DNA from: Dipylidium caninum | Taxonomy: Eukaryota; Platyhelminthes; Cestoda; Cyclophyllidea; Dipylidiidae | Direction: 5' to 3' | Assembly (NCBI GenBank): GCA_017562135.1 | Contig: QEYB01001642.1 | Location: forward strand, 930,001 to 994,000 | Length of the DNA stretch: 64,000 bases | Shown: positions 1 to 64,000 of the stretch, in pieces | How positions within the stretch are numbered: position 1 is the first letter of the stretch | How the letters are laid out: each line of letters begins with the position of its first letter | Position numbers and translations under genes: made by a program | The notes under the pieces: generated by a model | The model's input: the letters and a program-made list of their open reading frames with translations, nothing else | Told to the model about the DNA's origin: nothing | The model's database searches: none

Positions 1-3000
1 AACGCCACTTCTTTGCGCTGAACTATCTTCTGTTGGGCGAGCACGACTGCCTCCTCCCATACCCCAAAAGTCTTCCCCTCCCCCACGGGGCGCTCGGTCT
101 CCCCTGACGAGAGCGGCGGTCACTCGGTTGACAAAAGTTGACTTATGCCCAAGTTATTTACGCTGGTTGGTTTGGCGTCTGGCGTGGGGCGTGAACAGCT
201 GGGATGGGGGCGTGCTGGGGGATGGAGGGGCGCAGGGCAAGAGGACTTGTCATACGCCTTTGGCAGTTGGGACACTTTGGCAGCTTGGGTTGGTGGCAAA
301 TTTACTCTACGGCTACGATATCCTCCTCTTTTACTGAAGTTTGACAAAACCGAAATTAACTGTATTATGCATTACTTGTCAGGGCATATCTGCAACGAGG
401 TGCACTCTGCTCGGCAATTTTTAGCGATGCTGTCCTCGACTCTTCCCTTTCTGCCCATCACCACCCGCCTTGACGACAGAACTCTGACTTATTTCATGAC
501 GTATAAGCACTGCCGAGTTGCTTGGCCGACTTTTCCATCTCTCATCTAGAATCACTTTTCTCCTTGCATGTCTTGCCTGCAGGAAGGAGAGGAGGAAGTT
601 GGGCTGCAAAAAACTCCTGTGTTTGTCAGTTTTTGCCGAGCGACTTTAATCTCGCCGGCCCACTTCATCTCCGGAATTCGCGGAAGAGTACTCTGCCTCA
701 ACGGGGGAGTAACGGCTTCCTATTCTCCTAAGTCTTATCTTCGTCTATTTGTCTTGTGATTATACGCCTATTAAAAATGCCTCTCGTCATCCTTCCCATT
801 GATTACCTCCGAATGTCTCCGTCTTGCTTGGGTGGTTATCCTCTTCCCGCCTAACCTGAATTCGACCCACTGAGTTATGGTACACATCACCGAAATGACC
901 CCACGAGTCGTTTTTTCCCTCACCTCTTCCACATCGGAGGGCGTTTACTGCTGCAGTCCAGATGGCACATCCAGGTGTGGGCCGTGCCATCCACTCTGCC
1001 TCGTGGCAAGTGACCATGCTTTTTCCTCGCGGATTCGCGCCATTACTTTCGCTATCCTCACATCCATCAGAGTCGGGTCATTGGTGCTCTCAATAAACCA
1101 AGTTTATTTTATGTGCCCACGACCCCTCGGATGGCATTGCATAAAATTTAGCCCGTGTCCACCTCGAGCGAGTTCCTGAGGCCTGCCTCTCCTGTGCCCA
1201 CTAAAGTGGGGCGAAGAGCGTAGCCGAACGCACGAGAAGTGGCGGCGCTTCTCTGCTGCCTCGCAGTCCCACTGCCGACCGTCTGCATCGACTGCGGTGC
1301 CCCGCTCCAACACCACGAGGCGGACGCAGACCTTCTCTGCAACAAGAGCACGCCCAGCGGAGGTTCTGTTTGCGTTTTCTCAAACCCTTGGTCTGTTTCC
1401 ACTGGAGCACGGCACATCTCAATTTGGAAATTTTATTCCCTCATGTGGTAGGCATTTCGCTGTAGGTGATATTTCAGTTTTTAATGGGGTTGGAGTGTGA
1501 AGTGAGCTTCAGAAGATCGAGGGACTTTCAGAACCAAGACCGTTAAAGTAGTAGTCTGTCCGATTTAATAAGGGGGTATTTCATCCATTTAACGGTATTT
1601 CCTTTTATATGAAATGAATTCTTCTCACTGTTTCGCGAGTAGACTGCGACGCAAAGGCGACCTCTCTGGCGCCATTTCTGGGGGAGCTGGCGCGCCGTCG
1701 TGGCGAAGTGGAGCGCGTGGAAATGGCAGAGCATAGCGACCTCAAAGGAGCCGAATGTCGTCTGCGTGCTTTCGCACCTCTTGCTGAGTTGAACGGCTTC
1801 TCCGCCGCGGTGCGCAGTCTCTCCTCCGGCCGGGCTGAGATCGCCCTCAGCCTAGCTCATTTTCGTCCTGTCTCCGCTGAACGACAGGCAGAGCTTCTGC
1901 AACGCTCCCTAGCCTTCTCCTCCTCCAGGACCGACTCCTCATAATCTGGTACTGTCACCTCTTTTTTACCTGACTGTTCAACTTTATACACTCGTGCCTT
2001 GCTCCCTCTCGCTCTTCAAGCATTATGCCGTTGCCTAGACGACTTGTTTGAATTGGGGTTTTTTGTAGCCTTAGTTGTCTCCTTTTTGTGTTAAGGTCTT
2101 TTTAGTGGACGTTCCTCGAAGGCGGGTCTGGCGCATCCGCCCCCCTAAGCCTTACCGTTTATGCTCAGAGTCATAAAATCCGTACATTCTCGGGCATTTA
2201 TGGTTAATAAAGTGTCTTTTTGGGAGCATACTCGTGGTCGTTGGGGTGGGCCCAGAAATTATCAACAAACGTGGGCAATTTGCGTGGACGATAAAAAAGC
2301 AAGTAACCACCATCCTCCCCCTCACCCAAATCCCCTTAAACTAATGTCTACGAGAAATTTGGATGCGGTACATGATCCGGCAAATGGTGAAGGGAATCGG
2401 TGCGTCTTCTAATACTGACTCTAGTGAAGTTATAGGCTTCTACAAATCTGATCGCCGCATAACCTGGAGGAGATGCGGTCGTCACGCTCCTGTCCGACGA
2501 AGTAGGCGGAGGCCCGAGGCAGAAGTTGCGCCTCTGGTTGTGCATTCCGAGAAGTCTGTCGGGATTGCACGCCATTCGTCCCACCAGTGTGACAGTGTGC
2601 CAGTGAGGTTGAGCCTCGAATGGCCCATTTGGGAGAGCGAACGTTTTTCTCGTGTTCATAGCCGGTGGCAGCACTCCGGGACGAGGACTGCGGCATGGAC
2701 ACTTGGCACGTGCCCTCTTTTAACACCAACGACATACGCAGTTTAATGATGAGGCGTTACGCTTTTTAATGTTGGCGGCTGCCGGTCTCTTCCCCATTTG
2801 TTCGGGTCTCTCACCGCGAGCGCCTGTTCGCCAGAAAGTGTCTCGCTGGACGGTGCGTGTGACGCGTCACACAAACTCGCAGCGAAATTGGTGCTGTTGG
2901 TGCCAGGCAACTCTTGCAGTCGACGCTCTGTCACACTTTCGTGTCTCTTTATGCGCAGATTCTCTGTGGAAAAATCCTTGCTTACACTTTTGTGGATAGT

Positions 3001-6000
3001 CTTACTCTCGCAATTCCGAAAGGTTTCTTTTATCCCGCACATGCGGCTATGAGAATACTTTGGGAGTGGTGTGCTTACGGCACCAAATGCCCTACGAAGT
3101 TTATTTCCTCTACGGAGCCGAGATCATTTTCGACCATAAACCTCGGCTTCACGGAGGCCTCCAAAGCCTCCCATTCGGGCATAAAAGGCGCCCTGCAATT
3201 GTGTCCGAACCCGACTTGTCCACTTGTCGGTTTGACAATCAAAGCGGAAATCTGTAATTATCGCGCGCTCGCGCTCGTGCGCACTGGTGGGAGGTGGCGG
3301 TGGGGCTGGGGGATGCAGTTTATGAACACAAGAGGCAGAGGCGACCACAAAAGCGCCTACCACAGGTGTGGAAGATGAGGAAGAAGAGGCCACAATCAGC
3401 CTGTCCTTTCAATTATGTCCTAGCGAAAAAGACGTTCGCTGACGCCTCAACCCCCCCCCCCCACACAGGCACCCCGGCGAGCGTCGGATGAAGGATGACC
3501 AGCTCTTCGGGGTGCTTGCTCACAGCCCGGAGACCGTAAACAATCGGGGTCGAGGCCTTAAACGCTACTGTCGACGCGTGGCAAACCAACTCTCCGAGAC
3601 CCTACTTGAACGAGATCAAAACAGGGGGAAGGAGGGGTGGTGGGGGAAGGGACGGATGCCAAACATGGGAACAACGGGTGTCGTACTGGCTTATCATTAC
3701 TTCTTTGTCAACACGAGGGAGCATACGCCTCCACTTATCGCGGGCGGCGGGGTGAGGCAAGATAGTGTTTGCGGGGTAAAGTGCTTTCAAGCGAGGAAGA
3801 CGGCGGTCGAAAGGTGTTTGAGATCCCCACATGTGGAGTTGCTCTCATAATGAAATGGGGAGGGTAGGCGTGGGCTTTGCGATTGCCTGTCTCCACCACC
3901 TCGGTGGGCAAAGGGGAGCTGTTTCAGTCGCCGCACTGCGACGGTGAGGGAGGAGCCACTCCCCTTGCGTGCGTCTTCCGGCTCCTCAGCTCAGACGAGG
4001 TGACCGCAGCAGGGGCTACTGTCAGGTGGGAAGGTCTGGCCCCGTCTCCTCCCTCTCGCTCCGGACGCGGGGCAGAGCTTTGCCCTCATCGTCCCCATCG
4101 GCCAACATCCGCCACCAAGGCCGACTCGTCGTCGAGGCGGTTATTAGCCCTGGCTCAGCGCTAGGATTAACTGAAATTCGGACAATTTGACATTTAGAGG
4201 AATTGCTTCCTCCCACGGAGAGGGCGTGGAGGGGGGCGTGTAAACTAACGACACAGGAGAATTCTAGGAGGGGACGGGGTGTTTGCCATCCCACCCGTTT
4301 GGTTGCTTCGCGTATCGTTTTCGCTCACTTTACTTCACTTTAAATTATGCCAAGCCACGTCTACGTTCTCCGCTGTTTTTAATCTAAATTCGTCGGCCAA
4401 AAAACAGAGCGCTGCGAACGAAAAAAATAGTTTAACCCTTGAAGGGTGCTCGTAGGAAACTCGATTATCTTGGGTAAAAAAATTGCACTCGAAGCCATTC
4501 ATGCCTTGCCGCGGTGTTATGTGGCGATAAGTTCGTCACCTAAGAGAAAAAAAGCTTGAGAGACGTTTTATTTCGTTCCACGGTGTGGCAGTCACGAAGT
4601 CTCCCAGGTTTTTGTTTACCCGGATAAGCGGCGCGCGCACGTTCTCAGCACGTGCCTCGGAGGCAACCCTTGTTGGGGAGGACGAAGGAACGAATGAAGC
4701 GCCTGACTGGAGGACGCAAACAGCAGGCGACGCCGACACGGAAGGTGAGTCTCGGCGACCCAGTGTTCCCTTAAGGATTGCTCCACCCGCTGAGAAGTTG
4801 CTGCCGCCTATCTCGCCTGCCAGAAGGGGCGTGGTGCCGGTGGGTCTTGTCTCTCGGACCGCTCAGTCGAAAGAAATAAGAACTGACTGTCGAGGGGTGC
4901 TGCACATCAATCGAGCACGTTGGCGGTGGCTGGTGCTTTTGGCGGAGCGTCTGGCGAAACGTCGTTGCGCGTAGCCTCCCACCGCGGAGGGCAACCCACC
5001 GCGGAGGGCAACCCACGCAGGCTGCCGTTCAGGTCGCGCTGCCCCTCCTCCGTCGTCCCCTCCGCCCACTTCCTCCCCCGGGTGTCACGCGCGCCAAAGC
5101 CTCGCGGGTGGAGAGGGCGAGCGAGTGTGGAGGACGCTCCTGTTCCCACAATCGAGAGTGACATCCTGCCTCGCTTATTCACCCCACCTTACCAACTGGT
5201 AACTATCCGGTAAGTGGACTCGCTAGCTGTTCGAAGAAGAGTAACGATGTCCCCGCACACCTCAACTGTCATCCGAACGTGCGTTTTGTCCACGTTGCTG
5301 GCCATCACCGGACCTGGGGCAATGGCTTCGGCACAAAAGTTACTTTCCTTGATAAACAAAACCCCAAAATAAAATGAAGTATGTTGACGCCCCTCTGGGA
5401 CCGGTTGATTTACGACCGATGGCATCGCAGTTCATTAGAGGAAGTGGTGATGGACGCAAAGCTCCTCTGCCGGGTGGAGAGGCAGAACATGGGATATACG
5501 GGCCGCGTGGATTAAGTTAATTAAAAATACTCCCCGGACGTCATAATTGCCTTACGCTTCGGAGACTTATTTCCATAATTAGAAGTGAAGTAGCAGAAAA
5601 GTTCGTTTAGCAACGTGTGCTCTGACGCCAACTACACCGTTTTCTCGTCCGCCGAACGGCGCACCCACTCAACGCCCACCGGGAATGAGCGCTGAGACCA
5701 CGGAAACACGCATTCTGGGGCTCCACGACGTCAAGACACGTGGATTTCAGCCCGCCTCCGCAGTCCCGTTCCCACGCCACTCCTTTCAGTAGCACAAGTG
5801 CTGTGCAATGCGGACGAGACGCTCATGAACAGTCCGGCCACACACCCGATCGGCGCTGCCGATTCCCTGGACCCGCCTCTTCCCTCCCGAAACTGGGAGA
5901 ATCCCGGAATAATGAAAGAAAGGTTTTCTGTCCCTAGAAAAGGCGGACACCCTCGATGGCAGTATGACGACGCCCTCGAACCCTGTCTGGGAACATTGAG

Positions 6001-6199
6001 GCGATCGGTGGAGAGAGTGAGGCAGTCTCGCGATGTTTGTGGTGTCCTCGGCCGGCAGCTGCCTCGTGGCCCCGCCCGGGGTTAGGGAGAAGTCAAGACC
6101 GCGAGAATTACTCGGATAGCGGTCGTAGAAGTTCATGACGCTTGCATAAATGCGTATGTACAAGGGGGGGGGGGGGGAGCGAAGCGGGGTGTCCTCGTG
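1..6199. other. GC-rich region without a confident gene
   Basis: This stretch follows the 3' end of the ZP-domain gene. It contains only short ORFs that overlap on both strands, as expected by chance at high GC. None matches a family I recognise. The one segment with exon-like edges is on the plus strand at 4592-4744, between a weak acceptor (TGGCAG) and a strong GTGAGT donor; it is treated as a finding only. A 17-base tandem duplication lies at 4978-5011 and a run of 12 C at 3451-3462. Confidence 0.5.
4978..5011. repeat. 17-base tandem duplication, two copies
   Basis: The unit CCCACCGCGGAGGGCAA occurs twice head to tail with no mismatch, followed by the start of a third copy (CCCAC). It lies in GC-rich non-coding sequence. 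I see no link to a gene. Confidence 0.85.
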
Positions 6200-7651
6200 T
6201 CACACATTCTGTTCGTCATTTAGGATGTTGCCAGAGGAGAATGAGAGCTCCCCGCTCGCAATCACATCCTCCGACTGGGTGAGGAATTTCATGGCGGCGA
6301 AGTGCTCGGCCGTGGTTGTGTCAGCTTCCGGCCGACCGGTGTTGGTCTTCGTGTAGACGCGCTGAAAAATCGCAGACTGCGTTGATGCGGTCTGCGAACT
6401 GCCTGAAGTCGTCTTTTGCACGACAAACTGCGTCGAAGGCGAGGCCTTTCCCTGGCCGCTGCCATTGTTGTTAGCCACCACCAAGCAGTCGTTGCCAGGG
6501 TTGTCGCCTTTTATGCCACTTGCCTCTCGAATACACAGGAATGGCGCGTATAGTCCCACGGAGCCGCGGGTCTCCGCCTCATACAGTTCGACGGGCTGCA
6601 GCTCAAAGTAATCCGTCTCGTTGACGGCGGTGGAGAAAGTCTTCTTGCCTCGCCCCCCACGCGAAACTGCCCACGAACCGGTCTCGGAAGTGGGCGTGCG
6701 CTTTGCGTCCGTGAAATTGCGGCACTTACTTTCTGCCGCCACTGTGTGTGTCGGGCTGAAGAGGCTGATCGCATTATTTGGACTGCGGATGAACGCGGTG
6801 CTCCTCGGCTGAGCCTTCGAGTAGGCGCCGGAGGTTACAGGGACCATGGGATTTCGCTGCACCGTGGGGTCGGGAAGCACCAGCGGTTGGAACGCCGAAG
6901 TTTGGTTGCTCCACTCCCGATTAGCGATCGACGAAGACCAGTTGACGTACTCGTAGGCGGTGGAATTGGGCTTATAAAAGAAATAGTCTGCTCTGTTATA
7001 AGGCTTGATAACTGAGGCTGGTTGTCGAAGTGCGCCCATACGGGAACAGCGGCACCCAAAAGTTGTAATCGACGCCTTCCAGCCTACCCAAGTTGCTGGT
7101 TTCGGAACGGTAGGAATTCAGAGGAGACGTTGGGGTACTTGACGCGGAAGCCACATTAGAATAGTGCGGGTCTGAGGCGTCTTCTTGCGTGTTGAGGCGC
7201 GATTAAGTGAATTTGCTTTCCACGCAGCAGAGGTGCCTAGCCTCGCCTCGGTGGGTGACCAAAGCACTGCGAGTCCGGATGCCACCTCTCCCGAATTGGT
7301 GGTCGTCAGTCTCGTCTGACATGGAGCCCTAAGTCAAGGACGTCACCAGGGCCAGGCAGTGGTTGAACGTCAGATAGGAGAAATCGCCTCGCTTCAGAAC
7401 TATAAAAAGCCTCGACTGGCCCCGAAATAATGCCTGACGATGATGGCCGCCGTCGCACAGTCGAAATTGTGGCGTGTTACGGTCTTGGGGACTCGACATC
7501 CTCTTAGAGAAGGCCTAATACCATTTTTCTACTTTTGCTACCTGATCGCCGTGCCTCCCACGACTTCTTCTCCCGCCACGTTAGGCGGCAGTTGGAAGGC
7601 CTCCCGGGGGGCTCCCCTCCTCTCCACCAGATGACCTCGAACGCAAACGTT
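6200..7651 (-). other. Tail-encoding exons of the ZP-domain gene
   Basis: Five inferred exons (7651-7542, 7399-7347, 7183-7088, 7011-6730, 6666-6200) encode about 335 residues after the membrane helix. The best supported are 7011-6730, which ends at a strong GTAAGT donor, and 6666-6200, which ends in TGA. The tail carries tyrosine motifs such as HYSNV, AYEYVNW and TDYFELQ; YVN fits the pYxN consensus bound by Grb2-type SH2 domains. It is low-complexity and Ser/Thr-rich near the end. The three upstream small exons are chosen mainly by phase agreement, and other frames there also look protein-like. If the stop at 7741 in the membrane-helix exon is used instead, these exons would belong to another isoform or gene. 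Confidence 0.5.
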
Positions 7652-10600
7652 CTGTGATGGGCTAGAGGCGGATCTCCCGCCACGCGGGACGGGGCGGAGG
7701 CGTGGGGAGGAGAGGAATAGGGGGGGGGTGGATTAAAGCATTAGGGGAAGCATGCCTTTTTGGTGGTGGCTGGGTCGTTGCGTCTGAGTTGATTCTGTCG
7801 CCTGAGGGCGAAGAGCGAGATGGTGAGCACCACGACGATGACGAGGGCGGTGATGACGGAGACGGAGACGAGTTGGGTGTGTGTGAGGCAGACGGCGTAC
7901 CTGCAGGGCCCCGCCCCATCGCCGTCGGACCTCTCTCTTCCCCGGGCGTTCAGCCGCAGATTGGCGTTCCCACTGCCGTGCATCCGTCCTGTTATCTGCG
8001 ATTCTGTCAAATGCAAGCGGTCACAAGTCTTAGGACACGCCCCCGCCTCTTCCCCACGTTGTGCCAAGCTGTGACAGACGAAACCGTTGCGAGGTTTACA
8101 TTATGTCAAAGGGTCACTTCACCAGCCTCGGCATTCTTCATGAACTGGAAGAAATTGCGCACCCAGCGGTTACCGTTAGAGCCAAAGTTTTTCCGCGATG
8201 TTGCCATGGCGGAGTAGGTGGTCCATCTTTGAGGCAAAGGCCTTTCGCTCTCAGAGACTTTTTAAGAAGGATGGAGTTCAGACGCCCTTTTCCCGTCTCC
8301 TTTGCAATGAGAGACGCATTCCTCACCGAAGCCGTCGTGATCAGCTCGGTCGGGCGTGATGAGTCCATGCGCCTAGCCGACCGCACACTGTCAAACGTAA
8401 CCGAAATTTGATGCTAGTCAGGAGGGTCGAAAATCGGCTCCACTATATTCCACGTAGACTTCTAACGAAGACGACTGTTGTGTTAATAGACGAGAGTGGA
8501 ATTTCACGACGGCTTCCTTCTCTCAGACGAGAAGGCGCTCGACAGAAAGGTAGATGTCGGCCAGCTCACCGGCCCCAAGCGATTTCTCCCGACGACGACA
8601 CCGTCGACTAAGATTTCTCGTCGCCTCGAATGCACGTGGCGGAGAGATTGACTAAGACCGGTGGCCCTTTTGGCGTGACCATATCCCAAACGGCTTTGCG
8701 CTGCACCCATCGCTTAATGGGGCGAAGTTGGTCAAGGGGCGACGCAAGGCCTAAAGTGAGTGGCTTTAACAAAGCAAACGCTCTCCCCTGATTCAGGGTG
8801 GAGTTCTCTGTGGACGCTTCTCTCCTCCATTGCCTTCTCGCCGCTCCAAATCAGCCCAGCCCACGCCACTAACCTTTTTGAGGAGGGACGATGTTGAGGT
8901 GGACCCACCGGTCGAAGAGGCGGTGCTTGGTGCTCCATTGTTTATTCCCTGCGTAGGTCTGGGCAGGATCGGTGCAGTCCACAATATCCTGAAAGTAAGC
9001 AATGATTCCGAACACCGTCGTGTTAAGCAAACGCGAAGTGGTCGTCTACACTCCCGCCTCAGGCGTCTAATACTTCGGCGACCTGCCCAACTAGCTGCCC
9101 CTGAGCGTGTGCAGGGGCAGGAGGGTTCCGGGCAAAAAGTCGCAACAGGGAGCGAAATGGCTTTATGAAGACAAGCTTTAGGCAGATGTTGAGCTCGACG
9201 CGGAAAGGGCGTTGCCTGGGAGGCGTGGCCGGGTTGGGGCGGCACTGCAGCACTTGCTTGTCAACCGAATCGGGGGCAGACCGCTAGGCAGGACTGCGAG
9301 CGCCCTTTGATGGGCGTCATCTCATGGACTTCTACACTCATACATTATGTTTGATTCGCGGTTAAGTAGGGGTAGACCGCGGATGCCAATCGGACGGCTA
9401 CCAGTGGCTGAGTTCTTCCACAAGCATCGCGGCGGGGAGGTGCAAGTCAACCAAACCCAGAGCAGATGTGCAATCTGATCTTGATGGACAGGGGACAGAA
9501 GGACGAAGTTTTAAAGCAGAGTTGGTTTACAAAAAAAGTCCATTTAAGGAAGCATAAAAGCGACAACCACTTTACTGGTGCGAGCGAACATTCAGTCACT
9601 CGGCCAGTCCTTCCGTCCGCCCGGCCGGCCAACCTGCCTGTTTGCACCGTAAATTAAAGCGAATGAAAAGTGGGGCAACTTGACTGAAATGTAGGCTGCT
9701 CCGGAAGTGGCCGTTTTCCCCTCACTAACTAATGGTGGTGTTCAGCGCTCATGCAAGTCACTTGAGACTCTCCCACCGTCCTCGCCGTGAATTCGAGGTG
9801 GGTGCGTCCATGCGTGGATTAGTAAGCGTTGGCGTAGACCTGCTGCTCCATGAAGAGGAGGCAGCGCTGCCAGAGCGACAGTTGGCGGAGAAGCAGCCCC
9901 GCCAGCTGCGGTGAGTCGACAATCAACGCGTGAACGTGGGCAGTGTCCGCGGGGACCGTCACTGCCTGCGACGTGGGCGACGAAACCGCGGGCGTAATTG
10001 CTTCCCCTTCCCGTGGGAGGCGGCGTTCGCTGCGGTGTGCGACGTGAATGTCTCGCCATGTCATTCCTGCCACTTTCACGCTGATCACAGGTTGACAGAC
10101 TGTCCAACCCCCTGGGGCGGTAGTGGAACGTTAATAACAAAATTCACGTAGTTAATGGGAAGCTGACAGGAGAGCGCGTGGCCACCCTGAAATGCTGGTC
10201 CCGCACGAAGGGCAGCGGGGACTAAGTGACCGCCAAATGCTCCTTTGATTTGGCCGAAATGCCGAGCTGATGTGGCAGGAGACAAGAACTGCTTCCCGTC
10301 ATGCGCGGAGGCTCTTTTCCCACGGCGGCGAATGTGTGAGGGACAACGTCATCCTCGCCACCAAAATATTCTGATTTTCAGCAAAAAACCCTCTAAAATT
10401 AAAAACTGGGTACATCTGTCCTCTCTCGAGACCGCTTTTCGGTATAGGGAGGTTTGGCTCTGACGGTAGCCGATGTTTCGTCGACGTGTGAAGTTGCGTC
10501 CCCCGTTTTTTCCCGGCTCTCTTTCCGCAGCCACTAGTCTGCCCCTCGCCGCCCGTCAGTGTATCGCACTTTCAGCCCGCGAAATGGCCGCCACTTGCTT

Positions 10601-13600
10601 TCATTCTCCCAAGCAGGTATTCGCGGTCGGGGAGCCTCAGCTGCAGACGGGCGGGGCAGCAGGCGTGCGACCTCATCGGTTGCTCCATCTCCTCTTCCCG
10701 CCTGCAGCCGGCAGCTTGAAGGGTTGTGGGGTTAGAAGGGCCTTCCCCCCTGACATCCACAATGAAGACGTCTCAGACCGCGTCCTCCGCATTTCCCTTG
10801 CCAAGGAGAAGATTAAAACGAGCCTCTTCAGCCTCTCCGCTTAGAATAATGAGTCGACGAGGACGCGCCTCGCCTCGCGGAGACGGTGCATTTAGCTTAT
10901 CCACCGGTAGACAGCCGACGACTCACAGCAGAGCAAAGAGTGGACTGAGGGCAGTACTTGACGAAGCAGCGGATGAAGAGGGAGTTGAAGTTCTCGATTC
11001 GGAAGACCGGGAAAGGCGATGTCTGCAGTTGTCGTCCCGAGAGGTGAGACTGCTCAAACTGCACTCTGTAGGCGTCGGTATTCGTTGTACAACTAAAATA
11101 AGCAACAGGACGCATCACCTCTTGCCAACTCGCCCACTTCCCCGAAGGGAAGGCAGGCCGAAGCATTCAGTGTTTGCGCGGTTCTACTGTCAGAGGGAGT
11201 TTTAGATTGCAACCAGGGAGTGGGCGCCGTCGAGCATAGAATGAAGCACCGACTGGTTGTGCGACACGGTGTTCACCGCCAGACGTGCTGACGGGACCAT
11301 CGCAGGCTGTGGGCCGAGCGCATTATGGGGGCCCACGCAACACAGGACCTTCTTAGCTTGCGCCAACTACCTTGTGGGGTTTTCGGGCAGACAGAAGCGG
11401 AGAAAAAGACGGCATGTTTGGAAAGTTGCCACGTACCCTGCTGCGTAGATGGGGAAGCCAGAGTAGACTGAAGGAGGCAAGAATTGTGCTCCGGTGATGG
11501 AAACGAAACAACTTTCCACTGCGAGGGAACCTTGTCCTGAAAGGGGAATTGCGTTCTGCCAGTTAGAGTGCCTCACCGACGGCTTGGGTTTAAGTCGAAA
11601 CGCCCCTAAAGACTCTGGGCCACTCAGCCCCGCCGTGCGTTCGCCCACACCTCCCCACTGACTTCAACGACCACGAGTCGATGGCGCCTTGAAAACCACT
11701 TGTAGATTGGAATGCACAGGCGGCCAGGGACACGAGAGTGGCGTCAGCGAGGCCCGGCGCCAACCTGTCCTGGTCGCGGGGTTGGTGGCGTCGGGCGAGG
11801 CGGGGTCTTGTGCCCTCTAGGGAGCCTCGTCGTTAGCCCACACCGGAGGGGGGGCGGTCCTCCTCTCCCCAGTGCAGAACTTCCGGAGAGTCGTCAGCGC
11901 GCACCGCCCCCATCGCGAGCCCCTCTGCAGGTGGCCAAGTCGTGCTGTGGACCGGTGGGAGGAGCAGAAGGGTGCCTGAGGCTTGCCCACCGCAGCCCAT
12001 CATTCCTACCCATTAACTCCGGCCGCGACGCCGTTTTTCGTCATCACAGGCGACCGAGGTCTTGCCGAACAACACGAAATACGTCTGGGCGGAAACGCAA
12101 TGAATGTGTGCTGTTTTTCTCGTCAGGGGATATCATGAAGGCAAAGTATTCCTCGGCTTCTATGCATCCAACAAAGTAAATTGCATTAACCGCCACATTT
12201 TACGCCCGGGTTTTGCCCGTCCTGGGCCATGGTAAAATGCGCTGGTAAACGTGTGACCTTTTGCGAAGAAGACTATGAAGATCTTGCCGGGGGGCGGAGC
12301 GGGAAGAGATGATGGGCTGGATAAAAACTCTGCAGCAGCTGCAGCATGACCGCATTTTACCTGGCGAAGAGGAACTTCCCACTTGGCATCTTCGTGCTCG
12401 CGGGGCACTTTTCCCGCCGCCAGTTCCCCTCTCGGCCACGCACGTTGTCGAGGCATCTGGAGTCTCTGCAACTCGACTTTCCCTTTCGGGTGACCAGTGA
12501 AACATCGGGGGCGGGGTGATTTTGCTGCCCCTGCCCCGCAGTCACCTTCCCAGCCTCCCAGAGCTGCGCTTCGAGGATCGAGGAAAGGCGTGCATGGACG
12601 GTGGGAAACACTCACCACTGACATTGTCGGCGAGGAGGCTGAACCGCAGCGAAATGTTTTCGCCCTCCACCACTTGCTCTACCTCCTGTTGATTTTCGTT
12701 CACAATTGCCATGGTAACGTTGGCCTTGAATTGCTTAAGTTGGCTGCGGATGGAAAAAAGAGATAATCACACGTGCAGGGGGTGGGGAGCGGAGATCGAG
12801 GGATGAAAAGTGTGAGAGAGAGAAAATAGGTAACAGAAGTCTGTTGGTGCGTACACCTTATCCCAGAACAAATGTCTGATTCCCTAACCCTCAGACATCC
12901 ACGCCGTTCTCCTCTGCCATCGTCCACCGTTGTCCTCCGCGCTGTGCGGAGACGACAGCCACTTTCGGCCTGTCGCCGCTGGCAGAGGCGTACGATGGGA
13001 CACGAAACACACGCGACGTGTGTGTGACAATCAGTCGCCTAACCCGTCAGAAGTTATCTACAACTGTCACACGCCTGCCACACTTCCCCGGGCTCTTGGT
13101 GGCTCTGCTCACGGGACGGGGGTGCGCCGCGACAGACACTTACAAAATCTCCTCACGGCGTTCTCTCGCAAGCTTGTGGTCGATGCAGGAGAAGGTGAGG
13201 CGCAAGTCCCTCGCCGGGCTGATGGGAGCGTCCTCCGCCTCGACCTCTACAACGCCCTGGTACTTGGCCCTGCCTCCCTACAAGAGCAAAGCCAAAATTC
13301 GTCGGAGGAGCAAGCACGATGGGTCTCCTGCCTGTAGTTTTGCTCGCGTCTCAGTGGACACGAGGGAGGACTCCATGCCACCGCCGAACTGTGATGAGAG
13401 AGGCGCTTACACCCAACGGTTTTCCGGGGCTGAAATCGATGGGGGATGAGTGCAAGAAAGCGCGGTAACGCTTAAAGTGGGACGCGCTTATTTCAGACCC
13501 TACTTCCCAGCGTCATGACGTGGCAGAATCGAAATAGGCGGTAACCTCGGCAGGGGAGGACTCCGAAAACAGAGAAAACCACGTCTGGAGGGGGGCGGGC

Positions 13601-16600
13601 GATCAAACACACCCCCGCCAGGGATTCGCGACGCCCTCGACAGGAATCCAGACGACGATGTCGCGACAGAGGAGAGTCGCCTCCCCGCCTCTGCCTTTAA
13701 TACCTAACAGTATTCACCAAGTGAATCTCTGCCCTCATTTTGTTAGTAGTAAATCGGTTCCCTCGGCCAATGTCGCCTTCCTCCTGCCGACAGGACACCG
13801 AACCGAGCTCTGACTTACCCCCATTTTGTACACGCGGACACCGCAATCGGCAGGAAGGTCGTTGATAAGGTCGACCTGAGTGCAGTAAAGCGAATTCAGT
13901 GTGACATTTTTGGTGGCGGGGCTGTGGGCAGAAAGTCTGTTCATCATGGTTCTCCAGAGTTCTGCAACGTCGACGGGGGAAGGGGAGGGACTGTCGTAGT
14001 CGCGACCGCGTTCCTCGAAGGGGACTGCCTTCCTGAGGCGACACACACTGGCCGGAGCTGCGGTTGCTGAGGCTGCCTCGAGACGCGCCTCCGCCAGCCC
14101 CGCTTCCATGCGACTCGCCAAGTCTTCGTAGGGTGCCTCCCAGTGCGGCACGTAGCAGACCAGCAGATAAGCGTTCTCGCAGACGGCCTGAACTGAAATG
14201 CAGCAACTTTTGGCACTCAACTCGAAAACGTTCGTGTCTACTCACGGCGCGCCGACTACACGTCTTCGTTGCACGCGTCTTCAGTCCTACCACGAGTCAC
14301 AGCCGAAAGAATTGCTTACAGTCAACTTCAACGCTTGCGCTCTGAGAACAACTGAAAAGTCCTGCGCACGCGTCCGCGCCTCATGTAGGACAGCCGTCCG
14401 CGCCAAGGACCAGCTGAGTCGGCCGGCATGGGGCGTTGGCGCAAGGTTCTGCGGGAACCCTCAGATGCGCAGACGTCGGCGGGTGCACTGATGGACACTC
14501 GCCGACTCGCTCTGAAGTGCGCGAGGTGGTGTGGGGCGCAGACCGCGTGCGTTCAGAGAAAGAGCCGCGTCCTCTCGGCGGACGGAGTTGGCGCGACCAA
14601 CCCTCCGCTGGGCAATGCCACTTTCCCCCTCCTTCGCACCTCGCCACGGTTGCGGAGAAGCACGAGTGAAAGTTCAAATTCGCAATTAAAAAGGAGCCCA
14701 GTTTGTGGACATTTTCAGTGGGAAGACCTCGCTTCCCGCCCCATTGGCTACAAGTCCGCTCTAAACCCGGAAATTTTCAGGCCAGGACCACGTCAGGCTG
14801 CGTTCAAGCAGCGCCTCCGCCATCCTCGACAACCTGCAGCTTAGAGGTGACGACGTTAACTCAGACGTTTGGCATCGATGTCTGCGTTAGTCAAGCACTT
14901 TATCTGGGCTACCACGACTCCTTCCCCCCGTGTGTCCATGGTAACGGGAGCAGCCGCCCCCCTTCAAAAGAGAGTGGAGTCATACCATGTCGAAATCTGC
15001 AGACTCCGCCGCCTCCGCCTCCGCCACTGACGTCGGATGCGTGAGAGTGGGACCGGTCGAGGGGGCACTTGCAGTCAACGCGAGTTTCGGTCAGGCGGTA
15101 GCACTCGCCACCGTTCCGGATGCACTGGTGGCACGACTTCTCCTGCAGACTCAACTTGGGAACTGCAAAGAGACACAGTGAGACTGTCCACCGGACTACA
15201 ACGAGGGTAATCTTTGCTCCCGTCACACCTACAGCACTCGAAGTAGCGAAGGAGTTTCTGGAAAACGGGGATATACTCCGGCGAACAGGCGCACGTGCCG
15301 AAGCCGACGGCGGCGTGGCGGCTCGCGTCTGGTCGCGGAGTCTCCTCCAGAAGATGGCAGTTTGCGAGTGGGGAACGACAGAGCAAATCCTCACCGTTGC
15401 ACAAATCTCCGACATCAACTGAATCATAGAAAAACAAGAGTTGGGACTCACCAGCGCCTCGGCCACATTGATGGGGGAAAGTTTCGGGGCTAGGCGTAAA
15501 AGTTAATTTGCTCGAGAGAGAGCTTAACTCTCCCCCGGGGTCCCCACGCTACCGGCCCTTCGTCAGGCCAAAACACTTCAGTCACCTCGGCCTGACGAAC
15601 CGCCTGCAGCTGCCTCAGCGCGCGTCTGGAGGCGGTGCACGTGAGGCTCAAAGCTCCCTCGTCAGTGCGTCGCCTCTTCGGGCTGAGCAGGGCTTGACAG
15701 GTGGCAGGGAGTGGGTGTCGACAGGGCACTCATGGCCCTACTGGAGGCGCCGGAGCTGGTATTTTACTTCTTGCAATCACCGCCTCTCCTCGCAGCAGGC
15801 GTCTCTGCACTGTTGCATGAGTGAAGAGGTGGTGTGGGAGAAAGCACCGCTTGGACTGCGCCCTTCTTTTGCCCTCCACGTCCAAATGTGCATCAGGAGA
15901 CGCATGTCCGTTCCCCTCCAGACGATCACCAGCCGAGCGTGGAGGCTGGTCCACCCGCGATGTTCCCTTTGGGGGTATAGTGCTGCAGTACCACCCGTTG
16001 CCTTTCTCCCCCATGGGCAGCCCAATCCCGGCTGCTCATCTCCTTAGGCTGCGAAGCAGCCTCGGTTGGCCAAATCTCCACGACCAGCCCCTCGGCACGG
16101 ACTCCTTCGCCACCGTTATTTCATAGTGTATGAAGAACTGTCGAATGTGGTCGTGGTTAGGAGGATAAAACCTGTAAAGTTTTGCGAGCCTGGCAGAAGA
16201 GAAGTCAAGAAGAGCCGCTTACCCAGCTGCGCCCCGCAGGTCCGCTGGGGTCGTGATGGGTCGCGGAAGTGCGTATTCGTCCGTAGGTTGGTACACACGC
16301 AGCCATACCACTCGAATTGTCTGGGAATGCAGAGCAAAAACATGCACAGGACGGGGTCGGGAGGTTGCTTCCAGGGGGAATAAAGGGGAGATGAAGTCAT
16401 AGCCGAATGGCCAAAGGCGCACTCACGGTGCTCCCTCGGCGGGGCGGTTGTCGCTCTTCTCGAAGGCGAAACAGCTGCCGCCCTCCTGCAGACACGAGGC
16501 ACAAGTTAGACTCTTCCGGTCGAACAGTTTCTTCCCTGAAACGAATTACAACTTCTCTGTAGTCGAAATTCCTTCAATGAAGACCTTCGCTTTGCCACAC

Positions 16601-19600
16601 TAGCACTCGTCAGGAGCCCATGGACCGCGTGGTGCAGCAGCGCTTTACTGCTGCACTTCGGCGGTCCCAACCGGTTGTCAGCGTCAAACGCGTGATGAAG
16701 AGCTACCACTTTGGGGGCGGGGGACGGGTGACTTACTGCAGGCGTTCAGCTGAGGCACGAAGACCGTGTTGCCGGGGCAGGTGCAGAAGCCGGCGCCAGG
16801 ATGGCAGCTGCTCCGATTCACGTGCACGCAGTCCGCGTCCACCCGACATCGTAGGTCTGTGAGCACTAAATTATGAAACGTGGACGCACGGAATTCTGAG
16901 CGATCACTGCCGAAAAAGGCTTCTGCCCATCCTTTTGTCCCGCTATTTTTCCATGTGCTCTGCAATAATTCACCCGCTTTCACTGCGACGGTGACAGAGT
17001 GCCTTGGTCGGCTCCGTCGGGTCTGGCCTAACTCCGGTCGAGAGTGCCCAAATTAATCTGCGACAGCGCACGCCATAGCCAAGTGATGCGAGCTCCTCCG
17101 GTGCGAGCGCCTCCGCTCCTCGCGGACAGGTCGGACGCGGGGGCCGCGGAGACCCGAGGCAAGCAGGCTGGCGCGGAGGGACCGCGCCGAGAGAAGTGGC
17201 CATTCTTCGTCTTCGAGAGAGGCTCTGGGCTTCAGGTGCCTCCTGCACAGGCAAACTGTCGCCTTCGTACGTAGGGCAAATACTCAGCGTCACATTGGGA
17301 TTTTGCCGACTCTTTTGTCTCCAGACTATTTCAGCGCAGCTTTCTCGACTCTACTTCGCTCAGTCAGGCAAGCAAGGATGTCTGTGACCTTTGACTTAAC
17401 TCACTGTGACCTTTGACTTAACTCACTGCTACAGATAAGCATCTTTTGTCGCCCCCTGCTAGTGTCAGAATTTTTGTCAAGCGCCAAAGCCTCAACACCC
17501 TTTCGCCCACCGCACGCCGCTCGTGGACCCGGTTCACTTAACTTTGTCAGCCTTGGCTCCCGTGCGCAAGATTAACCCACAAAGCTGTGGACAACTTGGC
17601 TCTGGTAATTAAAGTCTACCATAAATAAAGAATGCGCCCGTCGGCGGGAGAGGATCGCGGGCCAGACGTAGCGCTCATCCGTGAGCATCGCATCTTACGT
17701 GTCCATCAACGCGAACTCGCTTGTCTCGAGACGGGCTAGCGACGATAATTACAGCCCTTGGCATGAGGTCGCTTCGACCGCCCGTCGAGAGCGATGGAGA
17801 GAGATTCGCTACCATCCGGAAGTGTACAGGCAAGGGATGGTCGTTGGGACTTTCTCTTGGATAAACCTCGGTGAAGGGGTCGGCGCGTTCTACGGCACGG
17901 GGACTCTACTCAGACTAATCGTGTTTGACACAGAGTAGAGATAGAGCAAAGCACAACTAACGTGTTTTGCAGACCACTTTGTCTCCCTCTTTGACAGCTA
18001 CGAAGCCTTTGCGGCAGAAGCACTCGTTTTTCGCCCTGTTGCATACGGAGTTGCGGACAATTCGGTCACAGAAGTTGGGCGACTCCTTGTTGCAGGCGCC
18101 TGCAAAAACCAAGTGCTCGTCACTGGCGGTGCTCAGAGCGGGAAAGAATAGATGGAAGAGGAGGAGGAGGAGGAAGAAGAGGTGGAGGCAGAGGTGGAGA
18201 GATGCGCTCGCCACCACCGGCACGAAAGGCGGCCCCATCGCACTCCGCTCAGCGCACCACCGAACAGCCTTGCCTTCACCCGTCCCAAGGAATGCTGCTC
18301 TTCGACCGTTCTGCCATTGGTCGCCAGCCCATTGGCCGGGCGCAACCGCCAAATCAGGGTTGAGAAATTGGTCACTCGCTTGAGTTACAGTAGCACGTGG
18401 GAATTTTAAACTCAAGGACATTTCTTTTGCGCCACACAGGTCCTCCTGATGAGTGTGGCTTGACCCGAGACTTAAATGAAGATCGCATGCACTATTCACT
18501 TCGGCCACCCGGTGGCGACAGTACCCAGTCGCGGGGTACCGTGTCGGGGAAGCCGCATGGAGGCACTCGCTGCCTCAGCGCACGAGACTCAGACCACGCG
18601 GCCACATACCGCGATTGTAATCTCAAATGTCGTAAGCGTAGGCGACCGAGGATGGCGTCTTTCCCGACTCAGGGAAGGTTTTGCAGTGCGCCACACGGCT
18701 GAACAACAATGCTCGAGTAGTAGGCTTTCCCGTGCCAAACTTGAGTGGACTTCGTGGGGGCGACCAGAGATTGCTCTTTCACTCGCGAAGGTGCCGTCAA
18801 CTTGTTTCCGAGGCACAAGCAAGACGTTTTTGTTTGAGCACGTGGTCCCGGGTCCCGAGCCAAGGCTTCCCCCCAGGCCGCGGGGATTGCTCTTCTGAGT
18901 GGATTCCTCGCCTCTGAGTTGAGTGGGATCAAATTACTGGCCACAGGAGCGAACCTTCTGCACAACTGTGTGAGTCTAAGAGGGACAATTTTTTATAAAA
19001 ACCTTGCTGACGCCTGAGAGTCGAGCGATAGAAATTGTCTTTCCTCAAGGCCAAATCTACTGGATTTGCTTCCGTCTACTTGGGGCTTTGAGTAGGTATA
19101 GTTTCGCCTGCAAAAAACGGACTGACAGAGGAAAGGCGCTGCCCCGACCTCCTCCGAGCTGGTCCCGAGATGCGACACTTCGAGGGGGGGGGGGGGGAGG
19201 CCACCACCCTCTTCAGCTGCGTTACCCTCCTCCCTACTTGCCTCCGTTTCAAGGCACTGTCGAGAGCAGCTTAAAAAAAGCTTGACTTGATAGGTTTTTG
19301 TAACATTTCACATTGGAATCCCAGGAAATATTCTAAATTCAATGATCTGGGGCTCCTCAGACCGCCGGTGAAAATGTGACGCAGCCCAAGGATTGGGTTT
19401 GGGGGGAGGGGGAAGGCAGAATGGGGCATTTGCTACCGCCTTCCATCACTTTAAGTCTCCGTCGATAAGGCAAACGTGTGCGGCGGGGTGGAGCAGCACG
19501 AAAGTAGGGGCTCGCGGTAAGCCCGACAACCCAGGAATTCTGGTTCCGTGCGTCTTAGAAATGTTTTGGCCACTAGCCGACAAAGCAGAATCCTTAAGCT

Positions 19601-19809
19601 TACTTGAGTTAGGCGGATGCGGAACAGGGAAGCCGAGGTGGCCTATTGTGTCAGCGGAGGCGCAAATGACTTCGGGCGTGCACGGCATGGGTTATCAGGG
19701 GGTACGTACCGATGCCCAGGTTCTGACCCTTCTGGACACTCGTCGTCACGTCGGACAAGGCAGAGCAGAGGGAGGCGGTCAGGAACACCGCCACGATCGA
19801 CGCGACCAT
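6200..19809 (-). CDS. ZP-domain type I transmembrane protein with EB/EGF-like modules
   Basis: Predicted 23-exon gene, 1264 residues. Exons, 5' to 3': 19809-19710, 18099-17962, 16856-16737, 16535-16427, 16320-16223, 15418-15233, 15162-15032, 14187-13819, 13277-13144, 12743-12616, 11536-11437, 11092-10927, 10162-10089, 10029-9840, 9283-9083 (or 9173), 8988-8874, 8257-8123, 8048-7756, 7651-7542, 7399-7347, 7183-7088, 7011-6730, 6666-6200. Order: signal peptide (residues 1-19), cysteine-rich modules (about 34-294), ZP domain (about 295-593), stalk, membrane helix (about 891-913), tail ending in TGA. ZP proteins usually polymerise in extracellular matrices after cleavage near the membrane; that role is inferred here. 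Junction phases all agree and the total length is a multiple of three. Weak points: the GC-AG intron after 7756, the end of the 9283 exon, and the junction between 15032 and 14187, where a small extra exon near 14.4 kb is possible. No ortholog or gene name recognised. GC-rich third codon positions contrast with the genes beyond 39 kb. Confidence 0.72.
7756..8048 (-). other. Membrane-helix exon of the ZP-domain gene
   Basis: The exon encodes a juxtamembrane segment with four cysteines (CPKTC ... PCRYAVC), then an uninterrupted hydrophobic stretch of about 22 residues (VSVSVITALVIVVVLTISLF), then RRQNQLRR. The positive-inside charge fits a type I single-pass protein. The reading frame stays open to a TAA at 7741. 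There is no GT donor between the helix and that stop, so either the protein ends there with a tail of about 25 residues, or a GC donor after AAAAAG (GCATGC, at 7755-7754) joins it to the exon at 7651. The second option restores phase with all downstream exons. Confidence 0.6.
10927..14187 (-). other. ZP (zona pellucida) domain exons
   Basis: Five exons (14187-13819, 13277-13144, 12743-12616, 11536-11437, 11092-10927) spell a ZP domain. In the ZP-N half: AVCENAYLLVCYV, then LYCTQVDL, the hallmark DLPADCGVRVYKMG, and LRLTFSCID. In the ZP-C half: ENISLRFSLL, AVESCFVSI, the typical GC motif in FPIYAAGCTTNTD, and the closing PVFRIENFNSLFIRCFVKYC. The GC motif appears only when 11437 is spliced directly to 11092 (phase 2 to 2), which supports that junction. 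Conserved ZP cysteines are present. This is the strongest family assignment in the GC-rich half. Confidence 0.85.
15032..18099 (-). other. Cysteine-rich EB/EGF-like module exons
   Basis: Six small exons encode repeated cysteine patterns after the signal peptide, for example ACNKESPNFCDR with NECFCRKGF, LRCRVDADCVHV with GFCTCPGN, TCASCLQEGGSC, DLCNGEDLLCRS with FGTCACSPEY, and CIRNGGECYR with VDCKCP. Spacing of the C-x-C pairs resembles invertebrate EB modules and EGF-like domains. Most junctions are phase 1, as usual for shuffled extracellular modules. The last EGF-like module lacks its final cysteine in this model; a candidate small exon near 14.4 kb (EPCANAPC ... DGC) could supply it, but its donor is poor. 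Confidence 0.65.
17382..17425. promoter_or_regulatory. Tandem 22-base repeat with nuclear-receptor DR1-like sites
   Basis: The unit CTGTGACCTTTGACTTAACT plus CA occurs twice, head to tail, without mismatch. Each copy contains TGACCTTTGACTT; its reverse complement AAGTCAAAGGTCA is close to the direct-repeat-1 element (two AGGTCA-like half sites spaced by one base) bound by HNF4, RXR or COUP-type receptors. It lies in an intron of the ZP-domain gene. Function as an enhancer is inference; the duplication is seen directly. Confidence 0.5.
19710..19809 (-). other. Signal-peptide exon of the ZP-domain gene
   Basis: The ATG at 19809-19807 opens MVASIVAVFLTASLCSALS, a good cleavable signal peptide, and continues to a GTACGT donor in phase 1. 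The next exon (acceptor TTTTTGCAG, first base 18099) enters in phase 1, giving NLGIGACNKESPNFC. Two bases before the ATG is a strong acceptor, ATTTTTCAG, so the 5' leader is either cis-spliced from an upstream non-coding exon or is a spliced-leader acceptor. An apparent second signal peptide starting at 18238 is rejected because it is the translated polypyrimidine tract of this intron. Confidence 0.7.
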
Positions 19810-20478
19810 GACTGAAAAATGGCAGGTAATAGGCATTTTAGGCATTCCATTTTACGTCCCAACGATTAACGTGGCTCTCTTAGGCGGGCGACATCATCGC
19901 CGCCAGCGGGTCGCCGCTCACGGGCGCTCGCGAGGCCGCAGTCGTCCGCTGGGCCCCCAAATGAGTTGGAGCGCTGAGTCGCCTGTGCGGGCTCCTCACC
20001 CTCCACCACCTTTACTTCGTGCTAAGAGGTGTGACCGCCAGTTGTCTGCAGCCTCAGTTTCGCTCGTCCTCTCCGCCTCACCCCAGACAATGTGGGCGTT
20101 GTTGAGAGGAGCCTCCGCCCAAATCGTTGAGGCTAGGTGCTGCGAGTTAAAGAACTCGCAGAGTTCCTAACCACCTGCGCATAAGTGACTGTTTAAGGAG
20201 GCGAAGTGGGGCGATTCTCAGTCCAAGTCTTATCGCATTTCATTCCTGAAACCCATTGTGACATGTCACTTATCTCAACGGAAGTGTCTAACACTCCCGC
20301 ATCCAATTAATAAACCCATTCCTGGTTTTAAAGACTGCCCAAGGAGATGTTGTCGGTAGGTGAAGATCAACCAGCAGCTTCGGGGACGAGTTTATTACGC
20401 CTAAGTAGTGTGGACTCGAGGAGAACCGCCCAACTCCCTAGTGTGGATGAGACTTTCTTGCTTAATCTGGTCACTTGT

Positions 20479-21114
20479 TCACTCCCATCCCGTAAAATGC
20501 GGACACATCCCTCTTCCTGCCGCTTCGTCCGACAATTGTGACTCTCCCTGTTTGTAGGTTAGGCATCGCGGAGCGGATGTCTTCTGACGGGAGAATGCAA
20601 AGTTTCTGGGCCTTATTTCCCACGACACCTTGTCGTTGGAGTCGGCTTCTTCCACAGGGCGACGCCTGTCTCGATTGCGCAGTCTCATCGTTATGTGCTC
20701 TCCGTCCGAGGGAGCATTTAGCGGAGTTTTATTAATGACGTGGAGGAGCAGCACGGCAGCTATGAGGAAAGCCATTGCAGAGACTCCAACTCTTTTGGCC
20801 ACAGGTACTCGTTAACCAGCGATGATAAGACACAGCCTTAAGGACTGTGGGGGGACGGGGCGGGACTTGAGGACGCGGACGAGGTGACGTGAGTGATCGG
20901 GGACGAATTTGATGCCGAAATCGACTGAGGCGGGCGGAAGAGAGGCGGACCACAGAGGCACGATAACCCGACAACTGTCATAGCAAATGGTGAACTCTCG
21001 AGATATTGGCTTACCACGTCGAGAAGAGGCCGTTGCGTAGGTGCAAAGGAGTCGAGTGAAAGGTATTTTCCAACAGAAAAGACCTTCCTCCTCGGAGGAG
21101 GCAAACAAGCACCT
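20479..21114 (-). CDS. 3' part of a second putative type I membrane protein
   Basis: Three candidate exons join in phase: 21114-21015 (CAG acceptor, GTAAGC donor), 20924-20832 (acceptor CCGCCTCAG), and 20789-20479. They encode a cysteine-containing segment (RCLFASSEEE ... FCWK ... LLCTY), then FGIKFVPDHSRHL, then a hydrophobic helix (VSAMAFLIAAVLLLHVI) and a tail of about 80 residues to a stop at 20479. The gene lies on the same strand as the ZP-domain gene, ending about 670 bases before that gene's start codon. Upstream exons were not resolved; a GTAAGT donor at 21228 may end one. The family is not recognised. In GC-rich sequence, alternative frames of the first two exons also look open, so only the membrane-helix exon is reasonably supported. 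Confidence 0.35.
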
Positions 21115-24100
21115 CTGAGGGGCTACTTTGTTGACATCTAACCGCGGCATGATCAACGAGTATCGTTGCCCGCCCCGCCACCGTCCTTAAGGCTGCGTCT
21201 TATCATCGCTGTTTAAGGTGACTTACCTACACAGACATAATCATCTTCACCAAGTGAGAAAAGAGAAAGAGTCATTTGGCATTACTCGCTGTCATTGAAG
21301 GTGTCATTAAACATCAAAGGACAGAAGATGGTACAAGCCGAACTCAGGAAGCCCTCATATTTGCAAAAGCGTGGTCATTCGGGCCTCTCACTTGCCTCAC
21401 CTCGTCCCTCCCTTCGGCTCGGTCCATGTGACTGCGAGTGACATGGACGGGCCGTGGGAGCGCAGTGAACTGCAGTGAAAGGCGGTGGGGGGAGGGAGGT
21501 CGCCCGACCTCCGACTCTGCTTGCAGTTGCCTCACTGGGCTGGAGACAGAACCAGGCGGTGTCGAGGCGGCGCACGCCCCGTTTGGGCCATTGTGGCCCG
21601 GTGCCTGAGAGGGCGGACTGCGTGCGCCCTTGCCATAACGAGGAGGCCTGCCTACCCGCCTGCTGATCACTTGGTGCATCCGAGGATGCACGGACGCCCC
21701 AAGGAACTCCACTTTTCACCCAGAGACTCAGCTGACGGGGAATGTCGCAAGGAAACCGTGCAGAGAGGCGGTGGCAGCACTCACAATGCTGGTCCCATTA
21801 GGAGACGCTGAGGGAATCCGTGAAAAACTGCCCTTAGAATTTTAGAGTAACGGAGAAAGGGGCAAGAAGTTAGCCGCGTCTACATGTTTCAGCGTTCGGC
21901 CAGGCCCTCGTTTAATGTCCCCAATTAAATATTCATATATACAAGGCATAACAACCATTGATTTAGTAGTGTTGTAAGGGCTACCGGTCCCTTGACCCTG
22001 GCCACCAAGCCAAGAAGGCTTCCGCCACGCTCCTCCCCCCGTTGGCAGGCGTCACTTCGGGTCGTCCGCATGTATTCTGTCACGCCTCGTGAGTTAGTCC
22101 TGTCCACCTGTCCAAACACCTCAATTACTAGCAGAGAAATTGCTAACCGATCTCGTCGATTCATCCGAGCTTGCGAAGTAGATGGTGCGCCCATGGAGCC
22201 TCGTCAACACGTGCCTCCTGGAAACTACCCCATCCACCAGTCTGGGGTGCTGTGTGCATGCGGACGCCTTAAGAGCCCGTCCACAGCACCGGCAAACGGA
22301 TACATGAAGACCCGAATACCAATGGACGGATATGTGAAACAGGAATTTCTCCTACGTCTGCGCCTCCTCGAGTCCAGACTGGGTAATTGCGGGGGAAGGG
22401 AGAAGAGGCATCGAGGGAGGAGGCGGGTGAGCAGGATTGGCCGTCGGCCCTCATCGCCTCCGACTGCCGCTTGCGGTGAGTCGAGAGGCAGAAGGCAATT
22501 TGTCGGGCATAACCGCTCTCCCCTTGCGGGTCTGTTTTCCTACGGGCGGAAGCATAAACCCACGGCAGCAACTTGTCACATTTGTTACACCGAGTTGAGG
22601 AGAACCTGGAACTTTTTCTCCCCAAATGAACTGTTTCCATTCAACCAACCAATACAGCTTGAATGTTTTTCTCCTCTAACAGCACCGATGAGGTGAACAC
22701 TTAGGGATCGCGTATTTAACTTCGCCGTTGGCCCTGGCGCGTCGCGTGGCCGCCCCCAATTTTCCTTCCGGCCTGCCCCGTGTCCCGTTGCTCACCGAGC
22801 ACAACTGACGTGATCCTGCACCTTATTCGCGCTGCCGACGGGGCCAATGGCGACACAGCGCTTGCTCAGGCAATGGGTCCTCCGAGACCGGTGCATGAGT
22901 CTTCTTAGGTCCTCACTAATCCCCTTCCTCCCCACCACTTAGGCAACCGACTCTGGTGATCTGCGCAAGTCCTACTTTTAGGCTGTGAGCCACATCGGAT
23001 GGGGACAACAATATTTGTTGACCGAGTTAGGTTCGTTCTGCTTCAAAATCTCAAAGCATTCGTACCTCCGCATGGGGACGAAAAAGGGGGAGGGAAAAGT
23101 GAAGGCGGAGGCCTCGGCAAACAAAGCGCCACCCTGAGTGGAAGCAGGCCACATGCCCCTGTCCTCGTCGTGTGGCTGCAGATAACTAATAGCCTCTACG
23201 GTAGCGCGGCCGAAGTTGGCCGGAAGGGCGAACACAGAGGTGATCGGGCAGGGCGGCTCCGACGCCACGAGGTTCACTGCCTGCCTGTCTGTGCGTGATG
23301 ACTTTCTCGGAAAATTCATGGCCACTTGGTATGCCCGCGTACTCACTCTCTTCCCAGCCAGGTAAGATGTGCACAAAAGTGGAAGGCTCACAAATATGGT
23401 GGAATAAAAGGGAGCAGGGGAGACATCAAAGCCTCGGTGATAAATAGGGGAGCACGGTCGCGTGGTCGCCCCTCCCTGCACAGCGGCGCAGTCAGCGGTG
23501 CGTGCGAACAACCGGCAGTAGGCCACAAATTGCCCGCAGCTTTCCACACACCCTCCGCGTCTCTCAACTACAAAATGTCTGCTGAAAGCAGCACTTCCAT
23601 GTAGTGTGAGCTGCGCCTTCCCCACGCCCCGATCCGCGCCGTCCCCCAACGAGCAGGCACGTGAAATGGCCGTGGGCTAAGCGTCTCCCACACCTCGAAG
23701 ACTCGAGGCTGGCATTATTCGTAGATGAGGAGTGCATTAGTTTTCATGACACCCCGTGTGTTCACGTCACCGAACCAGATGGAGACCTCGTCTGCTTCTA
23801 CCTCGCCTCCCCTCGCTCCGCCCCGCCTCCTTATCTCCTATCTCTGCCATGGTCACACTTGATGGCTGCCCTAATGGTCGGCTATTGGTATTGCGCAGAT
23901 AATTCCTTGTGATAAGGTCTGACTTTAGGATCACACTCTCTGACCCCTCAGCTTCGATGTCAAGAGAGGAGGAGCCCGCTTTCCCCTGGTGGCTAATCGA
24001 GATGCCCACAAGCACCAAGTGGGAGCGGGTGTCTCAAAGTGAGGTTTCCTCATGACGTCGTGGCTGGACGGTTTTTACGGGGGCGCAACAACGTGGAGTG

Positions 24101-27100
24101 CCGCAGAAGGCCGCGGGAGGTCGCGGAACCAGCACAACCTGGTCTTCCTTCGCCGTCGTACGGCGTCGGGGACGGTGTGCTCAGACGTGGAAGGGAACAG
24201 GGCAGTATAAAAAATGGAAGGTGGGAAAACGGGAGAATAGTAAAGTGAGAGCCTACCCGTATCGGAGAATGGCTGCGTAATTGGAAGGAGGGAGGCGGCG
24301 GAGGTGGAGGTAAATCCAGACGGGAAGCACAGCCACCGGTTGTCGAGGCAATTAGTGCCCACGACGACAACGGCGTATGAGCTAGCCAGTTGAGCATCTC
24401 GCCTGCCCTCATTGGCTGGTGGGCTGAGTCCAAAATCCACTCTGTGCGAGGGGGAAGGGGGCGTGGGAGCGAGAGGCAGGGAAGTCAGGCGTAGTGTCCG
24501 GTTGAGCTTTAATAGGACATTCATTTGTGTAGAAAATAGCCAAAGATGAACAATGCGGAAATGGTTCTGTCACCTGAGATGGTGTTTGGTGAATAATTTG
24601 CGGGAAAAAGCTTCATGATGCTCCACAGTAGAACACGAGACTGGGTCGGAGTCATGTCAGAGCGGGCACCGCGGCGGTTTGCGGTGCAGACGGCTGCGTC
24701 TGCCGAGTCCCAAGCCCGCAGATGCGATGGTTCACACGGTGGGGAGGAAGACGCTCGCCGTAGATACCCCCCTTTCGTGGACAATTCTTGCCTCCCATGG
24801 GTCGGTTAAGTCTAAGTAACCAAATAAAGTAGCCACTCGCCTCCTCCTCTGGCAGTTGCATTTCCCACAATACGCCTCGATTTGGTTGCTCATCGACCGG
24901 GAGACTAGTGAGGCTTCATGAATTGTCATCCGGGGTGACCGACACACTCGAATGTGCCGTTGACAAAATCACTTAAAAGTGTTGGGGGACAGCACAGAGG
25001 CGGGTGGGATGCCGGGGAGGAGCGAAAGCTCATCTTGCGCTGATTCGTCGAGCTCTCCCGTCACTTCTTCATTCACGTCAGAGCGACGTGTCGGTGAACT
25101 CGTCGCTGAGTGGAGTGCACCAAATGGACAGTCTCTTCGACGTCGACGAGTCGCGCTCCCACGTCTCAGCGACCCAGGCAACGTAACTCCGGGGAAAGCG
25201 CTAGCGCTGGTGTCCCCCGAGACCCCAACCGCCCAATAGGGGAGGACCTAAATCCAACTGCTGTCATTCGATGAACCCCTTCTTCGCTACCTGTCTCCAC
25301 TGCGTAAGCAGCTCCCGTCCCGTCATATGCGTCCCCCAGAAAGCGGGGTTGGGCCGAAGGGGATGAAGCGTTGCCTCGTAGTACATCATGTTGAGTGCGG
25401 GTAAACCGCCGTACCAGCCCCCTTGTGTCGTGACACAGGCCCTCGCGGGACAGCGGCGCACGTGTCAAGTGCTGTCTGAGTCCAACCGCAAGTCTGCGCC
25501 TAACGGCGCTGTCCAAATGGCGAGTTCTGCCACCACCGCGGTCTTCCCGACTTCGCGATTATTGCTGTTCGACAGAATAATTCGTTGTAGACTCGAGGCT
25601 GCCGTCTCTAAGATCAGCCCGAGTCCTCCGACAGCCCTCTCCGTTGACCCGGGACGCCGCCTCCGGCTTAATCAACGTAACTTGCCAGCAGCGAACTTCG
25701 GATACGCAAAAGTGGCTCCTCTTGGCCACGCTTTGTTTACGGCTGTTAGGACAATGAGTTTCGCTGGTGCAGTTTTGGTTTCTCGCCATATTTAATAAGA
25801 TAAATACAATTAGCCTTGTCACCAAGGCCTGCGCCCACTCCCCTGCTCGGCAGCAGGGCTGTCGGCGGCCTTCGCGCAATTTGACACCAGATGCCGATGT
25901 TGGGGTAAACTTGTTTGCAGTTTTTCCGAAACAGAAAAGGCGACACTTTTTGCCACTCCACTGACTAAATTTCAGTCATTAGTCGTCGCCTCCTCGGCGT
26001 CGGCAGCGCACACGCGAGGGCGAGATTCCGCTCGCTGTGGACGGGACTCAGCCGTTGGTGCCCGCCACCCGTCAGCCGGGACGGGCGGGTACAATTTTGT
26101 CTGGATGCCTGCGTTAAGAGGAGAAGAGCTATGTTAGGTGGCAGGACGTATGACGGTGTGACAGGGCGTTTGCATTTCCTGTGACCGCGTATTATTTTCC
26201 CACAGTTGCCTCTTTAGTAAGCCGAATTTTTTGTGGCAGCCCATTGTGAGGCCAGCTGACGTCCTAGTCGTCTTTTATGTTCGCTCTGGCAGGTTCTCCG
26301 CCTCTGCGCTCGTCCTCACCTACATTAGTTTCTTCCTTAGCCCTCAAGTCATAAAAGGACTGCGTTATGGCGCTAGGCCCCGGGGGACTTCACGAGGAAC
26401 CGCGCGCATCTGCGTTCCGCGTCGCCCGGCTCCTGTCGATCAGAAGTGCTCGGGACTCAGCAGGCAGCAGATAACAAGTGGGCAGCGGGAACGCCGTCGA
26501 ACGGGTTGCGGGTATGGGGGCGGCACCCCCCCCCGCCCCTTTCCCTGAGTTGAGCACACGAGGATTTCGCACAGGCCACTTGACGACGCATATAACGGTG
26601 GATGGCCACACTACTAAAGCGAATTCATTTATGACCCGCCATTGCGGCATACTTAAAGAAATTTCCAGAGACGAAGTTGCCGGGGCATGTGAAGGAGTGG
26701 AATTTCATCACTTCAACAGTTTCAAGCATTTCATCGCGAGCTGTGTGGTTCGCTGAGTACCGACCGTCCCCGCGGGACGCTTTCCCCTTGGTCCCACCTC
26801 GAGGACCATCTCTTCCTCGACCGGCCCCAACGTTCTAGCTGCGCGAGGAGCTAACTTACATGTGCAACAGCGGCTTCTCCTCTGTGGACTCCCGGAGTGC
26901 CTCTGTGAGTATGCACCGCCTCAATTAGCCGCCCAGGGGGGCCGTGGGGCCAGAAAGGAGGAATTCGCCCCTAGAGATGATCCCATTCTCCCTCGGAGTC
27001 ACGGAGGTCCTATCCGAGGGGGTAATTAAGCTCAGCGATATGATTTGCGCCTTAGAGTCTCCTAAAACAATGGATGCGACTTGGAAAAACCCCTTGGTGG

Positions 27101-29463
27101 AGTGCATTTGCGCGGTGATAAAATGGGCCTCGTGAGGCGACCTCTTGACTCAAAACCAGTTAATTCGATTAAGGTTGCTTACTCCCGTCCACCAACTCTG
27201 CCTCCACGAGTGCCGCGAGCACAGGACTGTGCACTGACGCGCCGAGGGAGGGCCGATCCGTCTGCGGACGGCGTGCGGCGCCTTCTTTCTCCACCTTCAC
27301 CTGTCTTGAGTTTGAGAGGAGTGACAATGTGGAATGTACGCAAGCCTGACTATCTGGAATCTGGTTAGGAAATCGTCTAGACAAGACTTCTTCCTGCTGA
27401 AAAGAGGCGCCTGGAGGCTGTTCGCGCTACTTGCATTCAAAATTATTTCGTTTCGTGTCACTGCCACCGAGGAGTTCCCAACCGACGGGTTGTGTCTAGA
27501 CACTAAGCCACACTGGCACGAATATTTCAACGCCTTCTGGCATGAGCTAAAAGGCGCTGGTTCTTTCACGCTTCTCCCTCATTGCCGTCCTCTGCTGATC
27601 CCACTTCAGCTCGCGTTCAAAGACTTCGCGACGTGTTTTTCTGCTCAGTGACTGGGAGGATGCAGCGAATGTCCTCAGCTAATTGCTAGCGTTGCGGCAA
27701 AGCGGTTTGGTCCACCGAACGTTTTCGAGGAGGAAAACGCGAGGGAGTCCCGCTTGTCCTTCACCTCCTTCGTCGTCAAGGCCGCAGTTATCGGTGGCAG
27801 CGGCTGACTGAGGGTGCTTGGCGGCGAGTCGACCGGCCTAATTAACTTTGCCTTGTTTTCAGCTCAGCTCTCTCATTCCTCTCGCCTTCCGGAGGTGGAC
27901 GAATTGGCAACCAACAGTTTCCAGCGTTTTCCCATGTGAAACGCACAAAAAGTTGGGAGACGCTTCTCCCGTGAAATCTATCTTGCATAAGACGTGCAAA
28001 GGGTCTATCACAAGTTTCTCAGACGCTTGTGAGTGTGACGCTTTGGGAATCCTTAGAAAGAAAGGAGAGAAAGTTTGTCGAGCATCTGGAGGAATTTTAG
28101 TGCTCCCCGCTACCGCCGGTCGCGCCTAATGGCGACCACAACAACAAGGTGCACATTGTTCCAGGTAGGTGTATCACCGCAAACGTACATGTTTAGGTTT
28201 TTCGGAAGCAGCCAGTGAGTGTCGGTATGGTATTCCGCGCGCCCTTTCGGGAATGAGGCGAGCAGAGGAAAACTCGTTGCTCCCTCGGTTCATATCCTTC
28301 TCCAGATCGGTGCGCCTACCGCGTGCCTTTCCCGGAAAGCAGTGAGGCCACGTGCACAGCCTCGTAACACTGAGAGAAGGCGGGCCAAATGCCTGCAGTG
28401 GAGGCAAGAGGCGGTCCAGGTCGGTCGAGTCGTTGTCTCCACGACCGCGCCTTTAGTAGAGAGCCGTCGGAGGCAAAGTTGGCACCCGGTAACTGATTTG
28501 CTCATTAATTCCGTGTTCTGTCATGTTCGGTTGGGATGTAAATCCTCTCCGACTGTCAACCAGTAGTGACTTTTCACTATCTCATCTGCACCGTGAAAGC
28601 AACTTGGAGCGGTGCGGCCTAATTTTCGCCTTTTCCAACCCCCGGGACAATCCATTTTTTATAATTTTTCCACCCGCCTTGGAACAAATTCCGCCCTACG
28701 ATGGTCTCAACTCGCCGAAGTCGGTCGCGTAAGCGGAAAACAGTCTGAAGGCTGCTCGTTTTGCTGGGCGGGTGCCGCGGCCGCGTGGCCTCGTGCGCTA
28801 CCAATGCACTGGCGGCGGCAGCACAACGAAACTCGGAGATCCGATACCGTCTGTGGCGGTACCTTGGCGCGATACCCACCGCAAAACTAAATGGTCCACT
28901 TCTGGCCTCCTTCTTCGCAACTGGGCCTTGTCATGTCCATCAAAGAACCCAAAATTGTTAGCTGACCTCAGTTAACATTTAGCTGACAGCCCTCGCCAAC
29001 GCTTCCCCTCTAAATGACATTAGAAACTTGTTTGCTGTGTCGAGGAAAAGAAGGTAAATCCTTGGCAAATCTCGGCGTCTTTTCAGTCTCCCTTGACTTA
29101 TGACGACAAATGCCCTTGCGGGTCAGGGCTGAGATCACGGACCCCAACGCGGGACAGCTGCGGACAAGTGCAAGTCCTCCGGTGGCCACCAGCTCGCCCA
29201 CGGCTTTTGGCAGTCGCGCACCCCGGCAGACCGAAAGGGTCCCCCTTTGTTCCGCGATCGTGGCATCTGCTCCTCGGCCCGACTGAGTTCGCACCGGCGC
29301 TGGGCAGTGGCAGCAATTTATTCATTTTTAAGGCGTCGGACTGCGTCTGGCCAGCCAGCGAGCGTTTACATGTTTGAGCTCGGGCAGGAGGGGCTGCCAG
29401 CGAAACACGACTTGGCCGAGTCACTTCCGCGACTTCAACTCCGACGGTGGCGTCATAATTTAT

Positions 29464-29675
29464 TTATGCCTCCTCTGTGTCTTCCATAGCGCCGCTCTCT
29501 TCGGACGCGCTCTGGGATCGATGGGAGGACCGTGGCGCACATGCTCGGCATCGGTGACGTCGGTGGGTTGACAGCCCCTCCGGCGGCGCGCGAGCGCCTG
29601 GCCGCATCGCACTCTCCCCCAGCGAGAGTTCGTAGACGAGGCCTCGTGACATCGCCTCTCTGGCGAAATGAACCT
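29464..29675 (-). CDS. Possible last coding exon of an unidentified gene
   Basis: Open frame after an acceptor-like TGGCAG at 29676, ending with an acidic C-terminus (SEESGAMEDTEEA) and a TAA that overlaps a perfect AATAAA polyadenylation signal (29459-29464 on the minus strand). The stop plus signal is unusual enough to note, but no family motif is present, the acceptor is weak, and no matching upstream exon was found. Confidence 0.2.
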
Positions 29676-32600
29676 CTGCCACGTACTCAGTCGACGCGAC
29701 GGGGGGCGAAACCCTCCCCACTGGGGCACAACGCGTTGGCAGTCGCTTCAAAGGCCCATGGGTGAAACGTGTGCCAACTTGATACGACTTAGGATTGTGG
29801 CGATTGTTTGGACGTACCGACGGAAAAACGAGGAGCGCAGTTGTTCGCATTATCAAAGGGAGAACGACAAAGCGGGAGCACAATGCCGATTTGGACTTTT
29901 TCAGGAGTTGTCGGGTGGTTGTGCTGTCAAGATTTGATCTATCAGCCGGATATCGTTTTTGACTGTTCCCCTAAAGTTCCCATTGTAGACAAGTACCTGA
30001 CTTCGGCCGCAATTGCTTAAGCATTTAGTCGCCAGTGTCTGCCGTTTCAGTCGAAAATCTCTAACCCCTTGAAATAGGTCCGTCGCGCTGAGACTCGGCA
30101 GTTGTTCAGCCGGCCACTCAAGCGGGCAACCCACATTGCCGGCGAGACAGCATTTCCCGGTTATGAGGCTGCTCCTCCACTATCTATCCTTTATTGTCCC
30201 GGATGCGACTACACTTAGCCGGTTATTTAATGGCGGCGTGTTTCAGCCGCTTGTGAGCTCCTCCGCCTCGCTCCCTGAGTCCACACACAATGGAATGGAG
30301 ACAAACAAGTCTTCAAAAATAAACTCAAGCCCACGGACGCTTCTCAATCGGCGCGCCCTCTCGAAAATCGGCTTTTGGCATGGCTATCAGTTCGAAGAAG
30401 GAGCAGCAGCACAGAGCACCACGGGCCGAGCACGCCGCCTCTTGCGTGAACAGCCCACGCCAACAAGCACCGAGGGGCTGGAGCCTGACCGTCCTCCGGT
30501 TCGGCCGTTCACTCCCGCCTCGCTTCCGACTATTCAAGGCTGGAGTCTGTTCTTCTGCCCGCCACCATGTCCCTCCTCTCCACCTTCTGTGATCACCAGC
30601 CTCCGCGTCGAATAGGACAGTCCTCGGGCCCCACAGTGGCCTCACAACTCCGTTTACTTCCGGCGGACTCTGAGCAGCCGATTTCTTGCCCACGCCGGAC
30701 AAATAAGGCGATTCCGTGGAAGGTGTTCAAATCACTGCCACCGCCTGTCACGCCTTTCGATCGCGTCCTGTTGTTGGTGATTGTAAACCGGTAAAACCCG
30801 CTACTTAGGCTTCCCCTCATTAAACCCCCAATTAAGCAGGGAATTCCTTTACCACTCAGTAATCGCGACGGATGTGGCCAATTTTGAATCTACCGAAGCT
30901 GGAGAGGGCAATTGCCCTGTTGCGACATTCGGCGCCTACGCTAAATGGGTTCCCACAGGACCTCTGAGCGTTAGAGGAGATGGTTGGATGAGTTTGTTCT
31001 CCTCCCTTCAGGCGGACAGCCTCTCCAATCGTGATCATGGACCGTTTGTTCACTTCCGTCCACCGAGCAGGCCCAAGGTGACCTTTAATCAGGGTGCATT
31101 TTCCTCGCTGACACAAAGTGTTTAGGCGTTATTGAGCGAGGAGTTAAGTCATGGAAGCCCCGGCATCGGCTGACGAGGTGGTGTCAATTAATGCGGAAGA
31201 GCTTCGTCGCCGCACCATGAGTGGCGCAGACCCCCACGAGACTGCATTCTTTTCGCAGTCTCTGCGTCGTGCAAGTGTGTCTTCTGGCAAGTCCGCCAGT
31301 AACGGCTGCGAGCTCTCTGCGACTCTCCGAGCGCGGCTCAGTCGCCATTCGCGGTGGGTTGACCGCGAGCTGCCGCTGTCAGGCAGCGGACTGTTCACTG
31401 TGGGGAAGTAGAGTGAGGACTCTCATCCGACGAGACAATAGTCTCAGTACTTCGGTGTCCGAACAGCCACCGCCGATATCCTATTTGTGACCTTCGCCTC
31501 CTCTCTGTTGTAGCCCAGTGCGGTTGATCTCCGACGGACCTGACTACCGTCCCCGGTCCTGCCGCCGCAGCCCAGACCATTGCTGCCCAGCGCCCCGCGT
31601 GATCCCACTCCACTTTGGCGGTCTACACGCCTCCACGCGGCCCCCGGTGCAGAGCCCTGAGCGACCAATTGGCGCACGCTTTTTACGTGTCGTCCACCGA
31701 CTTTTGGTCCATCCGATGGCACTTATAGGCTCCTCTTTTCCTTGTTTTTCGGACATTCCCGCCTGTCCACCACTTCGCGGCACTTGCCACGGCGCTTGCA
31801 ACATCTCTGCCCGAACATTCCCGCGGTGTGTACTTTTAGGCCTGTTGTTGAAGTAAAGAACGGTTTACATTGTTTTGAGCTTTGGCAAATGGCTGGCCAA
31901 GTTTATTTCAGCAACCACAGCCGTAGAGATTCGTCCCGCCCCCGCCACACCCCACGTTGGGGTGCGAGCGGACGTGGGAGTGGCTGCGCGGACCGCCGAA
32001 AGCCGCCTCACAGAGGGTACCGAAGAGCGGCACGCTGCGAGCCTGCACGCGTTCGGTTCGTAGTGCCTCTTCCCCTGCTTGCCAGAACTGCCCCTCTCCC
32101 CTGTGGCGCTTTTGCCAGTAACCTAACGAAACGCAGGCTTGATACTCACGCGCTGAATGCTTACCGCGTCGGTTGCCCCCCACAACCGCGTGGGTCGCGG
32201 GACCAATTGCTCACGGACGTACCACGCTGTCACCACCCGCACTGGCTTCTCCCGACGCCAGGACGACTGGTGCTGTGCAGTTTGACTGGTCGACGAAACA
32301 CTCTTAGGCCACCTGCCCTCCTGGCGGAGACGTTGGGGCTGCTTGGCCTCACCAGTCTCCAATATTGCTGTTCCAAGTTTACGTTTTCGGCGGTTTTTTA
32401 TCTCTCAAGGCACCCACTTCTGACATGTCTACTCCCTCTAATCCTAGGGACTGCTTTTACTAATTTGTCAATTCAAGAGTGTCATGCGTGGCTGGTCCCC
32501 TTCCCAACTAGCAGTTAACCGCCCCGGGTGCAGCCGGTCCTCTCCTCAAGTGGGAGTCTGCGTTCCTCAAGCCCCTCACCGCAGGGTAAAACGCGGCAGA

Positions 32601-35585
32601 ACCAATTGCACCTAGGCTGATCTCCCGACAAGCAATTAAAATGTCAACTGCATACATTACCGCCAGGTCTTCTCCTCCTCATCAGCTCTGTGATTGGGTG
32701 GATTTCAAGGATTTTCTCATCTGTCCCAGTCTTGACACTTCCCTTTGATTCAAAGTCGTGCTAGTCCACCTCAAGCGATGGTCATCCCGAGTTAACGGGG
32801 CAATTGTTAGTGCCAATTTGGCTTTCACTTGTCCTCCTCCACCCACGCTAATTTTACATTATAGACTGAACGGCAGAATGGCGCATATTAAGGTCCACCT
32901 TTACGGATGAGCGGTGACCTTCCTTGCGTGAGAGGAAGGCGGCAGGGTGTGTCTATTTGCCGCGTTTGACACGTTCCACATAGTGCTGTTTTGAGCAGGG
33001 GAGCCACGGCGCAGACTCCGCGGTCGTGGCCGCCAAACCTCGCGGGACGTCGGCAGCCGTTTCGGCCCTGCGGTTAGGCATTTCGGAGACAGCGAGTCGG
33101 CAGTCGACAAAGTTGCCGCCATAGGGAAGAGCGTCCATCCGCCGGGCTATGGATAAGTGGTCGTTCGGAGAAGCCCCTGGTGCTCGCCGAGGCAGAGACG
33201 CCCAAAGAGTCGTGGAGCTAAGGCGGTTGACGAGGTCCAATTCACTCCTCTGTCGCGTCTCCGGCCGCCATTTGTTCAATTCCCCTGCGCCACTGCTGCT
33301 ATCGCAGTCCTCGCGCGGCTTTGTCGCCGTTTACCTCCACTTCGTGTGTCCACTTTGGCTTCACTTGGGTGGGTTTTGCGAGCTATTAGTTGTTATCTCA
33401 TGCAAGTGCTTTCATCCTCGTGAAACAGCCTGGCCGCTCGCTCTCTGCCCGTCCGTGAGGCAGTGCTTAGCGTTGCTTTCCTGTCCAGTCAAAAGGAGTC
33501 GTTTCATCGCCATAGATGAAGGGCTCTCCAACGTTTGTTTTTAGGCAGATACGGTGGTTCTGCACCGGGGATTTCGAGGGCAATTCAATCTTTAATTCGC
33601 CACACTTTCTTTCCCAAATGAGGTGCAACCCATCAACATCATGCACCGCCAGAAATTTGGCAGAAACTTGCAAACATTCCGCTGAGACCGGAAGGGTGGC
33701 GGCCTCCTCGCCTGGGCCTGGCCCACATTATAAACGAATCAGACAGCGAGCACAGCCTTTCTCCATCTGGTGAATGTTTGGCCTGACAATGACAGCTTTA
33801 TGCAATCATTCCAACTGAACCCTCACACTACAGGCTGCTGTATCTCGTTATGAATGACCGAGCTCACGAACCTCAGATTTTCGCTTAGTAGAGAGGCACG
33901 CCTCGGGGCGGAACTCCAGGCCCCACAGTTGAGGTAGACGTTATGGGCGTCTTTCCGTAATTCGAGCCAGACTCGGGTGGTGTTCCGTCAACCTAACACA
34001 AGTGTGGACGCGTGATCGACCCCCGGGGACGAGGAACGGTTCTCAGTGTTCCTCCCTGCCTTCCTGTCCAAAATGGAAAGGCCAAGTTCGTGTTGGGGGC
34101 TGCAACGGCCAGGTCGAGTCCATACGATTTGGCCCGGGAGGAGAAAACACTCGACCAAATATTGCCGCCGTACCTCAGCGGGTGGGCTTCACTTGGGGCA
34201 GGAGGTACGCCGGAGGCGAGGCTCTGTCGTCCCCCGAGGCGGGGAAGTCGACACAGTCAGTCGTTTGCCACACGCACGCGCCACACCGCCCTCGGCATGC
34301 CGCAACGGCGAGGTGACTGGCCCGAAAGCGGCAAAGTGTCGCTAATCTGCCCCCGGTTTCATCTCTCGGGGCGATAAAAGGCTCACACATAGGCACGAAG
34401 TACTGCTTTCTTAGAGGCCAGAAAGCCTTCGTTAGCAGTCGTTCTGTAGGCGTATACACACCCAGACCAAACTGCTTTTCCGCAGTCTAAAGGACCGTGT
34501 GCTTCAGCACAAGGGGCAAGTGCAATGTTCTTTGGTGCCTCTCCTCAGTGCGTGACGGTCGGCTTAGTAAGGAGAGCTACTACATGGAGGACGGGACTCC
34601 CTCCCAACAAAGGGACAGAAAAGACATGCTCACTTAAGCAAAATTTGTCGCCTATAACTAGCAGACGGAGCCCTGTGGCGTCAGGAGTGCCCACGGTCGG
34701 TTAAAGTTCACACGGGTTGGCATACTTAGCTGTAAATTTTGTTTCCCACCACCGGCAATCATCTTAAAAGGTGCCCACTGCCAATGGACATTTAATTGCT
34801 CATGCCCCCACAGCAACCCTTTTGACACGGACGGAGATGATTCCAGTGGTCTCTGAGGCCTGGTGCCTTGGCGACCGTGGGGTTTTGTGTAGCGCAACTG
34901 GGAGAAGGCTCGCTGACTAGGAGGAGGCTCGCTGGTTTACGAATGGGGGGCAGGACAGGTCCACACCATGGGAAATGGGCAGGGCTGCTATCAGCCTCGG
35001 CTAGGAGGAACATTTTTGCCAGTCCGTTTCTGTCGTTTATCAACAGCCCGATTGTGACGATTGCTTTCGGCCTTGTTACATGACTATCTTTTCTTAATTA
35101 TTCGAGGCACTTTTTCATTGAAAAAATGCTTCTCCATCTGCGAAAACTGCCGCAACCTGGACCAAGTCGAGAGCGACGAGGACTCGAGAAGATGTGCGTC
35201 TGTAATCCTCTCCTCCCCACAAAACCCAGGCGCACCAAGTCAGGCACTTTGGGGACCTGCATGCCCCAATGCCCGGCGAGATGAGCGCCATTTCGGCCAT
35301 GATTGTGCCGATGGTCCATAACCGCCACTCGTTCATAATTCATGTCAAGAGCGTCCACCAATAACTATAATATTCTCCCAATACTCAATAGATAATCCTT
35401 CATGGCTTTAAAGGGTACGGCAATTTGCCACCTAGCTCAATTTTAATCCTTGGGTAACGCGAATGGGGCAAGCAGCCTCGTTCCTCCGATAGTCTCCGCA
35501 AGCCCATCGAGCGCCGCGGGGACCTCGGGACGGGTGCCGCGATATTGGCCAGTTTTTGTTAAAATCCGCAAGTACACTGGCACTT

Positions 35586-35597
35586 CCCCCCCCCCCC
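35586..35597. repeat. Run of 12 C
   Basis: Uninterrupted C homopolymer in non-coding sequence near the right end of the GC-rich half. Runs of similar length occur at 3451-3462 (C) and at 6164-6177, 19184-19197 and 43017-43029 (G). Confidence 0.9.
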
Positions 35598-35784
35598 ACC
35601 TCTGCAGTCAAAACGCTGCCCCTTCGTCACAATTCACGCAATGCGCGCGACTTAATTCCGCCTAAAGCTCGCGTTCAAATGGCTGGAGTACACTTAAGCT
35701 AAATGAGTTTGTTGGTGTGCTAACTGCGGAAAACTAATCTCTTTACTCCCATTAAACAGGAGGTGCGGTGAGTTTGATTAGACG

Positions 35785-35808
35785 TACACACAAACACACA
35801 CACACACA
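35785..35808. repeat. CA microsatellite
   Basis: Short imperfect CA repeat, interrupted once by an A, in non-coding sequence close to the compositional boundary near 36 kb. Confidence 0.85.
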
Positions 35809-35999
35809 AATACATTCAAATGCGCTCATGCGCGTACGCACCAAACCCACTTTTGCGCCTCCTCTGCCTTCGCCCGCCTTCGCCCGCCTTTTCCGCCTCC
35901 TCCCTCCTCCATCCGTTTGCCCAACTTCCATCCGAGGTGTGATGATTTTCGCTCACAAAAGCCGCCACAGGCTCACACTTTTGACAGTGGCGCCTTTCA

Positions 36000-38900
36000 A
36001 TCGCGCGTACGCACTGCACTGGAGCCGCGTTTAAACATTTGCAAAACTACATCGCAATTGCCTTTGAAATCGCCTGGAGTGTCCGCTCATGTAAAGAGTG
36101 TCTGCCAACGCGATAGTGATGCGATGGGTCCGTTAAAATTACATGCCCGGCAAACACCATCGGTGAGTGGAATTGGCAACAAAGGTGCACCGAGACAACA
36201 GCCCACTTCTCGTCTTCTCAGATGGTTTACAACTCAGCATCGATTTAGTGTCCACTCATCTGTTTGATGTTCAAAGGGGATAATTTCCTAGGAGCCGCCA
36301 AGTATAGTCGGAACCTCGGAATTTCCAGTGCAAAGCAAGTTGATCAAGGAAACGAGCAGATTTGCGCCCCATTACGGCACATTAAGGAGAATTTGAGATT
36401 AACTTATAAACAACAAAACAAATATTTCTTCTAAATGAAACACGAAGTTACACGCGCGGTCGAAAGCCAATGTTTTTGAGTTCACTCTGGGAAAGATGTC
36501 ATTATGTTTATGGCTATGGTCTCCAGCCCTTTTGCGAATAACTAGAACTTGTCGCTTTCCCGACTGGTCCATCTCTTTGGTTAGACAGAAATGACTTGGA
36601 CATCACGAGGATGGATGATATTAATTCCAATTTTCACAGAAATCCTTAAGAACTTGAGCATCATTCCCGGAGGCATTCAAGTATCGGCCACCTTCCCTTA
36701 TGTCCACACAGCAAGTGCAAGTCGAGTACTGGAAGGACTAGGGACGGCGCACCAATGCCGCCTGGGATTAGAGAATGGCAATGCTAAAATCGCTATACAA
36801 TTGGAGGCATGCAGAACTTCTAGTCCTAAATCTTTGCTTTCAGCTGAGAAGATAAACTTACTTATGGTAGTAATGATAGAAGAACGGAGAAAGCAGGAGT
36901 GTTCACACTACATGGGAAATGCCACCGATCATGAGTGTAACACTTGGCTGTCTTCCTCCACTCACTTAGGTCCCATTTCCTCTTCCTTTCTGCGCTTAAG
37001 TAGCTCCGTGTGGCCTAAAGACCACTCCGTACGTTAACTCAATTGTCGAAAACTGCAAAATTCTTACCTATGAGCCTAAGTTAGGAGATGAATCACACCG
37101 TCACACTGGCGACAGTTTAAGGTCAGCGTTGGCGACATGATGCAGAAAACCCCCATTAAAATGAGGTTTTGGTGAGGGAAGATGCAGCTTAAGGACGGAA
37201 TACTGTTGTGGATAGAGGTGTATCAGAACATACGCAGAATAAAGACTCGTACATGATTTTTCTTGATGGCATTATTTAATCCCGAAGTCCTCACAAAGAA
37301 CACCATAAAATATAAGGGCACTCCGGTGCCGTTATGACCATAAGGAATGCTTCTTCAGAGACATCTTCCTCGGCAAAATGATCCCATAAAGAATCCAGCA
37401 TAGCAGCCTCTAACTTGACTGTTACAAACAAAAGTTTATTTACATAGTGAATTCTCTCTGAACTTAAAATTGTGGAGTCAACGGTTATCAGTTGCAGGGA
37501 ACATGTTAAGTGCAATAGCAAAGAAAACCTCGAGGGCAGCAGTTAAGGTAAGAGGAAGACCAGACCGTCGTTATCGTTTTCTCCCTACTTTTCCTTAGAC
37601 ATCAATAGCGGCTGATTTATCTCCACTTCCAACATAGTACTACTCACAAATTCACAATACTACAATGAATTATGCTCCGTATTCCTTATTATCACCTTCC
37701 ATGAGGCCGCTTAGTAGAAGAACGGAATCAGAAAAAAGATACATTGGGCTCCTGTACACCAGCTTTACTGGAATAAACTTATTCGCTAAAGGTCCTTCTA
37801 GGTCCACTGAAATACTACCCTTCTGAGCTAAATGTCGGATGTGGAATCCGAAATCGTAGACATACTAGGAATATTTAGTCTTCAAATTTCAACTTCAACG
37901 GCCGCCTATATCGAATTTTGCCTTAGTTTTTTTCCCTCAGGCCGAACTTACGCCTGTTATCTAAAATGCGACGCTGCGGCCTGTAAATTATTGTGTAGCA
38001 AGTAGTATTTATTAATAAGTTACCCATTAATAGCATACACAGTAATAATTAAAATAAAAATTTGGTTTAAATGTGTTTGCGGGGCGCCTTTACTGAAAAT
38101 CAAGAGAATTTCTGAGCAAGTCCCTCCGAATCCTTGTTTGGATTATCACATGGCAAGATGGGCAGAGCAAAATTGGTCTATACCGTCTCTGCGTAACCGC
38201 CCCGCCATGGGTTTGTAAGTTCGTACGTTTTCCCCTTTAAAATTTTAAAACTATTTTAGTATTCGCACGTTATAAATGTACTGCCTCCAATTTATACTAC
38301 CATTTCTGTTTGTTCCAAAACTGACAAACCCGGATGGTCGTGTTCATCACACCATATACGTTCTTTTCACTCTCCTCATATTTCTGCTTGAACGCAAACC
38401 CTGCAGTGTGTGTACTATTATACTGATGACTCTCGTTTTCTTACCTTGTATGAACTCGGTGCCCAACCAATGCATTCTACCCCTGTGTCACCCGCCCTAT
38501 GGTTAATTCTCCAACCTGCTGGCACTTTCGAGCCTTCTAATCATTTATTAGCTTAAATTTCTCAGCTATTATTTACCATGGTTTATTTGGGTTTGCTTCT
38601 TCATATCGCACCACGAAATGCAGCGTTGATCCCGCGACTTCGAATAGTAAGAACCACGTTACTTACGCACCTGACAACCATGAAAAGCCCTTTCATTGCT
38701 AACTCCGCATCATGCACCAGTGAGCTTAATTCGGTTGTCACGAAAATGCTTTCACATGGCCTTGAGATCCACATCATTTCATTGAGAACCCGTTTTTCCT
38801 CCAAAGTATTCGAAGTTATTAACTCATCACTACTTTGTAACACGAGTCATTGACGCCATTCTTATCAAAATGCAACACTGATAGGTGTAAGTATTTGGCA

Positions 38901-39102
38901 GTATGATCAATGCTAAAATACTTCGAAAACGTTTGTTCCACTCAGAAGAAGGATCAACATCATCTAGCATTGTTAGTAAAAATGCCGTATAAAACTGCGA
39001 CACGTGTAGTAACAAGCATGTAAACAAGGGCCAGGGGCCGATGTCCAAGCAAAATTTCGGACAAAGCCAGGAAAGCACTAGATCAAATAGACATTTCTAG
39101 CT
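36000..39102. other. AT-richer intergenic region downstream of HERC4
   Basis: The sequence becomes visibly AT-richer here. There is an open frame of 148 codons on the plus strand at 36591-37037 and paired ORFs on both strands around 38600-38850, none with a recognisable domain. The right end is the 3' flank of the HERC4-like gene, with a candidate polyadenylation signal at 38582-38587. I see no RNA gene or mobile element. Confidence 0.5.
38582..38587 (-). terminator. Candidate polyadenylation signal of the HERC4-like gene
   Basis: AATAAA on the minus strand, about 515 bases after the HERC4 stop codon. It is the first perfect hexamer I noticed downstream; transcript ends would be needed to confirm its use. 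Confidence 0.35.
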
Positions 39103-42100
39103 TCAAACAAGCCCGAAGCCCTCAGTGTTCTCGATGGCTTGCATAAATTTTTTCGACAAAGTCTCCTTGCTAGTATATTTGGGTAGATCAAGAATGTTGT
39201 AGCAGGTGTGTGCCACAGGCAAGAAGTCGTCTCCGTTGTTGTTCGGTTGGATTGTAATCTAAAGAGAAAAACGTTACAATACATTGGTGTTCATGTATAA
39301 AATGCCCTTTTAAATATGGTAATTGACTATGCAAATCTGTTTATTATTTCTAACAGTCGCTTTATCCGGGTCCACTTTGTCACGCGAAAAATTTAGAGTG
39401 GGTGGGACACTAACATTTTAGTTAAGAATGTTTTATACTACACTATGCAATTTTCATTGGTCAGGAAGACGTAAATTGTGTGTTAGCAAGAGGTTTAAAG
39501 AAGACGCAAAACATCTGGAGGATGTTTTTTAGGTCAAGATCTGGTGCACCTTAGATCTTCCAGTTAAGCCTTCGGGAGAGAATAATGGCTAGAAGGTCAT
39601 TGTTCTTACGATTACTGCCGTTAGTAGGGAGACCATGTTAGCTCACCTTTATTCCAGGAAGGCCGGCAATGGGTATGCGATCACAACCGGTGAGGAATCG
39701 AAGGAAATTCTTCTTCTGTTTCAGGTTGCATTCGTCTAAGAGCACCTCCCAAAACCACTTAATGACAGGGTGCTGATCCCAATATTCTCCTTGGTAGTTG
39801 GTGTTCTTGCGGAGCTCTTGCCACTCGATATCCTCTGAGCCGACTATCATACTCTTAAGAAATAAAAGCCTAAAATATACTTTTTTGCACAGTGTCAAGT
39901 GAAGTTAGGAGCATGTTCCTCTTGATAATCCTCGCGTAATTTTTCGTGGCGCTGAAAGGAGCATTAACAGGCCGATATTTTTGGGATGCGCTGAGATTGT
40001 CCACATAAGTTGATGACTCAATTTTTTCCTCGCTGACCAGAAGTTTCAAAACCCAAAAAGTACCTCAGTCTACAAAGTACCCAAGTTAGTTAGGGAGACG
40101 CTCCCTAAGGTGAACTTCATTATGATTGGTAATGGTATTGAGGTAGAATGAATGGGCGTTTGAAGACACACCCGGTTGCAGAGAAACTACCCACTTGGAA
40201 GACATGGAGTCACAAATTGTAAGAGAAGTTCCTAACTTACATGTAGTTCACTCGGTTGAAACATCTTAATCGCGTATCCCGAGCAGACATTGAAGAAGCC
40301 GGATTTGAAGGCCTCAAAGACGGATTTGCAACTCTGGTTGAATCTGAAGTCAAGATACTTTTCCACATACTGCTGTTTGTTCTCCTGAGTTACCGTCACT
40401 TCACCACCTGAGGGAATTAGGGGAATGCGTTCAATTGCGCCATAATTATCCACTGCTATCTGTAAGATAAGCAAGGGAACTTCACTCCACTGCTTTCAAA
40501 TCGCATTAACGAAGTATTATGGTTTGACAAGGATTTTAACTTTAAAAATTGATAGGTTACCCTATAGGACAAGAAAGCATTAACAGAGTAAAAAGTGCGC
40601 TGTCATATACTTGCTAGATAAGAAATTGTGATTTGAAGTCCATTAGTATCGGCTCAATTCATTGGTTTTGTATTACAAAACGTGGTTGCCGGAGGCACTC
40701 TTATTTCAACCTTAAAAGTTCATAAAGTGTATCAATTCCGGAATGGGTGGTCAAATATACTCAAACATAAATCAGCGCGAATTAATTTGAAATTCGCTGA
40801 ATTCTTCAACAGCCAAGACCAGTAAGTATTCAACCATCACTTTTAAATATCATAGATAACGGAAACAGTTTTGACCTAATTATTTTAGCGCAATTAGCGA
40901 AAGTAAGGAATGAATATTGTCACCTCAAAAGTAAGACAAAAGGTATCCTCTAAATCTGGTTCTTCATAATCTAATAGTGCTTGCAAGGAGTTCGCCACCA
41001 CCGGATCCATTTCCTTGAGGTCTTCCAAGTTGGGTTCCTCATCTAGCAACTTTTTGAAGAGCGCTGTGGGAAAGCAGAGGTCAACGATGATGGAATTATA
41101 GAGAGCCAAGCCACACAATGCGCCGACCATGTTGAACATTGATGGAGATTCCATGTTCTGCGGAACGAATAAGTTACCAGGACTTGAGAATTACTCCACA
41201 CACAAACGCCAAAGACTTCATCAGAAAGCTACGGCCGATGTTCAGCGGAATAACTTGAGATGATGTTAATAGGGACAAAGAGTTGATTTATATCTTTAAT
41301 TCAATAACTGAGAGATACTAACATGTTGGCAACTTGACATTAGTGTTATCAATTCTAAATATCATGAAGGCGGGATCAACAAAGCCCTAATTATACACAT
41401 ACTTTAAAAAGACGAAACTTTTTAAGTTATAGATTTATGAAATGATCCAAATTATCTAATAAGAAGATTTACTACTCGATACTTTTTCAAATGGAGGAGT
41501 TCCAAACATCATTCTACAGTGCTTCAATAGAGTATTTGCGACTCGGCTCAGGGAAAAAGAATTCCACTTTTACAAGCGTCTCTACACGACAGCACAAATT
41601 TCGGTTAAACAGTCTTACGTTTTCGTTAAACCAGAGCATGCGCGACTCGGGATACTCCTTGAACATACCGTATGCTGGATTTAAGAGTTCACGCATGATT
41701 AAAATAAAGAATTCCTAAAAGAGGAACAAACAGAAAGTTTTTAATTGTTAGAAGACCTTGAGGACACTTTTGTCTGAACCCACTTTCAATACTCCACCAT
41801 CGTCGATTGCCTCTTCACCCGTGAAACGCACCTTGGATCAAAAAAATGCAAATAGAAGAATAAAAAATCCGATTTTATTACAATAAAGTTGATTTGACGT
41901 AGAGATATGGCAAAGCATGCATTTCCTCTACCGAGTTTTTTTCTCCTATCCTTCACAAATTTCATATGGAAGAGGAAGGTGTTTTCAACGTCATCTTAAC
42001 TAGCTAATCACAAATTGAAAAAAAAAAGGAATTGTCCAAAGCGCTTTTTAATTTCAAGTAAAAGCAAATCACACTCTCTTAATCTAATTCGGGGCAAAAG

Positions 42101-45100
42101 AAAATTGCAGCGTTGCTGACCAATAGTTTTATAGCGATGAGCAAAGGCTCTATAAACACTACAGGGCGAAAAAACGTTCCCTAAGCTCTTTTTCATAAAA
42201 GTAAGTATAAAATGAGGAGAGAGGGTGACTGAGGAGCAAAACGGGCACCCACTTTGAGTGGTCTTTTCAAATCAGCAGGCGAGTGCATGGCGAGGTGGTC
42301 GAGGGTGTCAGGAATGAGGCGAGAGCGGGAGACCTCAAAGACGACGTAGGTCTGCACAAAGGGCCCGATGAAGGTGGAATAGGCTTCCTCCATGGCTATG
42401 TGTTGGGTGAGCTTCGCTTCCGTCTCGAGCATCTTCGCCTTACATGCCACGTCGAAGACAAAGGGATAGTCGAAGACGGAAAAGTCCTGTATGGAAAAGG
42501 GGTGGGATAACACATAAACCATAAAATAATTACTTAACTAGGGGTCTATTTACTAACTTCGCTTTCATAGAATCACAACTTTTAATTCAGGTAACGAAAA
42601 AATTCATTCTTTCTTACTGAAGTACTTCATCGCTTTATCAAATGAAATAAGAAGGGATCAAGATAAACAAAAAGTTGTTATCCTCTTGTAATAAACAAAT
42701 TAGAAAAACGGCCAAGAAGGTGACATTAAACTGTGGAAGTAAACAGTGCATCAATGAAGACAGAACAGGAGGGCATTGTTGGCACTCATTCACATGGGAG
42801 ACGAATACCAACCGGATACGATCCCCTGTGTGGTCAGGATATGTCGGTATGCAAGCGAAGAAGGAAAGGCGAGAGAAGGCATATTCGTGTTCAATGTTGG
42901 CGACCGATTTCTAGCACCAGATTTGAAGTCCATGTTAAAAGACAATAAAGCCAAGTCGACTAACCCAGCTGCTGGGGCTCGAGTAGTACGTCTATTTGGA
43001 AAAAAAGGGGGCAGGAGGGGGGGGGGGGGAAAGAAGGAAAGATGTTGACCTCATTCATAACATCCGATCAGTGAGGAAAGATCAGATAGAGGAAGATGGA
43101 GTCACCGAAAGAGCCTTCCAGCCTTAAGGCCTGGTCTGCTTGAGTATGAAAAAGATACTTTTTCTCTTTTCAGTGCGAGGAAAGTGTAAAAAATTGCACG
43201 CGAGTTATGTGCATAGAGTCCAAATAACTCACTGGAGGAAGCGACTGTCCAGCGTAAGAATTAATTGCCTATAAAAGGAGTGAATGAAGAGTAATGAGGA
43301 GTGCAAGAAGAGGACATACTCGGGCGGAATGAGAAGGCAACAAATACCTTTTCGCGAGAATAGTGCTGGAGTAGCCAGTTGGCAAACTTAGTGATGTTAA
43401 ATTTTTCTGTGAGTTCAGGAATGTAGAAAGATGTGTAACTTATAGGCTGCGCTCTCTTCTCGTTTATCTAAAATGAGAGACCTTCGTACTCGTACAGCAA
43501 ACACAAAAGGTCAGTGGACGAAAATTAACGCACCTCCCGAAGACGTTTCATAAGTTCAAGGGCTGCGTAAATACCGCTTAGTAGATTGAAACACTAAAAA
43601 GAAGTCGATCAGATAGATGACCTAAAGCATTAAGATGGTAATAGACAAGGTTATATCGAGAAAATTCTGCGACATATACGAATAGGGAATAAGTATTTCC
43701 CACAATAGTTTTAAATTGCGCCCAAAATTCCTCCGAGATGATTTCTCTTACTTAAAGTATTTCAATAAGGTGTTAATCACCGAATAGGCTATAAGAAATG
43801 GGGAGGTTGGGGAAACTCACAACGGGTTCATCCTGATTCTGCTTTGAGGAGCACAGATGAGCAACGAAGTTATTCAGGTTCTAAACGAAGATATCCCATT
43901 AGAAAAGGGGGCATCTTGAGAGAGAGAGAGAGAGTAAGAAAGATTCATAGTGAATTACTGGATTACTCACAGCAACTAAACGACGAAAAAACCGCGGCTG
44001 AAATCCCTTAAACCAAGAATCTAGAAAGAGCAACAAACAGAATAATATTTGACATCATATTTGTACACTCAGGTTGTGTGTTTTTTGGAGCATTTCAAAT
44101 GTTCTCCTAACCATTTTCGCAAAGGGAGGACTAAGGTAAGTGTAAATCAGGTTCATTTACAAAAAAACCATTTCCATGGAATCTTTGGAACACATAAAGA
44201 AATACTATCAGTCTATTGGATGAAAGCATTTTGTCTTTCAGTTCGACTTCAGAAGTGGAAACCGCAAGGGTTGAGATAGAATGAGTGCTGCTAATGCAAC
44301 GGTAATATGAGACAAAAAGATATAGTGGTGATCGTAAAGTAAGTAAACCACCTCTAATGTTGGATGTGAAATAAATGCGTGATACATTTACAAGAAGATA
44401 TCATCACCCGTCTCTGATGGGTACCGCAGTGGTCGAAAAGCGGGAGCATCAATGGCAAGTGATCCATCCCAAAAAAGGATGTTTAGCGAATAAAAGGAGA
44501 TCTACAAAACCCCGCCACAACAGGTTTTGGTGTTTCGATTATTCCGCTTATCGCTACGAATTTTATATCATATAAATCGTGATGTTTACGTAGAAATGTA
44601 CCTAGAGGTGCCTCTTTCAGTGTGAATAAAAGGATAAGCGAGAAAAGAAAGCCGTTAAAGTAATACGACTTTAATAATGACAAAGTTCACAATATTTCGT
44701 ATATGATTTGAAATACTTGAAAATAATCCTTCGATAAAAAATCTCCGACAGACGTGTCATTCCGCACATGTCAATTTTTATTTCGAGAACAATTAAGACT
44801 GGTTTGCGACCAGCCTCTCATCTCAGTGGAAAACAATGAGAAATAGAAACAGAGAAGCGTGTCGTACCTAGAACGGAGGACGGTACGCCGTCTAGTCGGC
44901 AGACAGCACGACAGAAGCTTGTAAGAACAAAGCCTGCTGCATATCCGGCCACCACAGTGGGGTACCAGTCAACAAGCTCGTCATTCTGGAAGGTTACAGA
45001 CGGTGGGGCAGTGGTGGTTACGAGAAGCTCGTCCGTCCTGGGTGTCTCGAGGAGGGGCGACACCGCTAAGAAAACGAAGGCGCGGAGACATTCTAGATCG

Positions 45101-48100
45101 GGAAAGTTGTCGCGTGGGCGCGAAATAGTCTCTACCAAAGGCCTGATGAGGCGACGAGCTTCGGTCGATGGTGCTGCCAGGAAGAGTTCTTCTTGTAGAT
45201 CATGCGCGGCGTCCAAGTCCATTCCGTGATCTGTTCTTCCTATGTTGTAATGGCTTCGAGTGGCGCTGGAAATAAGAAAGTGGACACACCGTAGGGCGGT
45301 GAAGCCTTAGGTCGGTAGCATCAAATCGGCACCAGTGTGTTACCCCAAAGTCGGAGACGTGGTCAGGATGACGCTCATCTTAAGGAATGCACAAATACTC
45401 TTCCCAAAGACCCTATAGCCATGGTATTCAAAGTAACTGCAAAAAACAGACCGAAGGAAATGTGTCCAAAGCCAGGTTTCCTTTTCTTTCTAGACTGAAC
45501 CGTTTTTTATTAAAAGTGATCTGATAATGTGATGCGCTCGCAACTACGTGATCATCACTTCACGTTTAAGTATGATGTAAAGTTTTAAAGGAGGGGAAAT
45601 GAAGTAGCCTACTGCGATAATGGTAATTTTGCTAAGAACAAATGTGACTGCCGGTGATATATGAAAGATAATAAGGCATTAAACTAGGTGGCCGTGGGTT
45701 TCCCCCCTCATTAAAGCAAAGATAACCCATTAACATTCTACGTATCTTCAAGTAAATCTTAACCGGTTATTGCATTCTGTAGCAACAAAATAATTAAACT
45801 CATCCTATGAACTCCAGATTCCCAATTCACTTCAACTTTGCGGTCTACCGTCACGTCCCGACAAGCTACTATCACGTTGCAGTGTTGTCACACGCGTGTT
45901 AAAATAAATTCAGACACGAGGAAAGAAAGTTGTGGTCATTTCACTGAAAGATCGACAGTGAGGACATTGGCGGTTCGGGTATCGGGTATCGGGTCTACCG
46001 GGCATAACAATATACAATTGTTTTTCACTGCCAATAAACTTTACTACACAATATAATTGCCACTACTATTAATGACATCTTGCCAGCGTGAAGACAATTT
46101 GTATGCCCCATTGGTGGAAAATGTTTTATCTGTCGAGGTGAAAAATTTGATCAGTGCTCGTTTGATATTTTCTTAATTTTGGATTTATGCCCTACCAAAA
46201 ATTTTCGAAGGACGAAAATAAGTGATGCTCGGAGCGTACAAAGTCCGAGGAATATGGCAGATGCGACAGGATTTCCCAGTCTACTTCTGCAATTTTTTGA
46301 CGGGTCTCCAAAGCAGCATGTGGCCTGCCATTATCATGATGCAGCATGAGGCCCTTCCTTCCTCGTGAACATCGCCGGCCTCTTTTCTTAAACTGTTGTC
46401 TTTCAATTATCCACTTGCTGACAAGATTTTTAAGGATTGAAACTTTTGTTTGTTTTCCAAACTCATAATGTGCTGGGATCCTCGAATGTCCCACTATATA
46501 CACAATATTCGCCTATTTCGCATCAACTTTGGTTTAAAGGCGGAAGGGCTGGATTTTCCGGATTCGCAATATGCCCCTTTCTCCACGACTTTTCCTCCTC
46601 AATTACCATCCGGTTCAAGAATGGCTCAATTTTATTCCGAGCAAGCAGAGATGTGCACTTGACGACTCGATTATCCAAATTCTTCTGAGCTAATTCATGT
46701 GGCACCCAACTGGAATATTCCCACACCAATCCTATCTTCAACACATGGACCGAAATGATTTGCTGAGCTGAATTAGGCCTTTCTGCGATTCTCGATGTTG
46801 TCAGACAAGGATCTGGCTCCAACATGGTCTTAACAACATCTATCAAAAACTGTAACTTTACACAACACTTTTACTGAACTTCTACATGCTTCTGTCGCAT
46901 TTCTTCCTTGTTAAAATACGGTGACGTAAATGAACTTCGTCATCAGACGGATGTAAATAAACTTTGTTTTAATTTGTTACGTCTGCATATATGCATTAAG
47001 CAATAAAAAGAGAACTGAACATACTAGACCTGATATGTTGTGTAAATACGGTGGGATTAGAAAGAAAAAAACATGCTTACTGGGCGAGGCTGACTCAATA
47101 ATAATAATAGTAGTAATGTCAAATGGAAAGGCGGACAAGGAGCAACCAGAAAGCTATCTCCGTCGGTCACCAGAAAACGATAACCCAAGCGATCATCTAA
47201 GAAGCAATAGACGAACTTATCAACAAGGAGGCTCGAGGCGAGACAACCGATAGAGCCGAAGGTAGATTCGAGTCGTTGGAGCGCTGTCTCCATGGAATAA
47301 GCCTCAAGGCAATAAATGGCCTCGCTGATGTCAGCCGATGAGGCGTCTGAGCTGGAAAACTTGTGAGTCGACCTGCGGCGCACTAAGCGTGGAGGCTGAG
47401 GAAGGCCCTCGAGGTAGCGTCTCAGGAGAGGCTCACTGAAGGTGCTAATGTTGCTCAGGAGGCAGGAGCGCCATTTGCGAAAGTCCACTGGAGGTGGGCA
47501 GGCAAGCTTGATGGAGGAGAAGGCAGAACGAGTCAGGGTATTCCAATCAAGTACTTTCTCATCTGCATTTAGAGGCCGAAGCAACCACTTCGACCATTAC
47601 ACTTTCTGAATAAATGGCATCGGTTTCTAGACACCTAACTGGCAGAAGGTGGACTTCGAAAAAATCTTGTTTGGTTTGGCTCAAGTATTAAGTGGGGCAC
47701 AAAAACATATAGCAAACAGCCGAATACACACACCGTCTCTCCTCTACGTCCACTTTAAAATATGTTTGCAGAACCGATAAACCGGGATCAGATTTTACTT
47801 TCTTGATTTATGGAGAAAGCCGACGGGGGTTAACAGGAGGGAAGGGAGTGGGAGGATCAGTAAACAAGCAGAACTTTCCCTAAAATTGGAAGGCGTAGGT
47901 AGTAGCAAGCGAAGGTACAAAAATGTGAGGTAAAAAGCATTATGCGCTCGAATAGCCAAAACTTTCTTTACAACGCAAAAAGGTGTACTTTTGGCAAGAT
48001 GTACTCGACCATAGGTTTTTGCGCGCGAAAAATGTCGCCGGGTGATGGGGGCATAGTTCTGTCTTAGGCTTGCATTGAAACCTATTTCACAGAGTAAAAA

Positions 48101-51100
48101 AACACATTCGACGCATAAAGAGTATTTCAACACCTGAAAAACAATCTAAACATACTTGTGGCTCTTACCAATCGTCCCTCATTCTCCAAAGCCACCAAAA
48201 GGGGCATGTATCATGGAATCTAAGTTAAATACAAGGCTTACCCTAAGGAAATTGATCTTTTTTGGCCAAACTTAAGGTACAACTGGAAAAGTTAAGGCCT
48301 AATTCAAAAATACGGTTTTCAAATCGTCATGATGCGAATAACGCGGTAAAGTAGTTTCTTCCTGATGAGATATCAACAGGATATCACCGGGAAAAAAAGT
48401 CGGCTTAATGCTAAAACAGAGGAGAAACTGTTCAAATCCGCGAAACTTAATACTTCGGGGTACGAGAGAGTTGGTTCTGCCTAAATAAAAAGCTCACGGT
48501 CGCCACACTCATGTCAAATTCATTTGCGCACCTGTACCCAAGGTGTGAAGGCTGACCTTTCAACGAGGGCCGGTTAGTCTGCTCTCAATTCATCGCAGGT
48601 GAGAAGATTGGCGTTTACTATTTCAAAGTGGAGATAACTCACTGCAGTTTCTACCCTAACGGCAAAGAGTGGAAAAGATTTACTGGTCGCCTCCGGACTT
48701 TCTCCAAATCTTACTCTGTCTATAAAACCAACTTGCAACGAATACGCCTAATTACGTTCGCGCCGTCCGCTAAAAGCCGAAAGCATACCACAAACTTACC
48801 TTATAATGCAGGGCAGAGTTTACTCTACTTTTACTTTCACTATTCGTTAGTAACGATACGATTCACTCAAATGCCACGTCTATTTCTAATAAGATCACTT
48901 ACACCGGGTTGGTGTGTGACGGCAAAGCAATGATCCCCGCCAGTGAACACGCCCACAACAGTAGTATAATCCGTATTGACCGAGGGAGATGGGGAAGATT
49001 CACGCGAAAGCCAGGGGCCTTCCAAGAAAATCAAAAATAACAGTTATTATTCAATGTTAGTGAAAAAACTGGATGTCTGAGGGTAGAGGAACACCAAATA
49101 CGATTGAATTAAATAGTATGCAACAAAGGAGGATCATATTAAATTTAGACTATCTAAACGCATTGAAAATTTGAAAATTCCGCGCATTGCAATGGCTAAA
49201 AGAGAGGTTAGGTATATTGTCACACCTTTGACGGTTAGAGGCAAGAAAGCGCGCTGGCAGTCAGGCTGACCGAGTTGGCCATCGACTCCGCAGCCGAAGA
49301 CGAGGGGGCGCGGCCGGGGAGGCGACGAGGTGGGATTGACGACGAGGACCATAGTGTGGCGTCGACCGCACCACACCTGCACGCATACATCGCCCATCAA
49401 CTCCATCACTTGTTGCGGCTGTCCTGTCGCCAATGCTGAGGGACCGTGGCCCAACTGACCGAACCTGAATTTTTGTGGCGCCAGTAAGCCCGCTATCCGT
49501 GGTCAAAATTATCAAGAATTCTGTTGAACCAACCAAATACCACTCACCTTCTTCTCCTCCTCAACAAACCGGATTGTTTTCAATCATAAACTAATTAAGC
49601 CCATGCTGTCGAAGTCGAGTATGTCCCAACCGAGGGGAAACCTTAGATATTTAAGAAGTCGTACACTAGAATTGTCCATCACATTTTCATACTATCTGCT
49701 GGAGATAGTTTGCATACTTTTTTACTTAGCTTTATGCTTTTTGAATTGGCAGCAGTAATGAGTCCACAGGAACCCTTAAAGTCTCATTGAGTGCAAGAAG
49801 CATTTTTAATAATGACTATCATCATTGCCTCAAACTCACACAGAAGGCAGCATTGAAAATCATTTTACTATATTGGCAGATAAAAAGGCGTTCGAGAGGT
49901 AGCACAAATTTAGGAAGTCTAACAGCATTTAAAGCCATGATAAGTGATCATAAAAAGGGAGGAGGAGGAATGAGAAGACGAGAGGAATAGTCGATGGGTG
50001 AAGAAAAACGGCCTTGTGGAAAGCATTGTCCATTATGCCACACTCTCATTCACTGCAATTTGCTTCTCAATGACAAGGCAGGTTTTAAGAAAGTAAATAG
50101 TGCTTTAAGCAGCAAGAGATCTCTTAACTACAAAAAGTGAGATCTAAGAAAGAGTATTCATGAAACACAATAGAAGATCACCCTTTCAGTTCAGAATATT
50201 TCTAAAAAAACTCGGCCAACCGTCTTAATAGTAAAGTGAGTACAAATAGTGATTATAATAGAAATGGTCTCTAGCGCTGTTAATTTGGAATAGTGAGACA
50301 AAACACACCTTCCATCGCCAAAAGTGAGGACAGCTCCATCTTTAGTGAGAAGGGCTGAATGCGCTTCGCCACAGGCGGCGAAGGTGACGCCACGGCGTTT
50401 CATACTTTTGAGAAGTCGAGGAGTAGGCTCGTTGGCGGAGATAAATTTGACACTTTTTTCCCAAGTGTTGGTCTTCTTGCGAGAGTTCTTTCGAGAGTCA
50501 CGCGGTATGAGGGGGCGGGTTTCTACCTCGCCTAGGCCCAATTGGCCCCGCGAGTTTGAACCCCATGCATAAACGGAGCCGCTAGGTGTGACGATGAGGT
50601 TGTGGTTTGCTCCCGCCACGATCTGACGTACCGGCAATGCTGAGAGACATTCCACCAGCTGTGGAGTTGCTACCGGGCTAGATGAACAGTATCCCAGGCC
50701 TAACTGACCCTGGTTGTTTGAACCCCAGGTGTATATCACCGAGGCCTCTGTCAATGCTATTGTGTGTTCTAGTCCCAGACTTATCTGAGCAAGAGAACCA
50801 ATATACGGTTAAATGAATAATTAAAGCATCATTTTCTCATCACTACCACAAAGCGATTTAAAAAATTAAGAAAGTAAACAATTGACAGATGTCGAAACAT
50901 CTGATATGAGCAACGCATTAGTAAATTGGGACTTAGAGTGTATAAAGCTAATAGCATCATCAAGTAGTGTTTACAAAATATTAATCATGTTGTCATTGAC
51001 AAACAAGTGTAGTAAATAACTATAAATATGTGAATACATTAACGCTCCAAACTAGTGTATTAAGGAAATAGGAAGAAGACAGTGAAATATAAACGCATAA

Positions 51101-52872
51101 AGCATAAATGTCACTTAAAGAAAAGATTATGAGTGTAACACCAGGTAAATCAGCCAACGACAATGGTGACACCATACCACACCCATGTGAGTCGCTTATC
51201 AGGAGTACATAGGTACAAATGATCCGAACTTAAGTAAGGCCTTATATCGGAATTCGACCATTACAAATATTATATTTTTATGGGATACCAAAGTAAAAAA
51301 AATCCTAGCCTTGTTGGAAAAAAATCAAATGCATAGTTATGACTGTAAGGACAAATTGGAATCTATGTCAGAGAGAATATTAATGAAACGAGCGCGTAGT
51401 GAAATGCCAAAAGTTGATTGGATGAATGAACTTGTAGCCTATTGTGTGACCCACTTGAATAACAGGTCCATGGTCGAAATCGAGTCGGCACACGCGATTA
51501 TTGTCCAAGTCGTCACGACCCAATTGGTAGTTCGTGTTGCAACCCCACATGTAGACATGGCCACCGATTGTTATAGCAGCGCTATGATATGGGCCTGCTG
51601 CAATATCCCTGACTCGCTCGTCTATGCCTGACACCTAATATAATCATGATCAGAGGTTATATTTTTATAACATTATAACGGTGGTGGTGCGTAGAAACAA
51701 AAAAAGGAATGATTAAAAATGACAAAAAGTCCGTGGTGGTATCATTTGTACTATTTCAGTGTAATCACTTAATGCCGTGTTCTTTGAGCGGTAAGCAGTC
51801 AAATTCACTCAAGAAAAGTAGCGTTCGGTCTGATGAAATATCATTAGCCTTCACCCTAGAACCGTCTAAAGTGAGACTACAAGTAATTCGCTCTCCCCGC
51901 CCACAAGGTAGCCAAATCAGAGCATGGAGACTAGAACTTCAAATGATCAATTCAGGTACTATACCACAATGAAGTTCGAAGTGGTTTTCGCAATGATTTG
52001 CCCAGAATAAATAATTATAAATAATAATGAATCATCAGTGCCCCGTCCATTAGATCCCAAAAATAATAGTGGAACCCGCAAAAGGTCAATCCATTATATT
52101 TGAATAACAGAATTAGAATTTTTGTAAACTACGAGGCAACTGTGCACAATGAGCTGCGGCGATGACATTCAAAAGCGTTTATTCGCCTCTACTCTATATA
52201 TGCGTGTTCAAGTTTATAAACACCCGAATACATACGAAACGAAGTCAGTAAACCAAGAGTAAAGGGTATGAACTTAGGGTGAGGAAGTAGACCCGTTGGC
52301 TGAGTGCCAAAAACCAAAGGTTAAATGAAGAATTTAGTCACGAATTATATTTTATGTAAGTTGATTGAACATCAGCAATTTGTTGACGTTTAGGTCGCAA
52401 GCTCAAAGAAACGAATAATTAATTAAACATGACGTTATTCTGTAAGGCCAGATCATTATACCCGAGTTCATCTTGACATAAGGCTAAATTTTGCTGTCAA
52501 AAACATTAGTGAGTGATGAATTACTATAATCAACACAAATAATAGTTTATATGGCATAAATTCCAAAAAAAATAGGGACAAATAAGAAAATGAACCTGAA
52601 AGTCGAAGGCTGACCTGATCAAATGCATCAGAGTTACCAGAGTGCCCGAGTTGACCAAACTCATTGGAGCCAGAACTATACACGACGCCCTCGGAATCAA
52701 GGACAAGGGTGTGCTGATATCCGCAAGCCAATTTGACTAAATGTTTGACTACACCCAACGGCGGCCATTTGACGGCAGTGGGTTGGGATACCTGAACGGT
52801 GCGATCGGAACAGGAAATCGGACCTAACTGCCCTTCTTCACTCGATCCCCAACCATATAAAGTGTTCGACAT
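39103..52872 (-). CDS. HERC4: HERC4-like E3 ubiquitin-protein ligase (RCC1-like + HECT)
   Basis: Eighteen exons, 1173 residues: 52872-52615, 51634-51455, 50784-50309, 49464-49226, 49018-48903, 47587-47217, 45265-44868, 44020-43971, 43880-43821, 43593-43534, 43467-43348, 42486-42253, 41831-41784, 41714-41619, 41157-40924, 40459-40241, 39853-39647, 39258-39103. All phases agree. Residues 1 to about 423 form an RCC1-like propeller with seven GQLG-type blade motifs (such as GWGSSEEGQLG, AWGSNSRGQLG). The C-terminal HECT domain (about 840-1173) includes FTGEEAIDDGGV, EFFILIMRELL, DRIPIAGLPG and AHTCYNIL, whose cysteine (about 1141) accepts ubiquitin before transfer to lysine on substrates. Family members act in the cytosol. 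The length resembles vertebrate HERC4 (about 1,050) plus insertions, including a basic insert in blade region exon 50784-50309. The ATG follows an in-frame TAG. The least certain splice is the 47217 donor (GTTCGT). HERC4 rather than HERC3 is a best guess. Confidence 0.95.
43017..43029. repeat. Run of 13 G
   Basis: Uninterrupted G homopolymer in a HERC4 intron, on the plus strand, surrounded by G/A-rich sequence. Confidence 0.9.
43919..43934. repeat. GA microsatellite
   Basis: Perfect short GA repeat in the intron between the small HERC4 exons at 43880-43821 and 44020-43971. Read on the gene strand it is a TC tract. Confidence 0.9.
46192..46846 (-). mobile_element. Degenerate mariner-type transposase fragment
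   Basis: Two minus-strand reading frames (46846-46523 and 46503-46192), separated by a stop and frame change, keep mariner signatures: WVPHEL, SLLARNKIEPFLNR, then MLHHDNGRPHAAL, TRQKIAEVDWEIL, HLPYSSD and HHLF. Mariner transposases move DNA by a D,D34D active site. Here the first aspartate region reads VIEEEKSW instead of the usual DEKW context, and the third position, 34 residues after the HDN aspartate, is glutamate. The N-terminal DNA-binding helices are missing upstream, and no terminal inverted repeats were found. The copy is therefore dead. It lies in the HERC4 intron between 47217 and 45265, in the same orientation as the gene. Confidence 0.88.
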
Positions 52873-54474
52873 CCGAGAAAAGTCAACCTACGGCGTCCAA
52901 AGTTGGTAACATAAATCCAAACGAATAAAAAAAGCTTAAAAACACACGGAAAAGTGCATAAGGAAGAGGTTTAGGTGGAGTAACGTTTGCGGAATACACT
53001 ATATCGCAATCGAAAAGAGGAGACGCGAAGAGTGCTCATTGTTCTGTGGAGTGCTATTCTATCAGATATAATGGAGTGTGTAGCCACAAAGCAAAATACT
53101 TGTTCGACATGGGAGTAGATTGTTATATAGTAAAAGTGTAGTTTACTTTTAAATTCTTAAGGACTGGTTTGTTGAGCTTCACGGACAATACTCGGAATAT
53201 GAAACAAAGTAAAAAAGCAACAACATGGAGCGGGGTGCAAAAATTCCGTCACTATCAAGCGAAGGAATCTCAACCTACGGCGACGGCACATACCTTTAAG
53301 TTCAATATAGCTACAACGCAAGTTTTCGAGGCGCTACAACCAGCCCAAGTGAAGTAACAGGTTGTTGCGAACGAATGGGTCGACACACTACCTTCATCGA
53401 TGTAAGATTAAAATATAATGGAGGAAAAAGAGGCGTGCCTTCAATGTTAAAATCTGTATTTTTTGCTCAAAAATCATTGATTTTGCGTATAATCTAACTT
53501 GTTTGTATCGCAATTTATATAAAAGTGTTAGGAGAATGAGTTATTGGGCGATATTCGATTGTTTTTCTATTCTGTTCGGTGTCAAAATTAATTCACATGT
53601 GTGGCTCATACAAAGAGACGGAACTTGGGACACCTCAGTAGGGAACAAAATGCTAGTGTGAAAAAGACACCGATCTTCCCAAATAGGAGAAAACATCGAC
53701 GGACTGCTATTTCTAACTTTGGCTGCTAATCACTTGCCATTAAACTTTTTTGCCCAACAAATTTAAAAAGATAGAGGTTTTGGTCGAACTCACGAACTTA
53801 GACTCTTTGTGTCAGGCCAGATATCGTTTCATCAAAAGTTAGCAAATGTGAAGAAAAACTAGAGTTTATTTCTATATATCAACGTGTAGTACTCCTGGAG
53901 AAGTATATTGTTTTGGGATTATCGACATTCGGTATTACTGAACAAGTGTTTTTGGTACAATTATTACTTGCAGGAGATTGTTTATAATGGTAAAATTCGA
54001 GATGTCTTGCCATATTACTGAAGAATCTACGCTTCATAGCCGTTTGTAAAAGTTAATATTGCACTGAAAGGCTTCTTGTTGCTGAAATATCAAAAGGAAA
54101 TTCAGATGGATTTCGCCATCAGATGCATCCTGTATCACACCATTTGACTAACCATATAGTCGAGCGTTGCAGGTCACCTATATAGATTGAGAAATAAGCA
54201 AACTAACGAGAATGTTCGCAGATCCCGTATGAGACGACCGCACTTGTATCATCATTTTAGCGTTCTGTACCCTTCATATGCTCTGCAGACTCCTTCGAAA
54301 GCGGAAATTTGTGACAAAGGGCTTAAACGCATTTTTGCTTACTCAATTTAGCTAATTTGCAGGGTTTATAAAGAAAAATTTGCATGTCGACGGTAAGCCC
54401 TTTTTATCTGATGTTAGGACGCATGATGTTTTAACTCGCTGAGAGCACGCGAGCGGACTTTTGGGTTTCGGGCA
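52873..54474. promoter_or_regulatory. Divergent intergenic region between HERC4 and RPL13A
   Basis: About 1.6 kb of AT-rich sequence separates the HERC4 start (leftward) and the RPL13A start (rightward), so it should hold both promoters. No clear TATA box or initiator could be assigned. The bases just before the RPL13A ATG (ACTTTTGGGTTTCGGGCA) are pyrimidine-rich, reminiscent of the 5' tract of ribosomal-protein mRNAs. No convincing ORF is present. Confidence 0.5.
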
Positions 54475-55188
54475 ATGCTGTTCCAACGGAAGGTGTGATT
54501 GTCGTTAATGCTTGCTATGGTCTTGTAGGCTATCTTAATTGACGCTCGTGGTCATCTTCTTGGAAGGCTTGCTTCAATTGTCGCCAAAACACTCCTTCAA
54601 GGACAGAAAGTTGTTGTTGTCCGTTGCGAAGAAATAAATATATCTGGTTCGCTTTACCGAAACAAGCGTATGTTACATCACCTTAGTAATACGTATTTAA
54701 GTGAAATACCATGAATTTCTGCGCAAAAGAATGAACACAAATCCTTCACGTGGGCCTTACCAATATCGTGCGCCTTCCAAAATCTTCTGGCGCGCTGTTA
54801 GGGGAATGCTACCTCATAAACTGTATCGAGGCAAAGAGGCGTTGCGCAAATTAAAATGTTTCGAGGGTATCCCTCCTCCTTATGATAAGAAGAAGCGCGT
54901 AGTCGTCCCATCGGCTCTCCGCGTTCTCCGTTTGAAGCAGCGTCGGAAGGTAAAGTAAACCTCTGACTATCCTCGTGCATTTAGTTTTGCGTTCTCGCTA
55001 AGTTATCCTCTGAAGTGGGTTGGAAGTATGAAAATGTGATTAAGAAGATGGAAGCTCGCCGAAAGGCTCGGGCGGCAGTTTGGTACAAGAAAAAGAAGTT
55101 CGACGCTGTCCCCGACCAGGTTGCCCGTGGAAAGGCCCGCGAGGCCATTAAGCCCTACAGGTCCATCCTCAAGAAGTACGGGTATTGA
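54475..55188 (+). CDS. RPL13A: 60S ribosomal protein L13a (uL13)
   Basis: Four exons, 202 residues: 54475-54492, 54529-54667, 54702-54949, 54985-55188. uL13 is a structural protein of the large ribosomal subunit. Clear motifs are [70 protein letters not shown] and VGWKYE. The length matches animal uL13 (about 203). The three introns are only 36, 34 and 35 bases long, and skipping any of them puts a stop in frame. The first exon codes only MLFQRK; it is the weakest part, but it gives a total length that fits the family. The gene is divergent from HERC4 and convergent with Dishevelled. T/A-ending codons contrast with the GC-rich ZP gene. Confidence 0.95.
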
Positions 55189-55195
55189 TCGTTTG

Positions 55196-55201
55196 AATAA
55201 A
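55196..55201 (+). terminator. RPL13A: Polyadenylation signal of RPL13A
   Basis: A perfect AATAAA begins eight bases after the stop codon, giving a very short 3' untranslated region, as is common for ribosomal-protein genes in compact genomes. Confidence 0.75.
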
Positions 55202-55725
55202 TGTTATGGTGTGCCCACTAAATCCTTTTGCTTGTTCCCTTTTTTGCTTTGATACCACTAAATGAATTTTCTGAAACCGTATTGGTACGCTTCACACAGT
55301 TTGTCATGCCAGCACCCAATCTACAAAATTGGAACAATTCCGGAAATCGCACTACATTTTTGTTGTGTTCATCATGCGAGTGTTTTTGTTCTGGATTCCC
55401 CACGTTTCGTAGTCATAGGATCTCGTAGTGTCCATCTTTGTAAAATAGGCCTTCGTTTGTGCGTATTTTTGGGACAATTTTCCCAATGCCCGGTGGTGTT
55501 GCTAGAATGTCACTTATGCCAAGTAATATATTCGTATGTGATTATCTGCATTTTTGGAGGGTGGGTAAATGACAAAATTAAAAGGACAGAGGCGTTAGTA
55601 TGTGGGTAGGGATATAAGTGGGAAGGCGAGCAGCAGAGACGGCTGATATACGCAAGATGGCGAGGGTTAAATGCGTGGAAAGGAAGTGAAAGTGGAAGAA
55701 ATTCGAAAAGGATGTAGCATGGTGC
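55202..55725. other. Convergent intergenic gap between RPL13A and Dishevelled
   Basis: About 520 bases between the RPL13A polyadenylation signal and the Dishevelled stop codon; both 3' untranslated regions must lie here. No perfect AATAAA for the minus strand is visible, so Dishevelled probably uses a variant signal or one further left, which would overlap RPL13A in antisense. Confidence 0.5.
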
Positions 55726-58700
55726 CTAGGAGTTGAGATAGAGCGATGAGGTGGTGGGTGAGGCTCGGGGGGGTGGGGGCGGTTTAGCCGGCCCGGTTTG
55801 TACCAAAGAGGAGGACAGCGGGGGAGGCGATGGTTGGTGTCGACCCAGGGGGGGTATTAGTCCTGGGGCCGCTGGATGTTCCTCTTCCGAGCTTGAACCA
55901 CTTGAGCTGCTTCTGTCATCGTTACCGCCGCCGCCTGTCTTGTGGGTAGGCGGCGTTGCCTGGCGCTGTTGTTGTGTGCTGCTGATAGGATCTGGCTTTT
56001 GGATACTCCTGAAGCTGCAAGTCCCGGTGGGCGGGAAGGGGCTTAAGCCAGTGCCACCACCGTTGAGATCGATTTTGTCCGTTGTGGAAAGCGTATTTTC
56101 CGTGGCACTTTCACATGAGCTAGTGCTGCTACTGCTTCCAGAGGACATCACTGTGAATTTAAAAAAAATGGAAATGAACTATTGGATGTCTTAATTGCGA
56201 AAAAGCTTAGCCAAGATAGCATTTTCTCGATGCGATTTTGCATGGTCGCGGAAGGCTCACTGGTAAAAAGTTTGTAAGCTCAGGAGTATTTCAATTAAGG
56301 TATCAAGTAAACGTAATTCTATGGGGGTTATTTTTTTGTATTTTAAAAGGATATCCTGTAAGTGGATAGTCGACTCACTTTGCTGCAACGGTACGTCGCC
56401 TGGGCCATTGCTGGAGAGTCTGAAACCATTCTGTCCATGATGCTGGGGAATGGGTTTTCCACTAGCTGAATGGAAAACAGAGGGCTGGAGACTGGAACCG
56501 AATGGAGCGGCTGTGCTGACAGGAGACACCTGTTGATGCTGAGCAGTTTGGGAAGGCAGTGGTTGTGGCTTGGTACCCAAGACGCCACTTCCACACCCTC
56601 CAGCCGTGAGACTGGTGCTAGCAGTGCTGTGACTCCAGTTCTGCTGTGCAGCTGCCATTGCGCCGATCTCACTTACGCTATCCACCTCCTCAAGGCTGAA
56701 AGCTGAAAAGTCTAGTGGCGAGCAAATATAGACCTCTACTGAAGTGAATTAAGCAACATGCGTGTCCAAACGGAGGCTTACTGGCGGTGATGTCGCCGAA
56801 GACGTAGTAACATTGCTCGGAGAAGGTTGACTTGTTTACTGTGTGACGAATAAGGCCAAATTTGAGGAGGTTTGCGGCATACTTACGTGAGTCTCGTCGG
56901 TCTACAAAACCCTCAACATTACGGAACAGCCAGTCGACGAGATCGGAGCCTGGAGGGTATGGGAGAAGATTACCATTGAAGCACTAACAAGGGCTAAGTA
57001 AAAGAGCACGCAGTAAGAAGGTACCAATGAAGGCGTTAGGGAGGGTAATTTTGAGCCATACACGGTCCCGAATATCGAGGCCCGAGTCAGGATGTACCAT
57101 GGCCCGGATAACCGTCTTGGCATCGGTATCCACGGTCAGGGGTTCGGAGGGGAAGCCGAAACGTTCCGTCTCGGGAAGGGAGCTGGATAGCGTCACCACA
57201 CTCTGCGCACTCTGCGAGGTCAATAAAGTTGAAAGGGAAATCACGTCAGAAGGCAGTCATAGGTGAAAGCCAATATGCACCGAAAATAAGCTCAATTACA
57301 ATCTTAAAGCAAAACGTCAAAAACCATCTTCCACACTTGTAGTGACTTGGCGGTAGGCAAAAACCGATTTCTGCCCTTGACCTATCAAAGCTTTCAGTTC
57401 AGTGCCTCTTCCTTTTGACATTAATCGGCAAAGCTCATCCTTTAGATTAACGGCGCGTACATAATGCGGTAAGAACAAGAGATTAATGCCTAACTGCACT
57501 CTAAGATAAGAATTTGAAAACTTCATACAAAAGGTCTTTCCTAGTTCTCCACGCTAAATGTCCTCGACAAAATACTAACGCCTCAGATCGAATCACGAAT
57601 TCTACGTGCGTCTTGTGTTTAAAATAAAGAATAACCAAGCCCCTTCTCCAACCAGTGTCTTCATGCAATGGCATTTCGTGTTTTAATCCGAACTGCTAGC
57701 AGCTCAATTAACGGAAGTTGAACAGCTCCAATCACTTGCCAATTAAGGCTTACTTGATTGTTGAATCCGGGGAACATACAAGAGGTAGCCTGTGGTGGTG
57801 GCCTATAGCCGGAAATAAGGGACTGCTGCTGTTGGGACTGCTGTTGTTTGAATCGTTGCTGCTGATGTTGTTGCGCCAGCATAGCAGCGACGCTGAAGCC
57901 TTGTGAGGTGGAGCAGCCTGCGGAGGCGGCCGCATTTCGGTTACCGATGGTAGAGACGGAGTCCTCGCCCGAAGATGTCGACGAACCGGAGCCTGTATTG
58001 TCGTTGACGCCTCGCTTCGGATCCCCGGGACTCCCGTCAACACCACCGGCTCCGATGGCTGCCGCGGTCATGGCGTTAGTGTGCAACACCCAAGCGCGGG
58101 GATCGATTGGACGGACCGGTTCCTGGCGCGGAATGGTGAAGTAGCCGCCGCGTGGGTTCGCATCCCAGCACTTGGCCACCACCAATGTTATTGGTCTACG
58201 CGCGGCAGGATCACATGATACATGGGTTTGTTTAACAAGGTTACTCTCACCTCCGCACATCGGTGAAACTGTCCGGGCAAACTGCACAAGCGCGTTTAAG
58301 CAACCACGGAATCGAAGTACACAAGCCTGGTCGCAGCTTAAAAAAATCATCAAACTCATTCAAGAGAAAGCCCTACGGCCGGTGTATTAAGTGCGAGTCT
58401 TTTTAAGTACACGTATAATTTGTTGTAGATACTGGAAGAAGGACAAATTGTCTTTCGTCCAGACAGAGAGGATTCGGGTTAACAAGGCCGCTGGAAAAGG
58501 GGATATTTGCAATTGACGGGCAGATTCTTGGTGTCACAGTCGGTGGCAATCATTTACCTACTTCGAGTCTGACCTCTACTGAGAAGAGCCGTCGCCAATT
58601 GGACGACGCATACAAAACACAGTCGATATGCTGCCTAACAAACTCTATTGACACGACTCGATTGGTCTCCTTTTCCATGAGGCCCCGCGCCGAACGACCA

Positions 58701-61700
58701 AACTGTCACACAGATCAGTTATACTCAGGCCACCGTGCAGCCCCGTGATGCATGAGTGTTACCTTTCTGCAGATCACTAATCGGAACGTCAACGGTCACG
58801 ACGTGGCAAGTCTACCATGCCCGCGTCACAAGAAGCATGACCGCGGAAGTGGCCGGACTAACGAGGATGCGTCACCTTGGCGTTGAGCGAATTATAGTTG
58901 CTATGACTGACAGAGAAAGTGTCCCACTTGTTTCAGTCTAATTTTAAAAGTTTGGTTATTCCGCGGTCTGTTAATTGCTTAAGTAAATTTTCAATTCCCC
59001 AAACTTAGTATTGTGACCATCTTAAACTTAAATTCATCTATCGCCAGAAGTAATCATAATTTCAACGATCGGGAAGCGCCTACAACGCTAGGAAAAAAAC
59101 TCTTCCGCTTGATTTGTTGAAGCGAAATAAAGAATTAAAGGTGGTCAAAAACAACAGGTTATAGACGTAAAAAGCCCTTAGCCGGAGTGTCGCCTTCGTC
59201 TTGGAAAGGAGCTCTAGATGCAAATTATAAGCAGATTAGACAAAGTGAGATTGCAAGGTAGCATATGAAGTGGGCGCTGTTGCGAGGCAGACAGCATTGT
59301 AGACGTTGAAGACGCAGATCATGATATATTGGTAGTGTCTTCATATAATGCCAGAAAATTAAATATTCCCGGAGGAAAGCGACTGGTATTTGTGGTTTTC
59401 TTGGCCTAGGGAGATAGGCACAGTTGCTGAGATCAGTGTAATTTGGGCAGTACGGCTCGAGGGGTGGAGTCGCATACCGAAAAGTGTTGTTTGTAAAAGA
59501 ATCATCACTGCGCGGTGAGTGGTAAGTCGGAAATACTATTCCTACTTGAAACACATCACACATACTTTAGGGTTTGTAATTAAAAAAAACTGTTATTATT
59601 TTCATCCAAATTGACTGCGCGTAATTGATGAAATTTGTAGGAAAGAAGTTGCCCTGACAACCGAAGCAGCAGAGGAGATGAAAAATGTCAGGGGAGGCGA
59701 CAACCAATTGCTTTTGCAGATGACTTTTTGCAAAAATCGACATCAGATTCGGGCCATCGGTATACATGACTACCCTCTCGGTCAGAATTTGCGCGTTACA
59801 CGCAATAAATGGAGATTTTGAAAAGTAGTTGCAGAATTATTTCGACTCGACTTAGCGGTAGGCCCCTCTTGGGTGCATAACGAAAGCAGAGCGCAAAGTT
59901 TAGTGTATGGCGAATGAGCGGTTGATGGAGGTTCAGCCAAACAGTGGTGGGGAAGGTGGGAGAGCAGAGTGGAGTATTTTGGTGACGGTGCTGTGAGGAC
60001 AGCAACCACCCGCTCCCTCAACCGTCGTCACATTCGCCGTAGCGAGTAGGTGCGACGGGGAAGGGGGGAGGGAGGGGCGACGCCAGTTAAGAGAGCCTCG
60101 ACTCAACTCTGCGAAAGTCCAAACGATGAACGAAAAGCGCACGGGACAGGAGACGTGGACTGACCAGTCCCCAGGGGAGGCGCACGAATGAGCAGCGTCT
60201 TACTGCGAATGAAATTCTGGCCGACCTTTTGAACACTGACCACGTCGAAGAAACTCATCCCTCGAAATAAGCACCACAGTAGACTCGCACGAGAGACTGC
60301 TCCTGTATCCCAGGTTTTTAAAAGTGCATCCGAGGTAAAAGCGGTAAACTCACATTCAAAGTTGAATTAATTATGAGGATAGGAGAGCGACCATTCAAGG
60401 TAATATGAAGAGTCGAAGCATGGCTCAACTCTGCCTCACACTGGTTTTCGCCGCAGATTTTATCGCCACTCCGCAGGTGTAAATAAGTTACACCGGAAAA
60501 AAAGGCGAGTTGCGTAACTGTCCTAAGTTCCAGTCGGGAGAAAGTGTTTTGTCTTCGAAGGCTAAAAAGGCCATCCCTGAAGGGAAGAAACGAGGATGCG
60601 AAAAAGGTCCCATTTCGACCAGCGAATCAACAATTTTCTTACTTCGTTTCAGAGAAATAATTTGAGAAAACAAAATTGAGTTTTACAAGTCCAAAATGCC
60701 ACAAAAACAACAGTGTCCGTTGCGTCGGAGAAATATGGGAATCACATAAATGGCCTTGGGTAGCAGAGATCGGCAAAATTAAACCTCATCTCAGGGGCAA
60801 AGACAGAAAAATCTACACACTACGGAAATGTATGGTTTGACAGACCGTTGAAAGGGGCTAGTGCAACATTTGGCAAGGTTTTTAGCACAGAAGTAAGTCT
60901 GCACTCCGGTAACCAGCCTAGCTAAGAGAGGGGAGAAAAGTAAATGTGAACAGCCTCTAAATCCCCTGGGTAAATTGTTTTTAGGCAAAAAAACCCGATC
61001 AACTGAGACTTATTGGAAGGAGCTCGTTCAAAGGGATGAGGGGTGGACGGAGGAACGGGCAATCCTTTGGCTGCCGTGTGGTAGACACTCGAGAATTGAG
61101 GAGACGGATAACAGCAGACTGACTGCAACGATTCGAGGCGGAGGGTAGGGTAAATGAGGGTCAAGTAGTTAAAACTATGCGATCTAAGGGTCTCGAGATT
61201 TTAAACAAACACGCCTAAAAGAGGCATTTGAAAGGCATTAGTTTTCATTTATAAACGGGCTACGGAGAAAACCAGCAGCGCGTGAGTGGGAAGGCAAAAA
61301 ACGTGTCCAAAGCAGCAGTGAATCAAAATGTTAGTGGCATTCCGCCGACCAATGACTAGACTGGTGAAAAAAACAAGTCCGTACAAAATGAATCATGTCA
61401 ACTAACTCGTCCAAAAGTTGTTTCCTAAAGAATGCCGTCATGAATAGAGTTAGTCGTCAGGATAATGCGGTAAGCGGTGTGAATTCGTAGCAAACGGGTT
61501 ACGAGGAGTAATCGTACTGTTCCGAGAACAGTTTTGCACAGAATAGGCTGTGGAGAGGCTGGAGTAATGCACCAGAACGAGAAGAAAATTACAATCAACA
61601 GCAGAGTGAGCAAAAATGCAGGGACCCGGTGAACAGTAGAAGACTTTGCTGAAGAAAATGAGGTGAATGACAAGAATGATAAATATTTGTGGTCCGTGCA

Positions 61701-63276
61701 GCTAACTCAAAAGTTTGTAGACCCGTTACATTCACCGAACCTCGAAATAGTTGACTGGTAGGGGGAGGGGAGAAAGCGTAGCGGTTTAAGGGGTGAGTTG
61801 AGGGCACGAAACTGAAAGAGGCTATGATGGATGATTTCAGCACTAAGGCGGACCGAAAAGGCAAAAAATCGCGAGTCTATGGCGTGGAGCCGTTGCCGAA
61901 GCAAGGGCCATTGCTGCGGGACCGGACGCCCACAGGGAGAGGAGGACGAGGGGGAATGAGTCACCATGGCCGTACCCCTCGGGGAGTCAACGCTGGGCAG
62001 AGTTTCCAAAAGGGGAGCCGACGCGAATCAGCGTAAATTTTCTGGCCCCACGGTTGCCCCATGCTGCTAGCACCTCACAACCGTGTGCCCTAGTGAGCCA
62101 CACGACTTGAGAGGACTTTGCTTAAACGTAAGCAAATCGGTGCGAAAACACATGACCTGGTGACTTGCACATCAGAACACTAACCATCACTGGGCGCTTG
62201 AGTAGTGGCGTCGACCAACCAATGGACGCTCTCGACAGACACCAGAGTAGTTTTGCAGCAAAAACAAGGGGGTAAAGTGGATAACTTCACTTAAAAGCAT
62301 GAATTCTTTCAATGAAGAGGGTACATGGACGTGGAAACGAACTTTTGAGTGGAGACTCGGCCACCGGTAGGGCACCAGTGGCCAACATTGTCAAAGTTGT
62401 CGAATATGGATAGCAGGCTTTGAGAGCGAGAGGTCGAGAGAATGAACCAAAACAAAGATTTAGGGTTTAAATGCGGTAAAGAAGAAACCCTCAGCGAAAG
62501 GGAGAAAGGGAAAGGTGCAAAACATATTACTTAAATAGGATTTGATAGCCAAACTCCGGCATTATAGGTAGAAGCTTTATGGAGGTGGCTTATTCTACAC
62601 AAAAAAAGAGATGCGCTAATGATGCCTAAAAGGCCGGAAAACGTCAAGTTCTAAAGTAATTACTTAGAGCGACTGCGTAATTGCACTGTTAATTAAGACA
62701 ACATAGTGAAAAGTCCGAAAGGTAAGTGAAAAAGAAGAGCTTTAACCACAATAGCTCAATTTATGCATGTGTGTGAAATGCCTACCAAGAGGACAAAGAG
62801 GAGGATGAATGGAAAAACGGAACAGTTAGATTGTATTAACAGGTCTGGATCGCAACTATTCCACAAAAATTTCGGTTAACCACTAAAACAACGCACCTCA
62901 GGAAATAAGGAAAGCAACGCGAAACCGGAACTAGGATCAAGTGTTCCGCGGAACAAGCCTCAGATACGAAAAATGTGCGGGCTACTCACCCGGGATTCTG
63001 AACCTGTTCGCGAAGGGTGCGAACCGCGTCGTCGTTGCTCATATCTTCGAAGGAGATGCCATTGACCTCCAAGATCATGTCCCCTGGCTCGATGCGACCG
63101 TCGTGCGCGACGGCGCCCCCCTTCATGATAGAGCCGACATAGATGCCATCGTCGCCCGATTTGGTCGACTGGCCCACGATGGAGATGCCGAGAAAGTTCA
63201 CTGAATCCATATTCAGGGTTACGGTGATTATGTTGAGAGACATTGTGGAGTCAGTTATGCTGCTGAATGAGGATGC
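55726..63276 (-). CDS. DVL: Dishevelled (segment polarity protein), 3' part
   Basis: Six exons in phase encode the last 610 residues: 63276-62990, 58195-57754, 57211-57025, 56949-56782, 56702-56379, 56150-55726. Dishevelled carries Wnt signals from Frizzled to the beta-catenin and planar-polarity branches in the cytoplasm. The first exon holds the PDZ domain ([53 protein letters not shown]), completed by [11 protein letters not shown] linker rich in Ser, Gly and Gln ([12 protein letters not shown]) follows. The DEP domain spans 57211-56782 ([53 protein letters not shown]). The C-terminal region is low-complexity, with a polyproline stretch, and ends in LYLNS without the usual vertebrate ending. 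The N-terminal DIX domain is not seen and should lie beyond 64000. The intron 62989-58196 is 4.8 kb. Confidence 0.95.
58196..62989. other. Long Dishevelled intron, no gene recognised
   Basis: This 4.8 kb intron separates the PDZ exon from its last strand. The longest minus-strand ORF is at 59225-59563; it has no recognisable motif. No mobile element or RNA gene was identified. Confidence 0.6.
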
Positions 63277-63373
63277 CTGGGTGCCAAATAGGAGATGACA
63301 ATTACAATCTGATGTCACTGCTGCTGCAACATTCCGACGCGCTTTCGCATCCATTCCAAACCCTCACCGCCAG

Positions 63374-63407
63374 ACATTAACGCCGAATAAACATTAACGC
63401 CGAATAA
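63374..63407. repeat. 17-base tandem duplication, two copies
   Basis: The unit ACATTAACGCCGAATAA is present twice head to tail without mismatch, just upstream of the Dishevelled PDZ exon, in intron sequence. It is unrelated in sequence to the 17-base duplication at 4978-5011. Confidence 0.9.
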
Positions 63408-64000
63408 ACGTGAGATCTTTGAAAACAAATTACTTTAGCGCCGAAACATGGCCCGGTGAAGGGACTAAAAACGTGTTGCAATATCCCACTATCGATGCAC
63501 TCCACTTACGGAGGATAACGTGTGCACATAAAACTGAAGAAGAAATTGTAAGTGGAAAAGATTTTTTAGTGGAACGGAGAAATGCATCACTCATATCGGC
63601 GCAGATGTCACGATAATTACAGAAAGCATTTCATAATTTCAGCGAAAAAGATGATAATTAGGGGGGGACGAAGAGAATCACAGGGAGTTGATGGGCTGAG
63701 TGAATTTTGACACGAGGGGTTGCGAGAGGAGAGGAGATGAGGGAGAAATGAAGACAAGTGCCCATTCACAGCCATTACCCCCACACCTAAATAACATCAG
63801 TAGGAAGACCGCCACCAGAGAGCGGAGGTCAGAAAGGAGTTGGAGAGAGGCCAACAGACGGATTGTGCAACAGGCATGCCAATCAAGGGATGCTAAATTA
63901 GCGGTAAGCCTTGCCCGGGCAAAAGGCGACGTGTAATAAAGGGAAAGAACTGGTGACAGAGGAAATACGGGGGGACAGCCTGAATGTCAAAAAAGTGACG
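63408..64000. other. Dishevelled intron sequence at window edge
   Basis: No upstream Dishevelled exon could be recognised here on the minus strand; the exon before the PDZ domain probably lies beyond the window. A plus-strand ORF at 63700-63936 has no recognisable content. Confidence 0.5.

What the first reader, a model, noticed from the sequence alone, without database searches (positions are those of the whole stretch)
6200..19809. ZP-domain receptor-like protein with EB modules and a long tail
A hand-built 23-exon model gives signal peptide, EB/EGF-like modules, ZP domain, stalk, membrane helix and a tail of about 335 residues. Most ZP proteins have very short cytoplasmic tails. The combination with several EB-type modules and a stalk of unknown domains (10162-8123) is not one I recognise, and could be a lineage-specific surface or matrix protein.
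Basis: partly seen in the sequence, partly recalled or inferred. Interest (0 to 1): 0.75.

Follow-up and report, generated by a model that had tools for sequence, protein, structure and literature searches.

The report
Fluke and tapeworm ZP-module surface protein
The stretch holds a gene, very likely from a tapeworm, for a cell-surface protein with five cysteine-rich modules and a predicted ZP module, of a family found here only in flukes and tapeworms; it has no usual cut site before the membrane and is predicted to stay there with a long inner tail, so it would act as a receptor rather than as loose egg-coat-like fibre.

Summary
The finding is largely right, but its exon model needs correcting. 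Minus-strand 18238-6200 fits a 14-exon gene for 1003 residues; all 14 exons match the Echinococcus multilocularis protein P0001. Order: signal peptide, five 6-cysteine modules, ZP-N and ZP-C, juxtamembrane C-x4-C, membrane helix, tail of about 256 residues. The "stalk of unknown domains" is not there: orthologs cross 10926-8004 with one 115-base exon. The tail needs a GC-AG intron.

Both leader types occur in cestodes and trematodes.

All 27 homologs found are flukes or tapeworms. ZP is weak by sequence: Pfam misses the window protein and passes its cut-off in 1 of 17 homologs scanned (P0004). It is clear by fold of a relative: all 18 PDB matches at E<=0.001 are ZP modules.

No RX[KR]R furin site precedes the helix in 16 of 16 proteins that reach it. 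I read it as a membrane-retained, non-polymerising ZP receptor or adhesion protein, like endoglin in mode but not shown to be endoglin. Role and partners are inferred; no transcript was seen.

The parts
19710..19809 (-). alternative first coding exon, 'Q leader' (MVASIV..VQKGQNLGIG), phase 1 out, donor GTACGT; would splice to the acceptor at 18100|18099
   Evidence: M. corti P0008 QKGQNLAVG, Sparganum P0010 QKAQNLAVG, schistosomes QKTENLAIG; T. crassiceps P0003 carries the same exon read in another frame
17962..18238 (-). exon 1, 'H leader' (MGPPFV..SDEHLVFAG) plus Cys module 1 (C49-C90); contains the acceptor TTTTTGCAG|GC that the Q leader would use
   Evidence: matches P0001, P0002, P0006
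16737..16865 (-). exon 2, Cys module 2 (C99-C135); modules 1-2 are the best conserved part (92-94% identity to three cestode orthologs)
16427..16535 (-). exon 3, Cys module 3, first half
16223..16320 (-). exon 4, Cys module 3, second half
15233..15418 (-). exon 5, Cys module 4
14986..15162 (-). exon 6, Cys module 5
13819..14192 (-). exon 7, ZP-N first part (VCENAYLLVCY..)
   Evidence: fold of relative
13144..13277 (-). exon 8, ZP-N end (F-strand Tyr and Cys4)
12616..12743 (-). exon 9, start of ZP-C
11437..11536 (-). exon 10, ZP-C
10927..11092 (-). exon 11, ZP-C core with C-x4-C-x5-C (RCFVKYCPQSTLC)
7756..8003 (-). exon 13, variable linker, juxtamembrane C-x4-C-L, membrane helix (19-residue core 712-730), basic stop-transfer; GC donor
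6200..6970 (-). exon 14, cytoplasmic tail 748-1003 with YEYVNW, FIRSPNNA, FELQP, GLYAPFLCIRE and C-terminal NILNDEQNV, and stop TGA
   Evidence: E 1.6e-91

Best explanation
The locus is a gene, very likely of a tapeworm and predicted to have 14 exons, for a single-pass surface protein with five 6-cysteine modules, a predicted ZP module and a likely 256-residue tail, and the protein is predicted to stay in the membrane and likely works as a ligand-binding or adhesion receptor, not as a shed fibre subunit. Shown here: exon matches and phases, conservation in cestodes and trematodes, conserved cysteines, and absence of a furin-type motif before the helix. Predicted from a relative's fold: ZP-N and ZP-C. 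Inferred: the ectodomain binds a ligand or a neighbouring cell or matrix; ZP-C and the juxtamembrane C-x4-C hold a dimer; the tail then docks signalling or scaffold proteins (YEYVNW in cestodes resembles a Grb2-type SH2 site, a motif recalled, not tested). Two first exons with their own signal peptides would let two promoters drive nearly the same mature receptor.
Against: No transcript was available. Pfam finds no ZP in the window protein; of 17 homologs scanned, 1 passes the cut-off (P0004), 1 is weak (P0005, 13.2 bits) and 15 show none, some of them truncated before ZP-C. Foldseek's whole-chain fit is poor (TM 0.11-0.19 by query, rmsd 10-48 A over the ZP rows at E<=0.001), so the domains fit one by one, not as a whole; ZP-C is modelled at only 43-76 pLDDT. 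ZP proteins can be cut at other sites, and 2 of 16 have an RXXR (P0014, P0027). The F-strand aromatic linked to polymerising ZP-N domains is kept (22 of 24 rows), which leans towards a polymer. The tail is hardly alignable between cestodes and trematodes. YEYVNW is lost in Anoplocephala. No expression or ligand data.
Confidence: 0.6

Rival explanations
1. It is a matrix-forming ZP protein: the ectodomain is cut by a non-furin protease and polymerises into an apical coat (tegument, ducts, egg or embryo envelopes), and the tail only guides sorting.
For: Closest folds are polymerising ZP proteins (uromodulin, ZP3). F-strand Tyr is kept in 22 of 24 rows. Many ZP proteins are apical matrix parts (PMC7665627 passages; PMC13361971 passages).
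Against: No RX[KR]R before the helix in 16 of 16. No aromatic residue in the two positions after Cys4 in any of the 23 rows that keep it (that a second conserved aromatic follows Cys4 is from a passage of PMC7665627, and its exact place is recalled). A conserved tail of 256 residues is more than sorting should need (inference).
Confidence: 0.25
2. It is the flatworm endoglin or betaglycan ortholog, a TGF-beta family co-receptor.
Confidence: 0.1
3. Two genes, not one: the membrane protein ends at KKACFP (stop at 7741-7743) and the 6970-6200 frame is a separate exon set.
For: Only a GC donor joins them; the reading without it stops after KKACFP.
Against: All five of the nine cestode homolog records that reach this point carry KK followed by the same tail in one protein, though these are gene predictions. 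Hydatigera P0004 reads KK-Ala-Arg.. at the same point, which fits a shared GC donor.
Confidence: 0.04

Closest known systems
E. multilocularis 'Endoglin CD105 antigen' (P0001) and cestode 'ZP domain-containing protein' records
   Same: same gene: 14 of 14 exons match; to P0001 94% in modules 1-2, 75% in modules 3-5, 67% in ZP, 76% at the helix, 59% in the tail
   Different: signal 45% and linker 53% identical; database names only; the paper searches run listed no study of it
Schistosoma and other trematode relatives (P0009, P0011-P0018; S. mansoni Smp_167790 is P0023)
   Same: five 6-Cys modules, ZP, C-x4-C-L, helix and long tail in full-length records
   Different: tail sequence and linker differ; the P0023 record lacks module 5 and ends after the ZP part in a short hydrophobic stretch; P0017 ends at the ZP part
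Endoglin (CD105) and betaglycan
   Same: ZP module; retained helix and no furin site here; named as non-polymerising (PMC7665627 passage)
   Different: no five-module front; short tails (recalled); homology beyond ZP not shown
Mollusc EGFZP shell-matrix proteins
   Same: EGF-like modules with a ZP domain (PMC13361971 table passage)
   Different: matrix proteins; module count and tail not compared here
Uromodulin
   Same: EGF-type modules before ZP (recalled); best fold match
   Different: GPI-anchored, cut and polymerised (recalled); this one has a helix and tail

Membership tests
ZP-module proteins | ZP-N and ZP-C folds | tested here: met
   On relative P0017, not on the window protein: (single domains fit; whole-chain TM is low). 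Sequence profile: 1 of 17 homologs over cut-off (P0004, 29.6 against 24.6); window protein no hit
ZP-module proteins | conserved ZP-N and ZP-C cysteines | tested here: met
   ZP-N region cysteines at P0017 345, 353, 449, 461 and 500 in 23-27 rows each of 24-27; ZP-C region cysteines in 15-18 rows of 16-18
Polymerising (egg-coat/uromodulin type) ZP proteins | furin-type site between ZP-C and membrane anchor | tested here: not met
   0 of 16 have RX[KR]R in the 110 residues before the helix; 2 of 16 have RXXR
Polymerising (egg-coat/uromodulin type) ZP proteins | two conserved aromatics of ZP-N (F strand; after Cys4) | tested here: inconclusive
   F-strand Tyr 22 of 24 rows; none in the two places after Cys4 in 23 rows; exact alignment to ZP3 not made
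Endoglin/betaglycan co-receptors | ZP module, retained membrane helix, no furin site | tested here: met
   retention itself is predicted
Endoglin/betaglycan co-receptors | orphan N-terminal region homologous to endoglin/betaglycan | tested here: inconclusive
   front is five 6-Cys modules; no PDB sequence match to endoglin; front not folded or searched alone
Endoglin/betaglycan co-receptors | binds TGF-beta family ligands | not testable with these tools
   needs binding assay
EB module (PF01683) | Pfam EB score over cut-off | tested here: not met
   best 13.7 bits on P0010, cut-off 24.3; no EB row on the window protein or the other 16 of 17 homologs scanned

The most novel reading that the evidence does not exclude
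Flukes and tapeworms share a private class of ZP receptor: five-module, uncut, dimeric, with a signalling tail. It is made from two promoters whose separate signal-peptide exons have been kept across cestodes, trematodes and a second gene copy, with one leader's splice acceptor written inside the other leader's coding sequence.
Probability: 0.35. Interest if true: 0.65.

Novelty: new variant of a known kind. Interest (0 to 1): 0.5.

Why it matters
Flatworm ZP proteins are predicted but functionally untested (PMC13361971 passages). This family was found only in parasitic flukes and tapeworms, has a conserved ectodomain and a tail conserved among tapeworms, and would be a lineage-specific surface receptor of worms that live against host tissue. 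Its apparent dual leader makes promoter choice testable from public RNA-seq. The corrected model also suggests that two database gene models are wrong at the same places (the leader in T. crassiceps, the GC-AG intron in Hydatigera).

Tried and rejected
Other exons in 10926-8004: coding scores (best 7.1 and 7.6) only slightly above the peaks in other introns (about 4-6), and absent from orthologs. My own first model had exon 2 nine bases shorter (16856) and two small tail exons (7328-7286, 7171-7088); both were dropped once orthologs were aligned. Start at 19809 as the only start: rejected as sole start, kept as alternative. That the 19809 exon is read in the other frame, as the T. crassiceps record does: not excluded, but ten records in both classes show the QKxQNLxxG frame. 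That HLVFAG is only a translated splice acceptor: not excluded, but [DN][DE]HL is kept in both classes where a pyrimidine run would be expected. First structure job (P0001, 5 sequences) failed: pLDDT 27. Viral fold library: nothing at E<=0.001. PDB sequence searches: no ZP hit. Rfam and tRNA scans of the window: nothing. Pfam ZP family search of the genome rang nowhere, not even in control genomes, so it says nothing. Leader count: 11 H, 10 Q, 6 neither of 27; of the six, P0004, P0005 and P0007 start inside the protein and P0017, P0025 and P0026 have an N-terminus that fits neither pattern. Several records are close relatives (seven of the ten Q records are schistosomes; two H records are Opisthorchis viverrini), so these are not independent events.

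Full report
WHAT THE WINDOW IS. The window is part of a 106-Mb, 920-contig genome. The five proteins found in the first search are all cestode: Echinococcus multilocularis, Anoplocephala, Taenia crassiceps, Hydatigera, Rodentolepis. The species is very likely a cyclophyllidean tapeworm (inference); it is not Mesocestoides corti, whose protein P0008 differs clearly. I did not identify the species.

THE GENE. A hand model on the minus strand was built from clean splice sites and then corrected against orthologs. The corrected form has 14 exons (18238 to 6200), 1003 residues and consistent phases. Twelve introns are GT-AG and one, between the helix exon and the tail exon, is GC-AG. tblastn of P0001 over the whole genome hits all 14 exons here, E 1.6e-91 to 2.4e-6, plus two places on contig C817. 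With all 27 homologs as queries, no segment of the 64-kb window outside these exons and the 19809 exon was hit at E<=0.01. Exons 3, 4, 9, 10, 12, 13 and 14 are hit by only 4-7 of the 27, exon 8 by 8, exon 11 by 12, exons 5, 6 and 7 by 20-22, exons 1 and 2 by 25.

THE STALK. Orthologs read ..TLCSA|ENLDCANPAE.. and ..VHLNIVPSQK|.., which correspond to exon 11 joined to exon 12 (8988-8874) and then to exon 13. Candidate exons elsewhere in that stretch score near background.

THE TAIL. Of nine cestode homolog records, five reach this point, and all five continue after KK into the same tail in one protein (P0002 reads KKQN, P0004 has ten or so extra residues first). These are gene predictions, not transcripts. 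In the window the exon after KK needs the donor AAAAAG|gcatgc. The Hydatigera record P0004 reads KK-Ala-Arg at that point, which fits the same GC donor read through. Tail identity to the five is 54-61%. The ending NILNDEQNV is identical in the window, P0001, P0002 and P0005; P0004 has KILSDEQNV; P0003 ends earlier.

TWO LEADERS. Eleven of 27 homolog records carry the H leader (H[LV][VS][FYA]xG before the first module cysteine) and ten the Q leader (QKx[QE]NLx[IV]G); six fit neither. Both types occur in cestodes and in trematodes, and both in what I take for a second schistosome gene copy (S. bovis P0024 H, S. rodhaini P0027 Q). The window has both at DNA level. The T. crassiceps record has the H leader joined to a stretch that matches the window's 19809 exon in another frame (E 7e-4, 57% over 23 residues), so that genome very likely has both, though its record reads the exon otherwise. 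The Q exon's acceptor, TTTTTGCAG|GC, lies inside the H leader's coding sequence (..LVFAG). Records give one form each, so dual use within one species is inferred from DNA, not shown by transcripts. By arithmetic the Q form would be 990 residues.

MODE OF ACTION. In PMC7665627 (passages read), ZP-C is usually followed by a furin site, whose cutting in the traditional model frees ZP-N to polymerise, while that paper's own protein assembles through ZP-C; endoglin and betaglycan are named as non-polymerising. Here 0 of 16 proteins (the model and 15 of 27 homologs, those that reach the helix) have RX[KR]R in the 110 residues before the helix, 2 of 16 have RXXR, and all 16 have C-x4-C-[LF] just before it. 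Of the two aromatics tied to ZP-N polymerisation, the F-strand one is kept (22 of 24 rows) and none follows Cys4 within two places. This mixed result leans, not proves, towards a retained receptor. Ligand, dimer and tail partners are inference.

DISTRIBUTION AND PRINT. Three protein searches gave 5, 26 and 22 hits, 27 distinct, all flukes or tapeworms by name; each scored only about 8000 word-sharing candidates, so remote relatives elsewhere are not excluded. Paper searches listed no study of this gene; I judged from listings. A review states that flatworm ZP proteins lack functional work (PMC13361971, passages). A 2021 S. mansoni paper lists a rhythmic 'ZP domain-containing protein' Smp_244190 (passage); whether it belongs here is unknown.

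Recounting changed these facts: the E 7e-4 match to the 19809 exon is T. crassiceps in another frame, not M. corti; the Pfam ZP count is 1 of 17; the final model was scanned.

Noticed in passing
L016/L017 (G000:C817, about 490890-501736, minus): A second, diverged copy of the gene (module 1, module 2, module 4 and a ZP-N start found by tblastn) with an H-like leader (MMLLLLLSALLRFVSWLHGAWADEFHVVAAG|PC); no Q-type pattern found between it and 510000.
   Followed up: partly
window 19810-19823: TTTTTCAG|TC sits two bases before the Q-leader ATG: a strong splice acceptor, so this leader may be trans-spliced or have a non-coding upstream exon.
   Followed up: no
window 1-36000 versus 36000-64000: GC falls from 0.53-0.60 to 0.38-0.48 (2-kb steps) near 36 kb; flanking 10-kb stretches are 0.47 and 0.43, other samples of the genome 0.39-0.53. 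An isochore-like block or a join in the assembly.
   Followed up: partly
window 49137-52887, minus: RCC1-repeat exons (Pfam RCC1 2.3e-27, 9.1e-15 and 2.8e-12).
   Followed up: no
window 62989-63363, minus: PDZ domain (Pfam 9e-19) that looks like Dishevelled's (recalled).
   Followed up: no
window 5400-6199, minus: None of six common poly(A) signal hexamers in the 800 bases after the stop codon.
   Followed up: no
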